Positions 1-61,102 of a stretch of DNA of 61,102 bases are shown one piece after another. Numbering within the stretch: the first letter of the stretch is position 1; every line of letters begins with the position of its first letter. The notes beneath the pieces were generated by a model that saw only the letters and a program-made list of their open reading frames with translations, was not told the DNA's origin and did no database searches. The stretch comes from a virus, in IMG/VR virus record IMGVR_UViG_3300046171_000055, positions 1-61,102 of that record. One strand, 5' to 3'. The position numbers and the translations under genes were made by a program.

Positions 1-592
1 CCGTTGGTCCTGTAGCACCTGTATTTCCTGTTTTTCCTTGAGGACCTTCATCACCTTGGTCTCCCTTTGGACCTTGAGGTCCTTGAGGACCTGTTAATCC
101 AATAGGACCTTGTGCACCGGTATCTCCTTTTACTCCTTGGTCACCTTGTTTTCCTTGTGGTCCTTCAGGACCTGTTGGTCCTGTAGAACCGGTATCTCCC
201 TTATCACCCTTACCTCCCTGAGGTCCTTGTGGACCTTCGGGACCTTCGGGACCGGTCAAACCTATTGGTCCTTGTGGACCTTCGGGACCTTCGGGACCGG
301 TGTCACCCTTATCACCCTTATCACCGGTTTTACCTTGAGGACCTTGTGGTCCGGTAGCACCTGTTAAGCCTGTTGGTCCTATTGGACCGGTGGCTCCGGT
401 ATCACCTTTGGGACCCTGAGGTCCGGTATTAGTTGGCATAGTAACTGAGTTACCATCACTAATACTAAGTGTTTGTCCGTTAACTGTTAATGATTGTTTT
501 GGGATAAAAGCACCGGTATCCAAACTCACCCCATCAACTTGTATGTCGGTAGAAACTGAGATTGGTTCCTTAAACTCGATGTATGATGCCAT
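1..592 (-). CDS. Collagen-like tail fibre protein, N-terminal part (continues at the right edge)
   Basis: Partial gene with ATG at 592, running leftward off position 1. About 56 ordinary residues (start [12 protein letters not shown]) are followed by an uninterrupted Gly-X-Y repeat rich in GPQ, GPE, GDT and GAT triplets. Collagen-like repeats form trimeric rods in phage fibres; no enzymatic role is implied. The open frame reaches the edge without a stop and continues in frame and in Gly-X-Y register at 61102, giving a joined 616-residue protein that ends at 59844. It starts 4 bp downstream of the stop of the fibre gene at 596-2485, so the two are probably co-transcribed. Repeat number could be wrong if the assembly collapsed the repeat. 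Confidence 0.9.
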
Positions 593-595
593 TTA

Positions 596-2485
596 TTAGC
601 CTATTTTTTGAATCATATAATTTAATGCTGATGCTCCCGGATTCTTAGCTACTGAAATATCTACAATGTTTACAGTGCTTCTAGCAATTTTTACTTCCAC
701 ATTATCAAATGGAGATGTGTTACTGTAAACTTGTACCATAACATTTCTTGTATTGAAGTTGTGAGTAATTTGCCAAGTTGTAGCGTTGCCGATTGTACCT
801 GTTTTTTCTCTTGCAGTTTGACAAGAAACAACTTCAGTACAGAAATTGTTTACTTGTGATGCATCGATTGCAATAGCAACATCTGATGCTCCTGTGACAA
901 GACCTTTATCGTCTACAGTTATTTGTGATACTGTACCTGCTGCTCCGTATGTCGCTGCTTTTACTCCTGAATTTGGTATGCTTACTGCTCCTGCAGTAAC
1001 ACTTAATCCACCTGCAGTTGGGAAGTTAGCAATACCTTGAACTGTTGCAGTTGCAACATCAATGTTCTTGTTAATCTCAGTCCAATCTGCTGCACTTGTA
1101 GGATTATCTTGATTAGCAATAATTAAATCACCAATCTCTAAAGCAGGATTCCAAAAGTTTGCAGGATTTCCTGTACCACCTTTTGTTACTGCATAAGTAA
1201 ATCCTTTCTTAATTGAAGCTCCTGTTGGTGCTGCAGTTGATGCATCATATCCACCTTGATAGATTAATGAACCTGAACCTGCAAATGTAGTGTCTACATA
1301 ATTTTTTGTAGATGCATCTTGTGCTGACGTTGGGTCAGCCATATCAACAATCTTCTGACCATTCATATCCAAGCTTCCACTTGGTTTAGCAAAGTTATCT
1401 AGCTTAAGGTCGCCAATAGCAACTTGAGTATTTGTACTACCTATACATCCTACAAGAGTATCTACTGCAGGGTCTATATCTCCTTTTGGTGCAGGTAGTT
1501 CACATAGGTCTAGATTTACAGTTACGTTTCCTGTATTACTTGCTACTGTATCAATACCTGTACTTCCTGCAATAGTTAATGTATCACCATCTCCAATTGA
1601 TTGTGCAGCACCTGTATCACCTGCAGCCTTGAATGAAGACATTGTTCCTGCTCCACCTGTAGATGCTGCAGTTACTCTACCATACTTATCAATTGTAATG
1701 TTTGCTGAAGTATAGGCACCTGCAATTGCTTTAGAAACTTCTTCTAAATCTGCATCTACTGTTAATGCAGTAGCAGCATCGAATATAATAGTTCCTGCAG
1801 CCGAGGCAAATGTTACACCATTACCTGAAGCTACTGCAAATGAGTTTGTACCATCGCTAATATCAAATCCTGCGAATCCTGAAGGAATAGTTGCCCAAGT
1901 TCCATCACCCTTTAAATATTTAACATTGTCTGCTGCTGCCGGTTGAGGGACTGCACCACTTTTACCTGCAGCCGAACCGTTTGCACCTGTAAAGTCATTA
2001 ATACTAATAGCCGGTGAAGTACCTCCACTTGAAACTATTGGAGCAGTTCCTGATACTCCTGTTACTGTACCTGTGTTAGCAGTAAAAGGTAAGTCTTGTA
2101 CTGTTGCATAATTAACAACTGACTTTGAATCCGAATAAATAATGTGTGCTTCGGGAGGCACAGGTGTACCTGACAAGTTTGTTGCAGAAAGAATAATGTT
2201 TTTTGCAGTTGCATAATCAGGACTAATTGTAACAGAACCTGTTGAAGAGGATGCAGTAAGACCTGACCCTGCAGTGATTCCTGTAACACCACCTTGACCA
2301 TCTAACTCTACCCATTGGGTATTTACATCGTCATAATACTTTAATGTACCTGCTTGTGAGTCATAAACAATTTGACCACCACCTAAGGTAGCTGCTTGAC
2401 TTGGGGTACCTGCTGAACTTTGCAATAAAACATTTTGGATTTCTAGTCCCGTTAAGTCTATCGCATCTAAAAATTTTATTGCCAT
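596..2485 (-). CDS. Tail fibre-like structural protein
   Basis: A 629-residue protein, low in charge and rich in Gly, Thr, Ser, Ala and Val, typical of beta-rich phage fibres. Around residues 370-400 it has the fibre repeat LDMNGQKIVDMADPTSAQDA followed by STKNYVD, a motif common in phage tail fibres near the distal part. The last 60 residues hold a W-x-ITHNFNTRNV unit, homologous by eye to the C-terminus of the neighbour at 2506-3237 (DITHNLNKFPSV). The start is the ATG at 2485, preceded by an A-rich leader without Shine-Dalgarno. It lies between that neighbour and the collagen-like gene in a late fibre operon. The role in receptor binding is inferred. Confidence 0.82.
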   Translation of the reverse strand: MAIKFLDAIDLTGLEIQNVLLQSSAGTPSQAATLGGGQIVYDSQAGTLKYYDDVNTQWVELDGQGGVTGITAGSGLTASSSTGSVTISPDYATAKNIILSATNLSGTPVPPEAHIIYSDSKSVVNYATVQDLPFTANTGTVTGVSGTAPIVSSGGTSPAISINDFTGANGSAAGKSGAVPQPAAADNVKYLKGDGTWATIPSGFAGFDISDGTNSFAVASGNGVTFASAAGTIIFDAATALTVDADLEEVSKAIAGAYTSANITIDKYGRVTAASTGGAGTMSSFKAAGDTGAAQSIGDGDTLTIAGSTGIDTVASNTGNVTVNLDLCELPAPKGDIDPAVDTLVGCIGSTNTQVAIGDLKLDNFAKPSGSLDMNGQKIVDMADPTSAQDASTKNYVDTTFAGSGSLIYQGGYDASTAAPTGASIKKGFTYAVTKGGTGNPANFWNPALEIGDLIIANQDNPTSAADWTEINKNIDVATATVQGIANFPTAGGLSVTAGAVSIPNSGVKAATYGAAGTVSQITVDDKGLVTGASDVAIAIDASQVNNFCTEVVSCQTAREKTGTIGNATTWQITHNFNTRNVMVQVYSNTSPFDNVEVKIARSTVNIVDISVAKNPGASALNYMIQKIG

Positions 2486-2505
2486 AATTTCTTTTTTTTT
2501 AATTT

Positions 2506-3237
2506 TTAATTACAATAAGCTTCACCTGAAAATGGTGCTGCAAATGTAATAGTTACTCTGTTTTTATTTATATAATCTACTTTACCAAATACTTCTTCGT
2601 TAAATGAGTTTACTGCAGTTACCGAAGGGAACTTGTTTAAATTGTGTGTAATGTCCCACTGATAAATTGGAGTTCCCTGTGAAAACACAAAGGTTTTATC
2701 ACCATCATTAGCAGAAGGATTCCACTGCAACAAAGATATAAAATATTCTTGATTCTTTTTTAATGTTCCTTGCCCTGCTACTAAGGTTAATCCTATATCC
2801 CAAAACTCAGGATTGCTACTTACTAATGCACTATCCCAATCATAAACTCCAAATTGAGATATGTCAACACAATCAGAAATGAATACTTGTGAACCAATTA
2901 AAGCACTGTAAAAACTTGAAATATCTACAGGTGTTCCTTGACTTACATATTTTAAACTTTTATTGCTTAATACAAATTCTGTTACATCCGTAAACAAAAC
3001 GTCATTACCTTGTGGTGGGTCAAAAGATAAAGAGCCTAACTCTAATGTATCACCCTGCTCAAGAACTTGAAACTTATATCTTAAAGTTTGCAAGTCAATT
3101 GCTGATGAATCATTAATATATTTAACGACTTCATTAACACTAAAGTTTTTGGTCTGCCCATTACCGGAATCAGTACCAATCCACTTATCTCCCCCACGGA
3201 CATTTTGGTCTATTGGATATAACTTTATTTTTGACAT
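2506..3237 (-). CDS. Tail protein with ITHNLN C-terminal module
   Basis: 243 residues. The N-terminus (YPIDQNVRGGDKWIGTDS then NFSVNEVVKYIN) resembles the N-terminus of the large fibre at 57496-59517 (YAIDGIPTVNDKVIGTN), suggesting a shared tail-attachment module. The C-terminal 60 residues carry a WDITHNLNKFPSV motif followed by a beta-rich segment and AYCN, a unit seen in many phage tail proteins. It has its own promoter (TACCTTTG at 3260-3267) and heads the fibre group 3237 to 592 and beyond. Its exact structural position is unknown; adaptor or short fibre are both possible. Confidence 0.75.
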   Translation of the reverse strand: MSKIKLYPIDQNVRGGDKWIGTDSGNGQTKNFSVNEVVKYINDSSAIDLQTLRYKFQVLEQGDTLELGSLSFDPPQGNDVLFTDVTEFVLSNKSLKYVSQGTPVDISSFYSALIGSQVFISDCVDISQFGVYDWDSALVSSNPEFWDIGLTLVAGQGTLKKNQEYFISLLQWNPSANDGDKTFVFSQGTPIYQWDITHNLNKFPSVTAVNSFNEEVFGKVDYINKNRVTITFAAPFSGEAYCN

Positions 3238-3259
3238 TTACACAGATTTCTTAATGATA

Positions 3260-3267
3260 CAAAGGTA
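3260..3267 (-). promoter_or_regulatory. Bacteroidota-type -7 box for the fibre operon
   Basis: On the minus strand the octamer reads TACCTTTG, matching TAnnTTTG, 22 nt upstream of the ATG at 3237. The holin stop at 3286 lies just upstream, so this would give the fibre genes a separate late start. Confidence 0.6.
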
Positions 3268-3285
3268 CTGAAATTATTTGATGGT

Positions 3286-3681
3286 TTATTTTTTTGAGTC
3301 AGCGTAAGAGTTCATCATCTTTTCTCCTGTCCTCCCGATTACATAACCACCTATACCTATCTGTAATAAATTCCAAAATTCATTTTCTAATTCAGGTATT
3401 CTTAAATCAAATAATGGTGCTACAAACTTTACATAAATAACTATAAAACCAAAAGCTAACATTAGTATTGGTCTCCAACTTCTTTGAAGCCAATTACCTT
3501 TTGCCTCTGTAACTATGATTTCAGTTTGCATTTTTTGCAACTCTAATTCTTTTTGAATTAAAATCTGCTTAATAACATTTTGTGCTTTGATTTTTTCCTC
3601 TTTAGAAGTAAAGAGATTGTCAAGTCCACCAAGAAGGTCTTTAACTACACTCCCCCCGAACCACTCTACTATTTTTTTCAT
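3286..3681 (-). CDS. Holin, 3TM (GTA-holin-like) type
   Basis: 131 residues. A basic, helical N-terminal half (KEEKIKAQNVIKQILIQKE) is followed by RSWRPILMLAFGF and a hydrophobic span (about 69-91), then a second one (about 106-120, LLQIGIGGYVIGRTGEK). The sequence ...NWLQRSWRPILML... is characteristic of the 'holin of 3TMs' superfamily. Holins make membrane holes that release the endolysin. Its start lies 41 bp inside the 3' end of the amidase gene (3641-4102), a typical compact lysis cassette. A small two-helix membrane protein (4092-4271) precedes the amidase. Family assignment is from recognised motifs, not a search. Confidence 0.8.
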   Translation of the reverse strand: MKKIVEWFGGSVVKDLLGGLDNLFTSKEEKIKAQNVIKQILIQKELELQKMQTEIIVTEAKGNWLQRSWRPILMLAFGFIVIYVKFVAPLFDLRIPELENEFWNLLQIGIGGYVIGRTGEKMMNSYADSKK

Positions 3682-4102
3682 ATTGTATTTCGCTTATATA
3701 TTTATACTCTTCCGTTGCATCGAAACTTGGACAAGCTTTATTTGCGAAATCTCTATGACCGTGAACAACACTATCAGTGTGAATTGCTTTTAAAGTCATA
3801 AGTAAACTTTCTAAACTTTCTTCTTGCTCACAAGTTCTTGTATCTTTTGGTGTTTTTCCATCAGACTCAACACCTCCGATATAACAAATTCCCAAACTGC
3901 TTTTATTGTACTGTTTACAATGAGCACCGGGAACATTATCTTCTCTTCCTTTTTTGATTGTACCGTCTAAATAAATGACGTAATGGTATCCCACATCTCT
4001 CCATCCTCTTCCATTAACGTGCCAATCTTTTATTGTATCTATTGTGATGTGTTGACCTTCACGAGTTGCAGAGCAGTGTACTATGAGTTTATCAATCTTC
4101 AT
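3641..4102 (-). CDS. Endolysin, N-acetylmuramoyl-L-alanine amidase (T7 lysozyme/PGRP type)
   Basis: 153 residues, the usual length of T7-type amidases. It cuts the amide bond between MurNAc and L-Ala in peptidoglycan. The zinc ligands are visible at H9 (IVHCSAT), H114 (VVHGHRDF) and C124 (NKACPSFD). Tyr39 and Lys122 match the catalytic Tyr and Lys of T7 lysozyme in spacing. There is no signal peptide, so export needs the overlapping holin downstream. The start ATG at 4102 overlaps the stop of the mini membrane gene 4092-4271. All metal ligands are present, so the enzyme should be active. Confidence 0.93.
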   Translation of the reverse strand: MKIDKLIVHCSATREGQHITIDTIKDWHVNGRGWRDVGYHYVIYLDGTIKKGREDNVPGAHCKQYNKSSLGICYIGGVESDGKTPKDTRTCEQEESLESLLMTLKAIHTDSVVHGHRDFANKACPSFDATEEYKYISEIQYEKNSRVVRGECS

Positions 4103-4271
4103 TCTTCTTTTTAGACTCCTTGTTTAGCAAGTACCATCTTTGTGCCGTGTAACCTACCGACAAGATTAACAAGGTAATCTTTAATATCATATCTATATGC
4201 GACATTGAAATCGCAAGAGTACCTATATTCAATAGATACATTTTTATGTCACCCATCCAATTATTTATCAT
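4092..4271 (-). CDS. Small two-helix membrane protein of the lysis cassette
   Basis: 59 residues starting MINNWMGDIKMYLLN. Two hydrophobic stretches (about 11-24 and 28-43, the second LKITLLILSVGY) precede a charged tail (NKESKKKNED). The TGA stop overlaps the amidase ATG, so translation is likely coupled. A membrane mini-protein beside a holin and endolysin suggests an accessory holin or antiholin; this is inferred from position, and no family was identified. Confidence 0.72.
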   Translation of the reverse strand: MINNWMGDIKMYLLNIGTLAISMSHIDMILKITLLILSVGYTAQRWYLLNKESKKKNED

Positions 4272-4376
4272 TACTAATGTAGTTATACACTATCGTTACT
4301 TCCATCACCTAAAGTTGATGACTGAACAAAATACTTATTCATATTCTTATTGATATGCCGATTACTAATTTTTTCA

Positions 4377-4874
4377 TTATCCCCAAAGTGCTATAATATC
4401 TCCTGCACCTTTCGCACCTAATTGCCAAACTTTATAAACTTGAACAGGGAAAAATCCAACAGGAACATTTTTAAATGTAACACCTGTACCTGAAAGGGTT
4501 GTTACTTTTAAGTCTCCTGCAGTTCCAATATATAATACACAACCATTAGCAGCTTTAGAATATCCACCATCTACGGCATTACCCTTGTAAATGTGATAGT
4601 TTTGATTCGCACCGGAGATAACATTCTTGTTTAGTCCAAGAGTGTTTGCATCTATTACAATAGTAACAGTTACTGATTCTATAGTTGTATCGTTATAAAC
4701 GATATCCCCTGCTTTTACACCAAGTGCAATAAAGTCAACATTAGTGTCAATTAGTTGGTCATTTGATTGTGCAGTGTTTTGACCTCTCACAACCTTAACC
4801 GGATAAGGAATATCAGCGTATTCAGAAGGATAAACTTCCTGTGCTAAATAACCTTGTAAAATATCTTGTGCCAT
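4377..4874 (-). CDS. Virion-associated beta-rich protein of unknown function
   Basis: 165 residues. The segment LIDTNVDFIALGVKAGDIVYN is similar in pattern to part of the connector protein at 46484-47452 (FISDGVQVGDIVVN), so both may share a small beta domain of virion proteins. The C-terminus (VGFFPVQVYKVWQLGAKGA then DIIALWG) looks like small structural or decoration proteins of marine phages (recalled, unverified). It lies between the lysis genes and the basic mini-protein cluster. Only a structural role is suggested. Confidence 0.65.
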   Translation of the reverse strand: MAQDILQGYLAQEVYPSEYADIPYPVKVVRGQNTAQSNDQLIDTNVDFIALGVKAGDIVYNDTTIESVTVTIVIDANTLGLNKNVISGANQNYHIYKGNAVDGGYSKAANGCVLYIGTAGDLKVTTLSGTGVTFKNVPVGFFPVQVYKVWQLGAKGAGDIIALWG

Positions 4875-4879
4875 AATTA

Positions 4880-5035
4880 TTATTTTTTATAAGGAAACTT
4901 CTCGTTTAAAACTCTTTTCCTTTTTCCACACCCACAGTCTTTATTTAATGCTTTTGCTCCTGCATCAACAATTTTTTTGATTCCGGTTGCAGTTGTTATT
5001 TTTTCTATTGTATCTCCTAAACCTTTTGATTTCAT
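4880..5035 (-). CDS. Conserved mini-protein with CGCGKRK motif
   Basis: 51 residues starting MKSKGLGDTIEKITTATGIK. The middle is helical (GIKKIVDAGAKALNK) and is followed by a Cys pair in DCGCGKRKRVLNEKFPY. I recall similar CGC-type mini-proteins in Bacteroidota phages, but no function is known to me. The paired cysteines could bind a metal or an iron-sulphur ligand; that is speculation. The ATG at 5035 overlaps the stop of the preceding gene (5032-5181), so the two are translationally coupled. Confidence 0.7.
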   Translation of the reverse strand: MKSKGLGDTIEKITTATGIKKIVDAGAKALNKDCGCGKRKRVLNEKFPYKK

Positions 5036-5181
5036 TTTGATTCTTTTTTACACATACATTGTGCAACAGGACATTCGTTTACATCAATGATTAGTTTTGA
5101 AATTAGCCAATTCCATTTGCAACATAGTTTACACCAAACCTTTTGCATCCACATCCCTAACCTTACAAATAACTTACCCAT
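5032..5181 (-). CDS. Cysteine-rich mini-protein
   Basis: 49 residues starting MGKLFVRLGMWMQKVW. It has six cysteines (17, 20, 21, 37, 42, 44) in CKLCCKWNW and ECPVAQCMC, a pattern that could bind zinc or form disulphides. The hydrophobic centre (WLISKLIIDV) is short. The stop TGA overlaps the next ATG at 5035. It sits 1 bp from the basic gene 5183-5386. Function is unknown; the tight packing on both sides supports it being translated. Confidence 0.55.
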   Translation of the reverse strand: MGKLFVRLGMWMQKVWCKLCCKWNWLISKLIIDVNECPVAQCMCKKESK

Positions 5182-5182
5182 C

Positions 5183-5386
5183 TTAGAAGTTGTGCTTTGT
5201 TACTTTTAGATTGTTAGAATGGTAACATCCTTGAGCAGAACCTTTGTTTCCTGAGTATGCTTTCTTGCCCATAGCTTTTTCCATACCTTTAGATTCATTT
5301 CTTCTTGATTTCATAGATTGAGATTTTTTTCCATTTCTCATTCCCATTGACTCATCGAGTCTTGAATTGTATCCTTGTTTTTTCAT
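5183..5386 (-). CDS. Small basic protein, unknown
   Basis: 67 residues, rich in Lys, Arg, Ser and Met, with RLDESMGMRNGKKSQSMKSR and a near-repeat RRNESKGMEKAMGKK. No hydrophobic core is evident, so it may be disordered or DNA/RNA-binding. Its start overlaps the stop of 5386-5673 by one base. It belongs to the run of mini-proteins between the chaperonin and lysis genes. Similar short proteins occur in marine phages as far as I recall; no role is assigned. Confidence 0.65.
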   Translation of the reverse strand: MKKQGYNSRLDESMGMRNGKKSQSMKSRRNESKGMEKAMGKKAYSGNKGSAQGCYHSNNLKVTKHNF

Positions 5387-5673
5387 TACGATTTCTTTTT
5401 TAAACTATTATTATAATCTCTTTTTTGAGTAGAACTTCCCATAAATCTTGGGTTTCCTCCTGAGCCTTTTACAACAGGCTTCTTTTTCTTTTTAATTTTG
5501 GTTACTGCTTTAGTAACTGTTTTTTTTATTTTGCCTCCTGCTTTTTTTAATGCAGTTACAACAGGTTTCTTACCTGAACCTGCTCTTATCAATCCTCCTT
5601 TTGCCATTTTTCTTTTGGCTCCGATTCCTGATGTTCTTTTTCTAGTATGTACTTTTCTTCCTCTTGGTGGCAT
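5386..5673 (-). CDS. Lysine-rich histone H1-like protein
   Basis: 95 residues, strongly basic. The middle is an Ala/Lys/Thr/Val-rich stretch (ALKKAGGKIKKTVTKAVTKI) ending in a lysine run, as in histone H1-like or nucleoid proteins. DNA compaction in the head or host chromatin interference are plausible roles but inferred from composition only. A TATATTTG promoter box lies 19 nt upstream at 5692-5699. Low complexity makes homology claims unsafe. Confidence 0.7.
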   Translation of the reverse strand: MPPRGRKVHTRKRTSGIGAKRKMAKGGLIRAGSGKKPVVTALKKAGGKIKKTVTKAVTKIKKKKKPVVKGSGGNPRFMGSSTQKRDYNNSLKKKS

Positions 5674-5691
5674 AACTTTTATTTTATTTTA

Positions 5692-5699
5692 CAAATATA
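5692..5699 (-). promoter_or_regulatory. -7 box for the basic gene 5386-5673
   Basis: TATATTTG on the minus strand, 19 nt from the ATG at 5673, fits TAnnTTTG. It abuts the stop of the upstream gene at 5700, so it may add an internal start to a longer transcript. Confidence 0.5.
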
Positions 5700-5993
5700 C
5701 TAATATTTTCCTTGTCTATTTTTTGGTGAAGACTTTGTGCTTCCACCCTTACCTGCCCATAGTTTTTTACAACTCCAATACCTAGCAGTTAGTTTTGATT
5801 TAGCAGTACCACATTTATGTCGTGCCTTAAAAGATTTTCTAGCTTTAGAAGAATAATTGTGCCCATATCCTTTTGCTCCAAAGTGAATTAGCTTTTCTTT
5901 TCCACCTTCACAAGCCTTAACCATTCTTTTTTTTCCCGGTCTTGTACTTGGTCTAGTGACATTGCATTTCATATTTTTTTTAGACACTGCCAT
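5700..5993 (-). CDS. Basic Cys/His-containing virion-type protein
   Basis: 97 residues. Conserved-looking core: EKLIHFGAKGYGHNY, KSFKARHKCGTAKSK and ARYWSCKKLW. I recall this LIxFG...RxxFxxRHxC...YW pattern from marine phages and large eukaryotic viruses, where its role is unknown. Cys10, Cys28, Cys62 and Cys74 with nearby His could hold a metal. It is packed end to end with 5994-6494. Confidence 0.72.
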   Translation of the reverse strand: MAVSKKNMKCNVTRPSTRPGKKRMVKACEGGKEKLIHFGAKGYGHNYSSKARKSFKARHKCGTAKSKLTARYWSCKKLWAGKGGSTKSSPKNRQGKY

Positions 5994-6494
5994 TTACTTT
6001 TTCTTTTTAAATGCGTTTCTGATTTTTTGTCCTGCAGCTTTTAGTTTAGCACCTTTTACAACTTCTTTACCATTGACAGTTCTAGTTCTTTCAACTTTTG
6101 GAGTTTTGTTTCTAACAGGTTTTGTTTTAGTTCCTGTTTTTTTATTATCTACCTTTTTAAGCTTACCGTCTGTGTAGCTTTTAGTTTTGGTAGTTGTAAC
6201 ACCTTTTCTAGTTTTGGTTTTAGTTAAGGTATTCTTATTACCATCACTTGTAAATGTTCTAGTTCTTTTAGGTGCTGCTTTCTTTTTAGTTGCAGAATTA
6301 GTTTGCATTCTTTTTCCTCTAGCTTCTTTACCTGCTTTACCAAGAACTCTTCCTGCTTCTTCTTTAGCTACTCCTCTTTTAGTTCTTTTCTTTAAACGAT
6401 TTGCTTTTCGTTTTGCTCTAATAGATTGTCTTCTACCTATTGCTCCTTGTCTAGTTTCAAGCTTTTGTTGTTTTGCTGACTTTTCTGTTGGCAT
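5994..6494 (-). CDS. Arg/Lys/Thr-rich basic protein
   Basis: 166 residues with very high Lys/Arg/Thr content and no hydrophobic core. The N-terminal third is Arg-rich (RAKRKANRLKKRTKR). The middle and end are Thr/Lys repeats (TKTKTRKGVTTTKTKSYTDG). Such proteins may bind DNA or scaffold assembly. It lies one base upstream of 5700-5993 and is read in the same operon. I do not recognise a family. Confidence 0.7.
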   Translation of the reverse strand: MPTEKSAKQQKLETRQGAIGRRQSIRAKRKANRLKKRTKRGVAKEEAGRVLGKAGKEARGKRMQTNSATKKKAAPKRTRTFTSDGNKNTLTKTKTRKGVTTTKTKSYTDGKLKKVDNKKTGTKTKPVRNKTPKVERTRTVNGKEVVKGAKLKAAGQKIRNAFKKKK

Positions 6495-6618
6495 AATCTT
6501 TATTATTAGTATTAATATCTTTAACTTTAGCTACCCAATGTTTAGGTAATCTATTCCTATTGTATTGGTCAATCAACCACTTATCACTTCTATTTTCTTT
6601 TTTTACTGTGTGCTGCAC
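6457..6618 (-). CDS. Possible 53-residue protein (GTG start)
   Basis: An open frame from GTG 6618 encodes KWLIDQYNRNRLPKHWVAKV in its centre, which has normal protein-like composition, unlike its basic neighbours. It overlaps the 3' end of 6590-6862 and the 5' end of 5994-6494, and it fills what would otherwise be a 95-bp gap. The GTG start and the overlaps keep confidence low. A similar peptide in related phages would confirm it. Confidence 0.35.
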   Translation of the reverse strand: MQHTVKKENRSDKWLIDQYNRNRLPKHWVAKVKDINTNNKDYANRKVSKTTKA

Positions 6619-6862
6619 TTTTAATTAACCTTTCTTCCATTTTAGCAACCTTAATTTTAAGATTGGTATTTTCTATAATTAATTCTTCAATCTTTAATTC
6701 TAAAGAATCAATTTTATCTTTTAACTCTTCAATTATCTTTAAAGATAATTTGTCAAGCTTATCTCCCTCTCTTTCATTTTGGTCCATCTTCTTTTTAATT
6801 ATAGACCAAATCTCTTTTACACCAAAAGCAGACAACAATGCTATGAGTAATCCGTCTTCCAC
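6590..6862 (-). CDS. Membrane-anchored coiled-coil protein
   Basis: 90 residues. A short hydrophobic N-terminus (LLIALLSAFGVKEIWSII) is followed by a long charged coiled coil (about 35-80, heptads such as KIDSLELKIEELIIEN) and a basic tail. The layout resembles small phage membrane proteins such as i-spanin-like or holin-accessory proteins, but it is about 2 kb from the lysis cassette. It overlaps the ATG of 6862-7230 by one base. The role is uncertain. Confidence 0.65.
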   Translation of the reverse strand: MEDGLLIALLSAFGVKEIWSIIKKKMDQNEREGDKLDKLSLKIIEELKDKIDSLELKIEELIIENTNLKIKVAKMEERLIKSAAHSKKRK

Positions 6863-7230
6863 TATGCTCGTCTAGTTCTTTTACGAACTGCACTTACCTT
6901 TCTACCACCTGCACCTTGCTTACCAACTCTAGCTTTTTCTCTTTGCTTAGAAGCTAATTTGCTTTTAGACATTTCGGACTTAGTAACCGGTGTCTTTGAA
7001 GACACTCTTTTAGATGGTCTACAGTATTCACTTCTGCCACCTGTACCACAAGGTTTGTTGGTTCTAGTATCTACCCATTTTTCCTTACCCCATCTTTTAA
7101 GGTTAGAACCTGCTTTGGATTTTTTAACCTTACCTTTTTTCTTTCTACACTTTGCAGTAGCCTGTGCTGCTCTAGCCGACCACTTGCCGTAGCTTCTCAT
7201 TACTTTTCTATAACACGCATCTTTTGGCAT
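6862..7230 (-). CDS. Basic protein resembling the DUF5872 group; carries an in-frame palindrome
   Basis: 122 residues. The N-terminus MPKDACYRKVMRSYGKW and the core LKRWGKEKWVDTRTNKPCG, then YCRPSKRVSSKTPVT, recall a family of viral proteins I know as DUF5872 (from memory). Residues 76-80 (VSSKT) are encoded by a copy of the 16-bp palindrome at 6990-7005. In this protein the peptide fits a conserved-looking stretch, so the copy may be native coding sequence rather than an insertion. Function is unknown. Confidence 0.7.
   Translation of the reverse strand: MPKDACYRKVMRSYGKWSARAAQATAKCRKKKGKVKKSKAGSNLKRWGKEKWVDTRTNKPCGTGGRSEYCRPSKRVSSKTPVTKSEMSKSKLASKQREKARVGKQGAGGRKVSAVRKRTRRA
6990..7005. repeat. 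Dispersed 16-bp palindrome, copy 1
   Basis: GTGTCTTTGAAGACAC on the plus strand. It lies inside 6862-7230, where it encodes VSSKT at residues 76-80 on the minus strand. Confidence 0.95.
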
Positions 7231-7355
7231 TATCTTCCTTGTCCTTTATATTTTTTCTTCCAACCCTTTTGATTCTTACTTGCGTTCTTTGAATGAACAC
7301 CGGGTCTTTTAGTGTTCTTTGTTTTACTATAAGATGACAGAGTAATCTTAGGCAT
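7230..7355 (-). CDS. Conserved basic mini-protein (TKRPGVHSKN motif)
   Basis: 41 residues containing KNTKRPGVHSKNASKNQKGW and ending KYKGQGR. I recall close relatives (RPGVHAKTKxSK...YxGQGR) as widespread tiny proteins in Bacteroidota phages, always late and of unknown role. The TAA stop overlaps the ATG of 6862-7230, and the ATG at 7355 overlaps the 3' end of 7348-7641. Too small for automated callers, but the motif is distinctive. Confidence 0.75.
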   Translation of the reverse strand: MPKITLSSYSKTKNTKRPGVHSKNASKNQKGWKKKYKGQGR

Positions 7356-7641
7356 TGCTTCTATTTCCTTTTTTTCTGTGTAACCTCATTTTAGTTCCAC
7401 CTCTTCCTTGAAGTTTCCTACCACCAAAAGAAATGTCACCACCACTAGAGGTTCTTCTTTTTCCACCCTTCTTAGACTTATCCCATTTCATAACATCTTT
7501 TGTTTTGAAATTTACTGCGTTGAGGTCTACGTTAGTATTCTCTTTAGCTTTGCCTTTGACATACTTATTTTTATCCTCTTGCTTGGCAGCTTTGGTTGTA
7601 GTCTTTTTCTTAGTGGTCTTCTTTTCTTTTGTGTCAGACAT
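7348..7641 (-). CDS. Lysine-rich basic protein, first gene of the mini-protein cluster
   Basis: 97 residues. The Lys/Thr-rich N-terminus (KEKKTTKKKTTTKAAKQ) is followed by a less biased part (DLNAVNFKTKDVMKWDKSKK) and a Gly/Arg-rich tail (GGRKLQGRGGTKMRLHRKK). It is the first minus gene below the shared promoter at 7650-7668, so it probably heads the cluster down to about 4.4 kb. Nucleic-acid binding is possible but inferred from charge only. Confidence 0.7.
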   Translation of the reverse strand: MSDTKEKKTTKKKTTTKAAKQEDKNKYVKGKAKENTNVDLNAVNFKTKDVMKWDKSKKGGKRRTSSGGDISFGGRKLQGRGGTKMRLHRKKGNRSNA

Positions 7642-7649
7642 AATTATAG

Positions 7650-7668
7650 TATCTTTGCTACAAAGATA
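7650..7668. promoter_or_regulatory. Mirror-image divergent promoter
   Basis: TATCTTTGCTACAAAGATA is a perfect inverted repeat, with 8-bp arms and a 3-bp centre. Each arm is a TATCTTTG -7 box, one per strand. Plus reading leads to the regulator ATG 25 nt later (7683). Minus reading leads to the ATG at 7641, 19 nt later. Polymerases on the two strands would occlude each other. The palindrome could also be an operator for the wHTH protein it drives (inference). Confidence 0.65.
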
Positions 7669-7682
7669 TTAAATTTAATTCA

Positions 7683-8093
7683 ATGCTTGATTACTTGAAA
7701 TATTGGCGAGTAGTCAGATACTTTGTCAAAAGAAAGTATGGTCTATCCCAAGCCGAACTAGAGATGCTTCTGTTTCTCAGAAGCGAAAAATATTTTTCAA
7801 AAGATGACTTTGATGAGTTTGATGAACTGCTTAGTTGGGATAAGAATAGATTTGAAAAACTAAGACAGGAAGGTTGGATTGAAGTCTTTAGAAAAAAGAA
7901 AGGTCATCGTAGAGTTGTGTATGCTTTAACATATAAATCACAACGAGTTCTTACATCTGTATATAAAAAATTAGAGGGAGAGGAAATACCTGAAAGTAAA
8001 TCTTCTAACCCTCTATTCTTAGCTGATGTATCCTATAACGATAAAGTATATAGGAACTATATTAAAAAACTAAACAAGTCTATTCGACAATAA
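7683..8093 (+). CDS. Winged-helix (MarR-like) putative regulator
   Basis: 136 residues. Residues 1-95 look like a winged helix-turn-helix: helices around YFVKRKYGLSQAELEMLLFL and FDELLSWDKNRFEKLRQEGW, then a basic wing FRKKKGHRRVVYALT. It is the only plus-strand gene in the late block. It starts from the mirror-image promoter 7650-7668 and ends 14 bp inside the 3' end of groES. A local switch for the basic-protein and chaperonin genes, or autoregulation, is likely from position; the target sites are not known. Confidence 0.72.
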   Translation: MLDYLKYWRVVRYFVKRKYGLSQAELEMLLFLRSEKYFSKDDFDEFDELLSWDKNRFEKLRQEGWIEVFRKKKGHRRVVYALTYKSQRVLTSVYKKLEGEEIPESKSSNPLFLADVSYNDKVYRNYIKKLNKSIRQ

Positions 8094-8337
8094 CTACATC
8101 TCGTTCTGTGATAATAGTATATTGCTCACCTTTGATTACCATAGTATGACCTGCTCGTGAATCATAATATATAACATCATTTGATTTTATATTAGATACA
8201 TCTGTGCCGGGTTTTACTACATCTGCTTTCTTATACCTAATTTGTGATACGTCATCTGCAGATAGTAGTAATCCTGATTCGGTTTTAACTTCTTCCTTTA
8301 TCTGACGAATCAGAATATACTTTCCTATTGGTTTCAT
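8080..8337 (-). CDS. groES: Co-chaperonin GroES (Cpn10)
   Basis: 85 residues, slightly shorter than the usual 95. The N-terminus MKPIGKYILIRQIKEEVKTE with SGLLLSADD corresponds to the GroES strand plus mobile loop, and IYYDSRAGHTMVIKGEQYTI with ITERDVVIVE is the C-terminal half of Cpn10. It caps the GroEL cavity during folding. It is downstream of the phage groEL in the same direction, separated by a small gene (8285-8470) that overlaps its start by 53 bp. Its 3' end overlaps the convergent regulator gene. The mobile loop looks short, which could tune it to the phage GroEL or to the host one. Confidence 0.88.
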   Translation of the reverse strand: MKPIGKYILIRQIKEEVKTESGLLLSADDVSQIRYKKADVVKPGTDVSNIKSNDVIYYDSRAGHTMVIKGEQYTIITERDVVIVE

Positions 8338-8470
8338 TTTTTGTAATATGGTATTTGTCTTCTTTTAAATCTTTAATGTAGAATCCTTTATCCTTTAGCA
8401 ATTTAATTGCTTTATCAATCCTAGCTTGTTCATTTCGATAGTGTTCAAATATTTGATTATAAATTGGCAT
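8285..8470 (-). CDS. Small protein between groEL and groES
   Basis: 61 residues (MPIYNQIFEHYRNEQARIDK then KGFYIKDLKEDKYHITK). Composition is ordinary and helical. Its ATG is 12 bp after the groEL stop, and its 3' end overlaps groES by 53 bp, which suggests translational coupling of the chaperonin operon. It has no known domain by eye. The overlap means the last third could be a by-product of groES coding, so the protein is likely but not certain. Confidence 0.6.
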   Translation of the reverse strand: MPIYNQIFEHYRNEQARIDKAIKLLKDKGFYIKDLKEDKYHITKNETNRKVYSDSSDKGRS

Positions 8471-8481
8471 TGTATTAGTAT

Positions 8482-10068
8482 TTAATTATTATTATCTTGA
8501 TAGGTTCTTGCCATTGTTATAATGGCATTGGTAGATAGAAGAGTAACTGCAACTGAAACTGCATTCTGTAAAGCAGTCTTAGTTACTTTCAATGGGTCAA
8601 TAATACCCATCTCATACATATCTCCATACTCATCGTTCTTAACATCATATCCACCTGAGAAGATATCACTCTCTCTAAACATACCATTATCATACTGCTC
8701 ACCTGCGTTTTCCCATATTTGTAATAGGGGTGCACGAAGTGCATCGTATAACATTTGTTGTGCTTTATTATCAGAGTCTTCATATTTAAATGATTGTCTA
8801 AATAAAGCAATACCTCCACCCGGAAGTATACCTTCTTCTAAAGCAGACCTGACTGCACATACTGCATCATCCACTCTATCATATAGTTCTTTTTGTTCTA
8901 AGTCAGTATTACCTCCAACATATATAACACCTACACCACCTGTTAATGTAGCAATCCTACTTAGTATAAATTCTTTATCGTCTTTTCTTTTAGTAGCTTT
9001 CAAAGCTTCTTTAAGTTCAGACACTCTTGTTTTAATAAGACTTTCATTATCTACATCGTCTTTGATGACGACAGTTGAGTCACGACCAACTATCACCTTG
9101 GCACAGTGACCCAAATCATTTACTGTCATCAATGATAAATCGTCACCGGTTTTTTCGCTAAAGTATGTAGCACCAACACTTGCTGCAATGTCTTGCATTA
9201 GTTCGTGTTGTTTATATCCAAAGGATGGAGGACCAATTGTACAAAGCTTCAAGTTGCTTTTCATTACATTGGCTGCTAAAGTATTTACAACATTAGATGA
9301 AGTAGGTGCAATAATTAAAAGTCTTTTACTTTCTGATATCACAGGCTTCAATATATTTTCAATACTTAAAATGTTTTCAATAGGTGCATCACTAACTAAT
9401 ACAAAACAATCTTCAAGAATACATTCATCTTTCTTTTGGTTGTTTACAAATAGTGGTGATTCATAACCTCTATCAATCTTAAGACCATTAGTGGTTTCAT
9501 AATACGTCTCAGATGTTTGAGATTTATCTACTGCAACGATTCCATCCTTTCCCACATTCCTATATACCTTTGCGATTATATCGCCTAGGTAAGAATCATT
9601 GTTAGCAGAAATAGTTGCTACATCTTTTAAAGTTTTATTATTAACTTTCTTTGACTTGGCTCTTAGGTTCTTTACAACCTTATTAGTTTCATTAACTAGG
9701 TCCCTTAATACTTGTGTCTTATTCTTGTCTAAATCTTTACCTGCGTTGACTAACGCTTCTGTGATTACAATTGCAGTTGTAGTTCCGTCTCCTGCTTGAG
9801 TAGCAGTTCTATCGGATGCTTCCTTCATAATCTTTACTGCAAGATTTTCTGTAGGGTCAAGTAATGCTACTGACTTAGCTACAGTAACTCCGTCTTTAGT
9901 TACAGTGATTCCGTTAGTGTGTTGTGGTGATTCTATTAGAACAGTTTGACCGGATGGTCCTAGTGTAGACTTAACTGCTTTAGATATTTTTTCAATCCCT
10001 TTGTAAAGTTTGTCTCTACCTTCTTCTTCAAATAAAAGATTCTTCGGACTGTATCCTAATTCTGACAT
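8482..10068 (-). CDS. groEL: Chaperonin GroEL (Cpn60)
   Basis: 528 residues (E. coli GroEL has 548). The equatorial ATPase motifs are intact: TLGPSG (35-40), VTKDGV with Asp59 matching E. coli Asp52, and GDGTTT (93-98). The apical domain (DRGYESPLFV onward) and the second equatorial half (ILPGGGIALFR) follow in normal order. It forms the folding ring for GroES-capped cages. The C-terminus ends TYQDNNN with no Gly-Gly-Met tail. It is the first gene of the minus-strand late block, with TATCTTTG at 10091-10098. Dedicated folding of a virion protein is a reasonable inference. All key residues I checked are present. Confidence 0.96.
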   Translation of the reverse strand: MSELGYSPKNLLFEEEGRDKLYKGIEKISKAVKSTLGPSGQTVLIESPQHTNGITVTKDGVTVAKSVALLDPTENLAVKIMKEASDRTATQAGDGTTTAIVITEALVNAGKDLDKNKTQVLRDLVNETNKVVKNLRAKSKKVNNKTLKDVATISANNDSYLGDIIAKVYRNVGKDGIVAVDKSQTSETYYETTNGLKIDRGYESPLFVNNQKKDECILEDCFVLVSDAPIENILSIENILKPVISESKRLLIIAPTSSNVVNTLAANVMKSNLKLCTIGPPSFGYKQHELMQDIAASVGATYFSEKTGDDLSLMTVNDLGHCAKVIVGRDSTVVIKDDVDNESLIKTRVSELKEALKATKRKDDKEFILSRIATLTGGVGVIYVGGNTDLEQKELYDRVDDAVCAVRSALEEGILPGGGIALFRQSFKYEDSDNKAQQMLYDALRAPLLQIWENAGEQYDNGMFRESDIFSGGYDVKNDEYGDMYEMGIIDPLKVTKTALQNAVSVAVTLLSTNAIITMARTYQDNNN

Positions 10069-10090
10069 AATGTATTTAATTTAATTTAGT

Positions 10091-10098
10091 CAAAGATA
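10091..10098 (-). promoter_or_regulatory. -7 box for the groEL operon
   Basis: TATCTTTG on the minus strand, 22 nt before the groEL ATG at 10068. The 53-bp gap to the plus gene at 10122 must also hold that gene's promoter (TATCTTAG at 10109-10116, 5 nt before its ATG). Confidence 0.6.
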
Positions 10099-10121
10099 CA
10101 AATTTATTTTATCTTAGCTTT

Positions 10122-10466
10122 ATGGACTATAACTCTAATTTTGAATACGACCTTGAACTTGGTAAAGTAAAAGAAAAAGAACTATATGATATTTTCTCAT
10201 ATAAAAAGATTGAAGTAAAAACTGACTTCAAAGCAAATGAAACAGGTAATGTATTTATTGAATATGAAAGCCGAGGAAAAAAAAGTGGTATAGCTACAAG
10301 CCTAGCAGATTATTATTGTATTGCTATTGGAGAATCATTTCATATAATGAAGCCTGAACTGTTAAAGAAAAAATGCAGGAAGTATTTAGGAACTAAAAGA
10401 GATGTCCTTGGTGGAGACAACAATACATCTAAAGGAATATTATTACCGGTAATTGAACTTGTTTAA
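10122..10466 (+). CDS. PD-(D/E)XK nuclease-like protein
   Basis: 114 residues. LELGKVKEKELYDIF is followed by KKIEVKTDFKANETGNVFIE and YESRGKKSGIATSLADYYC. The spacing of IEVK and the later GNVFIEYE with SGI...ADYY is that of small phage proteins of the PD-(D/E)XK endonuclease fold; E31-K33 would be part of the active site. It stands alone, divergent from groEL, with almost no leader. Junction resolution or host DNA degradation are possible; the substrate is unknown. Confidence 0.6.
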   Translation: MDYNSNFEYDLELGKVKEKELYDIFSYKKIEVKTDFKANETGNVFIEYESRGKKSGIATSLADYYCIAIGESFHIMKPELLKKKCRKYLGTKRDVLGGDNNTSKGILLPVIELV

Positions 10467-10658
10467 CTTTCGTCTAAATTATAATATTGCAATAATTCTC
10501 TCTCTATATAGTAGTAGTAGTAGTATTGAGACTTTAATATACTCTATCTATGATAGACTATTTTTTAACATTTCAACATAAAAAAATATAAAGTATTAAT
10601 AATCAATAAGTTAGAAAAAATAAAGTAACATATAAAATAACATAGCTATGTTGAATAT
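10467..10658. other. AT-rich non-coding region upstream of the tRNA
   Basis: No gene is seen. It contains a run of AGT units (about 10510-10524), an inverted repeat TCTATC-TAT-GATAGA (10543-10557) followed by a T-run, an IHF-like site (10592-10613), and a 14-bp perfect palindrome AACATAGCTATGTT (10639-10652) just before the tRNA. It could be part of a replication or switching region; this is inferred from structure alone. Confidence 0.5.
10592..10613 (+). promoter_or_regulatory. IHF-like site, shared with 20369-20390
   Basis: Contains AATCAATAAGTTA, which fits the E. coli IHF consensus WATCAANNNNTTR. A related 22-bp block with 18 identities lies upstream of the primase gene. Both are flanked by A/T tracts. 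Binding by a host HU/IHF-family protein is inferred. Confidence 0.4.
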
Positions 10659-10732
10659 GCACCTATAGCTTAATTGGATAAAGCAACTGCCTTCTAAGCA
10701 GTAGAGTCTAGGTTCGAGTCCTAGTAGGTGTA
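10659..10732 (+). tRNA. tRNA-Arg (anticodon UCU)
   Basis: A full cloverleaf can be drawn. Acceptor GCACCTA pairs with TAGGTGT (one G-T), the D stem is GCTT/AAGC, the anticodon stem is ACTGC/GCAGT with loop CTTCTAA (anticodon TCT at 10693-10695), and the T arm is CTAGG-TTCGAGT-CCTAG. The discriminator is A10732 and CCA is not encoded. It reads AGA/AGG, the main arginine codons in this phage. It lies in the non-coding gap between the modules. Confidence 0.96.
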
Positions 10733-10733
10733 C

Positions 10734-10761
10734 AAAAAAAAAGAGGAACATATAGTTCCCC
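10734..10761 (-). terminator. Intrinsic terminator for 10790-10984
   Basis: On the minus strand, GGGGAAC-TATAT-GTTCCTC (one G-U pair) is followed by nine T. It lies just downstream of the small minus gene and directly abuts the tRNA 3' end on the other strand. Confidence 0.75.
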
Positions 10762-10789
10762 TTCCTCCAATCAATCAAATCAAAATCAA

Positions 10790-10984
10790 CTACATTCTGT
10801 AGAAGTTCTTTCGACCTTCTGCAAGGTCAATGCCATCAGCATACATATCTACTTTCTTTGCTCTTCTCATAGCTTTGCGTAGCATAGCTGCTTGTTCTAT
10901 TCCGGATACTCCGTTTGGTCTGTCATTGATAAGTCTTCCCTTCTCAACTCTAAGACCTCCCATACTTTGATATTTCATTTTCAT
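10790..10984 (-). CDS. Small basic protein, unknown
   Basis: 64 residues from ATG 10984 (MKMKYQSMGGLRVEKGRL). The C-terminal half is charged and helical (EQAAMLRKAMRRAKKVDMYA then LAEGRKNFYRM). It is an independent unit: a TATCTTTG box lies 18 nt upstream (11002-11009) and a strong terminator follows. Upstream in-frame codons extend into a GC-rich patch unlike phage coding sequence, so the ATG after the promoter is preferred. A stand-alone unit in the control region suggests a regulator, but no DNA-binding motif is recognised. Confidence 0.68.
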   Translation of the reverse strand: MKMKYQSMGGLRVEKGRLINDRPNGVSGIEQAAMLRKAMRRAKKVDMYADGIDLAEGRKNFYRM

Positions 10985-11001
10985 ATCTAATCTGTTTTGT
11001 A

Positions 11002-11009
11002 CAAAGATA
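11002..11009 (-). promoter_or_regulatory. -7 box for 10790-10984
   Basis: TATCTTTG on the minus strand, 17 nt before the ATG at 10984. With the terminator at 10734-10761 it defines a short single-gene transcript. Confidence 0.6.
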
Positions 11010-11160
11010 CAAAAATATTTTAGATGTATATAGTCTTTAGGTTCCCCCCCGGTCCACGCTGACGGAGCCTCCACCGAAACCGATTTTTTTTCGAGGGGTG
11101 GGGTGCAAGTTCCAAATCTGCAATCAGACTTTTTTAGCTTTTTCTAGCAGTACTTGTTGT

Positions 11161-11186
11161 CTACCTGTTGACACTGCAACAGGTAG
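11161..11186. other. Perfect 10-bp stem-loop
   Basis: CTACCTGTTG and CAACAGGTAG are exact complements around a six-base loop (ACACTG). No T-run follows, so it is not a simple terminator. A protein-binding dyad or an RNA structure in the early leader would fit. Confidence 0.8.
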
Positions 11187-11279
11187 TCACTGCATCCTCT
11201 GTAGACTCTACGATTATCCTAGTAAAGTCTACGATATAAAGAGCATTACCTCTCTGTTACTCTCTTATACAAGCAAAGA

Positions 11280-11295
11280 GTGTCTTTGAAGACAC
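11280..11295. repeat. Dispersed 16-bp palindrome, copy 2
   Basis: GTGTCTTTGAAGACAC in non-coding DNA, flanked by GCAAAG (11273-11278) and CTTTGC, which lengthens the possible fold. Confidence 0.95.
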
Positions 11296-11492
11296 AAAGA
11301 GACTTTGCTCAACCTCTGTGCGAAAGTTTAGGACCATAAACAATAGTCAGTAATTAAACGAGAAAAAGAAAATTGCTTGAGGTAGTGAAAGAAAGATTAA
11401 ACATTTAGACAAAATATAGTCGAGAATTAGAAAGAATATTGTATATTGCAATCGATAAGGGAAGTTAAAAACAAGAGAAAACGACCCTAATG

Positions 11493-11511
11493 TGCTGAAA
11501 GTCAGCATTTT
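11493..11511 (+). terminator. Short hairpin with T-run before the first early gene
   Basis: TGCTGA-AAG-TCAGCA followed by TTTT, 33 bp before the ATG at 11544. It may be a weak terminator or attenuator, or an operator dyad, for the early operon. The stem is only six pairs. Confidence 0.45.
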
Positions 11512-11543
11512 AACTTAAATTAAATAACTAAACAGACAAAATT

Positions 11544-12188
11544 ATGAGTCAATTATTAGAAATCGAAAGTGCATTCCTTAGTTCATCAGAGGTAAAAGAT
11601 GCATTAAAGCTAAACGAAGTGAAACGAGTTCAGCGAAGTATTAACAATGCCCACAAGACAAAATTTAACCATACGATGAAGTTGGCAAACCTCATCAACG
11701 ATGCAGTTAAATGGTTCGATAGTGAAGAAGGCAAAGAGAAATTAAGAGAGGAAGGTATCGAATGGTCAAAAGAGGAATTTGGAAAAAAGACATTTGGCTA
11801 TCAGAAGTCTTTCTTTTACAAACTAATTAAGTCTGCTAACCTAGACCCAAGAATACTTGAAGCATTCAACACTAAATGCGATGAGATAGGAACAGATGCT
11901 AACAGAAGTATAGCCGGTCTTCTAGAGTTCTCTAGAACAATAGATTTAGATTCTCTAGAGCATTCAGAAGATGCTACAGAAGAAGAAATTGCTCAAGCAG
12001 AGCAAGAGGTTATCGAGTCTACTGAAGTAGAGCAAGAGAGAACAAATTATTTATTTGTTATGACCTACAAAAATCCTCAAGGCAACAATCTATCTGTTAG
12101 AGTTGATGATGCTGGAAACGTATCTGGAAACAATTTAGAAGAAATAGCAAACGCAATTCAATTCTTACAAAATTCAATCAATAATTAA
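11544..12188 (+). CDS. First early protein, unknown
   Basis: 214 residues. The first half is helical and charged, with KEEFGKKTFGYQKSFFYKLI around residues 75-95. A Glu-rich acidic linker (about 138-163) leads to a small beta-type C-terminus (NYLFVMTYKNPQGNNLSVRV). It is the first gene after the control region, so it is expected to be made first. DNA binding by the N-terminal half and regulation of the early module are possible, but no family was recognised. Palindrome copy 3 starts 4 bp after its stop codon. Confidence 0.78.
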   Translation: MSQLLEIESAFLSSSEVKDALKLNEVKRVQRSINNAHKTKFNHTMKLANLINDAVKWFDSEEGKEKLREEGIEWSKEEFGKKTFGYQKSFFYKLIKSANLDPRILEAFNTKCDEIGTDANRSIAGLLEFSRTIDLDSLEHSEDATEEEIAQAEQEVIESTEVEQERTNYLFVMTYKNPQGNNLSVRVDDAGNVSGNNLEEIANAIQFLQNSINN

Positions 12189-12191
12189 TCA

Positions 12192-12207
12192 GTGTCTTCA
12201 AAGACAC
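12192..12207. repeat. Dispersed 16-bp palindrome, copy 3
   Basis: GTGTCTTCAAAGACAC in the 36-bp gap between the first early gene and the amidoligase gene. Its GTG could be read as a start in frame with the next gene, but the ATG at 12225 is better placed. Confidence 0.95.
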
Positions 12208-12224
12208 ACAAAACCACAGAAAAA

Positions 12225-13178
12225 ATGAGTACAGAAATTCAATACGATAATTCAAATGATGCCGGTAGAAACCGAGTTCAGTCTTATCACAGAAGTCCTA
12301 GTCCGAGAGACCTCTCTAAAGGTGCAAAGTCTTCCGATATTAAAAATCTGAAGTCTGCATCCAAGAGAAACCTAATCGAGTTAGGCGATGGCAATACCGA
12401 GTCTAAATTTACTATCGGTATGGAAGTAGAAAAGCAACGACTCTCTAGAGGTGCAGTTAAAGAATATCCTTTGTTTGCCGGATTCGAGAGAGATTCCTCT
12501 TGTGGCTATGAAGCCATTACTAATATCATTCCTTTGTTACCTAGTGGACAATGGAGAAACAAAGTTTTCAATATGATGTTCCAAGCTAGGAAAATTATAG
12601 AAGACCAATACTCTCCTAGTTCTACTAGATGTGGTGGTCACATTACACTAGCAGTTCAAGGAATGACCGGTGCTGAAGTTATGAAAGCTATCAGAAAAAA
12701 TTGTGGGATTGTTTACTCTCTATTTTACAAGAGGTTGAACAATGGTTACTGCAATGGTAATATGACAATGTTAGATAAGAGTACTTTAGCATCTGATGAG
12801 GTTATGAGATACCAAAGAAGATACGATGTGTGTCTTGACAAGGGTAACACTATCGAGTTTAGGTTAGTTAGTAGATTCCAATCTGTAAAGCAGATGATGA
12901 GAAGATACGAATTGTTCTATGAGTTACTTGATTTCTCAATTAACAATCCTAATGGAAGTCACAATACATTCCTTAAGAAAATTACTCCAATCGTTAAGTC
13001 TATGTACAATGGAGATATGGACAAAGTGAATGAGAAGTTAACCTTAGCTAAATCATTTAGAACAATGATTCTTAAGAATAAAGTTAACCGAGATGTGATA
13101 AACTATGTTGACCCAATGCGAAGACTAGATGCAAGTAAATGGTACGACAGAGACCTTAATCGAAATGGTTACAATTAA
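12225..13178 (+). CDS. Amidoligase-like enzyme (COOH-NH2 ligase fold)
   Basis: 317 residues from ATG 12225. After a Ser/Lys-rich N-terminus, the fold signatures of the amidoligase (glutamine synthetase/GCS-like) family appear in order: KFTIGMEVEK with Glu67 and Glu69, ERDSSCGYEAI with Asp90 and Glu96, CGGHITL with His139, and IEFRL with Glu211 and Arg213. These positions bind metal-ATP and substrate in the family, which makes amide bonds between a carboxylate and an amine using ATP. The substrate is unknown. A class II glutamine amidotransferase/GGCT fusion lies 1.8 kb downstream in the same operon, and such partners are known for amidoligases. Family call by motif only. Confidence 0.72.
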   Translation: MSTEIQYDNSNDAGRNRVQSYHRSPSPRDLSKGAKSSDIKNLKSASKRNLIELGDGNTESKFTIGMEVEKQRLSRGAVKEYPLFAGFERDSSCGYEAITNIIPLLPSGQWRNKVFNMMFQARKIIEDQYSPSSTRCGGHITLAVQGMTGAEVMKAIRKNCGIVYSLFYKRLNNGYCNGNMTMLDKSTLASDEVMRYQRRYDVCLDKGNTIEFRLVSRFQSVKQMMRRYELFYELLDFSINNPNGSHNTFLKKITPIVKSMYNGDMDKVNEKLTLAKSFRTMILKNKVNRDVINYVDPMRRLDASKWYDRDLNRNGYN

Positions 13179-13191
13179 AAATCAAAGGGTA

Positions 13192-13207
13192 GTGTCTTCA
13201 AAGACAC
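13192..13207. repeat. Dispersed 16-bp palindrome, copy 4
   Basis: GTGTCTTCAAAGACAC, 13 bp after the amidoligase stop. Flanking bases extend the arms to nine pairs (TAGTGTCTT/AAGACACTA). Confidence 0.95.
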
Positions 13208-13287
13208 TATCCTCTGTCTATCGGTGTGTGCCGGTACTGATGAGTTCAAAAGAACGAAACAGAAACATTAATTTAAATTCAATCAAG

Positions 13288-13524
13288 ATGAAAAATCAAA
13301 TCAGAAATTATGCAGAAACAATTCTGTATGTATCAGTAACACTAGGAGTCTTCTCAATGGTAGGTAGACTATTAATCCACATTATTTTTAACGATGCTAG
13401 AATGCTCATTCAGACATTCAGTGGAGCAGTATCAATGCTTGTAGTATTTGCATTCTTATTATTCTTAATGTATGCAACATTCACACTTATAGTAGCTGAC
13501 ATAAAAGAGAGACACAATGCATAG
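13288..13524 (+). CDS. Small two-helix membrane protein
   Basis: 78 residues from ATG 13288 (an in-frame ATG at 13240 is possible). Two long hydrophobic helices are clear: LYVSVTLGVFSMVGRLLIHI and AVSMLVVFAFLLFLMYATFT, with a charged end KERHNA. An early membrane protein next to an amidoligase and a secreted lysozyme-like protein could act at the host envelope, for example in superinfection exclusion; this is inference from context. It overlaps the next gene by 8 bp. Confidence 0.68.
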   Translation: MKNQIRNYAETILYVSVTLGVFSMVGRLLIHIIFNDARMLIQTFSGAVSMLVVFAFLLFLMYATFTLIVADIKERHNA

Positions 13525-13684
13525 AGAAAGAAAACACTACTACAAAGTTAGATATGCAGGTAAGCTAATTAAAGTCTTATCTGCTCATTCTAAATGGGAA
13601 GCAATCGACAGAATTTACAATGATAATATTGGTAGGTACAAGTGGATTGTCAGAGAAAAATTTACAGCAGTTAAATCTAAATAA
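13517..13684 (+). CDS. Small basic protein, unknown
   Basis: 55 residues: KHYYKVRYAGKLIKVLSAHS then KWEAIDRIYNDN and WIVREKFTAVKSK. It has the look of a small alpha/beta domain with ordinary composition. It starts inside the end of the membrane protein gene (8-bp overlap) and stops 10 bp before the next ATG, so it fits the operon. No function is assigned. Confidence 0.72.
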   Translation: MHRERKHYYKVRYAGKLIKVLSAHSKWEAIDRIYNDNIGRYKWIVREKFTAVKSK

Positions 13685-13694
13685 AATTAAAATT

Positions 13695-14048
13695 ATGTAT
13701 AAAGTAACATTACAATTCAATACTCATAAGATTACTTATGGGTCGAACAGAGGGCAGTGGGTCATAACTAAAGAGTTCAACGACCTAAGACACTGCAACA
13801 ATTTCATAGACTATATATGCAGAACAAAAGCATACTCACTTGATGAGATATGGTACGAGTCCGGTTATCCTTTCAAAGAGGGTGACAAATATTTCACCTT
13901 AGAGAAGAATCAAATCATTAGTTCTTGGTGGGATGATGTGTCAGAAGAATTGTTTGATAAGAATACCATCTACTTTGTGACACAAAAAGATGCAGAGAAT
14001 TATAGAGATAGTATGAAAGATGTAACAATCATAAATCTAAGACAATGA
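13695..14048 (+). CDS. Unknown early protein
   Basis: 117 residues from ATG 13695, which follows an A/T-rich leader and a stop in the previous gene. It is rich in aromatics (KYFTLEKNQIISSWWDDVSE) with mixed alpha/beta character. It overlaps the next gene by 4 bp (ATGA type), so the two are coupled. No motif is recognised. The neighbour is a secreted lysozyme-like protein. Confidence 0.7.
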   Translation: MYKVTLQFNTHKITYGSNRGQWVITKEFNDLRHCNNFIDYICRTKAYSLDEIWYESGYPFKEGDKYFTLEKNQIISSWWDDVSEELFDKNTIYFVTQKDAENYRDSMKDVTIINLRQ

Positions 14049-14563
14049 AAAAATTAATATTTATATCAGCATTATCTGTGGTTGGATATGTGAGTAGTTC
14101 TGTGTCTTCAAAGACACAAACTGCTCAGACAGAGGTAAGTCAACAGACAGACTCTGTTCTAGTGGTACGGGAGGAAGTAGTTCCTCCCAAGCCATTGGCG
14201 ATAGACACATTGCTAGTTGCAATTATGTATGTAGAATCTAGACTAGACTCAACGGCATATGCAAAGAATGAAAATGCCGTAGGAGTTTTACAGATAAGAC
14301 CAATAATGGTTCGTGAAGTTAATAGAGTTCTAAAAAAGATGGGCAAGGAAGATAGATATACATTGAAAGACAGATGGAGTTTAGTGAAGTCAGTCGAGAT
14401 GTTTAATGTCATACGAGACTATCACCATAAAGAATCAGACTATGAAACCATAGCAAGATGTTGGAATGGTGGAAGGAGAGGTGATAGAAAAAAATCTACA
14501 CTTGTGTATTGGGAACGAGTTCAAATACAAATAAATAATATCAATCAAATTTTAAATAAATAG
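14045..14563 (+). CDS. Secreted lysozyme-like (transglycosylase SLT-type) protein
   Basis: 172 residues. Residues 1-19 look like a signal peptide (MKKLIFISALSVVGYVSSS). Residues 55-150 resemble the lysozyme-like SLT fold: LLVAIMYVESRLDS with Glu64 as the likely catalytic acid, ENAVGVLQIRP, and ARCWNGG. It would cleave peptidoglycan glycan strands in the periplasm. Its place in the early module, far from the endolysin, argues against late lysis and for early wall remodelling. Palindrome copy 5 encodes VSSKT (20-24) right after the signal peptide. A perfect GGGAGGAA/TTCCTCCC hairpin lies at 14169-14188. Confidence 0.75.
   Translation: MKKLIFISALSVVGYVSSSVSSKTQTAQTEVSQQTDSVLVVREEVVPPKPLAIDTLLVAIMYVESRLDSTAYAKNENAVGVLQIRPIMVREVNRVLKKMGKEDRYTLKDRWSLVKSVEMFNVIRDYHHKESDYETIARCWNGGRRGDRKKSTLVYWERVQIQINNINQILNK
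14102..14117. repeat. Dispersed 16-bp palindrome, copy 5
   Basis: GTGTCTTCAAAGACAC inside the secreted lysozyme-like gene, encoding VSSKT at residues 20-24. The flanking T and A add one pair to the arms. Confidence 0.95.
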
Positions 14564-14565
14564 TT

Positions 14566-14865
14566 ATGACAAACAAAGAACAAATAATCAAAGAGTTAAG
14601 AAGAAGAATGCAGATAGCTAGAGACACTCAAGCTATAGGCAGAGAAAGATACCTAGCTACACTCATAGAGGGTGTGAAGAATGAATTCAAACCTGCGTAT
14701 GACGATGAGGGAAAAAAGTTTAGCACCTGCTTTGACAATATGGAATTAAGTGGAAGCTTTTCAATGCAGTTGAGTTGGTGGAATAATTTTGCAGACTATG
14801 TGCAAGAACATAGAAACACTTGCTACAACAATGCTTGTGAATACGCAGATGAAAAAGAAAGATAA
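14566..14865 (+). CDS. Unknown early protein
   Basis: 99 residues. A charged helical N-terminus (KEQIIKELRRRMQIARDTQA) is followed by a part with Trp and Cys (MQLSWWNNFADYV, NTCYNNACEYAD). It starts 2 bp after the previous stop. It ends the first early transcription block, because a promoter at 14897-14904 follows. No family was recognised. Confidence 0.66.
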   Translation: MTNKEQIIKELRRRMQIARDTQAIGRERYLATLIEGVKNEFKPAYDDEGKKFSTCFDNMELSGSFSMQLSWWNNFADYVQEHRNTCYNNACEYADEKER

Positions 14866-14896
14866 GATTAGACTTGCGTATGTCTAAATTTAGTCT

Positions 14897-14904
14897 TATA
14901 TTTG
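14897..14904 (+). promoter_or_regulatory. Promoter for the amidotransferase-cyclotransferase gene
   Basis: TATATTTG (-7) with a TTG about 20 bp upstream (near 14874) matches the Bacteroidota spacing. Palindrome copy 6 lies between this promoter and the ATG at 14968, inside the 5' leader. Confidence 0.6.
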
Positions 14905-14930
14905 TCCAATCAATTATTAATCAGAGGTCT

Positions 14931-14946
14931 GTGTCTTCAAAGACAC
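14931..14946. repeat. Dispersed 16-bp palindrome, copy 6
   Basis: GTGTCTTCAAAGACAC in the leader of 14968-16038. GAGG and CCTC flank it at near-symmetric positions, which could lengthen an RNA hairpin. Confidence 0.95.
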
Positions 14947-14967
14947 TCCTCACAAATCAAATCAAAT

Positions 14968-16038
14968 ATGTGCGTAATTATTATTAAGCAGAAAAACAAT
15001 CAGATGTCAGAGGAAATAGCCAAGACCTCTGCAAGAATTAATCCTCACGGATTAGGAATTATTTGGCTAGATACTTTTGAAGTCGAGTATTATAAATCAA
15101 AAGACTATCGCAAGTTAATTACTAACCGACCTTTCATTGCTCACTTTAGATATGCAACTAAGGGTGCAGTCAACAAAGCAAACACTCATCCATTTGTATG
15201 TGGTAAAAACACAGATGAATTGCTTATGCACAATGGTACAATCAAAGGGTTAGGAGATGCTAAGATGTGCGACAGTAAAGTTCTAGCTAATAACTTAGGG
15301 TCAATGAATCGTATGCATTGGAAAAAACATTTAGAGCAGTATGACTCTCGATTTGTTTCAATCAATCTTCGTACTCGTTCATTTCAAATCTACAACAGAA
15401 ACCTATACACTTATCGAGATGGTATTTGGTATTCCAAAGCCAATGTATTACAAGACAATCTTATTGCAGTGTATGGTACACTAAAGAAAGGGTTTGGTAA
15501 CTACTACTCATACCTAACTAATGCAAAGCATTTAGGTAGAGGTAAGACTCAAGACAAATATCCTTTGTTGGTTGAGGGTTTACCATACTTGGTAGAAAAG
15601 AAAGATGTGGGTCACAATGTGGTGGTTGATGTGTTTAAGGTTAGTGATATGCAACTAAAGAATATTGACCAACTTGAAGGACATCCACGTTGGTACAAGC
15701 GAAAGCAAATACCAATTAAACTAAAGAATCGTACTCTAAATTGTTGGGTGTATTTCAATTCAAAAGACATCACAAACAAAGAGTATCACGAATCTTTTGA
15801 AAGAACCTACAGACAAGAACCACTCTTCACTTTTGAAGATGTTCAGCCAACTTATGATACCACTGAGTATCACGAGGCAATAGATATTGGTTGGTCTGAC
15901 ACAGACTTTCCAACTGAAACCACTCCAACTTGTGTCGATTGTTTCAGTGACTTGGAACACGATGCATTTCACAACTACTACTGCTCATCTTGTGGTGGTT
16001 GGTTCAAGGAAGATGAAGTATTAAAATTTAACGACTAA
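14968..16038 (+). CDS. Class II glutamine amidotransferase + gamma-glutamylcyclotransferase + zinc ribbon fusion
   Basis: 356 residues. The start is ATG 14968, because it exposes Cys2, the Ntn nucleophile (MCVIIIKQ). Domain 1 (1-150): NPHGLGI (26-31), FRYATKG with NTHPF (60-76) and MHNG (87-90) are class II glutaminase motifs, which release ammonia from glutamine. Domain 2 (about 165-290): YGTLKKGFGNY (169-179) and LEGHPRWYKR with Glu237 match the GGCT/AIG2-like cyclotransferase fold. Domain 3: C322-x2-C325 and C339-x2-C342 form a zinc ribbon. It has its own promoter and follows the amidoligase gene, so an amide or peptide pathway is likely. I do not know of a characterised protein with this order. 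Confidence 0.82.
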   Translation: MCVIIIKQKNNQMSEEIAKTSARINPHGLGIIWLDTFEVEYYKSKDYRKLITNRPFIAHFRYATKGAVNKANTHPFVCGKNTDELLMHNGTIKGLGDAKMCDSKVLANNLGSMNRMHWKKHLEQYDSRFVSINLRTRSFQIYNRNLYTYRDGIWYSKANVLQDNLIAVYGTLKKGFGNYYSYLTNAKHLGRGKTQDKYPLLVEGLPYLVEKKDVGHNVVVDVFKVSDMQLKNIDQLEGHPRWYKRKQIPIKLKNRTLNCWVYFNSKDITNKEYHESFERTYRQEPLFTFEDVQPTYDTTEYHEAIDIGWSDTDFPTETTPTCVDCFSDLEHDAFHNYYCSSCGGWFKEDEVLKFND

Positions 16039-16055
16039 TTATAAATCAGAATCAA

Positions 16056-16298
16056 ATGAAAATAGAATTAAACAGAATCAAAAGAATAGCAGAAGACATA
16101 AAGTCAGATGATGAATGGGTAAACGATAGCCATACATCAGCAGAGCATAAAGGAATTAAAGAAGGACTTGATATGTTAATCAGACATCTTGAACAGACAA
16201 ACCATCCAAGAGAGAAATGGTTCCACAAGGCAGACAAGAAGTTAATTGGTGGGTATTGGTATGTCAAAATAGCAGATATAAAATTAGGTAATGTCTAA
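16056..16298 (+). CDS. Unknown small early protein
   Basis: 80 residues, mostly charged helix (RIKRIAEDIKSDDEWVNDSH then EGLDMLIRHLEQTNH), with a C-terminal beta-like end (GGYWYVKIADIKLG). It is 17 bp after the fusion enzyme and is preceded by an ATCAGAATCAA leader of the type common in this module. No motif is seen. Confidence 0.66.
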   Translation: MKIELNRIKRIAEDIKSDDEWVNDSHTSAEHKGIKEGLDMLIRHLEQTNHPREKWFHKADKKLIGGYWYVKIADIKLGNV

Positions 16299-16336
16299 AT
16301 ATTTTACTACTTTAGTACAAATAAAAATCAAATCAA

Positions 16337-16579
16337 ATGGCAAGACTAATTAAAGCAAGTGGGGAGGTGCTACCAAACGTAGACATCTCCTCCCTAAAAA
16401 AAATGCAGGACTTAGTGCAGGGGTATATAGAGTTTATATATCTAAAAGACAATAGAGTCTTAATCTGTAACGAAGAAGGACTGCTTATGAATTTCCCACC
16501 AAATAAACAAGCAAGTAATATCTATGGTCATCGAGTCGTGGGCGATGTGGTAGTATGTGATATTACTGAAATCAAATAA
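16337..16579 (+). CDS. DUF3846-like protein
   Basis: 80 residues. The order LIKASGEV, LVQGYIEFIYLKDNRVLICN, NEEGLL, a later NKQASNIYG and GDVVV is that of DUF3846, a small phage and plasmid family of unknown function. The leader contains AAATCAAATCAAATG with the ATG included. Length is normal for the family. Confidence 0.72.
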   Translation: MARLIKASGEVLPNVDISSLKKMQDLVQGYIEFIYLKDNRVLICNEEGLLMNFPPNKQASNIYGHRVVGDVVVCDITEIK

Positions 16580-16585
16580 CACCTT

Positions 16586-16960
16586 ATGAAAAATATGATT
16601 CACCTACAACGTGAGCATCTCATCAGTCTAAAGCTAGACGGGGGAAGCAAAGAGGACATTCAAAAAGTACAACAAGCTATGGACAATGGCTCGTATGGAC
16701 ACAAAGAATTTAGATTAACTAGAAAGAAAATGAAACCAACAGAGTTTTTAAATATGTGGGGTAATCCACCGAACATTGAAGATAGTTGCGTTGAAGTTTA
16801 TTTATATCTAGGACTAAACTTTATTCAGAAATTACAACCCAATAAAGAAAAGAAAGAATATAAATATTATTGGGACAACCAAGAGAAGTCTAAAACTGCA
16901 AAGAAACTAGACACCGTAGAGAAAGGTATGTGCGAAGTTATCTTTGATAAATCTTATTAA
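16586..16960 (+). CDS. Unknown early protein
   Basis: 124 residues, hydrophilic, with an N-terminal helix (REHLISLKLDGGSKEDIQKV) and a Lys/Tyr-rich C-terminal half (NKEKKEYKYYWDNQEKSK). It starts 6 bp after the previous stop and ends 4 bp before the next ATG. No family was recognised. Confidence 0.64.
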   Translation: MKNMIHLQREHLISLKLDGGSKEDIQKVQQAMDNGSYGHKEFRLTRKKMKPTEFLNMWGNPPNIEDSCVEVYLYLGLNFIQKLQPNKEKKEYKYYWDNQEKSKTAKKLDTVEKGMCEVIFDKSY

Positions 16961-16964
16961 TATT

Positions 16965-17204
16965 ATGACAATCAATTTTAAATCATTTCAGGAGTCAGGT
17001 CAGATTCAAAATGTAAAAGGAATAGATGAAGCAGATAAGCTTCATAGGTTAACAACCGATGTTATTATCTACGTCAACAATCATTACATTGAGATGCTGA
17101 AAGATGGTAATTTTTTATACCGACCATCAGGTATAGGTCAAGGCAAGAGGTCTAAGGTTCTTGCTAATGTTGAGAAATACATATACAATTTAATTTATGG
17201 CTAA
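16965..17204 (+). CDS. Unknown small early protein
   Basis: 79 residues from ATG 16965 (a TTG at 16944 in frame is less likely). KLHRLTTDVIIYVNNHYIEM and RPSGIGQGKRSKVLANVEKY give mixed alpha/beta character. It overlaps the next gene by 8 bp. No known function. Confidence 0.62.
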   Translation: MTINFKSFQESGQIQNVKGIDEADKLHRLTTDVIIYVNNHYIEMLKDGNFLYRPSGIGQGKRSKVLANVEKYIYNLIYG

Positions 17205-17490
17205 GACAGAAGAGTTAATCAAAGAGGTAGGCAGAGAGGTAGTTATGCTATTGCTTGAAAAGAATAAAGCATATGGCGACACTGCAAACAAGCCACCGAA
17301 AATCTTCAGTAAACTTTCAGCGAAGGAAGGAATACTTGCAAGGATAGATGACAAGTTAAGCAGGATAAAAACTGTGGGTATCAATGACAAAACAGAAGAC
17401 ACCCTGCTTGACTTGATTGGCTATCTAATTCTGTACAGAGTACAGTGTAGGAAAGAAGAAGTGTCTTCAAAGACACAAGAAAAAAGTTAG
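17197..17490 (+). CDS. DUF1599/Nmad1-like (MazG-related) protein
   Basis: 97 residues. The core NKAYGDTANKPPKIFSK then ARIDDKLSRI and EDTLLDLIGYLILYR matches DUF1599, also called nucleotide-modification-associated domain 1, with the acidic helices of MazG-like pyrophosphatases. Related domains act in nucleotide metabolism, and a link to modified DNA bases has been proposed from gene context. No base-modifying enzyme was recognised here. Palindrome copy 7 encodes VSSKT (residues 89-93), so the element sits five codons from the end. It is co-transcribed with its neighbours. Confidence 0.76.
   Translation: MAKTEELIKEVGREVVMLLLEKNKAYGDTANKPPKIFSKLSAKEGILARIDDKLSRIKTVGINDKTEDTLLDLIGYLILYRVQCRKEEVSSKTQEKS
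17461..17476. repeat. Dispersed 16-bp palindrome, copy 7
   Basis: GTGTCTTCAAAGACAC near the 3' end of the DUF1599-like gene, encoding VSSKT at residues 89-93 of 97. Confidence 0.95.
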
Positions 17491-17496
17491 ACGAAA

Positions 17497-17528
17497 TTTG
17501 GAAAATTAATAAAAGTTTACTAAATTTA
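17497..17528 (+). promoter_or_regulatory. Candidate promoter for 17554-17757
   Basis: TTTG (17497-17500), then 20 bp, then TAAATTTA (17521-17528). The -7 box has A instead of the final G, so it is a weak match. It lies just after a palindrome copy. Confidence 0.45.
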
Positions 17529-17553
17529 CAGACAAATCAAAATCAAATCAATT

Positions 17554-17757
17554 ATGTCAAAAATGAAGCAAGTCTTCCAAGAAGAAAGGGAAGCAAACGT
17601 AGACCAAGATGGACTCTTGGATGCAGAATGGGAACAAATAAAAACCGTTCACGAAAGCCAAAGGCAAATGTTAAATCAAATCTTTGAAGCTTGGGGAGAA
17701 ATCTTTGGGGTCAAGGATGTTAAATCTAAATCAAATAATGAAGACGAAAATTTTTAA
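17554..17757 (+). CDS. Unknown acidic small protein
   Basis: 67 residues, acidic and helical (QVFQEEREANVDQDGLLDAE then ESQRQMLNQIFEAWGEIFG). The 5' leader holds AATCAAAATCAAATCAATT. Its 3' end overlaps the DnaA-like gene by 20 bp. It may be a partner or regulator of that gene; this is positional inference only. Confidence 0.62.
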   Translation: MSKMKQVFQEEREANVDQDGLLDAEWEQIKTVHESQRQMLNQIFEAWGEIFGVKDVKSKSNNEDENF

Positions 17758-18034
17758 TTTATATGTGGATAGAGTTTGCTTTCTATTTGGAATAGAAAAA
17801 GAAACTTTGTTTACCAAAACCAAACGAAGAGATGTAGTAGATGCAAGGCATTTGTTATATTACCTTTGTCATCAACGACCAATGAGGTTGGTATACATTC
17901 AGGAGTATATGGCAGAGAACGGATACGTTATTAATCATTCATCAATTCATCACGGAATAGCACAAGTAAAGCAGAAAGTGAAGGATGATGTTGATTATAT
18001 AAACGCAGTAAGTGAAGTAGTAGATGAAGTATAG
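17738..18034 (+). CDS. DnaA domain IV-like DNA-binding protein
   Basis: 98 residues from ATG 17738. VCFLFGIEKETLFTKTKRRD, then VDARHLLYYLCHQRP and YVINHSSIHHGIAQV follow the DnaA C-terminal (domain IV) helix-turn-helix plan, where the basic loop and the last HTH helix contact DnaA boxes. The ATPase domain of DnaA is absent. It may bind the phage origin or imitate DnaA at host sites. A second, more distant version is at 25218-25769. It overlaps both neighbours by a few codons. Confidence 0.66.
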   Translation: MKTKIFNLYVDRVCFLFGIEKETLFTKTKRRDVVDARHLLYYLCHQRPMRLVYIQEYMAENGYVINHSSIHHGIAQVKQKVKDDVDYINAVSEVVDEV

Positions 18035-18476
18035 TTTGGATGACATATATAATCAGTCTGTTAATGATACTTTTGCATTACAACTAGATGGAGATGGATA
18101 TGAATCTCGAATGGTTTATGGTACAAAAATTATCAAAGACAAATTAGATGGTAGCATTCAGATACTTAACACTGCAAGAGGAGGCGATTATTATTCTCAC
18201 CTAACAACTGAACAACTAAATAATTTTTTAGAAAAAGGTTGGAGGTATGGAGTTTTTGTCTTATCTTTGTCTAACTATCGTTCAAAGCTTGACATCATTG
18301 AGCAACGAATTAAATTGTTTATCAATGAGAAAAAGTCTGAGAAGCAGATACTACAATTAAAAGCTAGTCGAGAAAGAATCTTGGCTAAGTATAGTGAAAT
18401 CAATTTTAAATTAAATCAATTAAATCAATTAAATTATGGCAACAAAGTCAACAACGAAGAAGCTAACAACATTTGA
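18024..18476 (+). CDS. Unknown early protein
   Basis: 150 residues. The first half is mixed alpha/beta (DDIYNQSVNDTFALQLDGDG, TKIIKDKLDGSIQILN) and the second half a helical coiled-coil region (LDIIEQRIKLFINEKKSEKQ then QLKASRERILAKYSEINFKL). It overlaps the DnaA-like gene by 11 bp and the annealing protein gene by 41 bp. No family was recognised. Confidence 0.62.
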   Translation: MKYSLDDIYNQSVNDTFALQLDGDGYESRMVYGTKIIKDKLDGSIQILNTARGGDYYSHLTTEQLNNFLEKGWRYGVFVLSLSNYRSKLDIIEQRIKLFINEKKSEKQILQLKASRERILAKYSEINFKLNQLNQLNYGNKVNNEEANNI

Positions 18477-19074
18477 GAAGCTATCTTCAGTCAACGTAAA
18501 TAAATATGTTGAGAAGAAAAATGGTCTAACGTATTTGTCTTGGGCATTTGCGTGGGCAGAAACTAAGAAGCATTGTCCTGATGCTAAGTATGAAATCCTT
18601 GAAACAACTTATGATGATGCGATAGGTTTTATGTGTAACACACAAGTAACAATCGAAGGCGAAACCTTAGGTATGTGGTTACCCGTAATGGACACCAAGA
18701 ATCAATCAATGAAGAAGCATAAGTATTCTTACACAACTAGGTACGGAGAGAAAGAGGTAGCAGGAGCAACTACATTTGACATCAACAAAACTATGATGAG
18801 ATGTTTAGTTAAGAATCTAGCTATGTTTGGGTTGGGTATTTATATATATGCAGGAGAGGATATGCCAATGGAAGAAGAAAAGGTTGTGTCTTCAAAGACA
18901 CCAACGGCTAGTGGCAAACCAAAACTTGAAGTAGGAGATGAGAAGTGGGAGGCAATGGCTAACTTTTGTGTAGCTAATAAATCACTTGGTTACAAAAAGC
19001 TATGTGATAAGATTGGTACTAAGTATACATTGAGTGCAGGGGTTAAGAACGAAATCAAAAACTTAATCAAATGA
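18436..19074 (+). CDS. Single-strand annealing protein, Sak/DUF1071 type
   Basis: 212 residues. Core motifs: VEKKNGLTYLSWAFAWAE, LPVMD, DINKTMMRCLVKNLAMFGLG and IYAGEDMP, which is the DUF1071 (Sak-like, Rad52-like) recombinase signature. It anneals complementary single strands during phage recombination. It is followed by a RecB-like exonuclease (4-bp overlap) and an SSB-like protein, the usual partners. Palindrome copy 8 encodes VSSKT (151-155) exactly in the linker after the core, before a C-terminal domain (about 165-212) that may bind SSB or exonuclease. Confidence 0.86.
   Translation: MATKSTTKKLTTFEKLSSVNVNKYVEKKNGLTYLSWAFAWAETKKHCPDAKYEILETTYDDAIGFMCNTQVTIEGETLGMWLPVMDTKNQSMKKHKYSYTTRYGEKEVAGATTFDINKTMMRCLVKNLAMFGLGIYIYAGEDMPMEEEKVVSSKTPTASGKPKLEVGDEKWEAMANFCVANKSLGYKKLCDKIGTKYTLSAGVKNEIKNLIK
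18886..18901. repeat. Dispersed 16-bp palindrome, copy 8
   Basis: GTGTCTTCAAAGACAC inside the annealing protein gene, encoding VSSKT at residues 151-155 in the linker between the core and the C-terminal domain. Confidence 0.95.
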
Positions 19075-19793
19075 AAGAGGTAATAGAGAAACTAAAAGAT
19101 GACACCCAATACTATGGGGAGTTTGGTAAGCAGTTCTTATCTAATTCAGACATCGGCACACTACTAAAGAATCCTAGAGAGTTTGGATTACCACAAGATG
19201 ATAACGTAAACTTTCATAAAGGCAGATACTTTCATCAACTAATACTAGAACCTGAGAAGGCAAAGGAAACTAAGTTTATTGATGTGTCATCTAGAAACAC
19301 GAAGGCATACAAAGAACAAGCGACCAATGGTATTATAATGTTGGACAAGGAAGGTCAGGAGATTCGTGATTGTGTTCAAGCAATGATGGAAAACTTACCA
19401 TTCTTTGAAGGCATTCGTCAGGCAGGTAATGAGTATGAAGTTCCTGCAATTGCAGACATAAAGGGAATGAAGTGGAAAGGTAAAGCAGATATAGTTTGTA
19501 CAGACAAACTGATTGACCTGAAAACTACAGGTTCAATCTCTGATTTTAAATGGTCAGCACGAAAGTATAATTATGATAGTCAATGCTATATATACCAACA
19601 ACTATTTGGTAAGCCATTAGTATTCTATGTGGTTGATAAGACATCTAAACAATTAGGTATCTTTAGACCATCACAAGAATTTGTAGAACGTGGCGAACAA
19701 AAAGTTATACAAGCTATTGAAGTTCACAGAAAGTTTTTTGGAGAGAATCCAACGTATGATATAAATGAATATTATGTTGAAGAGACTCTTTAA
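19071..19793 (+). CDS. RecB-like PD-(D/E)XK exonuclease
   Basis: 240 residues, usual size for phage exonucleases (DUF3799/PDDEXK group). The catalytic set is visible: H55 (GRYFHQL), E121, D140 (GKADIV), D149-L-K151 (LIDLKTT) and Q171 with Y173 (SQCYIYQQ). It resects double-stranded DNA ends to load the annealing protein. It overlaps that gene by 4 bp (ATGA). The full active site predicts activity. Confidence 0.86.
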   Translation: MKEVIEKLKDDTQYYGEFGKQFLSNSDIGTLLKNPREFGLPQDDNVNFHKGRYFHQLILEPEKAKETKFIDVSSRNTKAYKEQATNGIIMLDKEGQEIRDCVQAMMENLPFFEGIRQAGNEYEVPAIADIKGMKWKGKADIVCTDKLIDLKTTGSISDFKWSARKYNYDSQCYIYQQLFGKPLVFYVVDKTSKQLGIFRPSQEFVERGEQKVIQAIEVHRKFFGENPTYDINEYYVEETL

Positions 19794-19920
19794 TAAAGTA
19801 AGTAAAAAGCAAGTGTTATGGTTTCAAGTTCCAATGAATTGTAACACTCGCAGAGAAAAGGATTTCCTTATCTCAGATTTATTAAATCAATTGGAACAAA
19901 AAATTAAAATCAATAAATAA
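19774..19920 (+). CDS. Small basic protein, unknown
   Basis: 48 residues: MLKRLFNKVSKKQVLWFQVP then CNTRREKDFLISDLLNQLEQ. It starts inside the exonuclease 3' end, and its TAA overlaps the ATG of the SSB-like gene, so it fits the operon exactly. Ordinary composition supports translation. No function is assigned; a helper of the recombination set is possible from position. Confidence 0.62.
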   Translation: MLKRLFNKVSKKQVLWFQVPMNCNTRREKDFLISDLLNQLEQKIKINK

Positions 19921-20192
19921 TGGCAGAAGAAAAAATTTTTGCAGATGGTTTCTCTTTTAAGAGAAACGACAATGCTCCCGAATTTGTAGTAGGGAAGCAG
20001 TCCATCAAGGTGGATGAAGCTATTGCGTTCTTAAAAAAGAATGCAAAGAACGGATGGGTAAACCTAGATATTAAACAAGCAAAAGGAGGCAACTACTATT
20101 GTGAGTTAGATACTTGGGTAGCTAAACCAAAAGCAGAACCTGCAGCAGCAGTCGCAGCAGACACTGCAAGTGGGGAAGACCTACCTTTCTAG
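19920..20192 (+). CDS. Single-stranded DNA-binding protein-like
   Basis: 90 residues. The N-terminal 65 residues look like a small beta-barrel protein (FSFKRNDNAPEFVVGKQ, NGWVNLDIKQAKGGNYYCEL). A flexible Ala/Pro-rich linker and an acidic tip ending GEDLPF resemble the SSB tail that recruits partner enzymes. It is much shorter than E. coli SSB (178). It lies beside annealing and exonuclease genes and closes this transcript: a palindrome copy overlaps the stop and a strong terminator follows. Confidence 0.7.
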   Translation: MAEEKIFADGFSFKRNDNAPEFVVGKQSIKVDEAIAFLKKNAKNGWVNLDIKQAKGGNYYCELDTWVAKPKAEPAAAVAADTASGEDLPF

Positions 20193-20207
20193 TGTCTTTA
20201 AAGACAC
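20192..20207. repeat. Dispersed 16-bp palindrome, copy 9 (perfect form)
   Basis: GTGTCTTTAAAGACAC, the only copy with a TA centre, making it a fully symmetric palindrome. Its first base is the last base of the SSB-like stop codon. Confidence 0.95.
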
Positions 20208-20227
20208 TGATTGTTTGTGTGTGTAAG

Positions 20228-20255
20228 GAGGGGGATTTAGTTCCCCCTCTTTTTT
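20228..20255 (+). terminator. Strong intrinsic terminator after the SSB-like gene
   Basis: GAGGGGGA-TTTAGT-TCCCCCTC followed by six T. It separates the recombination operon from the primase-helicase operon. Confidence 0.88.
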
Positions 20256-20368
20256 ACACCAACAATGTCAGAATGAAAGCATTTATACTTTCTATCTACT
20301 TTATTTTTATATATAATATTTTTTTATTTTCTTTACATTATAAGAAAAAAAACAACATATCAACATTT

Positions 20369-20390
20369 AGTACTGATAATCAACGAGTTA
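20369..20390 (+). promoter_or_regulatory. IHF-like site upstream of the primase gene
   Basis: Contains AATCAACGAGTTA (fits WATCAANNNNTTR) in a 22-bp block that matches 10592-10613 at 18 positions. The surrounding 20256-20423 is AT-rich, non-coding, and must hold the promoter of the primase gene. Confidence 0.4.
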
Positions 20391-20423
20391 CAAAAATCAA
20401 ATCAACATTAAATCAACAGACAG

Positions 20424-21617
20424 ATGACAGAAAAGGTTACAATATTTAAAAACATTAAAGAAACAGAGACTCCATTTCATAAGGAAGTGGGTGTTGTACT
20501 AGAGAGAATCAAGGATGGTGCAACAAAGAACTTAGTTAAATCAATACGGCTTACTAAGGATAAATCAGAACGCAATGAACTAAAGAAAAGATTACCTGCG
20601 ATTTGTTTTAGTGGAACATTCACAAAGAGAAAAGATGATGCTATACAAGAACACTCAGGTATTATTTGTTTGGACTTTGATGGCTACGAAAAAAAGAAAT
20701 TACTTTTAGAACATAAAGAAAGATTAACTAAAGACCCATACACGTTTTCAGTTTTCATTTCACCATCAGGCAATGGACTTAAGGTATTGGTAAAGATACC
20801 TGCCAATACAGAAAACCATATAAACTATTTTAATTCACTCCAAAAATATTATGACTCACCTTACTTTGATAAGATGTGTAAGAATGTTTCAAGAGTTTGT
20901 TATGAATCATACGACCCATTACTTTATACCAACAAAGTATCACAACTGTGGGATACAGTAGCTGAACCTGAATACACTGAGGTAGATAAATACAATGACC
21001 CTCCAACAATACCAATCTCAGATGAGAATAAAATTGTAGAGATACTTGTTAAGTGGTGGGAGAAAAAATATCCAATGATTGAAGGTCAACGTAATCAGAA
21101 CTGCTATGTATTAGCTATGGCATTCAATGATTATGGAATCAATAAATCGTTGGCAGGTTATATACTTAATAGATATGTCACTAAAGATTTTAATCAAAAT
21201 GAAATCAACAGAACAATAGACTCTGCATATATTAATACTCAAAACTTTGGTACTAAGTATTACGAAGATGAAGAAAGACTTCAATCAATTAAGGATAAGT
21301 TTAGAAAGGGTATATCAAAAAAAGAAATACGCAGCCAACTAAGTGATGCAGGTATGGATTCAGAAGCGATAGATGGTGTAGTAAATAAAATAGAAAAGGA
21401 ACAAGCAAAGAAAACCTTTTGGGAAAAGAATGAAAAGGGAACCATAAAGATTGTACACTTCTCTTTTAAAAAGTTTTTAGAAGACAATGGTTTCTATAAG
21501 TATTGCCCTGAAGGTGGTAAGAACTATGTGTTTGTTAAGGTTACTAATAACCTAATAGACCACACATCAGAAAAAGAAATTAAAGGACTTTGTTTTAAAT
21601 TATCTACAAGACATTGA
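20424..21617 (+). CDS. Primase part of a primase-helicase (VirE-N/BT4734-like)
   Basis: 397 residues as read. HSGIICLDFDGY with Asp84 and Asp86, and VFISPSGNGLKVLVKI (110-125) are the active-site motifs of BT4734/VirE-N-type primases of Bacteroidota elements. A PriCT-like helical part follows (about 205-275). The frame ends early at 21617 with KLSTRH after an apparent one-base insertion at about 21585. In the next frame the expected text (KDFVLNYLQDID) continues. Together with the helicase frame, correction of three indels would give an 803-residue protein. It is either interrupted by sequence errors or truly broken. Confidence 0.75.
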   Translation: MTEKVTIFKNIKETETPFHKEVGVVLERIKDGATKNLVKSIRLTKDKSERNELKKRLPAICFSGTFTKRKDDAIQEHSGIICLDFDGYEKKKLLLEHKERLTKDPYTFSVFISPSGNGLKVLVKIPANTENHINYFNSLQKYYDSPYFDKMCKNVSRVCYESYDPLLYTNKVSQLWDTVAEPEYTEVDKYNDPPTIPISDENKIVEILVKWWEKKYPMIEGQRNQNCYVLAMAFNDYGINKSLAGYILNRYVTKDFNQNEINRTIDSAYINTQNFGTKYYEDEERLQSIKDKFRKGISKKEIRSQLSDAGMDSEAIDGVVNKIEKEQAKKTFWEKNEKGTIKIVHFSFKKFLEDNGFYKYCPEGGKNYVFVKVTNNLIDHTSEKEIKGLCFKLSTRH

Positions 21618-21868
21618 TGACTTAAGTGTATACAATTACTTTGCAGACCAAGTTAGATTTTTTAGGGAAGAGTTTCTTACTCTACTAAATACCATTGATA
21701 TTTATTTTATCGAAGACACAAAAGAATCTGCTTACTATACTATCAAAACTGTGCAGTCAAGATAACTAAAGATTTAATTGAACCCATAGACTACTTAGAT
21801 TTAGGTGGTTATGTATGGTCAGACCATATCATATCAAGAAAGTTTAAAATATGTGATGAGTATCAAGT
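21585..21868 (+). other. Triple-frameshift zone inside the primase-helicase
   Basis: Three frame changes in 284 bp link the primase and helicase frames. At 21585 an extra G (AAAGGACTTTG); at about 21739 one missing base (TACTATACTATC); at 21867 an extra G (TATCAAGTGTGAC). Between them the text is clear coding (DFVLNYLQDIDDLSVYNYF; KDLIEPIDYLDLGGYVWSD). Elsewhere the window has almost no such errors. Confidence 0.8.
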
Positions 21869-22836
21869 GTGACTATTCTATATTCATTGGAAACATTTGT
21901 GGTAATGATACAGACAGGGTAAAAACTATGGAAAGCACCATAGGTTTTATGATGCACGGGTATAAAAATTTATCATACTGTCCTGCAATCATATTGAATG
22001 ATGAGATTATATCAGACAACCCTGAGGGTGGAACAGGTAAAGGTTTGTTTATGAATGCACTGAGTCAAATGAAAAAGTTAGTAGTCATAGATGGTAAAGC
22101 TTTTGCTTTTGAGAAATCATTTCCATATCAGTTAGTATCAGCAGATACACAGATACTTTGTTTTGATGATGTAAAGAAGCACTTTGATTTTGAAAGATTG
22201 TTTAGTGTAGTAACAGAAGGATTAACACTAGAGAAGAAGAACAAGGATGCAATTAAGATACCATTTAGCAAGTCTCCTAAAATAGCTATCACAACTAACT
22301 ATGCTATCAAAGGTTCAGGTAATTCTTTTGAACGTAGAAAGTGGGAGGTAGAACTTCATCAACACTATACTAAAAACTTCACACCACTTGATGAATTTGA
22401 TAAGCACTTCTTTGCTGATTGGAATGAAGATGATTGGTGTTTGTTTGATAACTATATGACTTCGTGTTTACAGAACTATTTAACAACAGGATTAGTAAAG
22501 AGTAAGTTTGTTAATCTAAAGATTAGACAACTATCTGCCTCAACTTCACACGATTTTATTGAATGGTGTGGATTAATTGAAGGTCATCAGAAAAATAATA
22601 AATTAGTTTTAGATACAAGACTGTCTATGCAAGATTTATATTTTGATTTCATTGGGGAGTATCCTGACTATGGACCAAAAGCTAAGATGACTATTAGTAG
22701 AACTAGATTTTATAAATGGTTAATTCAGTATGGTTCATACATAACTAACAGACAACCATTAGAAGGAAGAGATATGAATGGTAGATGGTTTGAAATGCAG
22801 AACCCTAAACCGACTCAAGGCAGTCTTAGTATATGA
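21805..22836 (+). CDS. Superfamily 3-like helicase part of the primase-helicase
   Basis: 343 residues in this frame; the first residues before about 22 (IKCDYSIF) are out-of-frame reading. The Walker A motif NPEGGTGKGLFMNALSQM is followed by DGKAFAF, a Walker B-like ILCFDDVKKHFDF and the sensor-like region KIAITTNYAIKGSG, in the order of D5/VirE-type helicases of Bacteroidota phages. It unwinds DNA ahead of the primase. The ATG at 21805 is unlikely to be a real start, because the upstream frames continue the same protein. It overlaps the next gene by 4 bp. Confidence 0.78.
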   Translation: MVMYGQTISYQESLKYVMSIKCDYSIFIGNICGNDTDRVKTMESTIGFMMHGYKNLSYCPAIILNDEIISDNPEGGTGKGLFMNALSQMKKLVVIDGKAFAFEKSFPYQLVSADTQILCFDDVKKHFDFERLFSVVTEGLTLEKKNKDAIKIPFSKSPKIAITTNYAIKGSGNSFERRKWEVELHQHYTKNFTPLDEFDKHFFADWNEDDWCLFDNYMTSCLQNYLTTGLVKSKFVNLKIRQLSASTSHDFIEWCGLIEGHQKNNKLVLDTRLSMQDLYFDFIGEYPDYGPKAKMTISRTRFYKWLIQYGSYITNRQPLEGRDMNGRWFEMQNPKPTQGSLSI

Positions 22837-23066
22837 CAGAGGAAACACTTGACATAGCAATGATTAATTCTTTCAATGTAATAGTATTGGACTATGATTG
22901 GGAGGATATCATTGATGGCAAGACTCCTTACTTTGCTCATAATGTGGCAAGAAGAATACCAAGTAAAAGAGAGTTAGAAAATATATTAAAATACTTTATT
23001 GAAACAGAAGACTACGAAAGATGTGCATCGTTACAAAGATATATGAAGGAAGACCTGAAGGTGTAA
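22833..23066 (+). CDS. Unknown small protein after the helicase
   Basis: 77 residues, acidic N-terminus (NSFNVIVLDYDWEDIIDGKT) and a helical C-terminus (SKRELENILKYFIETEDYER then CASLQRYMKED). It overlaps the helicase stop by 4 bp, and the following helicase gene begins about 30 bp later. The tetratricopeptide-like ending may be a protein contact. Unknown. Confidence 0.68.
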   Translation: MTEETLDIAMINSFNVIVLDYDWEDIIDGKTPYFAHNVARRIPSKRELENILKYFIETEDYERCASLQRYMKEDLKV

Positions 23067-23095
23067 CCGAAAGAGTTGCAGGTTACTCAGACGAA

Positions 23096-24508
23096 ATGAT
23101 GTATCGTCAATGCAAACTTCTACACGATATAGTTTTTAAAACCAAACTTGTAAAGCAAGGCAGGGGGAAAAACGCAGTGATGGTAGAAAAAAGAATGTAT
23201 GAGATAGATGGTGTGGTAGAACATAGAGCAAAGATTAGTCTTGAATATTATAAAAATAGAATGGCAACACCAAGTAAAATTAAATTCAGAGAATATCAAA
23301 AGAAAATTATTGTACAAGGAGCAGAGCATTTAATTAAAAATGGATTTGTTTATTTAGCTATGGAGGTTAGAACAGGCAAGACATTGACAAGTCTAGGTAT
23401 GTGCCGTTTGATGAGAGACAAAAAAGTTCTATTCGTTACAAAGAAAAAAGCAATCAGCAGCATAGAATCTGATTATGATTTATTAAATGCAGATTTCAGT
23501 ATAACAATAATTAATTATGAATCTCTACATAAAATAACAGACAGGGATTTTAATACAATTATTTTAGATGAAGCACACAGTATGGGTGCGTTTCCTAAAC
23601 CAAGTAAAAGAGCCAAGCAAGTAAAAGAAATACTTACTGCTCATAACCCAAAGGTTATATTGTTATCAGGAACTCCAACACCTGAATCATACAGTCAAAT
23701 GTTTCATCAGGTTTATGGCATCAAGAACAATCCTTTCAAAGACTATGTAAACTTTTATAAATTCTCAAAGCGATATGTAAATGTCAAACAAAGAAAGATA
23801 AATGGTTTGTATATAAATGATTATCACAATGGACTACAATCTATACTTGATGAAATGAAACCACACACCATTGCTTACTCACAAAAGGAGGCAGGTTTTA
23901 AAGTAGACACAAGGGAGCACACGCTTGAGGTTGAACTTGAACCAATAAGCTATAAGCTTACGGCTCAGTTAAAGAAAACTTTAGTGGTTGAAGGAAAGGA
24001 TGAGGTCATACTTGGTGATACACCGGTGAAGTTAATGATGAAGCTGCATCAGTTATACTCCGGAACAATAAAGTTTGAATCAGGTAACTCAACTGTATTA
24101 GATTATAGTAAAGCAAAGTTTATTAAAGAAAAATTCAAGGGTAAGAAGATTGGAATCTTCTATAAGTTCAAAGAAGAATTAAATGCTCTGAAAGAAATCT
24201 TTGGAGATAATTTAACAACAGAACTTAGTGTCTTTGAAGACACAAGTAAGTCTATAGCTTTACAAATTGTATCAGGTCGTGAGGGTATCTCCTTACGAAA
24301 AGCAGATGCTCTTGTATATTATAATATAGATTTTTCTGCTACGTCATATTGGCAGAGCAGAGACAGAATGACAACTAAAGATAGACTAGAGTCAGACGTT
24401 TATTGGGTTTTCTCTAAAGGAGGAATTGAAAAAGATATTTACAAAGCAGTCTCCAAGAAGAAGGACTATACTGTGAATCATTTTAAAAAGGATTTGCTAT
24501 CTTTGTGA
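23096..24508 (+). CDS. SF2 DEAH-box helicase
   Basis: 470 residues from ATG 23096, chosen because it avoids overlap with the preceding gene; an earlier in-frame start at 23021 is possible. Motifs: EVRTGKT (Walker A, K95), ILDEAHSMG (DEAH 158-161), LSGTPTPE (motif III), and near the end YWQSRDRMTTKDR (motif VI). SNF2-like phage helicases of this kind aid replication and recombination. Palindrome copy 10 encodes VFEDT at residues 379-383, between the two RecA-like lobes' motifs IV and V, where related proteins vary in length. The motifs are intact. Confidence 0.88.
   Translation: MMYRQCKLLHDIVFKTKLVKQGRGKNAVMVEKRMYEIDGVVEHRAKISLEYYKNRMATPSKIKFREYQKKIIVQGAEHLIKNGFVYLAMEVRTGKTLTSLGMCRLMRDKKVLFVTKKKAISSIESDYDLLNADFSITIINYESLHKITDRDFNTIILDEAHSMGAFPKPSKRAKQVKEILTAHNPKVILLSGTPTPESYSQMFHQVYGIKNNPFKDYVNFYKFSKRYVNVKQRKINGLYINDYHNGLQSILDEMKPHTIAYSQKEAGFKVDTREHTLEVELEPISYKLTAQLKKTLVVEGKDEVILGDTPVKLMMKLHQLYSGTIKFESGNSTVLDYSKAKFIKEKFKGKKIGIFYKFKEELNALKEIFGDNLTTELSVFEDTSKSIALQIVSGREGISLRKADALVYYNIDFSATSYWQSRDRMTTKDRLESDVYWVFSKGGIEKDIYKAVSKKKDYTVNHFKKDLLSL
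24228..24243. repeat. Dispersed 16-bp palindrome, copy 10
   Basis: GTGTCTTTGAAGACAC in the SF2 helicase gene, read in a different frame from most copies, giving VFEDT. Confidence 0.95.
24498..24505 (+). promoter_or_regulatory. Candidate -7 box for the 24510 operon
   Basis: TATCTTTG at the end of the helicase gene, 4 nt before ATG 24510, would give a nearly leaderless transcript. No clear upstream TTTG was found, so it is tentative. Confidence 0.35.
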
Positions 24509-24509
24509 T

Positions 24510-24716
24510 ATGAGGTTTGTAAAGTTTACACTAATTTGGATTAGTCAGAACTTAGCCATACCTTTTTGGGTGGTTGGGCATATTCACCTTTCGATTCATA
24601 GCTTTCACGACCTAACAGAAATTATGTCTTCAGTGGGTATGAACGTGATTGTAGCAGTGGGATTTTATTTAGATTATAAAAGTGACCGAACAACAAATAC
24701 AGGCGAAAAGAATTAA
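24510..24716 (+). CDS. Small membrane protein
   Basis: 68 residues with two hydrophobic stretches (FTLIWISQNLAIPFWVVGHI and MNVIVAVGFYLDY). It starts 1 bp after the helicase stop and overlaps the VRR-NUC gene by 35 bp. The role is unknown; a small early membrane protein could alter host entry or replication sites. Confidence 0.6.
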   Translation: MRFVKFTLIWISQNLAIPFWVVGHIHLSIHSFHDLTEIMSSVGMNVIVAVGFYLDYKSDRTTNTGEKN

Positions 24717-24921
24717 GCAGTTAGAAGCTGAAGGTTACTATGTAATAAAACTAGTAAAGACAAACAAGAATGGAATACCTGACATAATTGCTATACCACC
24801 TAATTCAAATGTAATCTTTAGTGAAGTGAAGACACCAACAGGTAAAGTGTCAAAGCTTCAAGAGTATAGACTAAAAGAATTAGATGAATATGGATTTAGA
24901 ACTGAAGTTTTTAGAGGATGA
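24682..24921 (+). CDS. VRR-NUC nuclease
   Basis: 79 residues from GTG 24682. KLVKTNKNGIPDIIAI, VIFSEVKTP and GKVSKLQEYRLKELDEYGF are the VRR-NUC signature, with Asp in GIPD and Glu-x-Lys as the metal site (PD-(D/E)XK fold). Stand-alone phage VRR-NUC proteins act as structure-specific nucleases, such as Holliday junction resolvases. The GTG start is needed, because no ATG lies upstream in frame. It overlaps both neighbours. Confidence 0.85.
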   Translation: MTEQQIQAKRIKQLEAEGYYVIKLVKTNKNGIPDIIAIPPNSNVIFSEVKTPTGKVSKLQEYRLKELDEYGFRTEVFRG

Positions 24922-25297
24922 GTTGTTATATGAGATTGACGATTGGTTCTTTCAACAACTAAGCGACTACTCATTAACTGATGCATCTTTAATAGTAGCA
25001 CAGACTCTTGCGGTATTAAAAGAACTCCCTACAAAAAATGGATGGAGTCAAGAAGTAGCAGGTGTTATTACTGACAAAGGAACAGAGCCTATATTTTTTG
25101 TGATAGAATATTTGAAACAAGAAGATGACAGACCAATACTAATAGATATAAATGAAATTGAAGTAGATGAATACTTAGACTTTATAATAGAAAACAAATC
25201 AATCAAATCATACATAGATGAATCAAGAGTTAGAGACCTTATACTTAAAGGTGGAACAGTTCAGCCACTTAAAAGAAATAATAAAAACAATTCTTAA
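24884..25297 (+). CDS. Unknown acidic protein
   Basis: 137 residues, rich in Asp, Glu and Leu/Ile (LIVAQTLAVLKELPTKNGWS, EPIFFVIEYLKQEDDRPILI). It overlaps the VRR-NUC 3' end by 38 bp and the next gene by 80 bp. An acidic fold next to a nuclease could be an inhibitor or partner, but nothing is recognised. Confidence 0.62.
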   Translation: MNMDLELKFLEDELLYEIDDWFFQQLSDYSLTDASLIVAQTLAVLKELPTKNGWSQEVAGVITDKGTEPIFFVIEYLKQEDDRPILIDINEIEVDEYLDFIIENKSIKSYIDESRVRDLILKGGTVQPLKRNNKNNS

Positions 25298-25769
25298 CGT
25301 AGACGTTAAGAAAGATAGGAATAGAATGCAGCATACAGTCAATTGTAAAATGATATATGCTAATGTACTTAGAGAATGTGGTTATGGGTGCAGTGTTATT
25401 TCTAAATCAATCTTAATGAACCACGCAACTATCCTCCATTACTTTAAAACATTTCCTTTCTACATAAAAACAGATGTAGTTCTTCGTAATAATTATGAAA
25501 GAATTAAATCAGAGTTTAATAAAGAGTATGACCCTGTTTATTATTTGTCAGAAAATGAACTAAAAAACGAAGTTTTTTCTTTGAAAATTAAAAATAAAGA
25601 TTTATCTTCGGATTTAGAGACGTGCCAATCTAGACTAACCGAACTTGAAAAGCACAAGGCTAGGTTTGAAACCATATTTAAATTGGTTGAAGAGAGAACT
25701 AAACCCGGTACAGAAGACCACGTTCTTAAAAAATTAAATCATTTTTTCAATGGTGTTTACACAAAATGA
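25218..25769 (+). CDS. DnaA-like HTH protein with coiled coil
   Basis: 183 residues. KEIIKTILNVDVKKDRNR leads into VNCKMIYANVLRECGYGCS and SKSILMNHATILHYFKTFP, a DnaA domain IV-like plan (compare 17738-18034). The second half is a charged coiled coil (LKNEVFSLKIKNKDLSSDLE). The start is the ATG at 25218, which includes the first HTH helix; it overlaps the previous gene by 80 bp, so an internal ATG at 25326 cannot be excluded. Origin or operator binding is inferred. Confidence 0.6.
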   Translation: MNQELETLYLKVEQFSHLKEIIKTILNVDVKKDRNRMQHTVNCKMIYANVLRECGYGCSVISKSILMNHATILHYFKTFPFYIKTDVVLRNNYERIKSEFNKEYDPVYYLSENELKNEVFSLKIKNKDLSSDLETCQSRLTELEKHKARFETIFKLVEERTKPGTEDHVLKKLNHFFNGVYTK

Positions 25770-26004
25770 AATAGACAGAGTACTAGGCTATAAGAGTTGG
25801 TCTAATAAAAGAAAAGAAGACAAGCTTTTAAGAATGGACTGCTCTATGTATTGTCACCTTGGAACAGACTCTAATAAAAAAGAAAGAGAAGAAGTAACAA
25901 AAGCTTCTCGTAAAATTTATACTGCAATCAAATCTATAAATCATAATATGGGAACATTGTTTTTACAAACAATGGACAAGAATGTAACTAAAGAACCTTT
26001 ATAG
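25750..26004 (+). CDS. Unknown small conserved-type protein
   Basis: 84 residues: EIDRVLGYKSWSNKRKEDKL then LRMDCSMYCHLGTDSNKKER and EEVTKASRKIYTAIKSINHN. The MDCSMYCHLGTDS segment looks like a functional site, and I recall similar short proteins in Bacteroidota phages. Overlaps the previous gene by 20 bp. Function unknown. Confidence 0.66.
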   Translation: MVFTQNEIDRVLGYKSWSNKRKEDKLLRMDCSMYCHLGTDSNKKEREEVTKASRKIYTAIKSINHNMGTLFLQTMDKNVTKEPL

Positions 26005-26006
26005 GA

Positions 26007-26201
26007 ATGACACAAGAGCCGTCATCGTATGACAAAGAACGTATTGCTCACATCAATCATTTGATGGAATCAATACACGGCTCTACCAACGAGATTTATG
26101 AAGCACTAATTGACAGAGACTTTGTTATCTTAAAGAAGGAAATAAAAGAACTTCAAGGCATCCTTAAGGACATATCTATATCTATAGAGGATGACATATG
26201 A
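26007..26201 (+). CDS. Unknown small helical protein
   Basis: 64 residues, nearly all helix: KERIAHINHLMESIHGSTNE and KKEIKELQGILKDISISIED. It starts 2 bp after the previous stop and overlaps the next gene by 11 bp. It resembles neither HTH nor membrane proteins. No function is assigned. Confidence 0.6.
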   Translation: MTQEPSSYDKERIAHINHLMESIHGSTNEIYEALIDRDFVILKKEIKELQGILKDISISIEDDI

Positions 26202-26625
26202 ATATAAGCAGTTTGCTACTGAGCAGCAGTTATTTGATTTTATAAAAGATAATTTTATAAACGACCTGAACCCAAGTGAATATTCAACATCGAGATACGA
26301 TTGTTTTTCTGAACGATATCAAATGGACATTGAACTTAAATGCAGGAGAAAGCATTACGATGGTTTAATAATAGAGAAAGGAAAGTATGATGCACTAATG
26401 AATCGTTGTAAAATACACGGGACTACACCCGTATATATTAACTCCACACCTGAAGGTGTTTGGGGTTTTTATTTGGAACAGTTTGATTTAGTATGGGAAC
26501 ACAGAGACTTGCCTAAACAAACAGATTTCTCAGACAGAAAAACCATATCAAAAGAAATAAGCTACCTAGAAGTATCCAAAGGTGTGGATTTACTTCTTCT
26601 TCTTTCTTCTTCTTCGACTCTTTGA
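26191..26625 (+). CDS. PD-(D/E)XK-like nuclease, last plus-strand gene
   Basis: 144 residues. NPSEYSTSRYDCFSERYQMD then IELKCRRKHYDGLIIEKGKY and HGTTPVYINSTPEGVWGFYL follow the pattern of small restriction-like phage nucleases: Asp in SRYDC, E-x-K in IELK. The C-terminus (LLLLLSSSSTL) is an odd hydrophobic end produced by reading through the antisense of the Arg/Lys run of the minus gene 26590-26739, with a 36-bp convergent overlap. The early and late transcripts meet here. Confidence 0.68.
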   Translation: MTYEYKQFATEQQLFDFIKDNFINDLNPSEYSTSRYDCFSERYQMDIELKCRRKHYDGLIIEKGKYDALMNRCKIHGTTPVYINSTPEGVWGFYLEQFDLVWEHRDLPKQTDFSDRKTISKEISYLEVSKGVDLLLLLSSSSTL

Positions 26626-26739
26626 TAGCTTTGATTTTTTAAATCCATCAGTAGCGTAATAAAGTTTTACTTGTTTATCAGTAAAGACTTTACCACTTGG
26701 ACTTACATTTTTATTTTTACCTACTTTTTTAAATGGCAT
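26590..26739 (-). CDS. Conserved basic mini-protein (last late gene)
   Basis: 49 residues: MPFKKVGKNKNVSPSGKVFT then QVKLYYATDGFKKSK and an Arg/Lys run. I recall MPFKKVGKxxYVSPSGK-type proteins as common in marine phages. The ATG is 3 bp after the giant gene's stop, so it ends the late transcript. Its 3' end is antisense to the end of the convergent nuclease gene. Confidence 0.76.
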   Translation of the reverse strand: MPFKKVGKNKNVSPSGKVFTDKQVKLYYATDGFKKSKLSKSRRRRKKKK

Positions 26740-26742
26740 ATC

Positions 26743-29700
26743 TTACTTCTTTAATTCTTCTCTAAGTTCTCTTTTCATTTTTCTTATCTCATAATCAGGA
26801 GTACCCGGTCCATACATTTCTTTGTATAGGTCAGGGTCTATATCTCTTAACAACGACTTAGACATTCCCTTGTCTTTACTTGAACTTTTCTTTTCCTTAA
26901 TACCATATCCCGGTCTGTATGATGTACTTACACCTGTAAGGTCATACATATTTTCTTCACTAAAGTCTCCACCTAAAGCTTTAAACAATGCTAAAGGAGC
27001 ATCGAGTTGCATACCTAAAGATATTTCAAATATTGGTTGTACATAATTAAGCACGGTACCACCCTCTTCTACTTTCTTATGCATCTTATCCATCTTTCTA
27101 ATAACAGAACTAAGAGGATTAACTCCATCGCTTACAGGCTTTCTGCTACCCTCAATTTTAGAAACCAATTGTTCCATAGCAGAACCAACTAAAGGTATAC
27201 CATATATTAAGTTAAGACCTAAAGCAGCATCTCTTAATGCCTTCATTGCTCTGTCTTTCTCCTCATCATTTTTTCCGTGTAACAAAGCAGGTGCATAAGA
27301 TGCTAGTGTAAACATTACGTTTGCTGCAGAATAGTTTAGAACAAACTTTCTTAAATCAGAAGCTTTTATTTCACTTGGTTTGCCTTTAGCTATACTACTA
27401 AAAACGGCTCTACTTGATTGGCTTACGTTGTTCATCATTAGGTATAATGAACTACCGAACATAGTAAAGAACCTATTATAAAAACTTGTCTTTTGTTGGA
27501 TAGGAGATTTCTCTGTACTTCTTCTTGTCTGTTGAGTTGCATTGTATTCATTGAATAATCTTAAAGCTTCAGCATCAGTCATACCATTTTTCTTGGCTCT
27601 ATTATATAGTGCCTTATATCCTAGTACACCAAGTATATCACCTGCTACTGTAGTAAAACCTGCTGCTCTCTGAACACCCCTAGTAAATCTACCTCTTTTT
27701 GTTTGCTTTGCTCTTGCTTTCTTGAATGTTCTACCACCTGATTCAAGACCAAATATATCTCCCTCTAAACCTTTTTTGATACGAGCATCAAATGTAGCTG
27801 ACATTTCTCTAGCCTCTCTAATTTGTTTTGGTAGAGTCATTATCACTTCAGCATAGTCTCTAATAAATGTAAGCAAGTCTGCTCCCGGCATCTTGTATCC
27901 TGAATCATACTTTTCAAAAGCCTGTACAAAAGATGAAGCCTGTTTAGGAATTTGAATTAGTTTGAAAGCTAATGCAAAACCTGTAAATCTAGTTTGTAGT
28001 TTTGTAAGTAGGTTATTTGAAACTTCAGGACCTGACTCAGGATTTATAGCATAGTTTAAATTTTGTTTGAAGAGTGACGATAAACCTGATTGTTCTAATA
28101 GAGTAGCAATCTGTTCGTCTTTTAATATTTCATTCATCTCTTTAACTCCAAGAGCATAAGACTTGTACTTCTCCATTGACTTAACGTGGTCTTCCATAAC
28201 CTCACTAAACGATAAGCCAATCTCAACATCACCTGTCAAATCAGTTCTTTCTTTTAAAGCAGGTGAATATTCTGCAGTAAATATTTTATCAAACTGTCCT
28301 TGTCCAATCATCTCTGATGTTATATCACCCTTCGATAAAGTTCTAGTAGGAAAATAATTTTCTACATATCCTAGGTTTACATCATTAACTTGAGAATAAA
28401 CTTCATTAGTTTCTTCAAAGTATTTATTACTTAAGAAATCTACAACTTGGTCAACCAACTCTACATTCTCAGGACCGATAAAGTCTTTGACTGCATCCAT
28501 ATTAATCCCTTGGTCTTCAAGCTTTTTTCTTTGCACATCATTTTTACTTAGTGCGTACAACCTCATCGCTTGGTCTACATTGAGAGTTTCTGTATATACA
28601 TTTCCTGTCTTAGTGTCTATAGCCGTAAACTCTGCAGTGTCTTCGCCTAATGAGTATTTCCAATTCTCCCACGTTTTATTGTGAGTAGATTCAGTCATAG
28701 CATTCATTTTGTTTTCAGTACGTCTTACACCTTGTAGATTGTTTTCATCAAAATCATTTAATCTATTATAAAAGGTTTCACTAAACATACCCTCACTGTT
28801 TCTGTCTAACAGTCTAGTAACTGAACCAAGATGGCTTATGTTATTTTGTAAAAACTTAGCGATACCATTGTAAGATAGCTTTTGGTCTTCCATAAAATTG
28901 TTAAGGAAAGTTTTAACTCCTTTCCAAAGACCTTCACTAAACGCTTTTCTAATTCTTTGGCTTCTATTTCTTAGTGCATTTTTGCCTAAAGGTTTACCAT
29001 TCTCATCATAAAGTTCTGAGTAATCATTTGATATTTGTTCTTGGAACTTTTGTTTTTGTTCTTCAATTTTTTGTCTTCTTAATTCTCTCCTGTTATTTAG
29101 TCTAGCAATGGACTCACCTCGTGTAGTTTTTACATCTTCAAATAATTCCTCCACTTGTTCTAGTTCCATACTAAGAACATCAGCGAATGAATCCAACGCA
29201 AGTCTTCTGTCAATTAACTGTTGTTCTTTAGTTGTAAGATTTATATTATTCGCAACCTTTGTTTCTATTGCAGACATAACATTAGGAGTTACAGTAGATT
29301 CAAGTTCACTTAAAGCTTCTGTATTATTTTCTTTTACTGCTTTTAAAACTCTGTTTACTTCAGCAAAATAAGCCTGACCTGCAGCATCTAAACCTGAAGA
29401 CCTTCTCTTACCTGATGTAGTCTTTTTTGTTTTAGATTTCTTTTTAACCAAATTAATTATCTTATCTATCAATTGATTCTTGATAACACCCCTTTGCTTT
29501 TCAACTTCAGTTAAAACCTCTGATATTTTACCATCAAAGTTTTTAGGATTAGTTTCGTTAACGACTTTTAAAAGTTTGTTTACTGAACGGTTATTATAAT
29601 TTTTAGACTTAGGTAAAAGTTTTCTTATAATCATTCTCATTCTACGTTGAGCATCAGTAATATTATCTTCACTGATTCTTCTCTGACGTAAGTTGTTTCT

Positions 29701-32700
29701 GATGTCAGCTATTTCTCTTCTTACATTTGGATTGGCTCTAATACCAAGTACTCTATCAAACGCATTCTCTAGTTCAAGTTGAGTTTGTTCAGGTTGTACT
29801 TTATATATAGGGTTTTCTCTAAGCAAGTCTAATGCTTTCTGTCTTATCTCGGCAAATGATTTAGTCCTTACACCTGTTTTACCTTTACCACCTCTAGGTC
29901 CTTGAATAGCAAAAGCATTTACTGCATCTCTAGTTTCAGTAAATAATCTTTGACCTACAATGGCACCACCTTCAACATTACCAAACTCTCTTGGCATAGG
30001 TTTTAATAAATCAAGTTGAACTGTTAGTGCATTAGTTATATCCTTTGGTTTGAATCCTCTGTTTTTTAGTACCACTCTAATAGATTCATCACTAAATCCT
30101 TCTCTTCTTCCTTGTTCTACAATACTATCAATAGACAAGCCTGTGCTAAAAGCAGCATCAGGGTTCTTTAGCATCTTCATTTGCTTGTCGGTCATCTTAA
30201 TTTCTTGACCTGCAAAAATATCAGCAAGTGCTACACCTAAGAATTTGTCAAGTGACAAGTCTTGAATTTCCTCTGCACTAAGGTCGGCTGACCTAGTTGA
30301 AAAGTTGTTCTTGATATAATTCCACATACCAAGAAGCCACTCTTGAAACTTAGCTTTCAATGATGCGTTAGCTATGGTCTCACCTTTGTTACCAATAAGT
30401 ATAGCCATTGCTTCGTTAGTAGCTTTCTCTACATCCCCGTCAAATCTTTTTAGTTGTTCTTTAAAGGTGTCAGTTTCCTGCACTAATTCTGCACCTTTTT
30501 CATATACCTTTCTACCTTGTTCAGTAGTTTTTAAGTAGTCGGTCCAAACGTGACCCATCTCGTGAATTGCAGTATTGAACAACTGTGATTCAGAGTTATG
30601 AACCTCAGGGTTAATATAAATATCCCCGTCTACAGTAACACCATAAACAACCTCATCACCTTTTAGATATACTCTTACATTATCTGATGCTAGTATATTA
30701 TTAAATGTGTCTGTATCAGAATTAATTACTACACCCGGAAATGCAATATTCATAAATGAGTTTAGTTTATCTACATTGCTTGGACTTTCATTAGATATAA
30801 TACCTACATAATCAAATGAAGGTATACCAATACCAAAACCTAATTGTTGTGCTCTTAATGTGTTTATTTGACTCGGTTTGCTTTCCGGTGTAATTGTTTC
30901 TTCTTTCTCAATAAGCTTGGCAAATACTTTTTGATAAGCTTTTGGATATACCGTTTCCATTCTTTGTGGATTTTCAAGTATACCAATTGACCTTCCTCTC
31001 ACACCATACTTATAATTAGGGTGTGTTGTTTCTACTATACCGGGATTCAATACATCTACACCAACAACAGAAACAACATTACCACCGGGTACATCCCTTA
31101 GTTGTGGGTCAGTAACTACATCTGTAATCATACTAATGTTTATTAGATTGGTATTAGGTAGTCCTTTTAATAGTGTAGTTGGAACTGCCTTAGTTGTAGG
31201 TGTAACTTTTTGATTAGTTCTTTTAGACTTTTGTAAAGGCTTGTTAGCTTTACTTGTTGTCATCAGCTTTACTAAATGACTACGCACAGGAAGTGGTAGT
31301 TTTTGAATTACATCATTAGCTAATAGTTGGTCTACGCTAGTTGGATTTAATTCTTCTATTGTTTCTAATAATTGTTTGTACTCACCCAAGTCTTTTGGTG
31401 GTTTTGCTTTAGTTTCTAGGAAATCAATATTTTTTTGAATAGCTTCTTTTAATACAGGTACTGCAGCCTTTCTATTCTTTAATGGAATCTTCTGCATATT
31501 ATCTAACAAGACTCGTATTACTGCTTCATTAGAAACCATAGCTTGTTCTCCCATCTTCACAATGTTCATAGGAACAAGACCATTCATCTCAGGATTCTTT
31601 GCCCAAAACTCATCAAATAAATTTTTATTATTTTGATATACTTGGTCTGCTTTATTTACAATAGACTGTGCTTCTTTCTCCGTGACGTTTGCCCAAGCTG
31701 CTTGTTCATTACCAACAGTTCCATTAAAACCAATGGCACCTTTTAGGTTATCTATAGTTGTATTGGTTTGTGGATTAACAACTGTACCTGTAGTAAGTTG
31801 GTCTGTAATACTAAATATAGTAGGAAGACCTTTTATTACTTCAAGCTTAGTAACTTTTAAATTATTATCTGTTCTTGTGTTAAGTTCTTCAACATCAATC
31901 TTAGATGTTCCTTCTTGGCTTTCTACAGTGGTATCTACGTTTGGAGATTCTATTTCATTAATCTCTGTAGTAATTTCAATCTCATCAGGACCAATATTAT
32001 CTGTGTTGTTTTCGTTGGTTGTTTCTAATTTAAAATCTACTTTAGGTTTTGTTCCTGATTCTTTTTCTTGAAGAGATTGTTCTAGGTCAGTTACTTCCTG
32101 TACTGCTGCATCATTATTGGTAACTGCTTCTTCAGTTTCGAGTGTCTTCAAAGACACTCCATCTTCTGCAGTTTGTTCTTGTATTTGAGTAGGAGTTTCT
32201 ACTGAAGGTGTTGTAGTTTCTGTTGTAGGTGTAGTGGTTTCAGTAACCTCACCTTGTTCTACTGTTACATTTCCATCAGATGCTGCTTGTGCAACTGCTT
32301 GTGCAGGTGCAACTTTAGCTTCAACTAATTTGTTTGCTACCATTTGAGAAACCTCATCATCATTTTCAATGGATGCATTTAGTCTACCTATATTTTTCGG
32401 GTCTAAACCATTTATATATTTTACAAACTCATCTTTGCTTACCTCTGTAAACTGACCAAGCTTTCCTCTAAATCCTTTTCTTATTTTGTAGGTAGGTTTT
32501 CCTGCTCTCAAATCTGTTCCTGTAGCTTGTTCTTGAACAGATAGCACACCTGTACCTGCTAACAGTGTTTGTTGCTCAGGTGTTCTTAATTCTTTTGTGG
32601 TCAGTATTTCTGACAACTCTGTATTTATTTCTTTAATCTTTGGTCCAAAAACTTCTTTTCTATTTTGTGAAGATGACAATTCGTTTTTAGCAGAAAGGAG

Positions 32701-35511
32701 TGTCATTACTCTTTGTTCTAAAGCCAAAGCATTTTTACCTTTAAATCTTTGACCAAACTTTCCTGTCTTTAAAAGTTCTCTTGCAGTCTTTCTATATCCT
32801 ACATTTTCTTGGATAGATTGATTTGTTTGAGCATCAATCTTACCAAGCTTTTCCATATTGTTTGCCCAAGCAGAAATCTTTGAATCGCTTGACAATTCTT
32901 TAGACATAAAGTTTATGTTGGATAAGTTGGTTGCTAACTCTAAATCATTTTTTGCTCTTACTTCAAGTGCTAAGTTAATAGCCATATTAGAAGTATTGTT
33001 TCCAATACCACCCCCCATTTCAGCAACAATTTCTTTCCAATTTAAATCATCACCAACATTCATTTGTGCAAGATATTCTCCTGTACCTTCACCAATAGGG
33101 TCAGCTATTAATCTTTCTGCAGTAAGTGCTGCTACTCTTTTACCTCTACTAGCAATCGAACCTGTTCTAAAAAGATTACCTGCTAGTTTTGCAGTAATTA
33201 AATCTACAACTGCAATCGGAACACCTCTTTTTAAACCACGTTCTTTTCCTTCTGCCCAAACATTTTCATCTGATAATGCTGCTGCAACTGATTCAGGGTC
33301 TGTAATATTATAACCTTGACTACTTATAGCATCAATAACTGCATTGGTATATTCCATAGCTATACTTGTAGCTGCAAACCCTGTTCTAAATCCCCACGTT
33401 GCACCTGCTGCAGTACCTGCACCGGGAACAAAACTACCTACTGCTGCACCACCTGCCGTTGAACTAGCTATAATCTTAGAACCATAAGGTAGCATCATTG
33501 ATAAACTTTGACCTGCCAAAGTTGTTGCCCACTCAAAAGGATTATCAGATATAACATCCCAAGTCTCGTCAAAACCATTAGCTTTCTGCCATCTAGACAA
33601 TACTCTTGATTTTGTATTAGACCTATCTTGTAAATAATCTACTATTTTTTTAGCAGCTTTTTTAGTTGACTCAGGGTCATCTAAATCATATCCACCTAAT
33701 AGTTCAGGGAACATAGATGCCATTAATATAATATCACCTGCCTTACCTCTATTTAATCCGTTATTCCATTCATCTAAAAACCCATTCCAATTTTCTGAGT
33801 ACTCCATCTGAGACATCTTATCGTGCTTCATATCATAATAAAGCTTGGCATTCTGATATACATCAGCAGCTTTTTCAGATTCAGATAAAGCCACAACATA
33901 TCTTTCTTGTAGTCTGTTTATGTTAAACGCATCTTGTTCGTCTGTTGGCACAATAGTTCTAAGGTCATTAGCTTTTACACCATAACTTAGTAATGATTGT
34001 TTTTCTATTTCATCTTGTACTATTCTTGCATCATTGTTTACACGGATGGCATTACCAATATCTCTTTGGTATCTCTTATTTAAGTATAAATCAAAATCTT
34101 CTCTTGCTAGTTCGGATTCATCATTAAGATAATCGTCTTTTAATTCTTCGTGAATAGCTAAAGTTTCATCATATATATCTTTATAATCTTGACGAAGCTT
34201 ACCATTTACATATAGTTGAGCATATTTTTCTTGGTCTTCAGGTGCTAAATCTTTAAGCCTAAAAAGAGGTCCTCTTTCTAAGTAATCCATTAAGGATTTA
34301 TTTTCCTCGTACCTTTGAACTATGTCTGTTTCCTTGTCATAACTTAATCCTCTCTCTTGAAAAAATTGTTTAGCTTCAGCATCGTGAGTGTTAACTTCTT
34401 TCCAAGAACCTTCAGCAAAAGCCTGTGCCTCTTCTTCAGTTTCAAATTCAAATATTTCTCCTCGTTCTTGTGCTTTAGCTAAAGCCTCTTCAAAAGGCAA
34501 CTCTTCCCAATATCTAGAATTGGATGTATACTTGTTAGGGTCAATAGGAAATAGTGTTGGTACTACTACCTGTTTGCCATCTACTTCACCCGATGCAAAT
34601 AAAACTGTAGATATAGTTCCGTCTTCATTTTCTCTACCTACCTCTCTTAAATTTTTAGCTTTTAAAGATTGAGTAACTTTATCTGTTATATTAGATTCAC
34701 CGGAAAGGTCGGCAGATAAATTATTCTTAATAAAATTTTTCAGCCTTTTTGATTCAGCTATCTCAGTGCCTGATGTAAAAGGGTCTAGGTCAATAGTAAC
34801 ACTAGTGCTACCATCAGGAGCAGTAACAATTACTGCATCACCTATTCCTGTTTCTTCAAACACAAAACCATACTTAGCAAAGTTGTCTCTCAAAAAAGGA
34901 ACAACCTCTTCTTCTGCTTTGGCTATAAGATTTTTATCAATCTTAGAAATATCAGAAGCAAACACTTCACTTGATTGAATACCAATTAACTTAGCAGCAT
35001 CTAACTCTTGTCGTTGCTGCTCTGCTAACTGCTCAATCTGTTGTTGTCTTTCTAAATCAGGCTGCTCAGACTTCATAATAGAGTCTGTGTATTCAGCATC
35101 AGCAAATGTTTGTTTTATGCCTCTATCTATTTGCTCTTGAGTTGGATACATACCCATACTCATTGGGTCTCTGTAACCGTCTTCTCTAGTATCTTGAGGG
35201 TTTATTTTGTTTGGGTCGTAGTTAGCAAAGAAAGTTTCTGCATCAAATTCTGATGATGCCGAAGAACCATCTTCCGAAGACAAACCCATACTTCCTTGAG
35301 GTTGGTCTTTTTTTTTTAATGGGTTAACTACACCCATCAGCTTTGCGAAATCTTCATCACTACCCTTATAACCGGTGCTAGTAAAAGCACCATAACCGTC
35401 ACTGAAAGCATTAGGGTTTGTTTGAAGTAAAACCTTGAAATCAGCTTTAGAGCCTCTGTATCCTGTGTTTACAAACTCTTTATATAAATCGTCAAATGCT
35501 TGTTCGTTCAT
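26743..35511 (-). CDS. Giant 2922-residue virion/ejected polyvalent-type protein with metalloprotease motif
   Basis: By far the largest gene. The N-terminus has two copies of a short motif (F-x2-GY-x-GS, around residues 15-20 and 47-52). A low-complexity Thr/Glu/Pro linker lies near residues 1080-1130 and includes a palindrome copy (VSLKT, 1119-1123). A zinc protease motif TAIHEMGHVWTDYL places HEMGH at 1650-1654. Coiled, Arg/Lys-rich helical parts follow. The C-terminal ~900 residues (for example YVENYFPTRTL and FTGFALAFKLIQIPKQ) look like the large polyvalent protein (LPD) type ends. Polyvalent proteins are thought to enter the cell with phage DNA. It is the penultimate gene of the late block, after two internal virion-type genes. 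Confidence 0.78.
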   Translation of the reverse strand: MNEQAFDDLYKEFVNTGYRGSKADFKVLLQTNPNAFSDGYGAFTSTGYKGSDEDFAKLMGVVNPLKKKDQPQGSMGLSSEDGSSASSEFDAETFFANYDPNKINPQDTREDGYRDPMSMGMYPTQEQIDRGIKQTFADAEYTDSIMKSEQPDLERQQQIEQLAEQQRQELDAAKLIGIQSSEVFASDISKIDKNLIAKAEEEVVPFLRDNFAKYGFVFEETGIGDAVIVTAPDGSTSVTIDLDPFTSGTEIAESKRLKNFIKNNLSADLSGESNITDKVTQSLKAKNLREVGRENEDGTISTVLFASGEVDGKQVVVPTLFPIDPNKYTSNSRYWEELPFEEALAKAQERGEIFEFETEEEAQAFAEGSWKEVNTHDAEAKQFFQERGLSYDKETDIVQRYEENKSLMDYLERGPLFRLKDLAPEDQEKYAQLYVNGKLRQDYKDIYDETLAIHEELKDDYLNDESELAREDFDLYLNKRYQRDIGNAIRVNNDARIVQDEIEKQSLLSYGVKANDLRTIVPTDEQDAFNINRLQERYVVALSESEKAADVYQNAKLYYDMKHDKMSQMEYSENWNGFLDEWNNGLNRGKAGDIILMASMFPELLGGYDLDDPESTKKAAKKIVDYLQDRSNTKSRVLSRWQKANGFDETWDVISDNPFEWATTLAGQSLSMMLPYGSKIIASSTAGGAAVGSFVPGAGTAAGATWGFRTGFAATSIAMEYTNAVIDAISSQGYNITDPESVAAALSDENVWAEGKERGLKRGVPIAVVDLITAKLAGNLFRTGSIASRGKRVAALTAERLIADPIGEGTGEYLAQMNVGDDLNWKEIVAEMGGGIGNNTSNMAINLALEVRAKNDLELATNLSNINFMSKELSSDSKISAWANNMEKLGKIDAQTNQSIQENVGYRKTARELLKTGKFGQRFKGKNALALEQRVMTLLSAKNELSSSQNRKEVFGPKIKEINTELSEILTTKELRTPEQQTLLAGTGVLSVQEQATGTDLRAGKPTYKIRKGFRGKLGQFTEVSKDEFVKYINGLDPKNIGRLNASIENDDEVSQMVANKLVEAKVAPAQAVAQAASDGNVTVEQGEVTETTTPTTETTTPSVETPTQIQEQTAEDGVSLKTLETEEAVTNNDAAVQEVTDLEQSLQEKESGTKPKVDFKLETTNENNTDNIGPDEIEITTEINEIESPNVDTTVESQEGTSKIDVEELNTRTDNNLKVTKLEVIKGLPTIFSITDQLTTGTVVNPQTNTTIDNLKGAIGFNGTVGNEQAAWANVTEKEAQSIVNKADQVYQNNKNLFDEFWAKNPEMNGLVPMNIVKMGEQAMVSNEAVIRVLLDNMQKIPLKNRKAAVPVLKEAIQKNIDFLETKAKPPKDLGEYKQLLETIEELNPTSVDQLLANDVIQKLPLPVRSHLVKLMTTSKANKPLQKSKRTNQKVTPTTKAVPTTLLKGLPNTNLINISMITDVVTDPQLRDVPGGNVVSVVGVDVLNPGIVETTHPNYKYGVRGRSIGILENPQRMETVYPKAYQKVFAKLIEKEETITPESKPSQINTLRAQQLGFGIGIPSFDYVGIISNESPSNVDKLNSFMNIAFPGVVINSDTDTFNNILASDNVRVYLKGDEVVYGVTVDGDIYINPEVHNSESQLFNTAIHEMGHVWTDYLKTTEQGRKVYEKGAELVQETDTFKEQLKRFDGDVEKATNEAMAILIGNKGETIANASLKAKFQEWLLGMWNYIKNNFSTRSADLSAEEIQDLSLDKFLGVALADIFAGQEIKMTDKQMKMLKNPDAAFSTGLSIDSIVEQGRREGFSDESIRVVLKNRGFKPKDITNALTVQLDLLKPMPREFGNVEGGAIVGQRLFTETRDAVNAFAIQGPRGGKGKTGVRTKSFAEIRQKALDLLRENPIYKVQPEQTQLELENAFDRVLGIRANPNVRREIADIRNNLRQRRISEDNITDAQRRMRMIIRKLLPKSKNYNNRSVNKLLKVVNETNPKNFDGKISEVLTEVEKQRGVIKNQLIDKIINLVKKKSKTKKTTSGKRRSSGLDAAGQAYFAEVNRVLKAVKENNTEALSELESTVTPNVMSAIETKVANNINLTTKEQQLIDRRLALDSFADVLSMELEQVEELFEDVKTTRGESIARLNNRRELRRQKIEEQKQKFQEQISNDYSELYDENGKPLGKNALRNRSQRIRKAFSEGLWKGVKTFLNNFMEDQKLSYNGIAKFLQNNISHLGSVTRLLDRNSEGMFSETFYNRLNDFDENNLQGVRRTENKMNAMTESTHNKTWENWKYSLGEDTAEFTAIDTKTGNVYTETLNVDQAMRLYALSKNDVQRKKLEDQGINMDAVKDFIGPENVELVDQVVDFLSNKYFEETNEVYSQVNDVNLGYVENYFPTRTLSKGDITSEMIGQGQFDKIFTAEYSPALKERTDLTGDVEIGLSFSEVMEDHVKSMEKYKSYALGVKEMNEILKDEQIATLLEQSGLSSLFKQNLNYAINPESGPEVSNNLLTKLQTRFTGFALAFKLIQIPKQASSFVQAFEKYDSGYKMPGADLLTFIRDYAEVIMTLPKQIREAREMSATFDARIKKGLEGDIFGLESGGRTFKKARAKQTKRGRFTRGVQRAAGFTTVAGDILGVLGYKALYNRAKKNGMTDAEALRLFNEYNATQQTRRSTEKSPIQQKTSFYNRFFTMFGSSLYLMMNNVSQSSRAVFSSIAKGKPSEIKASDLRKFVLNYSAANVMFTLASYAPALLHGKNDEEKDRAMKALRDAALGLNLIYGIPLVGSAMEQLVSKIEGSRKPVSDGVNPLSSVIRKMDKMHKKVEEGGTVLNYVQPIFEISLGMQLDAPLALFKALGGDFSEENMYDLTGVSTSYRPGYGIKEKKSSSKDKGMSKSLLRDIDPDLYKEMYGPGTPDYEIRKMKRELREELKK
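32142..32157. repeat. Dispersed 16-bp palindrome, copy 11
   Basis: GTGTCTTCAAAGACAC on the plus strand, within the giant gene, where it encodes VSLKT in a Thr/Glu-rich disordered linker. Confidence 0.95.
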
Positions 35512-35516
35512 CCTTC

Positions 35517-37526
35517 TTAATTATAATTTGCACCGTTAACTCCACCACTTGTGTTACCTCCTTGTGGGGTATTGGTATTATTACTTCTTAGGGTAGTTCT
35601 ATTTGCTTTAGTACTTGTACCTCTCTTACCTTGTGTAACTAACAACTTATCATCTTGACTAGCCGTAGCAGAAACTGCTTGAATTATCTCATCTATAGCC
35701 GTAGCCTCGTCAAAATTGTCATCACTCATTAGAACCGTATATAAAACCTTACCATCAGCATCTTGTATTTGTAAACTATTTCTTGTGTTGCTATCATTAA
35801 CTACCTGCAGACCTTTTTGTGCTCCCGGTATTTGAGCAATTAATGACTGTACTTTTGGAAGTACTGCTTCATCATCAGTACTAATAAATACCTCGTTAGC
35901 TTTAACATCCTTAGTAGCCTCTGCAACTACTGCTTCGTATGCTTCAGGAATTGATTGTGTTTCTTCTTCTGTAGTTGTAATAAATCCTCTACTTGTAGAG
36001 TTAAATGGTTTATTATAATCTACTCCTGATTTTTTAGACACATCATTTATGTCTTTAATCTTGTCATCTTCACCTAAGAAGAAATTAGCTGAACCTTCTA
36101 CCCATCCTTGTTGACCTAATGTAGTACCATCTGTACCGGTAAAGTCCATAGGTTGTGTTGTGCCATCTTTAAATCTAATTATCGCACCTTGTCCATCTCT
36201 TTCAATATCAGTAATATTACCATTAATAGATTTCAAATATTTAACTGCTTCGTCAACTTGAGCATCATCACCGTAGTAAAGCTTCGCAACATTACTCATA
36301 ACATTCTTTTGAACCTTAAGCCTGTCTAATCTCTCATTCTCATCTTGAGTAGGTGGTCTAGCTTCTTTTTTCATTTGCTTAGTATCCACAGTGTTCTCAA
36401 TATCTAATTGGATATTAGACTGCGTAATTAAAGACCTTTCAGCGTTGTTTCTTTGTACATCTGTAAGTTCAGAGGTAACTCTACCGTTCTCTTCTTTTAA
36501 AAATATAATATGCTCAGTTCCGTCTTTTCTTTTACCGTTAGCATCAAAAACTTCACTCTTATCAAATGTAGTTTTATATTGTTCCCCGTCTTCAGTAAAC
36601 TTATTAAAGTCCATTAATACGGATGCACCTGAAAAATCTCCACTTGCTAATTGACTTTGTGCCCATTTAGTTTGTGCTTCTTGGAACGTGCTGAATGCCT
36701 GTAAGTCAGCAACCTCTACACCAAGTTCAAGTGCCAATGCTTGTTTATCTGCATCACTCATTTCATTTATACCACCATCTCTATTACGAATGTCTGATAT
36801 TTTTTGTATCTGACCTGCAGATAATGTAGTACCCATACTTGTTACTTTTGACACCACATCTTTACCTAAGGTATCTGTCCACTGTTGTGCATTAGCAACT
36901 ACATCAAACTTAGTTATGTTTGTTTTTATTCTGTTTCTAAGATTTGCTACAGAAACAAGTTGATTTGGGTCAGGAACTAAAATACCATCTGCATTTCTAA
37001 CCATTTTTGACATCATAACCCTACCTGTATTAGGGTCAATATTTAACTCAGCTTGATTAAAATTAGCAAACCCTTCAGCGTTAGCCATTATCTGTACATC
37101 AATTTCAGAAAGTTGCTCACCAACAGGTAAGTCTGCTCTCATCATTTCCATTTTCTTAGAGTACTCGTCATTATAATCTTGCATCAAATTAAAACCAATG
37201 TCAGTACCATCAGTAAGGTTTTGCCTCATTATGGTATATTGTTTTGGATTTAATTGTCCTGACTTTAACAACTGTTCTTGCATCAACATTTGTTGTTGAA
37301 CTTTGTCGGCATAGCCTAAAGCAAATTCATTAAGTTCTCTGTTTTCTCCTTGAGGAACATTGTTTAGAATTTCATTAAATTCTCTTGTAGCTGCATCTAT
37401 TGAAGATTTTTTCTCCTCACGAACACGAACTTCTTCTTGTAGCATATTGGAAAAATTCTTTCCAACTTCTGCCCAATTAATATTGTCTTCTGCTTTTCTT
37501 TCAACGTATTTATATGCTGTTGCCAT
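35517..37526 (-). CDS. Internal virion-type protein
   Basis: 669 residues, hydrophilic, mostly helical (SSIDAATREFNEILNNVPQG, ADKVQQQMLMQEQLLKSGQL) with a Gly/Asn/Thr-rich tail (NTPQGGNTSGGVNG). The size, charge and place between the 278-residue protein and the giant protein parallel internal core (ejection) proteins of podoviruses. No enzymatic motif is seen. It stops 6 bp before the giant gene's start, so the three are one operon. Confidence 0.68.
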   Translation of the reverse strand: MATAYKYVERKAEDNINWAEVGKNFSNMLQEEVRVREEKKSSIDAATREFNEILNNVPQGENRELNEFALGYADKVQQQMLMQEQLLKSGQLNPKQYTIMRQNLTDGTDIGFNLMQDYNDEYSKKMEMMRADLPVGEQLSEIDVQIMANAEGFANFNQAELNIDPNTGRVMMSKMVRNADGILVPDPNQLVSVANLRNRIKTNITKFDVVANAQQWTDTLGKDVVSKVTSMGTTLSAGQIQKISDIRNRDGGINEMSDADKQALALELGVEVADLQAFSTFQEAQTKWAQSQLASGDFSGASVLMDFNKFTEDGEQYKTTFDKSEVFDANGKRKDGTEHIIFLKEENGRVTSELTDVQRNNAERSLITQSNIQLDIENTVDTKQMKKEARPPTQDENERLDRLKVQKNVMSNVAKLYYGDDAQVDEAVKYLKSINGNITDIERDGQGAIIRFKDGTTQPMDFTGTDGTTLGQQGWVEGSANFFLGEDDKIKDINDVSKKSGVDYNKPFNSTSRGFITTTEEETQSIPEAYEAVVAEATKDVKANEVFISTDDEAVLPKVQSLIAQIPGAQKGLQVVNDSNTRNSLQIQDADGKVLYTVLMSDDNFDEATAIDEIIQAVSATASQDDKLLVTQGKRGTSTKANRTTLRSNNTNTPQGGNTSGGVNGANYN

Positions 37527-37536
37527 TCTTTATTTT

Positions 37537-38373
37537 TTAGTTACCGTTTGCCGTAAGAGTTGGTTGAGGAAGATAAACACTCATAGGATTCTGATAGTTA
37601 TTTAAATAGCTTTGATTTTGAAACAACATATTTTGTTGATTAGGATTAAGTGATTTTTTAAACTGTCTAAACTCTCTGTTTGAATAATTAGATACATTAC
37701 TAAAGTCAGTCATATTGTCTGCTAAACCTGTGTTCTTGTTAAAAGCAGCCATATCTACACCACCCTTTGATGGGTCGTTTCCAATAGAAGCAACTGCACC
37801 TTTTTGTGCAGTCATATTTTGTTGGTATAAAGGAACCATTTGTGCTGCTTGACCAACTGCTGAAATTGTAGATTCAATTCCCTGTTGTTTAGCCATCTCT
37901 GATGCTCTTTGTGCATCAGCAGCTTTTTGTTGATTACCTGCTACTTCTTCTAAATCTAACGCTACATCTAAATCTCTTAATCTTGAGTCTTCTTCAATGA
38001 TTGCATTTTCAATGTTCGTCATTTCATCTGCTTGTGCTGACCTTACTTGTTGTTGACCTGCTTGTTGTGCAGCGTATACTCTACCTGCAGAAGCTGCTGA
38101 ACCTCTTTCACTTTCTACCCCTGCTTGTGTAGCCATTGCACCTTGAACTAACAATGCCTCTCTTTCAGCATCGTATGCCTCTTTCTTAATAGACATTTGT
38201 TCTGCGTAATTTACATCAAGCTTTCCTCTAGCTTCAGCCATTGCTTTATCAGCATCACGTTCTGCTTGTTGTTGTAATTTTTTTTGTTTAGATGCTTGGG
38301 AGAAAGACATACCGGCAGATGTTACTGTACCTGCTATGGCTACTCCTGCTGCTACTGTTGTTAATGCTGCCAT
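37537..38373 (-). CDS. Internal virion-type protein, T7 gp14-like character
   Basis: 278 residues. A hydrophobic Ala/Gly-rich N-terminus (TVAAGVAIAGTVTSAGMSFS) is followed by a long Gln/Ala/Glu-rich helical region (KKLQQQAERDADKAMAEARG, GRVYAAQQAGQQQVRSAQAD) and an Asn/Gln-rich end. This is the profile of short podovirus internal core proteins that enter the cell envelope with DNA. Assignment is by profile, not by family. The stop-to-start gap to the acetyltransferase is 1 bp. Confidence 0.66.
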   Translation of the reverse strand: MAALTTVAAGVAIAGTVTSAGMSFSQASKQKKLQQQAERDADKAMAEARGKLDVNYAEQMSIKKEAYDAEREALLVQGAMATQAGVESERGSAASAGRVYAAQQAGQQQVRSAQADEMTNIENAIIEEDSRLRDLDVALDLEEVAGNQQKAADAQRASEMAKQQGIESTISAVGQAAQMVPLYQQNMTAQKGAVASIGNDPSKGGVDMAAFNKNTGLADNMTDFSNVSNYSNREFRQFKKSLNPNQQNMLFQNQSYLNNYQNPMSVYLPQPTLTANGN

Positions 38374-38374
38374 A

Positions 38375-38785
38375 TTATAATCCTTTTATCATTTCTTTTG
38401 TGTACGAATCTCCTTCAGTATAACCTAGTTTTTTATAAGTATCTATTAAGGATGGGTGCTTTAATAATGCATAACTATATTTTGCTCCTGACCTTGTACA
38501 CAAATTTGTTAATGTTTCAATAAGTAAACCAATTGCATTTTGGCGATTTGGTTTTTTTCTATATTTTTTATTAGATATAATCCAATCAACCCAAGCTACA
38601 CCTGAGTTAGTTAGATATATATAACCTGCACATACAGGAATATCACCGTCTAAAACAATCATTCCTCCTTTACCATTGTCAGGTAGGAAGTCACGAGTTG
38701 GAGGTGTCCATCCCCAATCTTTCCACCAATCCACAAGAATGGTGTCATAATCGTCTAATTCAAGTGGTCTAATATTAAATACCAT
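38375..38785 (-). CDS. GNAT-family acetyltransferase
   Basis: 136 residues. NIRPLELDDYDTILVDWWKD is a typical GNAT N-terminus. MIVLDGDIPVCAGYIYLTNS forms strands 2-4, KKYRKKPNRQNAIGLLIE is the acetyl-CoA loop region in degenerate form (normally Q/RxxGxG/A), and YKKLGYTEGD is the C-terminal strand. It transfers an acetyl group from acetyl-CoA. It has its own TATCTTTG promoter 8 nt upstream (38793-38800) in the middle of the virion genes. Substrate unknown; virion or host protein acetylation is possible. Confidence 0.72.
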   Translation of the reverse strand: MVFNIRPLELDDYDTILVDWWKDWGWTPPTRDFLPDNGKGGMIVLDGDIPVCAGYIYLTNSGVAWVDWIISNKKYRKKPNRQNAIGLLIETLTNLCTRSGAKYSYALLKHPSLIDTYKKLGYTEGDSYTKEMIKGL

Positions 38786-38792
38786 TCAACAA

Positions 38793-38800
38793 CAAAGATA
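38793..38800 (-). promoter_or_regulatory. -7 box for the acetyltransferase and internal protein operon
   Basis: TATCTTTG on the minus strand, only 7 nt from the ATG at 38785. It gives the 38785-26590 segment its own start within the late region. Confidence 0.55.
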
Positions 38801-38806
38801 CTAAAA

Positions 38807-39661
38807 TTAAGGAAATGATTTCATCACTTCACTTTCTACTGCAAATAATTCAACCTTCTCTGTATTTCTGTTCTCTAAAGTGAATAAAGCATAATGACCT
38901 AATATTCCGTGAGATTCAGAAATAGAGTTTTTAATGTACAATATAAATTCTGTACCTGTAGGTGGTATTTGTGCACCGGCTATAGTATTATCTACAATAA
39001 TTTGATTTATACCGGAAGGTTTATTTACATTTACTTCTTGAACCTGACCCAATAAAAGTGGTGTAGGATTACCAAAGTATAACATATCACCATCATTATT
39101 TGCAGGTGAACCTACAGAAATTATACTACCAATATCTACAGATATAGGAAAACTAACAATAGTTAAACCTGCTACAGGAAAATTATTTTGAATATTTGAA
39201 CTTGTAGCAATACCATTTAAAGAACGTAAAGCGTATTCATCAATCTGAGCAGGTACACTTCCTGCATTTCTTAAGAAAGCATAGTAAGAACCTTCCTTTT
39301 TTTCATACCAATTTTCTATAGTATTTTGTCCTCCCCAAATAAATCCTGAATCTTGTTGGTCGCTTTGTAACAATGTATCCCAACTATCATCACCCTCTAA
39401 GTTTATAGTTTTAAATAACTTATTTTCTAATGGCATATCATTAAAAACAGATTGCAACTTTGAAGGATGGTTTTCACCATAGTATCTATTTCTAATTGGA
39501 TTAGTATTATGACGATAGATATTACCCTGATGAAATGTATAAAAATAGTTATTCATACCAATTAACCAATCAGCATAGTACGAATAAAATGAAGGAAATC
39601 CTTTGACTCCATCATCGTAGCTTAACGTATAGTTTTCTCCTTTTGTTACATCGTTACTCAT
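38807..39661 (-). CDS. Tail structural protein (SFYSYxADWxIGMNxYFY type)
   Basis: 284 residues. GFPSFYSYYADWLIGMNNYF and GNIYRHNTNPIRNRYYGENH are distinctive, and I recall this pattern from structural proteins of Bacteroidota phages. The C-terminal half is beta-rich (NVNKPSGINQIIVDNTIAGA). It lies between the Cys-rich structural gene and the acetyltransferase. Position after the tail stabilisation protein suggests a tail or spike part; not verified. Confidence 0.68.
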   Translation of the reverse strand: MSNDVTKGENYTLSYDDGVKGFPSFYSYYADWLIGMNNYFYTFHQGNIYRHNTNPIRNRYYGENHPSKLQSVFNDMPLENKLFKTINLEGDDSWDTLLQSDQQDSGFIWGGQNTIENWYEKKEGSYYAFLRNAGSVPAQIDEYALRSLNGIATSSNIQNNFPVAGLTIVSFPISVDIGSIISVGSPANNDGDMLYFGNPTPLLLGQVQEVNVNKPSGINQIIVDNTIAGAQIPPTGTEFILYIKNSISESHGILGHYALFTLENRNTEKVELFAVESEVMKSFP

Positions 39662-39672
39662 ATATTATTTTT

Positions 39673-40869
39673 TTATGGACAGTGTGTTGTATCTCCACAA
39701 GAATAACTGACTGCTCCTTCTTGTATTGCATTAACATCTGTCCCTGTTCCTAGTGCAGTTATAGTACCACAATAAATCTGTGGGTCTACAGTGTTGTTAA
39801 TAAAATTAACTCTTTTATATTGTATTACATCTCCCACTGCATTTGCTCCATTAAACCTATCGTTCATAGTATAAAATTGTCCTGTAGTACAATCCTCAAG
39901 AGTTATAGTATTACAAGTATCAAACTTTTGGTCTACAATACCATTGGTTGTATGAACCACAAAACCACCGGGACATAAATAGTAGTTGTCAAATACTTCA
40001 GTTTGTCCGAAACCATCAGTAAAAAGATAGTCGTGTAAGTTAACATTGTTTTGAGTTGATTGACCATTTACCGGAACGTGATAATATAATTCAGTATCAC
40101 TAAACTTTCCTTTACACGCACCGGTTTGAGATGTTGCCATAACACCTAACATAGATGGAATCATTGTAGGACAAGCTACTTCTATACTCCATTGTGTTCC
40201 TCCACAAGGTGCATAAACCGAAACCTCTAATAATTCAGGTTGACCCGTTGTTTTTGGAATAACCATAACACAATCACCCGGTTGACCGGCAGTCAATTGG
40301 TCGTTGTCTGAGGTAATAACTTCTTGAATTGTTGCTCCTGTAGGTGTAAAAGCACCTGCTAAATATTCATTTTCATTTAACTGATAGGTACCTTCAATTT
40401 GGTTTGGCAAACCTCCTCCACATTGTCCTACACTACCTGCACTTCCAAGATAAGTTCTTCCACTAACAGGTTGACCTCCTCCGTTTTGTGCTTGTAACCA
40501 ACCAAATTGTGGTGAACTTACTTTATTGTAAGCAGTTCCATTGAACTGAACCTCAATACCATCAGGTACACCTTGAGGGTCGAATTTAATTATTACGGCT
40601 CCAACATCTGTAGGAGTTCCACCAAGACTAATATTAAGTCTAAATATACCACCTGCACCACTTGCATTTAAACTTCCACCACAAGGCTCATAACAAGTAG
40701 GACAAGGTTGTGGAGGATTTAAAACACAAGTATTACCTGTACATACTTGTTGCCTAACCACAACTCCGTCTGAATAGTATGATGCTGCAGCAAATGTTGT
40801 CAAAGCAGCATCCATATAAATGCCATTTGAATTGCTTAATGTTGTTCCGTCTATATAAAATATTGCCAT
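39673..40869 (-). CDS. Cys-rich beta-rich structural protein
   Basis: 398 residues, low charge and Gly/Thr/Asn-rich, with many cysteines (CTGNTCVLNPPQPCPTCYEP, QVCTG, SVGQCGGG, CVMVIP). This resembles secreted or tail-tip beta proteins stabilised by disulphides or metals. The N-terminus MAIFYIDGTTLSNSNGIYMD and the spacing fit a tail fibre or spike. It is packed between the large tail protein (11 bp) and 38807-39661. Function unknown. Confidence 0.62.
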   Translation of the reverse strand: MAIFYIDGTTLSNSNGIYMDAALTTFAAASYYSDGVVVRQQVCTGNTCVLNPPQPCPTCYEPCGGSLNASGAGGIFRLNISLGGTPTDVGAVIIKFDPQGVPDGIEVQFNGTAYNKVSSPQFGWLQAQNGGGQPVSGRTYLGSAGSVGQCGGGLPNQIEGTYQLNENEYLAGAFTPTGATIQEVITSDNDQLTAGQPGDCVMVIPKTTGQPELLEVSVYAPCGGTQWSIEVACPTMIPSMLGVMATSQTGACKGKFSDTELYYHVPVNGQSTQNNVNLHDYLFTDGFGQTEVFDNYYLCPGGFVVHTTNGIVDQKFDTCNTITLEDCTTGQFYTMNDRFNGANAVGDVIQYKRVNFINNTVDPQIYCGTITALGTGTDVNAIQEGAVSYSCGDTTHCP

Positions 40870-40879
40870 AATTAAATTT

Positions 40880-43800
40880 TTACGATGGTGTTTGTATACA
40901 ACAACAAGCAGTTTGTATATCTACTCCTGAACATAAATCAATTGTTGTTGGTTTTCTTAAATCCCAAATTAAATATAAAAAATCTCCATCATTACCTGCA
41001 GGAATTGTAAAGTTCCCTTTATAATATTCACCCGGTGTAACCTCTACTGTTGCCATTGCCGTAGATGCAGAAATTAATTGCTGCATTGCAGGTGATGTTT
41101 GAGCATAGTTTACGTTAGTTCTTAGGTATCTAAAACTATTTGTATTATTATCCCAAGTTGCAGTATCGTTCTGCCATTTTGCCCATACTAAATCCTGTTG
41201 GTCTCCTGTGCTTGGTATTGACCCTTGACCTTGTTCTCCTGTTTGAGAAGAGAAATAACTAATAATAGGATTAGTTTGTCCATCATCAAACTGAACGAAT
41301 GTAGTAGTTAAAGGAGATTGATATCCACCGGGAAAAGGTGGAGCATAAAATCTTTTCTGTGTATGTATAACCTCAAATGCTTCATTAGCACCTGTTAAAA
41401 CTACATCTACTACAGTTAAAGTTTTAGCATCAGGACATTCAACTGATAAAACTAAAGTAGTAATACTACCACCTAATGGTGTAATTTTTACTTCAACTTC
41501 AGTTATACTTTGACTATTTTTATTAACCGTTATATCTCCACCCCCTGATTGATTTGTTGCAGTTTGAGTATTACCTGCATAGGTAACTTCTACATCAAAC
41601 AAACCTGATGTTGTAACAGAACTCCAAGAAACTTTTAATGGTCCAATAGAACTGCCCATTTCAAAACAAGAATCAAAAGGAATATTTGGTGTGATTGTAA
41701 TTTCTTGAGTTATTCCACAAGCAGTACAAGGTATATCAACAGGAACTTTTTGTTGGTTTGATGTTAATACAAACTCATTCATATAAGGGTCAAAACCTCC
41801 TAGCTTCTGAGTTTCAAACTCTATGTTAAATAAATCCCTGAACCAAGTTCTCATACCATAACTTGAAACAACTTCAAGTTGGTCGTTTTGATAACTTGTT
41901 CCACTTAATTTTAAAACTGAACCTCTTTTAGAATCTGTAAAATATTTATCCGGACCCCACTGTGCAAAGCTTTCAGGATTGTGACTAATACCAAACTCTT
42001 CAATTCTAGCTATTTGAGTTCCTAAAACTTCAGGTACTGATTGTAGTAGGTTTCCTGTTCCTGCATCGGACAATAAGTTTTTACCTGCTAATACATAAGA
42101 TATTTTATCTTCTTGTAAAGTAAGCACATCTGTTTCTCTAGCAAATAACTTTTGTATTGGTCCAAATGATTCTTCTAAAGCTTTAAAGTTTAGTAGTCCA
42201 AAGTTAAACTCATTGAGTTTGTTTACATTAGACTCATCATTGAATATACCACTATAAGTAATGTCAGAAAATCTTCTCACTTCTTTATAGTCAATTGCTT
42301 GAGTTGATGTAACTCTATTACCTAACTCAAAATCTTTTCCTAAAATACTATCACGAATCTTATAACTTTCAACACCATTACCAAAAGCATAGCAATTGAA
42401 AAACTTAGTATCAATGATAGCAGGTTGAGTATCAGTTTGGTCTTGAATATTACCCAAGTGCAGACCCGGTGTTAAATTTACTTGACCAACATTTATATCT
42501 GTAGGGTCAACAGGTGGTGTGGTTGGGTTCAGTTGTGCACTACCACATTCAGCAACAAAAGTCACTGTAGTTCCTGACCCTGCCGTTCCTTTACCTAAAA
42601 TAAGTATCTGTTGTGGTTGTCCATCTAAATCTATATAGTCAAACACCACATCGTTTATGTCATCGTTTTCAATTGTATATAAACAATTATTAGTTCCGTT
42701 ATTGATTTGATAAGTTTCAGGACCTTCATACCATATATCCGGTGAAGCATCTAATGGCTCACTTTCAAAAATACAAGTATTGTCTGCTCTAAACACAGTG
42801 ATACACATACGGATAACAGACCTTCTCTTTTTACTACTACCACAGGCTCTAGTACCTCTACCCATAAGCTTTAATTGGTTTGTAGCAGCATTTCTATAGA
42901 AGCCAAAATATATAACACATAAATCTTCAGGTAAAGTCTGTGAGCCTTGCATACCTTCATAAGAAACTGTAAAATCACAACCATCACCCGGATTACCTAT
43001 AGACTGAATACCTAATGTTTCAAAAGCATCATCTACATTGTCACCTTCAAACCAATCATAAAAATTATCGTAGTCTTGTGAAGATGTAAGTGTCTTTTCA
43101 AAATCCCATCTTCTTCCTTCACACTTATTACCCGAACCTTTTCTTTCAACTTTAATATCAAAAACAATTCTTGAGTTAGCAGGTATAGTATAATCAGTAT
43201 ACGAAGAACCTGCTATATTTGGGTCAGGTTGTTCTAGGTTTACAGGGTATGTGACCAAAGGATAACTACCTGAACTTTTTCTAGTAGTTTGTTTACAACC
43301 AAAATCTACAATAGCATTCTCCCCTTGTTCAGTACTAAATTGATTTGGTCTAATCTTCATATACGTTCCCGAAGGAATTGGTATATTACCATCTTCATCA
43401 CCACCTCCACCTTCAGAAGGTATATCTAGAAATCCCTTTTGTTGTGCTTCTTTTTGTAGCACCGTTGCAAAGACACATCCTGATGTAGGACCATCTGCAT
43501 CTCTCTTTACAATTAACCTTTGACCTTCTGTAATTTTTTGAGAGTTCTCTCCTTCTAATAGAAAGTGTGTTTCTTGTGTTTCGGGGTCGTTAAAAAATAT
43601 ACTTGAAAAAATAGTATCATACTTTTCTCTGTCAGGTTTAATTGCAAACTTATAATTAGTTGCCCAAACAGGTGCTAGTTGTGATTCAGGTATTTCTACA
43701 TATATACTGTTTGCAGTATCAGAATCATCACATAAAAATTGTTGTGCATTAAACTCACTAACTAATGCAGGTGTTGAACGACCAAACTCATCCATATATA

Positions 43801-45556
43801 AAATACCAATCTCATATCCTCTGTTACTGTGTAAGCTTTCTCCTGAACCTAATTTACTATAGTCAGCTTCAGCAGTTTGTATTTTAAAATATTCAGTAAC
43901 AATTTGTGTAGGTGTAGCTATATCATCAGCATATTGAACTGCAGGGAATGTAAATGTAACTACACTTGACCCCGGTATACTTGATACTTCAATAGCTTGT
44001 TCAATGGCTGATATACCACTGTTATATATAAATAGGGTTCCATCTAAATCAGCTTTCCATATTCTATTATATGCATCTGTCATAGTTGAACCATTCTCTC
44101 TGTCTGCCATAGGCTCTATATTACCTCCCGGTAATGATGTTCCTATTTGTGCAACAGTTTGAGAATTAGTAATCCATTCAAATACAGAACCAAAATCTTG
44201 GTTTATACCAAATGTAAATTGTAATGATTGTTCTTCATTTGTTTCTATAGGAGGGTTATTACCTGAAAATTGAGAGTGTTCAAAATCTACTATCAATGTT
44301 ACAGTCGCACCACTAACTAAATCAATACCACCAAAATCAAATTCTGCTACACCATCATTAACATTTACAACCCCTTGTATTGTGTAATTGGCATCATCTA
44401 GTTCAGCTTCAATATTTATAGCTTCAAAAGATTCCATTACTTTTTCTGTTGTAAAATCTAGTCTTACAGGATTACCTAAATAATTAATTAAATCATATCC
44501 TTCAACATAGTTTCCAAACATTAATCTATTACCCATTAAAGTTTGTGCTTGAGCAAACCTTGGGACATTATCATATAGCCTTAAAATTTCAGCTTCTGAT
44601 AAAATTGTAAATATTTTACTATTAGTAAATGAATAAGTTACATTTTGAAAGTCAGTGTAGCCTTGTTTACTTTTATCTAGCTTTTCAATAACTTTAATTA
44701 TAGGACTATTAGCTTCTTTAAATAACAAGTCAATACCTTTAACTAATGAACCACCTGTATTGAAAGTAACAAGTGCAGTATTGTACAGGTTTGTCATACC
44801 TTCGTTTAGGTAACTCTCTCCTGAAAATAAAAATGTACCCGGTGAAAAAGCAGGGTTAGTAAAAATTGATGTAGCTGAATACTCGTCATCATCATACCTA
44901 TATCTATAAGCAAAACATATAAATCTTTCTTCTAAAAAATTTTCTTGACTTCCTGTTTGAATTAGTTGTATTGAAGGAGGCTGAATTGGTGGCTTTTTAA
45001 TTACCAATATATCCTCAGCTAAGAAACCATCTAAACCATTAGCATCAGGGTCAGCATAATTTTTTAGTATATTAATTTTTCTTGGTGGATTAAAATTATC
45101 TGTAAAAAATAAAAGTTTATTATCTACTAAATCTATTCCTGTATGTAGATATAATTCATCAAAGTTTAAGGTGGTATTAACACCACCACCATCATCCATA
45201 CTAATAAGATGGTATACTACAATATTATTGTTTTGATTCCAAGAAACTACAAGGTCTAATTTTTGAGTAGGACTAGGAGCAAAGTTTGGGTCGTGAACCA
45301 TCCAATACAAAGTCTCATTACTTCCATCTTCAAATGCTCCTATACATCTAGCTTGATTAGATAATGGAGTTCCATCATACTGTAAAGTTGTTACTCTAAG
45401 GTTACCTTTTGAGTTTTCAATAACTCCAATCTCAGCACCTTCAGTTGAACCCATACGAACATTTAATGCATCAACGTACTCCCCATTAGTAATGAGTCGT
45501 TCATCAACCATTTTATTCATTTTACCCTGAGTAAAGTTCCTTGTTAAATTTGCCAT
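40880..45556 (-). CDS. Tail stabilisation/nozzle protein, P22/crAss-like (1558 residues)
   Basis: The N-terminus NFTQGKMNKMVDERLITNGE then YVDALNVRMGSTEGAEIGVI matches the pattern that I recall for crAss-like and Cellulophaga phage tail proteins related to P22 tail accessory proteins. The rest is a long beta-rich protein with Cys pairs (IPCTACGITQEI, GVDIQTACCCIQTP at the C-terminus). This type of protein closes the portal and connects the short tail. The stop lies 10 bp before the next gene. It argues for a podovirus. Confidence 0.78.
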   Translation of the reverse strand: MANLTRNFTQGKMNKMVDERLITNGEYVDALNVRMGSTEGAEIGVIENSKGNLRVTTLQYDGTPLSNQARCIGAFEDGSNETLYWMVHDPNFAPSPTQKLDLVVSWNQNNNIVVYHLISMDDGGGVNTTLNFDELYLHTGIDLVDNKLLFFTDNFNPPRKINILKNYADPDANGLDGFLAEDILVIKKPPIQPPSIQLIQTGSQENFLEERFICFAYRYRYDDDEYSATSIFTNPAFSPGTFLFSGESYLNEGMTNLYNTALVTFNTGGSLVKGIDLLFKEANSPIIKVIEKLDKSKQGYTDFQNVTYSFTNSKIFTILSEAEILRLYDNVPRFAQAQTLMGNRLMFGNYVEGYDLINYLGNPVRLDFTTEKVMESFEAINIEAELDDANYTIQGVVNVNDGVAEFDFGGIDLVSGATVTLIVDFEHSQFSGNNPPIETNEEQSLQFTFGINQDFGSVFEWITNSQTVAQIGTSLPGGNIEPMADRENGSTMTDAYNRIWKADLDGTLFIYNSGISAIEQAIEVSSIPGSSVVTFTFPAVQYADDIATPTQIVTEYFKIQTAEADYSKLGSGESLHSNRGYEIGILYMDEFGRSTPALVSEFNAQQFLCDDSDTANSIYVEIPESQLAPVWATNYKFAIKPDREKYDTIFSSIFFNDPETQETHFLLEGENSQKITEGQRLIVKRDADGPTSGCVFATVLQKEAQQKGFLDIPSEGGGGDEDGNIPIPSGTYMKIRPNQFSTEQGENAIVDFGCKQTTRKSSGSYPLVTYPVNLEQPDPNIAGSSYTDYTIPANSRIVFDIKVERKGSGNKCEGRRWDFEKTLTSSQDYDNFYDWFEGDNVDDAFETLGIQSIGNPGDGCDFTVSYEGMQGSQTLPEDLCVIYFGFYRNAATNQLKLMGRGTRACGSSKKRRSVIRMCITVFRADNTCIFESEPLDASPDIWYEGPETYQINNGTNNCLYTIENDDINDVVFDYIDLDGQPQQILILGKGTAGSGTTVTFVAECGSAQLNPTTPPVDPTDINVGQVNLTPGLHLGNIQDQTDTQPAIIDTKFFNCYAFGNGVESYKIRDSILGKDFELGNRVTSTQAIDYKEVRRFSDITYSGIFNDESNVNKLNEFNFGLLNFKALEESFGPIQKLFARETDVLTLQEDKISYVLAGKNLLSDAGTGNLLQSVPEVLGTQIARIEEFGISHNPESFAQWGPDKYFTDSKRGSVLKLSGTSYQNDQLEVVSSYGMRTWFRDLFNIEFETQKLGGFDPYMNEFVLTSNQQKVPVDIPCTACGITQEITITPNIPFDSCFEMGSSIGPLKVSWSSVTTSGLFDVEVTYAGNTQTATNQSGGGDITVNKNSQSITEVEVKITPLGGSITTLVLSVECPDAKTLTVVDVVLTGANEAFEVIHTQKRFYAPPFPGGYQSPLTTTFVQFDDGQTNPIISYFSSQTGEQGQGSIPSTGDQQDLVWAKWQNDTATWDNNTNSFRYLRTNVNYAQTSPAMQQLISASTAMATVEVTPGEYYKGNFTIPAGNDGDFLYLIWDLRKPTTIDLCSGVDIQTACCCIQTPS

Positions 45557-45557
45557 A

Positions 45558-46481
45558 TTATTTTAACCACTTATCCCTACCTCTCATATTCATTAAGAGT
45601 CTTCCGGGATGTATATTACTAATTCTAATTTTTGCATTTCTAAGTAAAGCTGCTCTCTTCTTTCTTGAACGTGCAACAATGTATTCTTGTACTCCAACTT
45701 TAGAACTTAATATTTCAAATTCTACTGCAGCATAGATGTATTTTTCAAATAGTTTATTTACAGTAACTAAACTGTCATCACCATTCTCCATACCATCTGA
45801 TACATACTCAAGAATACACAACTCATCTGCCATTCCTGAACTAAAATTAATAACACCACCTTTGGGGTTTATTTTAAAAGTGGGATTAGCATTGGCAGTT
45901 TCTGTATTCAATCCATAACGTGCTCCAATACCGTATTCAAAATACCAAGCACCATCAACACACCAACCTGCTCTACCATAGTATTCTGAGTTTTGGTTTA
46001 AATAGATACTTTGTTTTTGACCTTTTATTCTATCATAATCAATATCTGAAAATTGTGGAGATATTGCGTTACCATCTATATCAAAAAGTATTCTACATTC
46101 GTTGTCTTGCAAATAAGCTGAAGACCAATTTGTTTGAATGTTTTCTGTTAATGGCATAAGTAATCCATCTCTATACATAGATATTCTAACCCAATTCACA
46201 TAGTCAGATGGAAGCACATATCTTAATGTGTCACACACACTAAGTTCTAATATTTTAATTTCTTTAAAGGCATCATAATTTAATTCCTGTATTGCTCGTT
46301 TAGCGTGGAATAAAATCTTATACCTTTCTTCGTTGTTTACAAGACTGTGATTACCTTGATACATTAACATAAAATTGTTAACTATATCTTCCAAAGAAAC
46401 ATATTGATATGAACCCCAATTAGCATTCTCAGGTGGATTACCTCCATTCTCGTAATATTGATATTGTGTTATATAACTCAT
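45558..46481 (-). CDS. Ring/head-tail connector protein 1
   Basis: 307 residues. RYKILFHAKRAIQELNYDAF then EIKILELSVCD and LPSDYVNWVRISMYRDGLLM followed by PLTEN are what I recall for crAss-like connector (ring) proteins. It probably stacks under the portal before the stabilisation protein. The ATG is 2 bp below the stop of the next connector gene, so the two are coupled. Confidence 0.74.
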   Translation of the reverse strand: MSYITQYQYYENGGNPPENANWGSYQYVSLEDIVNNFMLMYQGNHSLVNNEERYKILFHAKRAIQELNYDAFKEIKILELSVCDTLRYVLPSDYVNWVRISMYRDGLLMPLTENIQTNWSSAYLQDNECRILFDIDGNAISPQFSDIDYDRIKGQKQSIYLNQNSEYYGRAGWCVDGAWYFEYGIGARYGLNTETANANPTFKINPKGGVINFSSGMADELCILEYVSDGMENGDDSLVTVNKLFEKYIYAAVEFEILSSKVGVQEYIVARSRKKRAALLRNAKIRISNIHPGRLLMNMRGRDKWLK

Positions 46482-46483
46482 AA

Positions 46484-47452
46484 TTATTTCTCTGTTTGCA
46501 TATTTTTAGCTTCCTCTGCTCCACCAAATTGTGCTGCTGACATTTCTCTAATAGACATACCTGCATATTGTAATATCTTATTGACAAGATTTGGCTCGTC
46601 ATCTTTAGGTAATTCAAAGTCTTGAAAATCATTTGCTGATTGATTGAATGCAGGTTCACCACTAACTAGGTCTACATAAGTCCACTTAGGAACTTTAGGA
46701 AATCTGATGTATTGACATTCTACTGCTCCAAATTGATTTATAGAATCAGGAAACAAAGACAATGTTGGTTCTTGCTGACTATAAGCAGGGAACATTAAAT
46801 TAGGTGCAGTTAACAATGAATTGTTTAGCATTGTTATTTTACTATTAGTAACCTTTTCTGCTTCTTTAACAGGTTTAACTGAATATATCAAGTACTGCAT
46901 TTGTGGATTTAGGAAAGTATCGAAAGGATTTCCATCACCGTCAACTAATGTTAACTCAGTTTCTGCTACCACTACTGATACATATCCTACTTCTGCAGGG
47001 TTAGATGATAAGTTAACAACTATATCTCCTACCTGAACACCATCTGATATAAAGGTTGCCGTATTATCAACTAATGATTGTACCTGAATAACATCGTTAG
47101 TACCACTAGCAAGTTGCTTTGTGTATATTAAAACTTTATTTAAGAGGTAATAACTATCTCCTGTGGTTGTAGGACTAGGGGTAAAAAACTTATTACTATA
47201 TTGATGAAACAAAAATTTAGTTTCAGAAAAAGTATTTATAACTTCTTCTAAACCTTTTGTTATATCAGCATACTCAGTACCCGACTGCCTTGCATTCTCC
47301 TTAACAATTTGATAGTTGTACGAATAAAAATAATTTTCAAATAAATCTAACTGTGCTTGTTTTGCAAATAAGTTAAAGTCAGATGGGGATATATACCCGT
47401 AATTATTCTTGTTCAGTACGGACATCACCGTTTGTCTTACTGAATTTATCAT
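46484..47452 (-). CDS. Ring/head-tail connector protein 2
   Basis: 322 residues. MINSVRQTVMSVLNKNNYGY, DFNLFAKQAQLDLFENYFYS are the strong N-terminal pattern of the crAss-type connector. The middle part FISDGVQVGDIVVN resembles 4377-4874. It has its own promoter (47469-47476) and a terminator upstream, so head-tail genes start a new transcript here. Confidence 0.74.
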   Translation of the reverse strand: MINSVRQTVMSVLNKNNYGYISPSDFNLFAKQAQLDLFENYFYSYNYQIVKENARQSGTEYADITKGLEEVINTFSETKFLFHQYSNKFFTPSPTTTGDSYYLLNKVLIYTKQLASGTNDVIQVQSLVDNTATFISDGVQVGDIVVNLSSNPAEVGYVSVVVAETELTLVDGDGNPFDTFLNPQMQYLIYSVKPVKEAEKVTNSKITMLNNSLLTAPNLMFPAYSQQEPTLSLFPDSINQFGAVECQYIRFPKVPKWTYVDLVSGEPAFNQSANDFQDFELPKDDEPNLVNKILQYAGMSIREMSAAQFGGAEEAKNMQTEK

Positions 47453-47468
47453 CTGTATTTCTTTTCTA

Positions 47469-47476
47469 CAAAGATA
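47469..47476 (-). promoter_or_regulatory. -7 box for the connector/tail operon
   Basis: TATCTTTG on the minus strand, 16 nt before the ATG at 47452 and right after the terminator 47480-47513. Start and stop signals are back to back. Confidence 0.65.
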
Positions 47477-47479
47477 ATG

Positions 47480-47513
47480 AAAAAAAAAGACCCCTTCATT
47501 TTTGAAGAGGTCT
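47480..47513 (-). terminator. Intrinsic terminator after 47538-48290
   Basis: On the minus strand AGACCTCTTCA-AAAA-TGAAGGGGTCT (one G-U pair) with a run of T. It separates the capsid transcript from the connector transcript. Confidence 0.88.
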
Positions 47514-47537
47514 CTTAATTATGGTCAATTATAGGGT

Positions 47538-48290
47538 TTAATCTAACAAAGATTCTAAGTATTTTAAAATCTCAAGACCTTCGTCATCTGATAGAAATTG
47601 TGCAACCATATCTAAAGCTTCAGCACCGAATGGTACGTTAAGCATTTTGGTTTTATTTGATGGTGTATTAAACCATACTTCTTTTCCACTCTTTCTAGTT
47701 TTCAATAATCCTTCTTCAAAGAATCTTTGAATCGTACCCATAAGTTTTAATTCAGGGTCACTAATTACTTCTAAGAAATCTTGAGGATTACTTCTAGCAT
47801 ATACTAATACATCTCTTTTAAGTTCTGCAGTAGACATAGTAGTTACGTCTTTACCAAACAATACTCTACATACATTTTCAAGTTGGTCAAGAGTAAGCTT
47901 CTTAGCTTCAACTAAAGCATCAGCTTCAACCATAAGGTCTTCTACCTCTTCTGCTGCATCTTTTGCTTTGTCAACTTGTACAAACTTTCTACCATTTAAT
48001 GGATGATAGTGTAGGAACTCTTGTAATACTTGATTTTCTTTTGGAACGTATAAGAAACCATCTTCAAAAATAATTGGTTCAAGTAATGCATTTTTATCTT
48101 GTTCATCTACAAAACAAGACTTTTGATTTCTTGCATAACGTAACTCTCTATTGGTTCCGGTTTTCTCATCAAAGTGTAAAAGTGAAAATCTCTTTGTGTG
48201 TCTCACAGGTAGCATAAAGGAAAGAGGTGCTACTCCTCTTGTTAGTTTGTAACTCTTAGCTACAAACACACTTGTTTTTGCTTTCGCCAT
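47538..48290 (-). CDS. Unknown head-region protein
   Basis: 250 residues. RHTKRFSLLHFDEKTGTNRE then LRYARNQKSCFVDEQDKNAL has mixed character, and the C-terminal third is helical and acidic (MVAQFLSDDEGLEILKYLES). It sits between the capsid gene and the connectors. The capsid terminator at 48316-48348 precedes it, so it is either expressed by read-through or from an unseen promoter. A head-completion or decoration role is possible from position. Confidence 0.66.
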   Translation of the reverse strand: MAKAKTSVFVAKSYKLTRGVAPLSFMLPVRHTKRFSLLHFDEKTGTNRELRYARNQKSCFVDEQDKNALLEPIIFEDGFLYVPKENQVLQEFLHYHPLNGRKFVQVDKAKDAAEEVEDLMVEADALVEAKKLTLDQLENVCRVLFGKDVTTMSTAELKRDVLVYARSNPQDFLEVISDPELKLMGTIQRFFEEGLLKTRKSGKEVWFNTPSNKTKMLNVPFGAEALDMVAQFLSDDEGLEILKYLESLLD

Positions 48291-48315
48291 TTTATTTATA
48301 ATTTAATTAAAGTTT

Positions 48316-48348
48316 AAAAAAAAGGAGGAGTGTCTTCAAAGACACTCC
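48316..48348 (-). terminator. Capsid-gene terminator built on the palindrome
   Basis: On the minus strand GGAGTGTCTT-TG-AAGACACTCC then TCC and eight T. The 16-bp palindrome (48330-48345) is its core, lengthened by GGA/TCC arms. It lies 15 bp after the capsid stop. Confidence 0.85.
48330..48345. repeat. Dispersed 16-bp palindrome, copy 12
   Basis: GTGTCTTCAAAGACAC on the plus strand, the core of the terminator after the major capsid gene. Confidence 0.95.
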
Positions 48349-48363
48349 CCCAATATAATAATC

Positions 48364-49797
48364 TTACTCTTGGAACAAGAAGAAGTTATTAGCACCTAAA
48401 GTACATACTGCTCTTTCAGATAGGAAGTGAACCTCCATAGCATCTAAGCTAGAAGTTTCTGCTCCACCTGCAGAACCTGTAATCCAAGTTTTATATCTTC
48501 TATCTTCTGTTTCAGAAGCACGGTATCTAACGTGTAAGAAAGGTCTCTTAGCGTTTTTACCTAAGATTTGGTCATATACTGATGTAGAACCTGCAGGAAC
48601 TAAAAGTCCATTAACTCTACCTGACCCTGCACCTGTAGGTAATCCACCTCTCATTGTTGGGTCGTTTAGATATTTCCAATCAGACTTATAGAAGTCGTAA
48701 CCTCTTCTAAATCCTGTGAATCCTAAGTTCAATGCCATTTCTCTTTCATTGTCAAATAGACCATAAGAAACACCACCTGCAGCATTGCTAGATTGTTGAG
48801 CCAACATATCGTCAATGTCAAAAGAGAAATCTCTATCAACAAAAACTACGTTCTCTTCAATAGCACCTTGCTTGTCAAGTCTTGAAATAACTGTATCCCA
48901 CTCAGGAAGAGTAGTTGGATTTCCACCACCCCATACGTTACCTCTTTGCTCTACAACATAGAAGATACCTTCGGAACCTTTGTTACCAACTTGGTCATCA
49001 GTTACTTGTGTAGCAACACCACCTGCTGCTGCAGCCGGTACTGCTTCAATCATTGCAGTTTCCAAGTAATCATCGAATCTAAGTCTTGTTTCGTGCTCAG
49101 ACTTTAGATACCATAGGTATCCGTTTGCTCCGTTCTCAGTTGTAATTTCTACCCAACCGATTTGAGCCATATCTGAACCTGATACTGCGTACTTATCTTT
49201 AATGATAATTGGTGAATTTTCAAAGATAAAGTCATCTGCTTCCAAAGAATTTTTCATTCCTTCAGTTCCTTTTTTAAATTCAGAACCATAAATGAATACA
49301 GTAAACTTAGCACCTGCACCTGCAACAGGAATACCTGTATCAGGATAAGTTGCTACTTTGAAAGTTTTGTTAGCATAATCTACTTCTACTACAATACACT
49401 TTACTGAACCACCACCTGCATTATCAGATACCATTACAGTTTGTCCAACTCTAATTGCAATAGAATTAGATGCACCGAAAGCAGGGTTACCTGCATCGTT
49501 CACTGCAATTGTAAACTCAATGTCATTGATTAATGCTGCAGTAGAACAGTCTACATATTTAGTATGCAATCTTCCTTGTTCTGCCCATTTGATAAGGTCA
49601 GAGTTAGACGGCATTTCTGCTCCTACCATTCTTAAGAATGAGGAGATTGTTCTGTTTCCATATCTTTCAAATTCCTTCTCATAAGTATCAGGAAGATACT
49701 GATTAAGAAAGTCAAAGTTAGATATGTAGTTCGACTTCAACGGCACTCTTTGTGCACTTGGTTGTAAGTCAAATCCGGGTACGTTTTGTACACTCAT
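48364..49797 (-). CDS. Major capsid protein
   Basis: 477 residues, a usual size for HK97-fold capsid proteins. Placement is decisive: terminase, portal, scaffold, capsid, connectors in that order. The N-terminus (GFDLQPSAQRVPLKSNYISN) and NRTISSFLRMVGAEMPSNSD are followed by beta-rich text (MVSDNAGGGSVKCIVVEVDY) and an ordered C-terminus (HFLSERAVCTLGANNFFLFQ). Expression is set by a transcript from the scaffold promoter (50989) and a strong terminator just after it, consistent with high output. No sequence search was done. Confidence 0.8.
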   Translation of the reverse strand: MSVQNVPGFDLQPSAQRVPLKSNYISNFDFLNQYLPDTYEKEFERYGNRTISSFLRMVGAEMPSNSDLIKWAEQGRLHTKYVDCSTAALINDIEFTIAVNDAGNPAFGASNSIAIRVGQTVMVSDNAGGGSVKCIVVEVDYANKTFKVATYPDTGIPVAGAGAKFTVFIYGSEFKKGTEGMKNSLEADDFIFENSPIIIKDKYAVSGSDMAQIGWVEITTENGANGYLWYLKSEHETRLRFDDYLETAMIEAVPAAAAGGVATQVTDDQVGNKGSEGIFYVVEQRGNVWGGGNPTTLPEWDTVISRLDKQGAIEENVVFVDRDFSFDIDDMLAQQSSNAAGGVSYGLFDNEREMALNLGFTGFRRGYDFYKSDWKYLNDPTMRGGLPTGAGSGRVNGLLVPAGSTSVYDQILGKNAKRPFLHVRYRASETEDRRYKTWITGSAGGAETSSLDAMEVHFLSERAVCTLGANNFFLFQE

Positions 49798-49825
49798 AAT
49801 AATTTACTTTTTAATAGTTTAACAT

Positions 49826-50965
49826 TTATTTATTTTTACTCCTAATCTTTAAACCTCGACCTGAGTCAGGACTTAAAGACTTTATCTGCAACCCACTGTT
49901 TGACTTAGTAACTTCAGGAGCATTCCTAGTTGACATATTTACATTTTTCAACTTTTTCATAGTTTCATCTGCTGATGCAGATTTCCCTTGCTCATAAAAA
50001 AACTTCGCAAACTTATTAGGATGCATCGCCATCGCTAGTGACCTGTGGTATCCTGCTGCATCGCTTATTAAACCATCATCATCCAAAAACTTATTAATAA
50101 AGTTTTGTGGACTTAGTTGAGACTTTTTAAGTTCTGCTGCATCCCCCGGTGAAAAATAAACTTTGTTGTCTTCTAACGTAAACTCAAAACCTTTGAACTC
50201 ACTAAACACATCGTCAGTTTTCTTTTGGAACATCTCGCCCTTACGAGCATTCTGTTCATTAACTGTCTTCGCTTCAGCTATATATTGTCTATAAGCTTGA
50301 TATTCTTCCTCATCTTCTCTAGGAGAAGAATCCCTACTCGACTCAAGAGGGACACTATATTTCTCCTTTTGTTCAGTGAAATAGTCTCTTGCTTTAGCAA
50401 TAGTCTTTTTCTTTTTTAACTTAAGTTTCTTAACTTGCTTCTCATCATCAACATCTTCATCATAAGCAAACTCATCCATTAAGTCTTCAATATCCTCTGC
50501 ATCTAAACCTTTTTCAGTTGCAGTAAGATATTCTTTTAAAAGTTGGTCGGAATCCATTTCATCGTAATCCTTATTAAGCTTTACGAAATCATCGAAACCT
50601 CGACCTGTTTCTTTTTTAAACTGTAGATACTTTGAAACATCTTCAGGTAGAGGATTTTCCTCTCTCTGTTCTGTCAGTTCATCAAGAGATTTAATCTCTT
50701 TTCCGTATCTATTACCAATAAATTTAAGAACATCTTCCTCTTTTAACTCAGAGGATGTAGTTTTAATTTCTTCTTTAACCTTTTGCTCTTCAGCTTTTGG
50801 TTCTTCTTTTATAGTTGTCTCCTCTTGTACTTGTACTTTTGGAGTATCTTTTTGTTCGGACTCAGTGCCCTCAAGCTTTTGCTCGTGCTTGTCAAGCAAA
50901 TCTTGTTCTACTTGTTGCACAGACTTTTCTTCAGTCGCACCAACTGCTCTTACTTTTATTTCCAT
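49826..50965 (-). CDS. Scaffolding/head assembly protein
   Basis: 379 residues, extremely Glu/Lys-rich and mostly helical (TEEKSVQQVEQDLLDKHEQK, EEPKAEEQKVKEEIKTTSSE), with acidic DEDVDDEKQ and a basic KKLKLKKKK. Position between portal and capsid, charge and disorder are those of scaffolding proteins that leave the head after assembly. A TAACTTTG promoter box at 50989-50996 begins the capsid transcript with this gene. Confidence 0.72.
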   Translation of the reverse strand: MEIKVRAVGATEEKSVQQVEQDLLDKHEQKLEGTESEQKDTPKVQVQEETTIKEEPKAEEQKVKEEIKTTSSELKEEDVLKFIGNRYGKEIKSLDELTEQREENPLPEDVSKYLQFKKETGRGFDDFVKLNKDYDEMDSDQLLKEYLTATEKGLDAEDIEDLMDEFAYDEDVDDEKQVKKLKLKKKKTIAKARDYFTEQKEKYSVPLESSRDSSPREDEEEYQAYRQYIAEAKTVNEQNARKGEMFQKKTDDVFSEFKGFEFTLEDNKVYFSPGDAAELKKSQLSPQNFINKFLDDDGLISDAAGYHRSLAMAMHPNKFAKFFYEQGKSASADETMKKLKNVNMSTRNAPEVTKSNSGLQIKSLSPDSGRGLKIRSKNK

Positions 50966-50988
50966 ATTATATTAGATTTAATTATATA

Positions 50989-50996
50989 CAAAGTTA
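50989..50996 (-). promoter_or_regulatory. -7 box for scaffold and capsid
   Basis: TAACTTTG on the minus strand, 23 nt before the ATG at 50965, fits TAnnTTTG. It lies in the 59-bp gap after the portal gene. Confidence 0.58.
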
Positions 50997-51024
50997 CACA
51001 AAAATTATTAGTCTTTTAGACCAT

Positions 51025-53460
51025 TTATCTAGGTTCAAATTCTGCCAAATCAAAACCATCTAAACTATCTTCGTTTGACTCAAAATTTATTGGTGGCAAA
51101 TTATTCTTTCTCTGATTAATCATTTTTGATTGCTCAGAGTTAGCTTGACTAATTCTTTTTGACTTAGCATCTTCTTTCATAGTCTCTCTAGAACCAAGTG
51201 CTTCGGCATCAGCTTGTCTTAATTGCATATTCAAATCAAACTCTTGTTGCATTAGTCTAGATTTCAATTCAGCTTCAGCTTTTAATTTTTCTATTTCAAA
51301 AGCTATGTCTGCTTGTCGATATTGCATCTTAGCTTGAGTTTCCATTTGAACTTTTTGCATTGCAGTTTGAGCAGCCATCTCCTGAGATTTCAATTGTTGT
51401 TGAGATTGCATAGCTTGTTGTTGCATTGCCATCTTCTCTTCTCTTTCTTGTTTAGCAACTCTTTTCATTTTTAAAAGTTGATTAGCAAGTTTTAGATTTT
51501 TAATCTCACGAATATCAATTGCATCTTCTAAGTTTATATCGTTCTTAGATAATGCCATTTGAACATTAGCTTCTAGTTGTGCTTTTTGCTCCTCATCAGG
51601 AGATAGTTCAATAAAAATACCAAAGTCATAAATATATAAATCACTTATATCCTCTAGAATAGCTACATTGTATTTACCAATTTGATTTATAAACTCTTCT
51701 TTAAAGTCTGAATATTCTAATATATCTCCAACTCTATAAGTTATAGCTTCAGCTAAAGTTCTGTATATGTATAAACTACCATCAAGTATATGTCTAGTTG
51801 CTACATTAGAATTTAAAGCTGCTAATTTTTGTAGACCCACTAATGAATTAGGGTCAGGTGAACTACCATCTCTAGCCTCATTTAAACCTGTAACAGTTCT
51901 AATTTGGTTTAAGTAATGATTGTAGTTACCAATTAGCATTTGTGTTTTAGAAGCACCTGAGTTAGAGGTTAATTCTTTTATAGGCATCTTACCTTGATTG
52001 TAATCGCCTTCTTGAGTATAGCTTCTACCTATAACAGAACCTGTTTGAAAATATAATCTCAAAGCATCTTCAGGGTTATAAGCATTACCCGTACCGATAT
52101 CCACTTCATTTAATCCATCAGCATCAATAAAGACACCATCAGGTACAACTCTTGATATTACTTGTTGTAATTTTAAATGTGTTATTTGTATTAGGTCTGC
52201 GAATGGAATCATTCTTCTAACCAAAGATTCAATTACACCTTTATACATTCTAGGTGCAACTGCTACATAATTTGGCATAGCGTGTTGTGTAGCTGATTGT
52301 GGTCTTACCATATTCTCCATAAGCTTCCACTGAAGCATTATGTTAGTACCCATAACCATTACACCCTCATACCATACATCAATTGTTTTTTGAACTTTTT
52401 CAAAGTTACCCTCTTCTTGCATCTCTTGAGGTGGATTGAATGTATCATCTTTTTCAATCATACTTACATTCCCATTATCTTTTACTTTTCTTTTATAAGT
52501 TACTTTTTTAGTAGTCTTATAATTAAAGTACATTAATGTAGCAGTGTCTTTATAAAAGATGTCGTTCTCATAAAACTGAGCAACATTAAAATAATTAAAC
52601 CAACTTTGAGAGTATTGAGATATTTCTTCTAAATCTGAATTAGTTAAAGTAGGGTCAATTTTTACTAGTTCTGTTATCGGAACAGTTTTAATTTCACCCC
52701 AATAAAAACAATCTTTAAAATGTGGGTCTTCTGTATAGCTATAAACAATATTGGCAGGGTCAACATATTTTATGTTTACACCATCTCCGGGTTGAAACTC
52801 GTGTTTAGCACAAGCAATACCTAAAACAGTCATATCATAATCTAACTGTTTTCTTATATCAACATATTTGTTGGTTTCAAATAAAGTATTAATAGCTTCT
52901 TCTTCTGCAATTTCAATAGCAGGTTTATAGTTTAGTTGCATATACAACTTTAGTTCTTCATCAGTAGTCGGTAAATCATCGGGACTTACAGTGAAAGGAT
53001 TAACTCCTGTCTTCTCTTGTATAGTTTCTAGCATTGGTTTAGCAACCATCTGCCCTTCAATCATTTGTTGATACTTACTTCTTTTAGATTGAGACATAGC
53101 ATCTTGAGCATAAGCTAATACCTTAAACTCTCTGTCTTGCATACCGTTGACTACGATGTCAACAAATTTTGGTAGGATAGGTACAGGGGTCCAATCTAAA
53201 TTTAGATAAGACAAATCTCCGTCTATAGCTAATTCATTTTTATACTTACCCGTTCCTTGCTCTCCTCTTGCGTATAATTTAAGTCTATGAAAGTCTCTCC
53301 ATTGACTATAGTATCTGCAACTATTTCCATCTTTTTTGAACCACTCATATTGAATAGCTTGACCAATTTCTAAACCAAACTCGTCAGTAGCTTTTTCAGC
53401 ATCTGATACAAATTGACTAGGAAACCCTGCAGATGATATGTTTATATTTACTTTTTTCAT
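51025..53460 (-). CDS. Portal protein
   Basis: 811 residues, in the crAss-like size range. It follows the terminase by a 4-bp overlap and precedes the scaffold. The body holds long alpha/beta text around VPDGVFIDADGLNEVDIGTG and VIGRSYTQEGDYNQGKMPIK, then LIGNYNHYLNQIRTVTGLNE, a helical stem-like region in portals. A Gln/Met/Ala-rich helical C-terminus follows (EEKMAMQQQAMQSQQQLKSQ), the expected barrel/crown part. It forms the ring through which DNA is packed. Confidence 0.8.
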   Translation of the reverse strand: MKKVNINISSAGFPSQFVSDAEKATDEFGLEIGQAIQYEWFKKDGNSCRYYSQWRDFHRLKLYARGEQGTGKYKNELAIDGDLSYLNLDWTPVPILPKFVDIVVNGMQDREFKVLAYAQDAMSQSKRSKYQQMIEGQMVAKPMLETIQEKTGVNPFTVSPDDLPTTDEELKLYMQLNYKPAIEIAEEEAINTLFETNKYVDIRKQLDYDMTVLGIACAKHEFQPGDGVNIKYVDPANIVYSYTEDPHFKDCFYWGEIKTVPITELVKIDPTLTNSDLEEISQYSQSWFNYFNVAQFYENDIFYKDTATLMYFNYKTTKKVTYKRKVKDNGNVSMIEKDDTFNPPQEMQEEGNFEKVQKTIDVWYEGVMVMGTNIMLQWKLMENMVRPQSATQHAMPNYVAVAPRMYKGVIESLVRRMIPFADLIQITHLKLQQVISRVVPDGVFIDADGLNEVDIGTGNAYNPEDALRLYFQTGSVIGRSYTQEGDYNQGKMPIKELTSNSGASKTQMLIGNYNHYLNQIRTVTGLNEARDGSSPDPNSLVGLQKLAALNSNVATRHILDGSLYIYRTLAEAITYRVGDILEYSDFKEEFINQIGKYNVAILEDISDLYIYDFGIFIELSPDEEQKAQLEANVQMALSKNDINLEDAIDIREIKNLKLANQLLKMKRVAKQEREEKMAMQQQAMQSQQQLKSQEMAAQTAMQKVQMETQAKMQYRQADIAFEIEKLKAEAELKSRLMQQEFDLNMQLRQADAEALGSRETMKEDAKSKRISQANSEQSKMINQRKNNLPPINFESNEDSLDGFDLAEFEPR

Positions 53461-55685
53461 CTAATTATTTCACTATATTTGCCCTTGTTACTATACCTTG
53501 CAAAGTTAACTTTTATTTTTGAAAGTTTTTGTTCAGGTAAATAAAGGTGTTTTTGTGTAGCCATTATAGCTAAACCCGAACTTATAGAAGCATCAAACTT
53601 AGTTCTGTTACTAATATCAAACTTTGCCCAATCTTCTAAAGTTCTTGTAAACACCATATCTCCCATCTCCATATTGTCCTTCATTCCTATATGATTTTCA
53701 ATATAAGATTCAATAGCAGAAGCGTGTGCTTGTTTAACATCTTCACTTGAATTAGGTATACCACCTAACTCTTTTTCAGTCTTAGAAAGTTTAGTATAAA
53801 TCTTATCAGGTCTATTCATACAAAAACCTCTATATCCTCTGTTTTTAAAATGGTATAATAATCTAGGTTTGTTATTCTCTATTAATATTGGCATACCATA
53901 AAACACACAAGCCATAAGAACATCTTCAAAAAATAACTCAGCAGTTTGTGGTCTTGCTATATACTCTAAAAAAAATTCATTACTTGGTGCTTCATCCATA
54001 TTAAATTTTGTCTTTCCGTGTAATGCACCATTAGAACCTCCACCTCCAACTACACCTGATATATCATAACTGTCACATCCGAATGCACCTATATGCTCAT
54101 TACCCGGATGTTTGATTCCTCTTTTAATAGTTATTTTATTTTGCAATTGTTTGGCAGGTGTCCAAGACACTAAAAACCTTCCTCTATTATTTGGAGAAAA
54201 AATTACTTCACTATCTTTTATTCCATTCTTCCAACTTAATGAACCTCTTGTAACGTGATGGTCCATAATAATAGAATCATTATAATCTATTTGTTGATAT
54301 ATTCTAGTTAGATTAAATAATGACTGTTTACTTTCATCTCTAAATGCGTGTGATTCAGTTCTTGGAAACTGTCGGTAAAATTCATTTAATGCATCAGCAT
54401 CATTCTTTAAAGACTCAACTTCATTTTTCCAATAGTTTACTGCACCTTGATAAATTATTTCATTATCAATACCTATCATTTCTTTTTCAGGATTTTCTAA
54501 AACCGGCATACCATATCTATCAATAAACCCTTCCATATTCCATTCCATAGGAATAAACAAACTATATAATCCACTTTTAGTTTGACCGTTTGCATTTCGT
54601 TTTGTTACATCTGAATCAGTATATAAATTTTTAAAATTACCACCACCTTTTTCTAATGCATTAGATGTGGAACCCATCATACATTTACCTATAATTTTAC
54701 TACCAAGTCTTAAACAAGTTTTAGTTACTCTCCAATTGTTTAAGATATTATTTGGCTTAATCCATTTACCACTCTCATCGTGTACTAACAATAAAAGTTT
54801 TTCCCCGTCATAAGAGTTGTCATCTGTGTTCTTCCAATCAATCGTAGTATCTAATCCATACAACTCATCATCAGTTGTATCATACATATTTTTTTTAGTA
54901 ATCTTGGCAGCCGGAATCCTAAAAGCTAATTCTGTTTTAGGTTTATCCATACCATCCATAATAGGTTTGAAAAAGAATGGCAATCTACTATTGATTGGAA
55001 CAACCTTATCAGTAAACATTTTTTTAGCATCTGAACCTGTTTTGGATAGTATGCCAACTCTAGAATCTTTAGCTAAAGTTCCTGTGTTTACGCACTCAGA
55101 AGATGACATAAAAGAAAAACCTGAACGTCTTATCTTTAGATAAATCATTCCAAAACTTCTTGTGTCAGCTTTACAAGCTTCCCAATATAAAAACAGTATT
55201 CTGTTTGCTTCTCTAAAATCAGGATATCCAATGTCAATACTTGTCCATTGTAGATACATATAGTGTGCTCCTGTTATATAAGTAGGAATACCGTTGGACA
55301 TAAACCATAACCCTTGTTCCCTTCTATCAAACTCTTCTTCAATATAATCTACCCACCTGTTCTTAAATTCAGAAGTCATTTCATTCCATTGAAATATAGA
55401 TTGAATTTTTGATAACGCTTTAGGTAACTCCTCACGTTCCCAATATTGTTCTTCTTTTTTTGAGTGTCTTTGAAGACACTTTTTAGGCTCAAGTGGTAAG
55501 GCAATTCTTAATCCACTAATATTAATTATATTACCTATCTGACCGTTCTTAGATATTACAACAAAGTTATACTTTGAATCATAGCCGTATTTCCACGTTT
55601 TAGCCTTGTTTTTAGACGTTAAAACATTTTTTGGTACTACACCTTCAATTACCGTATATAAGTTATTTAGACCTTCGTTCTGCAA
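53457..55685 (-). CDS. Terminase large subunit
   Basis: 742 residues. ATPase: a Walker A-like KIRRSGFSFMSSS (R186 to S191), Walker B LLLLVHDES (D303-E304), coupling motif MGSTSN (338-343). Nuclease: FGCDSYDISG with Asp538 as the first metal ligand. It powers packaging and cuts the concatemer. The start overlaps the small gene 55663-55944 by 23 bp. Palindrome copy 13 encodes CLQRH at residues 70-74 in the variable N-terminal part, before the ATPase core, so the enzyme should still be active. Confidence 0.88.
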   Translation of the reverse strand: MQNEGLNNLYTVIEGVVPKNVLTSKNKAKTWKYGYDSKYNFVVISKNGQIGNIINISGLRIALPLEPKKCLQRHSKKEEQYWEREELPKALSKIQSIFQWNEMTSEFKNRWVDYIEEEFDRREQGLWFMSNGIPTYITGAHYMYLQWTSIDIGYPDFREANRILFLYWEACKADTRSFGMIYLKIRRSGFSFMSSSECVNTGTLAKDSRVGILSKTGSDAKKMFTDKVVPINSRLPFFFKPIMDGMDKPKTELAFRIPAAKITKKNMYDTTDDELYGLDTTIDWKNTDDNSYDGEKLLLLVHDESGKWIKPNNILNNWRVTKTCLRLGSKIIGKCMMGSTSNALEKGGGNFKNLYTDSDVTKRNANGQTKSGLYSLFIPMEWNMEGFIDRYGMPVLENPEKEMIGIDNEIIYQGAVNYWKNEVESLKNDADALNEFYRQFPRTESHAFRDESKQSLFNLTRIYQQIDYNDSIIMDHHVTRGSLSWKNGIKDSEVIFSPNNRGRFLVSWTPAKQLQNKITIKRGIKHPGNEHIGAFGCDSYDISGVVGGGGSNGALHGKTKFNMDEAPSNEFFLEYIARPQTAELFFEDVLMACVFYGMPILIENNKPRLLYHFKNRGYRGFCMNRPDKIYTKLSKTEKELGGIPNSSEDVKQAHASAIESYIENHIGMKDNMEMGDMVFTRTLEDWAKFDISNRTKFDASISSGLAIMATQKHLYLPEQKLSKIKVNFARYSNKGKYSEIIR
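55464..55479. repeat. Dispersed 16-bp palindrome, copy 13
   Basis: GTGTCTTTGAAGACAC on the plus strand inside the terminase gene. It is read in a third frame, giving CLQRH, with a Lys-rich neighbourhood on both sides. Confidence 0.95.
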
Positions 55686-55944
55686 ATCCTTGTTTAGTAT
55701 CAGTTTTGTTTACTCCTTTTTCTAAAGAATCAATAGCCTCTTTCTCAGCTTCAATTCTATTTAATATTTCAAACGCATCAAAGATTGCTAACTTCTTTGT
55801 AGCTGCTGCATTCTTTAATCTATCGGCAGATAAATCATCTTCCGGGTCGTGCTTAATAATCGCTTCCTTTGCCACCTTTATCAGTTGTTCCACTGCTCTG
55901 TGACCTGCTTCTATTATCTTTAATTTTATTTCTTTTGATTTCAT
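55663..55944 (-). CDS. Candidate terminase small subunit
   Basis: 93 residues from ATG 55944, chosen because longer in-frame starts overlap the previous gene more. It is helical: KLKIIEAGHRAVEQLIKVAK and NAAATKKLAIFDAFEILNRI, then EAEKEAIDSLEK. A small helical protein directly before the large terminase gene is usually TerS, which binds the packaging site. It lacks an obvious HTH, so the call rests mainly on position. Confidence 0.52.
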   Translation of the reverse strand: MKSKEIKLKIIEAGHRAVEQLIKVAKEAIIKHDPEDDLSADRLKNAAATKKLAIFDAFEILNRIEAEKEAIDSLEKGVNKTDTKQGFAERRSK

Positions 55945-56038
55945 TTTTAATTCTTTTTGATTTTCTAACAGGAATAGGTGAACCATCGTGCTCATTCCAT
56001 TCATCATTGAAATACATCCAATCCCATTCTCTACTCAT
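55853..56038 (-). CDS. Small basic protein overlapping the TerS candidate
   Basis: 61 residues: MSREWDWMYFNDEWNEHDGS then PIPVRKSKRIKNEIKRNK, ending in a Ser/Gly/Lys-rich tail. The aromatic N-terminus is not low complexity. It starts 8 bp inside the oxygenase 3' end and overlaps the TerS candidate start by 92 bp. The tail may come from reading across the neighbour gene, so only the first half is well supported. Confidence 0.5.
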   Translation of the reverse strand: MSREWDWMYFNDEWNEHDGSPIPVRKSKRIKNEIKRNKIKDNRSRSQSSGTTDKGGKGSDY

Positions 56039-56507
56039 TATTTAACTTTTTTAAAAAACAAACTTGTATTAATCTAGCTTTTATTTCGTGTCCAAAGTTT
56101 TCGTAAATATTTCGAGAATGATATAAGTGAGATGGAAAAACAACCAACCTATTATATCTCGACCTTAATATACACATTTTTTCTCCTTTGTAATACAAGG
56201 TAGTTCCTGCTTTTTCAGGATGCTCTTTATTTAAATAAAGTATAGCAGTAAGGTCCCCCATCATTTCATCAGTATGAATCCAATTAGGTTCTTCTTGATT
56301 AAGTGGTGAACGTCTTACAAAATTCAAAGCTGCAGAGTACATTGGGTAATGCTTATGCAAAAACATAACCAACTTATCTACACTTCTACTCATTACACTT
56401 TTAAATAAATCTTCCCCTATTTGCACATCCTCAAAACCTATTTGATGTATTTCTTCTACATAAGAATCTACATCTTTTATAACGTCATTGTATATAGAAA
56501 TATTCAT
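56031..56507 (-). CDS. 2-oxoglutarate/Fe(II)-dependent oxygenase
   Basis: 158 residues. The iron triad is visible: H78-x-D80 (WIHTDEMMG), H130 (VFPSHLYHSRN), and the 2-oxoglutarate arginine R145 (KARLIQVCF). The LTAILYLN strand and GTTLYY lie between, as in the prolyl-4-hydroxylase-like superfamily. It couples 2-oxoglutarate and O2 to hydroxylation of an unknown substrate. It overlaps both neighbours by a few bp. A collagen-like fibre lies 3.3 kb away on the same strand; a link is possible but unproven. Confidence 0.8.
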   Translation of the reverse strand: MNISIYNDVIKDVDSYVEEIHQIGFEDVQIGEDLFKSVMSRSVDKLVMFLHKHYPMYSAALNFVRRSPLNQEEPNWIHTDEMMGDLTAILYLNKEHPEKAGTTLYYKGEKMCILRSRYNRLVVFPSHLYHSRNIYENFGHEIKARLIQVCFLKKLNNE

Positions 56508-57067
56508 AGTACCATAGTTATTTGATGGTCAAACATTCTATACATCTTACTATCATCTACAGTAAACTCATATTCACTGTTGGGTTTGTAACACACTTTA
56601 TCTCCTCTTGTAACCCCTTTTGATTTTAAATATTCATTTGGATATTCCATAATACCTACTAAAGGTTCTTCACTAAGTGGTTTGTAAATATAAGAATCTT
56701 CTACAGGTGCAGGTTTTACAAAACAAAATCTTCCATATGAATGCCATTCATCATTTCTTTTATACATATAATATTGGTCTTCCTCTACAAAAAATAAATC
56801 ATCTTTAAAATAACTCTTACCACTTCTTTGCATTCCCTTCATATCATTATAATATTTAAAAACATTATGATGTACTAACAAAATATCTCCCACCTGTATT
56901 GGACCTTTATATCCTAGGGGGAGTTCTATTACAATAGCTTCTCTATTTGAGAATCTAAAATCTTCCTGTGATGTGCTTATGATTATATCTAATCCGGAAA
57001 TTTTTTTTGTATTGTTGTATCGTTTACCTTTTAAAGGTTTTACAATAAAAGAAAAAGGTGATTTCAT
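56504..57067 (-). CDS. Cpn10-fold-like phage protein
   Basis: 187 residues. Two units with the feel of the GroES beta barrel are seen: EAIVIELPLGYKGPIQVGDI then LLVHHNVFKYYNDMKGMQRS, and VGIMEYPNEYLKSKGVTRGD then KVCYKPNSEYEFTVD. I recall similar proteins in phages annotated as GroES-like. True GroES has a mobile loop that is not clear here. It starts an operon with oxygenase and terminase. The call is moderate; a head-assembly helper is possible. Confidence 0.5.
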   Translation of the reverse strand: MKSPFSFIVKPLKGKRYNNTKKISGLDIIISTSQEDFRFSNREAIVIELPLGYKGPIQVGDILLVHHNVFKYYNDMKGMQRSGKSYFKDDLFFVEEDQYYMYKRNDEWHSYGRFCFVKPAPVEDSYIYKPLSEEPLVGIMEYPNEYLKSKGVTRGDKVCYKPNSEYEFTVDDSKMYRMFDHQITMVL

Positions 57068-57075
57068 AATTTAAT

Positions 57076-57261
57076 TTATGAGCCACAACCAATACAATCT
57101 ATATGAGAATCGGTTGGTTTGACTCCATTTAATTTCATTTCAATATTGTGAGCAGCATCCCTTAGTTCAAGACTTTTTTCCCAAGACAAACTTTCGTCTT
57201 GCAGTTCTTTATTTATAAGTGCCAACTCAGAAGTTAACTCTGCTCTTTCTTGAATACTCAT
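57076..57261 (-). CDS. Small protein with C-terminal CIGCGS
   Basis: 61 residues: a helical body (RAELTSELALINKELQDESL then EKSLELRDAAHNIEMKLNGV) and a terminal HIDCIGCGS with a CxxC pair. This may bind a metal or act in redox; unknown. It is 7 bp from the stop of the next gene. Confidence 0.66.
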   Translation of the reverse strand: MSIQERAELTSELALINKELQDESLSWEKSLELRDAAHNIEMKLNGVKPTDSHIDCIGCGS

Positions 57262-57268
57262 TTCTTTT

Positions 57269-57496
57269 CTATAGAAAATTTATGTTATACTCAATTGATA
57301 CGGGCATAGAAGATGTAAACTCTTTCCAAACCATTATCTCATCTTCACTAATAATATATATTAATATAGAATCTTTTTCTTCTATATACTTAATAAGATG
57401 TATATGATAGTTACCATTAAGAACGGGTTGACCTACAATATAATGCATTGCACCTGATTTGTAATCAGGACCTATTGAAATCTTTCTAATATCCAT
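57269..57496 (-). CDS. Unknown small conserved-type protein
   Basis: 75 residues: KISIGPDYKSGAMHYIVGQP then NGNYHIHLIKYIEEKDSILI and SEDEIMVWKEFTSSMPVSIE. It has a beta-type pattern. Its ATG overlaps the fibre gene stop by one base, so it is translated with the fibre. Similar small proteins occur after fibre genes in related phages (recollection). No function is assigned. Confidence 0.68.
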   Translation of the reverse strand: MDIRKISIGPDYKSGAMHYIVGQPVLNGNYHIHLIKYIEEKDSILIYIISEDEIMVWKEFTSSMPVSIEYNINFL

Positions 57497-59517
57497 TACG
57501 ATAATTTATGAATAGCAATCCACGAACTTGGTGCATCAGGCATAGTTCCCACACCTGTTACTGTTGTTGTTGCTTGTGCTTGAAGATTAGACATTGTTGC
57601 AAGTAACTGCATTCTAACATTATCAATTGTAGTTTCTAAAGGAAAACTAACTTCCCAACCTGAAGCTACTGTATCAGATACTTGTTGAATCCAAGTTTGC
57701 AAATAAGGAACTCCTCCCAATGTTGCCGTAAATGCAGCATATTGAGTTGTAATATCTTGATTAGCAATATTAACACCTATATTAACAATGAACTTTCCGG
57801 GAGTATTAAATGTAATATCACCTCCGTTACTAATAGTTACTTCAGGAGTTGTTTGTCCTTTACCAAAAAGTATTACTGTTGATGCACCGGGACTAATTGC
57901 TTGATTATTGTTTTCTGCATCTTCAATAACCTTGTTCATTTGGAAAGGTGTACTGTTAACTGTAACTGCACCTAAACCTGAAGGGGGACTAATACTTACA
58001 TTTGTTCCCGGAACAATTTGAGTTACTCCTCCACCTCCTGAAGAAACTTCCCATTGTGTTGCAACTTCAGAGCCACTAATGCTTTTGACTGCTAGTACTT
58101 GAGATTGAAGAGTTGGTAAAGTATCGGGTAATGTAATTGTTTGTGCACCTCCTGAAGCCGGTGCTTGTAAAATTATATCTACAGGAGAACCTTTTCCGGC
58201 TCCTGTTTGTAATTTAACTTTACCACCTTCTGTACTTCCGTTACCTTTAACGTAAATAATACCTTCTTGATTAGTAGGAGCAGTTTCTTTTCCAACTGTT
58301 AAAATATTACTTGAGGTGTCCCAATTTAAATTTGTATCTCCATTGAAAGCACCATTGTCATTAAATTGTATTTGACCATTAGAGCCTCCCGGAGTACCTC
58401 CTCCTCCTCCTGCAAAATTAATAGTAGTTGGAGTAGTAGTAGTATCCATAGTCACACCTGAACCTGTAAACTCAAAGAGTCCTGATTCTGTAGTATTACC
58501 TACTTTAATACTATTTACTGTATTAACTGATTGAGCACTTATAGTTATTGTTTTAATACCCTGTGCATCAGTATTGACTGAAGCTGATAAACCTGAACCT
58601 ATTGTTACTTTATCACTCCAATATCCTGCTTGAGTATCTGCTGCATCATATTTGAATTTGTCATTACTGCCACCACCTGTTGGGGTTGGTATCCAATTTA
58701 ATTGACCATTACCATCAGTTTCTAAAATTTGTTGTGCTCCACCTTGCTTTGTTGGAAAGTGTATATAATAATCATCACCTGCACCTGCCTCAGTAGAACC
58801 TGCTAAGTGTACATAGTTTCCTCCTCTGTGTTCTAGTGCTGCATTACCATAATTAATGGCATCACCTATACCATAAGTATCAAGAGTTACCTGACCGGCT
58901 TTCTCTTTTCCACCAAGTGTATGTTCTGAAAAAGTACCACCTAATACATAAGTGTTATATTGATTACCATCAAAAGCACCACCGTTATTATACTGAACAG
59001 AAGTATCAATACCTCCCGGAGTACCACCACCACCACCACTTCCATTGGAAGCTGCAGTAATAATACCTTGGTCATTAACAGTTATATCAGCATTCGTATA
59101 AGAACCTGATACACCTTGACTATTCAAATTAAACTCAAAAGTACCGGGGGTACTTCCTTGTATAACTAAATCATTAGACTTAAATGTTAATTGGTCTTGA
59201 GATTCAGTTATAGACTCAGTTAAACCTGAATTACCTGTTACATCAAACTTTGTAAGAAAACCTTTACCTGAATCAGTAATAGTTATTTCATTAGTGTTAG
59301 GGTCTGCACTAATACTAATGCCACCTGCACCAACTAAATTAATAATTCCTGTTAATCCGTTTAAAGATTGTACAGAACTTGAACCTCCGGGTACCAACGC
59401 TATGATGTCCCCAATGGTATAATTCATTGTAATATCGGCATCATCTACGTTTGTGCCAATTACTTTGTCATTTACCGTTGGTATTCCATCTATTGCGTAA
59501 GTACTTATTCTTGCCAT
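57496..59517 (-). CDS. Large tail fibre protein with beta-rich C-terminal head
   Basis: 673 residues, Gly/Thr/Asn/Ser-rich. N-terminal module (STYAIDGIPTVNDKVIGTN) shared with 2506-3237. The middle is repeats with PGGSNGQIQFNDNGAF and TPGGIDTSVQYNNGGAFDGN (two near-copies), typical of fibre shafts. The last ~140 residues (ISPGASTVILFGKGQTTPEV then GGDITFNTPGKFIVNIGVNI) resemble a jelly-roll C1q/TNF-like head, which in phages binds receptors. It is 1 bp from the coiled-coil gene upstream. Confidence 0.8.
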   Translation of the reverse strand: MARISTYAIDGIPTVNDKVIGTNVDDADITMNYTIGDIIALVPGGSSSVQSLNGLTGIINLVGAGGISISADPNTNEITITDSGKGFLTKFDVTGNSGLTESITESQDQLTFKSNDLVIQGSTPGTFEFNLNSQGVSGSYTNADITVNDQGIITAASNGSGGGGGTPGGIDTSVQYNNGGAFDGNQYNTYVLGGTFSEHTLGGKEKAGQVTLDTYGIGDAINYGNAALEHRGGNYVHLAGSTEAGAGDDYYIHFPTKQGGAQQILETDGNGQLNWIPTPTGGGSNDKFKYDAADTQAGYWSDKVTIGSGLSASVNTDAQGIKTITISAQSVNTVNSIKVGNTTESGLFEFTGSGVTMDTTTTPTTINFAGGGGGTPGGSNGQIQFNDNGAFNGDTNLNWDTSSNILTVGKETAPTNQEGIIYVKGNGSTEGGKVKLQTGAGKGSPVDIILQAPASGGAQTITLPDTLPTLQSQVLAVKSISGSEVATQWEVSSGGGGVTQIVPGTNVSISPPSGLGAVTVNSTPFQMNKVIEDAENNNQAISPGASTVILFGKGQTTPEVTISNGGDITFNTPGKFIVNIGVNIANQDITTQYAAFTATLGGVPYLQTWIQQVSDTVASGWEVSFPLETTIDNVRMQLLATMSNLQAQATTTVTGVGTMPDAPSSWIAIHKLS

Positions 59518-59765
59518 TAGTCTACTTTTTCTAGTTCTTTCTTTTTAATCTCTCCCGATTTAACATCTACAGAAACATCGGCTCCATATTTGTCTGCTAA
59601 TTTTTTTTCAATATTAGCGTAATCTTTTTTAAGTGTTTCAATCTGTTTAATGATTGAAGCTTTCTGCAATTCAGTATCACCTAGTTGCATTTTTAATTGA
59701 TTAAAAGCATTCAGCATTGTTTGTACTGATGTCAATTCTTCTTTTGTCAATTTCTTTTTTGCCAT
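59517..59765 (-). CDS. Small coiled-coil protein
   Basis: 82 residues. Almost all coiled coil: KEELTSVQTMLNAFNQLKMQ and KASIIKQIETLKKDYANIEK. It may trimerise fibres or act as a fibre chaperone. A TATCTTTG box (59799-59806) lies upstream, so it begins the fibre and oxygenase transcript. No family was recognised. Confidence 0.7.
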   Translation of the reverse strand: MAKKKLTKEELTSVQTMLNAFNQLKMQLGDTELQKASIIKQIETLKKDYANIEKKLADKYGADVSVDVKSGEIKKKELEKVD

Positions 59766-59798
59766 TTTAATAAAATTTAATTAAGATTTATATAATCA

Positions 59799-59806
59799 CA
59801 AAGATA
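59799..59806 (-). promoter_or_regulatory. -7 box for the coiled-coil/fibre operon
   Basis: TATCTTTG on the minus strand, 33 nt before the ATG at 59765, in the 78-bp gap after the collagen-like gene. Confidence 0.55.
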
Positions 59807-59843
59807 GTAAATTTTCATTTACATTATCATCTGCACAATGCTA

Positions 59844-61102
59844 TTAGAATTCACATCGGGTTAGCAGTATACAAGTAGTGCTTCCATCTTCAAAGGTAAT
59901 CATAAGGTATGGAGTTTTACCATTAGTAAAAAACTCTTGACTTGATATTGTTGTTGCACTTCCATTTAGAAAAATATCTCCACCACCAGACGCACCTGCA
60001 GGACCTTGTGGACCTTGTGGTCCCTGTGGTCCTTGTGGTCCCGTTGACCCGGTATTACCTTGTTTACCTTGTGGTCCCTCAGGTCCCTGTGGACCTGTAG
60101 GACCTGTTGCTCCGGTATCCCCGGTTTTTCCCTGTGGTCCCTCAGGTCCCTGTGGACCTGTAGGACCTGTAGGTCCTGTACTTCCTGTATCCCCTTTTAC
60201 TCCTTGTGAGCCTGTATCCCCTTTAGGTCCCTCATCTCCTTGGTCACCTTTAGGTCCTTGTGGTCCAACACCTCCTGTTGACCCTGTATCTCCCTTTGGT
60301 CCTTGAGGTCCTTCAGGACCAACACCTCCGGTACTACCTGTATCTCCCTTTGGTCCTTGTGGTCCAACACCACCGGTGTCTCCTGTTTTACCTTGTGGTC
60401 CTTCCGGTCCTTCAGGTCCTTGAGGTCCCGTTGCTCCCGTACTTCCGGTATCACCCTTAGGTCCTTGCGAACCGGTATCACCCTTAGGACCCTGAGGTCC
60501 CTCAGGTCCTACTGCACCCGTATCTCCTTTCGGACCCTGTGCACCCGTATCTCCTGTTTTACCCTGAGGTCCTTCAGGTCCCTCCGGTCCTTGTGGTCCG
60601 GTGTTTCCTGTATCTCCTTTGGGTCCTTCAGGTCCGGTACTTCCTGTATCTCCTTTGGGTCCCTGAGGACCTGTAGCACCCGTGTCTCCTTTATCACCTT
60701 GAGGACCTTTTGGTCCCTCCGGTCCGGTACTTCCGGTATCTCCTTTTGCACCTTGAGGTCCTGTAGCACCTGTATCTCCTGTGTCCCCTTTCGGACCTTG
60801 TGGACCCTCCGGTCCTTCCGGTCCTACTGCACCTGTATCTCCTTTTGGACCTTGAGGTCCCGTAGCACCCGTGTCTCCTTTATCGCCTTTTGCACCTGCC
60901 GGACCTTGAGGTCCGATAGGACCCGTAGCACCTGTGTCACCGGTCTTACCCTGAGGACCTTCCGGTCCCTCAGGACCTGTTGCTCCTGTGTCGCCCTTAA
61001 CTCCTTGTGGACCTTGAGAACCTGTATCACCCTTTGGACCTTGAGAACCTGTGTCCCCCTTTGGTCCTTCAGGACCTTCCGGTCCTTGTGGTCCTTCAGG
61101 AC
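59844..61102 (-). CDS. Collagen-like tail fibre protein, C-terminal part (continues at the left edge)
   Basis: Partial gene entering from the right edge and ending at TAA 59844-59846. About 370 residues of Gly-X-Y are followed by a short non-collagen end ([20 protein letters not shown] ... [10 protein letters not shown]) containing two cysteines. X-position Pro is common and Y-position Pro rare, unlike animal collagens. The frame and repeat phase match the left-edge part exactly. It probably forms a long trimeric rod. The short C-terminal cap may trimerise it. Confidence 0.9.

Follow-up and report, generated by a model that had tools for sequence, protein, structure and literature searches.

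Two linked genes in the window, a 61,102-nucleotide stretch of viral DNA analysed as a whole, probably constitute a variant with just two genes, one of them a fusion, of the phage amidoligase/class II amidotransferase/gamma-glutamyl cyclotransferase cassette, which would make and break gamma-glutamyl amides (we put the probability of this reading at roughly 60%). The first gene encodes a divergent amidoligase and the second encodes a three-domain fused enzyme. The genes and domains of the region are as follows:

12225–13178, plus strand: divergent GS-fold (Amidoligase_2-like) amidoligase of 317 aa, assigned from structure, profile-profile comparison and invariant motifs
13288–13524, plus strand: small membrane protein between the pair, true start at about 13288
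13517–13684, plus strand: small basic protein of 55 aa, the most frequent gene between the pair
14045–14563, plus strand: secreted SLT/lysozyme-like protein (PF01464, 2e-4, at its cut-off)
14968–16038, plus strand: fused enzyme of 356 aa with a Met-Cys start (ATG at 14968)
14968–15450, plus strand: class II (Ntn, Cys2) glutamine amidotransferase (GATase) domain, residues ~1–161, assigned from PF13230, motifs and Foldseek
15457–15780, plus strand: gamma-glutamylamine cyclotransferase (GGACT/AIG2) domain, residues ~164–271, assigned from PF06094, sequence and fold
15928–16038, plus strand: C-terminal zinc ribbon (C322, C325, C339, C342), assigned from the four Cys and a weak Pfam match

The amidoligase gene starts at ATG 12225; an alternative GTG at 12192 was rejected, as it falls within a repeated palindrome. 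The AlphaFold (AF2) model of the product had a pLDDT of 94.2 and a pTM of 0.93. When this model was compared with the PDB using Foldseek, the top matches were glutamine synthetases and YbdK, with low TM-scores of about 0.3–0.4, and phage models annotated as "amidoligase enzyme" were also matched. Profile-profile alignment (hhalign) of the family with a phage set of PF12224 (Amidoligase_2) gave 96.6% with an E-value of 6.9e-10 over 229 columns, while unrelated profiles used as negative controls gave 0.2%. This link appeared only with the PF12224 alignment and not with single sequences, since P0003 and Marvin gp105 each gave values below 1%. A second amidoligase in one relative, L084, bridged the family to PF12224, with hhalign values of 98.3% and 89.2%. 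Kinship with the COOH-NH2 ligases was rejected, as hhalign against two of them gave 0.7%.

The initial annotation had described an amidoligase-like protein with E67, E69, H139, E211 and R213, and this description was borne out: all five residues were invariant in the 85 relatives (85/85), and structure and profile-profile comparison agreed. The protein shares with Amidoligase_2 (PF12224) a GS-like fold, the ordered motifs GxExE, DxS..GxE, CGxH, RxxNxYC and ExR, and a family habit of often adjoining GATase or GGCT genes. It differs in having its own N-terminal region and a C-terminal helical region, and in the HxH motif, of which both His are invariant in nine phage members of PF12224; in the window's family only the first (H139) is conserved, the second position being mostly Thr in the alignment displayed, and this loss counts against the present reading. 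The Pfam PF12224 model matched 0 of the 85 family members at E<=1 and gave no match in the window and eight relatives, and none of the searches with the amidoligase of all Pfam models, of PHROGs or of PDB sequence profiles returned a match. Among bacterial genomes, the amidoligase turned up just once, as a fragment on a 12-kb contig assigned by binning to Erythrobacter. Together, these computations show that the product of 12225–13178 is, as modelled, a GS-fold ligase with its putative metal- and phosphate-binding residues intact, for which ligase activity is predicted; the chemistry of the Amidoligase_2 family is itself a prediction.

For the fused enzyme, a TTG at 14902 was judged to be a spurious start. 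Pfam identified GATase_4 (PF13230) above its cut-off (2.1e-6), and C2, R61, H74, N89, G90 and D102 of the Ntn domain were conserved in 67/67 relatives. The glutamine-site residues (Arg, Asn-Gly and Asp) are present together with the N-terminal Cys nucleophile that Met removal would expose, and glutaminase activity is predicted. Foldseek matches of this domain included GFAT, PurF and EgtC. The middle domain was identified as GGACT (PF06094) with an E-value of 2.4e-21 and resembles human and mouse GGACT (A2LD1) by sequence and fold (Foldseek 3jub/3juc/1vkb). It shares with them the YGTL loop and the catalytic Glu, and both the loop and E237, which aligns with E82 of human GGACT, were present in all 67 relatives; unlike the human and mouse proteins, it shares one polypeptide with Ntn amidotransferase and zinc-ribbon domains. 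The four Cys of the ribbon were kept in 65/67 relatives, and its TFIIB-type Pfam match was weak and sub-threshold (0.14). In a single protein, computation recovers a Cys2 Ntn amidotransferase and a GGACT-type cyclotransferase, both intact, followed by a zinc ribbon, in agreement with the three-domain layout first proposed. The middle domain had been called GGCT; the cyclotransferase fold stood, but the match to GGACT (3juc, 3.8e-9) was closer than that to GGCT proper (3cry, 2.9e-4). The domain is nearer to gamma-glutamylamine cyclotransferase, and release of 5-oxoproline is predicted for it. No plasmid carrying the fused architecture was found.

The pair was found in 148 loci, representing 98 distinct contigs, in the same order, on one strand and within one phage lineage, a widespread group with genomes of roughly 60 kb. 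All amidoligase loci without the fused gene end within 2.6 kb, except L084, in which the amidoligase is paired with an unfused amidotransferase; contig ends therefore explain the missing partners except in L084 and in Phage C75C1. dN/dS was roughly 0.11–0.17, and computation shows that the two genes are passed on together and are kept by purifying selection. Common descent partly accounts for the co-occurrence inside the window's own lineage. Further afield, an amidoligase is accompanied by GATase, GGACT or both in Vibrio 1.293.O, Melvirus, Cellulophaga phi14:2, Arthrobacter Salgado and Ottawa phages, Marvin, MEP401, Bacillus 055SW001, Geobacillus GR1 and Blautia phages. One Porphyromonas phage has an amidoligase with no partner gene at a distance of up to 3.5 kb, and its record gave no match to GGACT or GATase_6, so the functional link is strong but not absolute. 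The link between the two genes and the gamma-glutamyl or amide theme proposed at the outset are supported; the folds of both proteins were confirmed, and the two genes do co-occur in relatives. The pair sits among replication genes. A Bacteroidota-type promoter motif, sought as a clue to the host, did not occur above chance.

The initial annotation had presented the pair as a candidate new phage pathway. Newness of the pathway is not supported: the same three activities, an amidoligase, a class II GATase and a GGCT-type cyclotransferase, have already been published as a phage cassette (PMC5498523, PMC11945000, PMC10580990, and Iyer et al. 2009 as cited by these papers). The "peptidoglycan modification cassette" of the RIO-1/phiEco32/LUZ24 type comprises GGCT, GATase, COOH-NH2 ligase, amidoligase and ATP-grasp. 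The window resembles it in having the same three activities clustered among early or replication genes, and differs from it in that GATase and GGACT form one polypeptide with a zinc ribbon and that the amidoligase has diverged beyond the reach of Pfam. COOH-NH2 ligase (PF14395) and RimK-type ATP-grasp (PF08443) had no match in the window and eight relatives, in a search that found both in its positive controls, two cassette phages. The fused order, also put forward as unfamiliar, recurs in Phage C75C1 (OQ984151), where the GATase-GGACT protein shows 39% identity and an amidoligase lies about 0.85 kb upstream; there, a canonical PF12224 amidoligase (3.5e-30) replaces the divergent one and the fused enzyme is without the zinc ribbon. 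The pair also resembles EgtA/EgtC of ergothioneine biosynthesis, which combines a GS-type gamma-glutamyl ligase with a Cys2 Ntn gamma-glutamyl hydrolase, but no ergothioneine genes were seen here, the ligase belongs to another family and there is an additional cyclotransferase domain. New here are a family of divergent amidoligases, a fusion of three domains and the reduction to two genes lacking COOH-NH2 ligase and ATP-grasp.

In the proposed mechanism, the amidoligase would activate a carboxylate with ATP and couple it to an amine; this carboxylate would most likely be the gamma-carboxylate of glutamate, as for most GS-fold ligases. The Ntn domain would hydrolyse glutamine or a gamma-glutamyl amide, either supplying ammonia or removing the group, and the GGACT domain would free the gamma-glutamyl group from the amine as 5-oxoproline. 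Early in infection, the module may thereby form and cleave gamma-glutamyl (iso)amide linkages on a molecule of either the host or the phage.

As for the target, the envelope is a possible one, on which peptidoglycan peptides or another surface structure would be altered and superinfection by other phages blocked. AsnB/LtsA-type class II amidotransferase-type enzymes are known to amidate peptidoglycan stem peptides, which fits this reading. It has been proposed in print for the homologous phiEco32, RIO-1 and LUZ24 cassettes (PMC5498523, PMC11945000, PMC10580990), but the literature found offers hypothesis only, with no experiment found. The membrane protein and the secreted SLT-like protein from which an envelope target was originally argued do lie between the pair, but they were present in just 22/98 and 13/98 contigs with the pair, respectively; they were rejected as parts of the module and give no argument for the envelope. 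The small basic protein was present in 56/98 contigs, with 55 of the 56 copies between the amidoligase and the fused enzyme, and is possibly an accessory to the pair, not an obligatory part. Two further points speak against the envelope: on chemical grounds, GGACT requires a free alpha-amine on the gamma-linked glutamate, which D-Glu in intact stem peptides does not have, and no export signal is evident from the sequence of either catalytic protein. It is rather doubtful that the pair serves a small-molecule pathway with EgtA/EgtC or butirosin-like logic, in which an amine would receive a gamma-glutamate cap from the ligase and lose it later through the Ntn/GGACT enzyme, for example for a protective or counter-defence metabolite or for amine recycling. 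The fold matches of the Ntn domain include EgtC, a gamma-glutamyl Ntn amidohydrolase whose step follows that of the gamma-glutamylcysteine ligase EgtA, and gamma-glutamylamines are GGACT substrates, but no tailoring enzyme for a capped intermediate is conserved adjoining the pair.

Tagging of a host or phage protein or peptide seems unlikely. The ligase would put glutamate or another amino acid on side chains via isopeptide bonds, the GGACT or Ntn domain would edit or recycle the adducts, and the zinc ribbon would be the docking module. In its favour, the protein ligase PafA belongs to the GS-fold ligases, gamma-glutamyl-epsilon-lysine is a substrate of human GGACT, and the ribbon is conserved as described above. 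Against this, no obligate substrate protein is conserved adjoining the pair, the small basic protein falling short in frequency, and the C75C1 homologue does without the ribbon. A specific form of tagging, self-contained and reversible, in which the amidoligase writes glutamate, or another amino acid, on an amine of one particular host protein or other macromolecule and the Ntn-GGACT fusion, docked through its zinc ribbon, removes or recycles the tag, is quite improbable; if true, it would give the phage a switchable post-translational modification. Hypermodification of DNA, in which a modified base would receive an amide or amino acid from the amidoligase, is very improbable. The location among replication genes and the occurrence of ammonia-donating amidotransferases in some phage DNA modification routes are consistent with it, but a scan of the early-region genes revealed no recognised base-modifying enzyme, and a literature search found no paper tying an amidoligase to hypermodification.

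Amidoligase, amidotransferase and cyclotransferase genes recur in phages of widely differing hosts, and for their role the literature found offers hypothesis only. A large amidoligase family has been missed by annotation, current Pfam models being blind to it. The two-gene version is small enough to be expressed and assayed in a single experiment, for which the GGACT domain of the fused enzyme predicts a specific readout, the release of 5-oxoproline from a gamma-glutamylamine.

The genome of 61,102 bases (GC content 34.6%), a virus record, is podovirus-like by gene content. It encodes a portal, a terminase, a T7-type tail match, amidase/holin and GroEL/GroES, together with a Sak annealing protein, a DUF3799 nuclease, a primase and a DnaA-like protein. 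Both genes named in the initial annotation were found to be real, and the pair sits where the rightward replication-gene array begins:

12225-13178, + strand: amidoligase gene, ATG start, 317 aa
14968-16038, + strand: fused-enzyme gene, ATG start, 356 aa

The upstream GTG/TTG starts of the ORF list, which fall within or next to a repeated palindrome, were discarded; alignments with relatives begin at the later Met for the amidoligase and at Met-Cys for the fused enzyme. Compared with close relatives, both genes showed a dN/dS of about 0.11-0.17. Elsewhere, the phage encodes a GroES and GroEL pair (8080-10068, - strand) and its biggest ORF, of 2,922 aa (26743-35511, - strand). ORFs 20424-21617 and 21805-22836 matched the first and second half of phrog_28855 (positions 1-389 and 481-792), respectively, and the region of the relative MW202828 equivalent to 20424-22836 holds a single 2.4-kb gene annotated 'vire al domain'. 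From these matches, the two ORFs are possibly a split primase or helicase gene, or the result of an insertion or frameshift.

The amidoligase matched no Pfam or PHROG family, Pfam picked up none of 85 diverse relatives, and its profile gave no match to PDB sequences. The AlphaFold model, built from an 85-sequence alignment, had a mean pLDDT of 94.2 and a pTM of 0.93. In the PDB its fold came closest to glutamine synthetases and to YbdK, a carboxylate-amine ligase (best E 5.0e-4), although the TM-scores were low, at about 0.3-0.4. Past close relatives, the named matches in a viral structure library were mostly annotated as amidoligase, at E about 1e-7 and weaker, and came from Cronobacter, crAss-like, Aeromonas, Vibrio, Pseudomonas and other phages. 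Alignment by hhalign with nine phage proteins of the PF12224 (Amidoligase_2) type gave 96.6% (E 6.9e-10, 229 columns), while controls against an unrelated alignment gave 0.2%. A second amidoligase of 402 aa, from the related locus L084, linked the window family and the PF12224 set, with hhalign values of 98.3% and 89.2%. The two groups share the same motif order:

GxExE: G65, E67, E69
DxS..GxE: D90, S92, E96
CGGH: C136-H139
RLxNxYC: R170, C176
IEFR: E211, R213

These numbered residues were invariant in 85/85 relatives, except C176 (83/85). The second His of HxH is invariant in the PF12224 set, whereas it is Thr in the window amidoligase and most aligned relatives. The amidoligase call of the initial annotation, made on E67, E69, H139, E211 and R213, was upheld by agreeing fold matches, by profile similarity and by the invariance of all five residues.

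In the fused protein, Pfam detected GATase_4 and GGACT. The amidotransferase-site residues C2, R61, H74, N89, G90 and D102 were present in 67/67 relatives, as were the YGTL loop and E237, which lines up with catalytic residue E82 in human GGACT; all four zinc-ribbon cysteines were kept in 65/67. The structure model (pLDDT 87) matched mouse and human GGACT best (3juc, 3.8e-9), followed by GGCT (3cry, 2.9e-4) and ChaC2 (2.4e-2), and its N-terminal part matched GFAT, PurF and the gamma-glutamyl hydrolase EgtC. Because GGACT outscored GGCT and ChaC2, the cyclotransferase domain is predicted to be of the gamma-glutamylamine type. Thus, the three-domain architecture first proposed was retained for the Cys2 amidotransferase, the cyclotransferase fold and the zinc ribbon, with GGCT proper replaced by the closer GGACT.

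Loci collected from IMG/VR scans represent one phage lineage, in which GroEL lay upstream of the module in all 53 relatives with enough sequence. Co-occurrence in relatives, the check named in the initial annotation, was found: amidoligase and amidotransferase occurred together in 148 loci, corresponding to 98 distinct contigs with the same order and strand and a median distance of 1.8 kb. Twelve loci hold the amidoligase but not the fused gene, and each of them ends about 2.5 kb or less downstream. MW202828 has the pair side by side. There were two exceptions. In L084, an amidoligase of a second, different family sits immediately ahead of an amidotransferase that is not fused and ends in a cysteine-rich tail (L084:5007-7153); a window-family amidoligase follows, and GGACT was absent from the whole L084 record. 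Phage C75C1, otherwise unlike the window lineage, encodes a fused GATase-GGACT without the zinc ribbon present in the window enzyme, and a true PF12224 amidoligase replaces the window family. Because that amidoligase stands in its place, the window ligase is independently evidenced to do amidoligase work. An amidoligase fragment (68% identity over 87 residues) was also seen in L168 (DMWU01000212.1), which was placed in the bin of Erythrobacter MAG UBA9348 and is probably a phage contig there.

The gene content of the 1.8-kb gap in the window differs among relatives: an SLT-like protein was encoded in 13/98 contigs, a membrane protein in 22/98 and a 55-aa basic protein in 56/98. The intervening genes are not part of the module, which removes the earlier case for the envelope built on them. 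A 16-bp palindrome, GTGTCTT(CA/TG/TA)AAGACAC, had 13 exact copies in the window against 0.09 expected:

6990, 11280, 12192, 13192, 14102, 14931, 17461, 18886, 20192, 24228, 32142, 48330, 55464: palindrome copies

It is conserved across the lineage, at a density of about 2.9 copies per 10 kb. In 37/98 contigs a copy lies no more than 120 bp upstream of the amidoligase, and in 49/98 the fused gene has one no more than 150 bp upstream; some copies fall within genes. The palindrome may act as an operator for a phage regulator or form an RNA hairpin.

Outside the window lineage, Arthrobacter phages Salgado and Ottawa encode GGACT, GATase and amidoligase; Vibrio 1.293.O, a Melvirus and Cellulophaga phi14:2 carry these plus an ATP-grasp protein and a PF14395 (COOH-NH2) ligase. 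Amidoligase was found with GGACT in Bacillus 055SW001, Geobacillus GR1 and a Blautia phage, and with GATase in Marvin and MEP401; a Porphyromonas phage was the only examined amidoligase phage with neither. For RIO-1-, phiEco32- and LUZ24-like phages, published work calls this set of genes a peptidoglycan modification cassette or module, proposes superinfection exclusion, and notes that the number of genes and their domain arrangement vary (PMC5498523, PMC11945000, PMC10580990, PMC11318856). The pathway is therefore not new, contrary to the first proposal. What is new here is an amidoligase family that escapes Pfam and the fusion of GATase, GGACT and zinc ribbon; another new point is that neither PF14395 nor RimK-type ATP-grasp was found in the window or in eight relatives.

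In GS-fold ligases, the group usually activated is the gamma-carboxylate of glutamate; Ntn amidotransferases cleave glutamine or gamma-glutamyl amides by hydrolysis, and GGACT frees 5-oxoproline from gamma-glutamylamines. The typical chemistry of all three folds would thus meet at the gamma-glutamyl amide bond. The proposed pairing has a precedent in EgtA/EgtC of ergothioneine synthesis, where a gamma-glutamyl ligase works with a Cys2 Ntn gamma-glutamyl hydrolase. On this shared chemistry and precedent, we favour a module that would make and break gamma-glutamyl amides. On chemical grounds, the GGACT domain is unlikely to trim intact peptidoglycan directly, since the D-Glu of stem peptides has an acylated alpha-amine; amidation of stem peptides is possible. 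Envelope, small-molecule and tagging explanations concern the target, and are compatible with a gamma-glutamyl make/break module, which concerns the chemistry.
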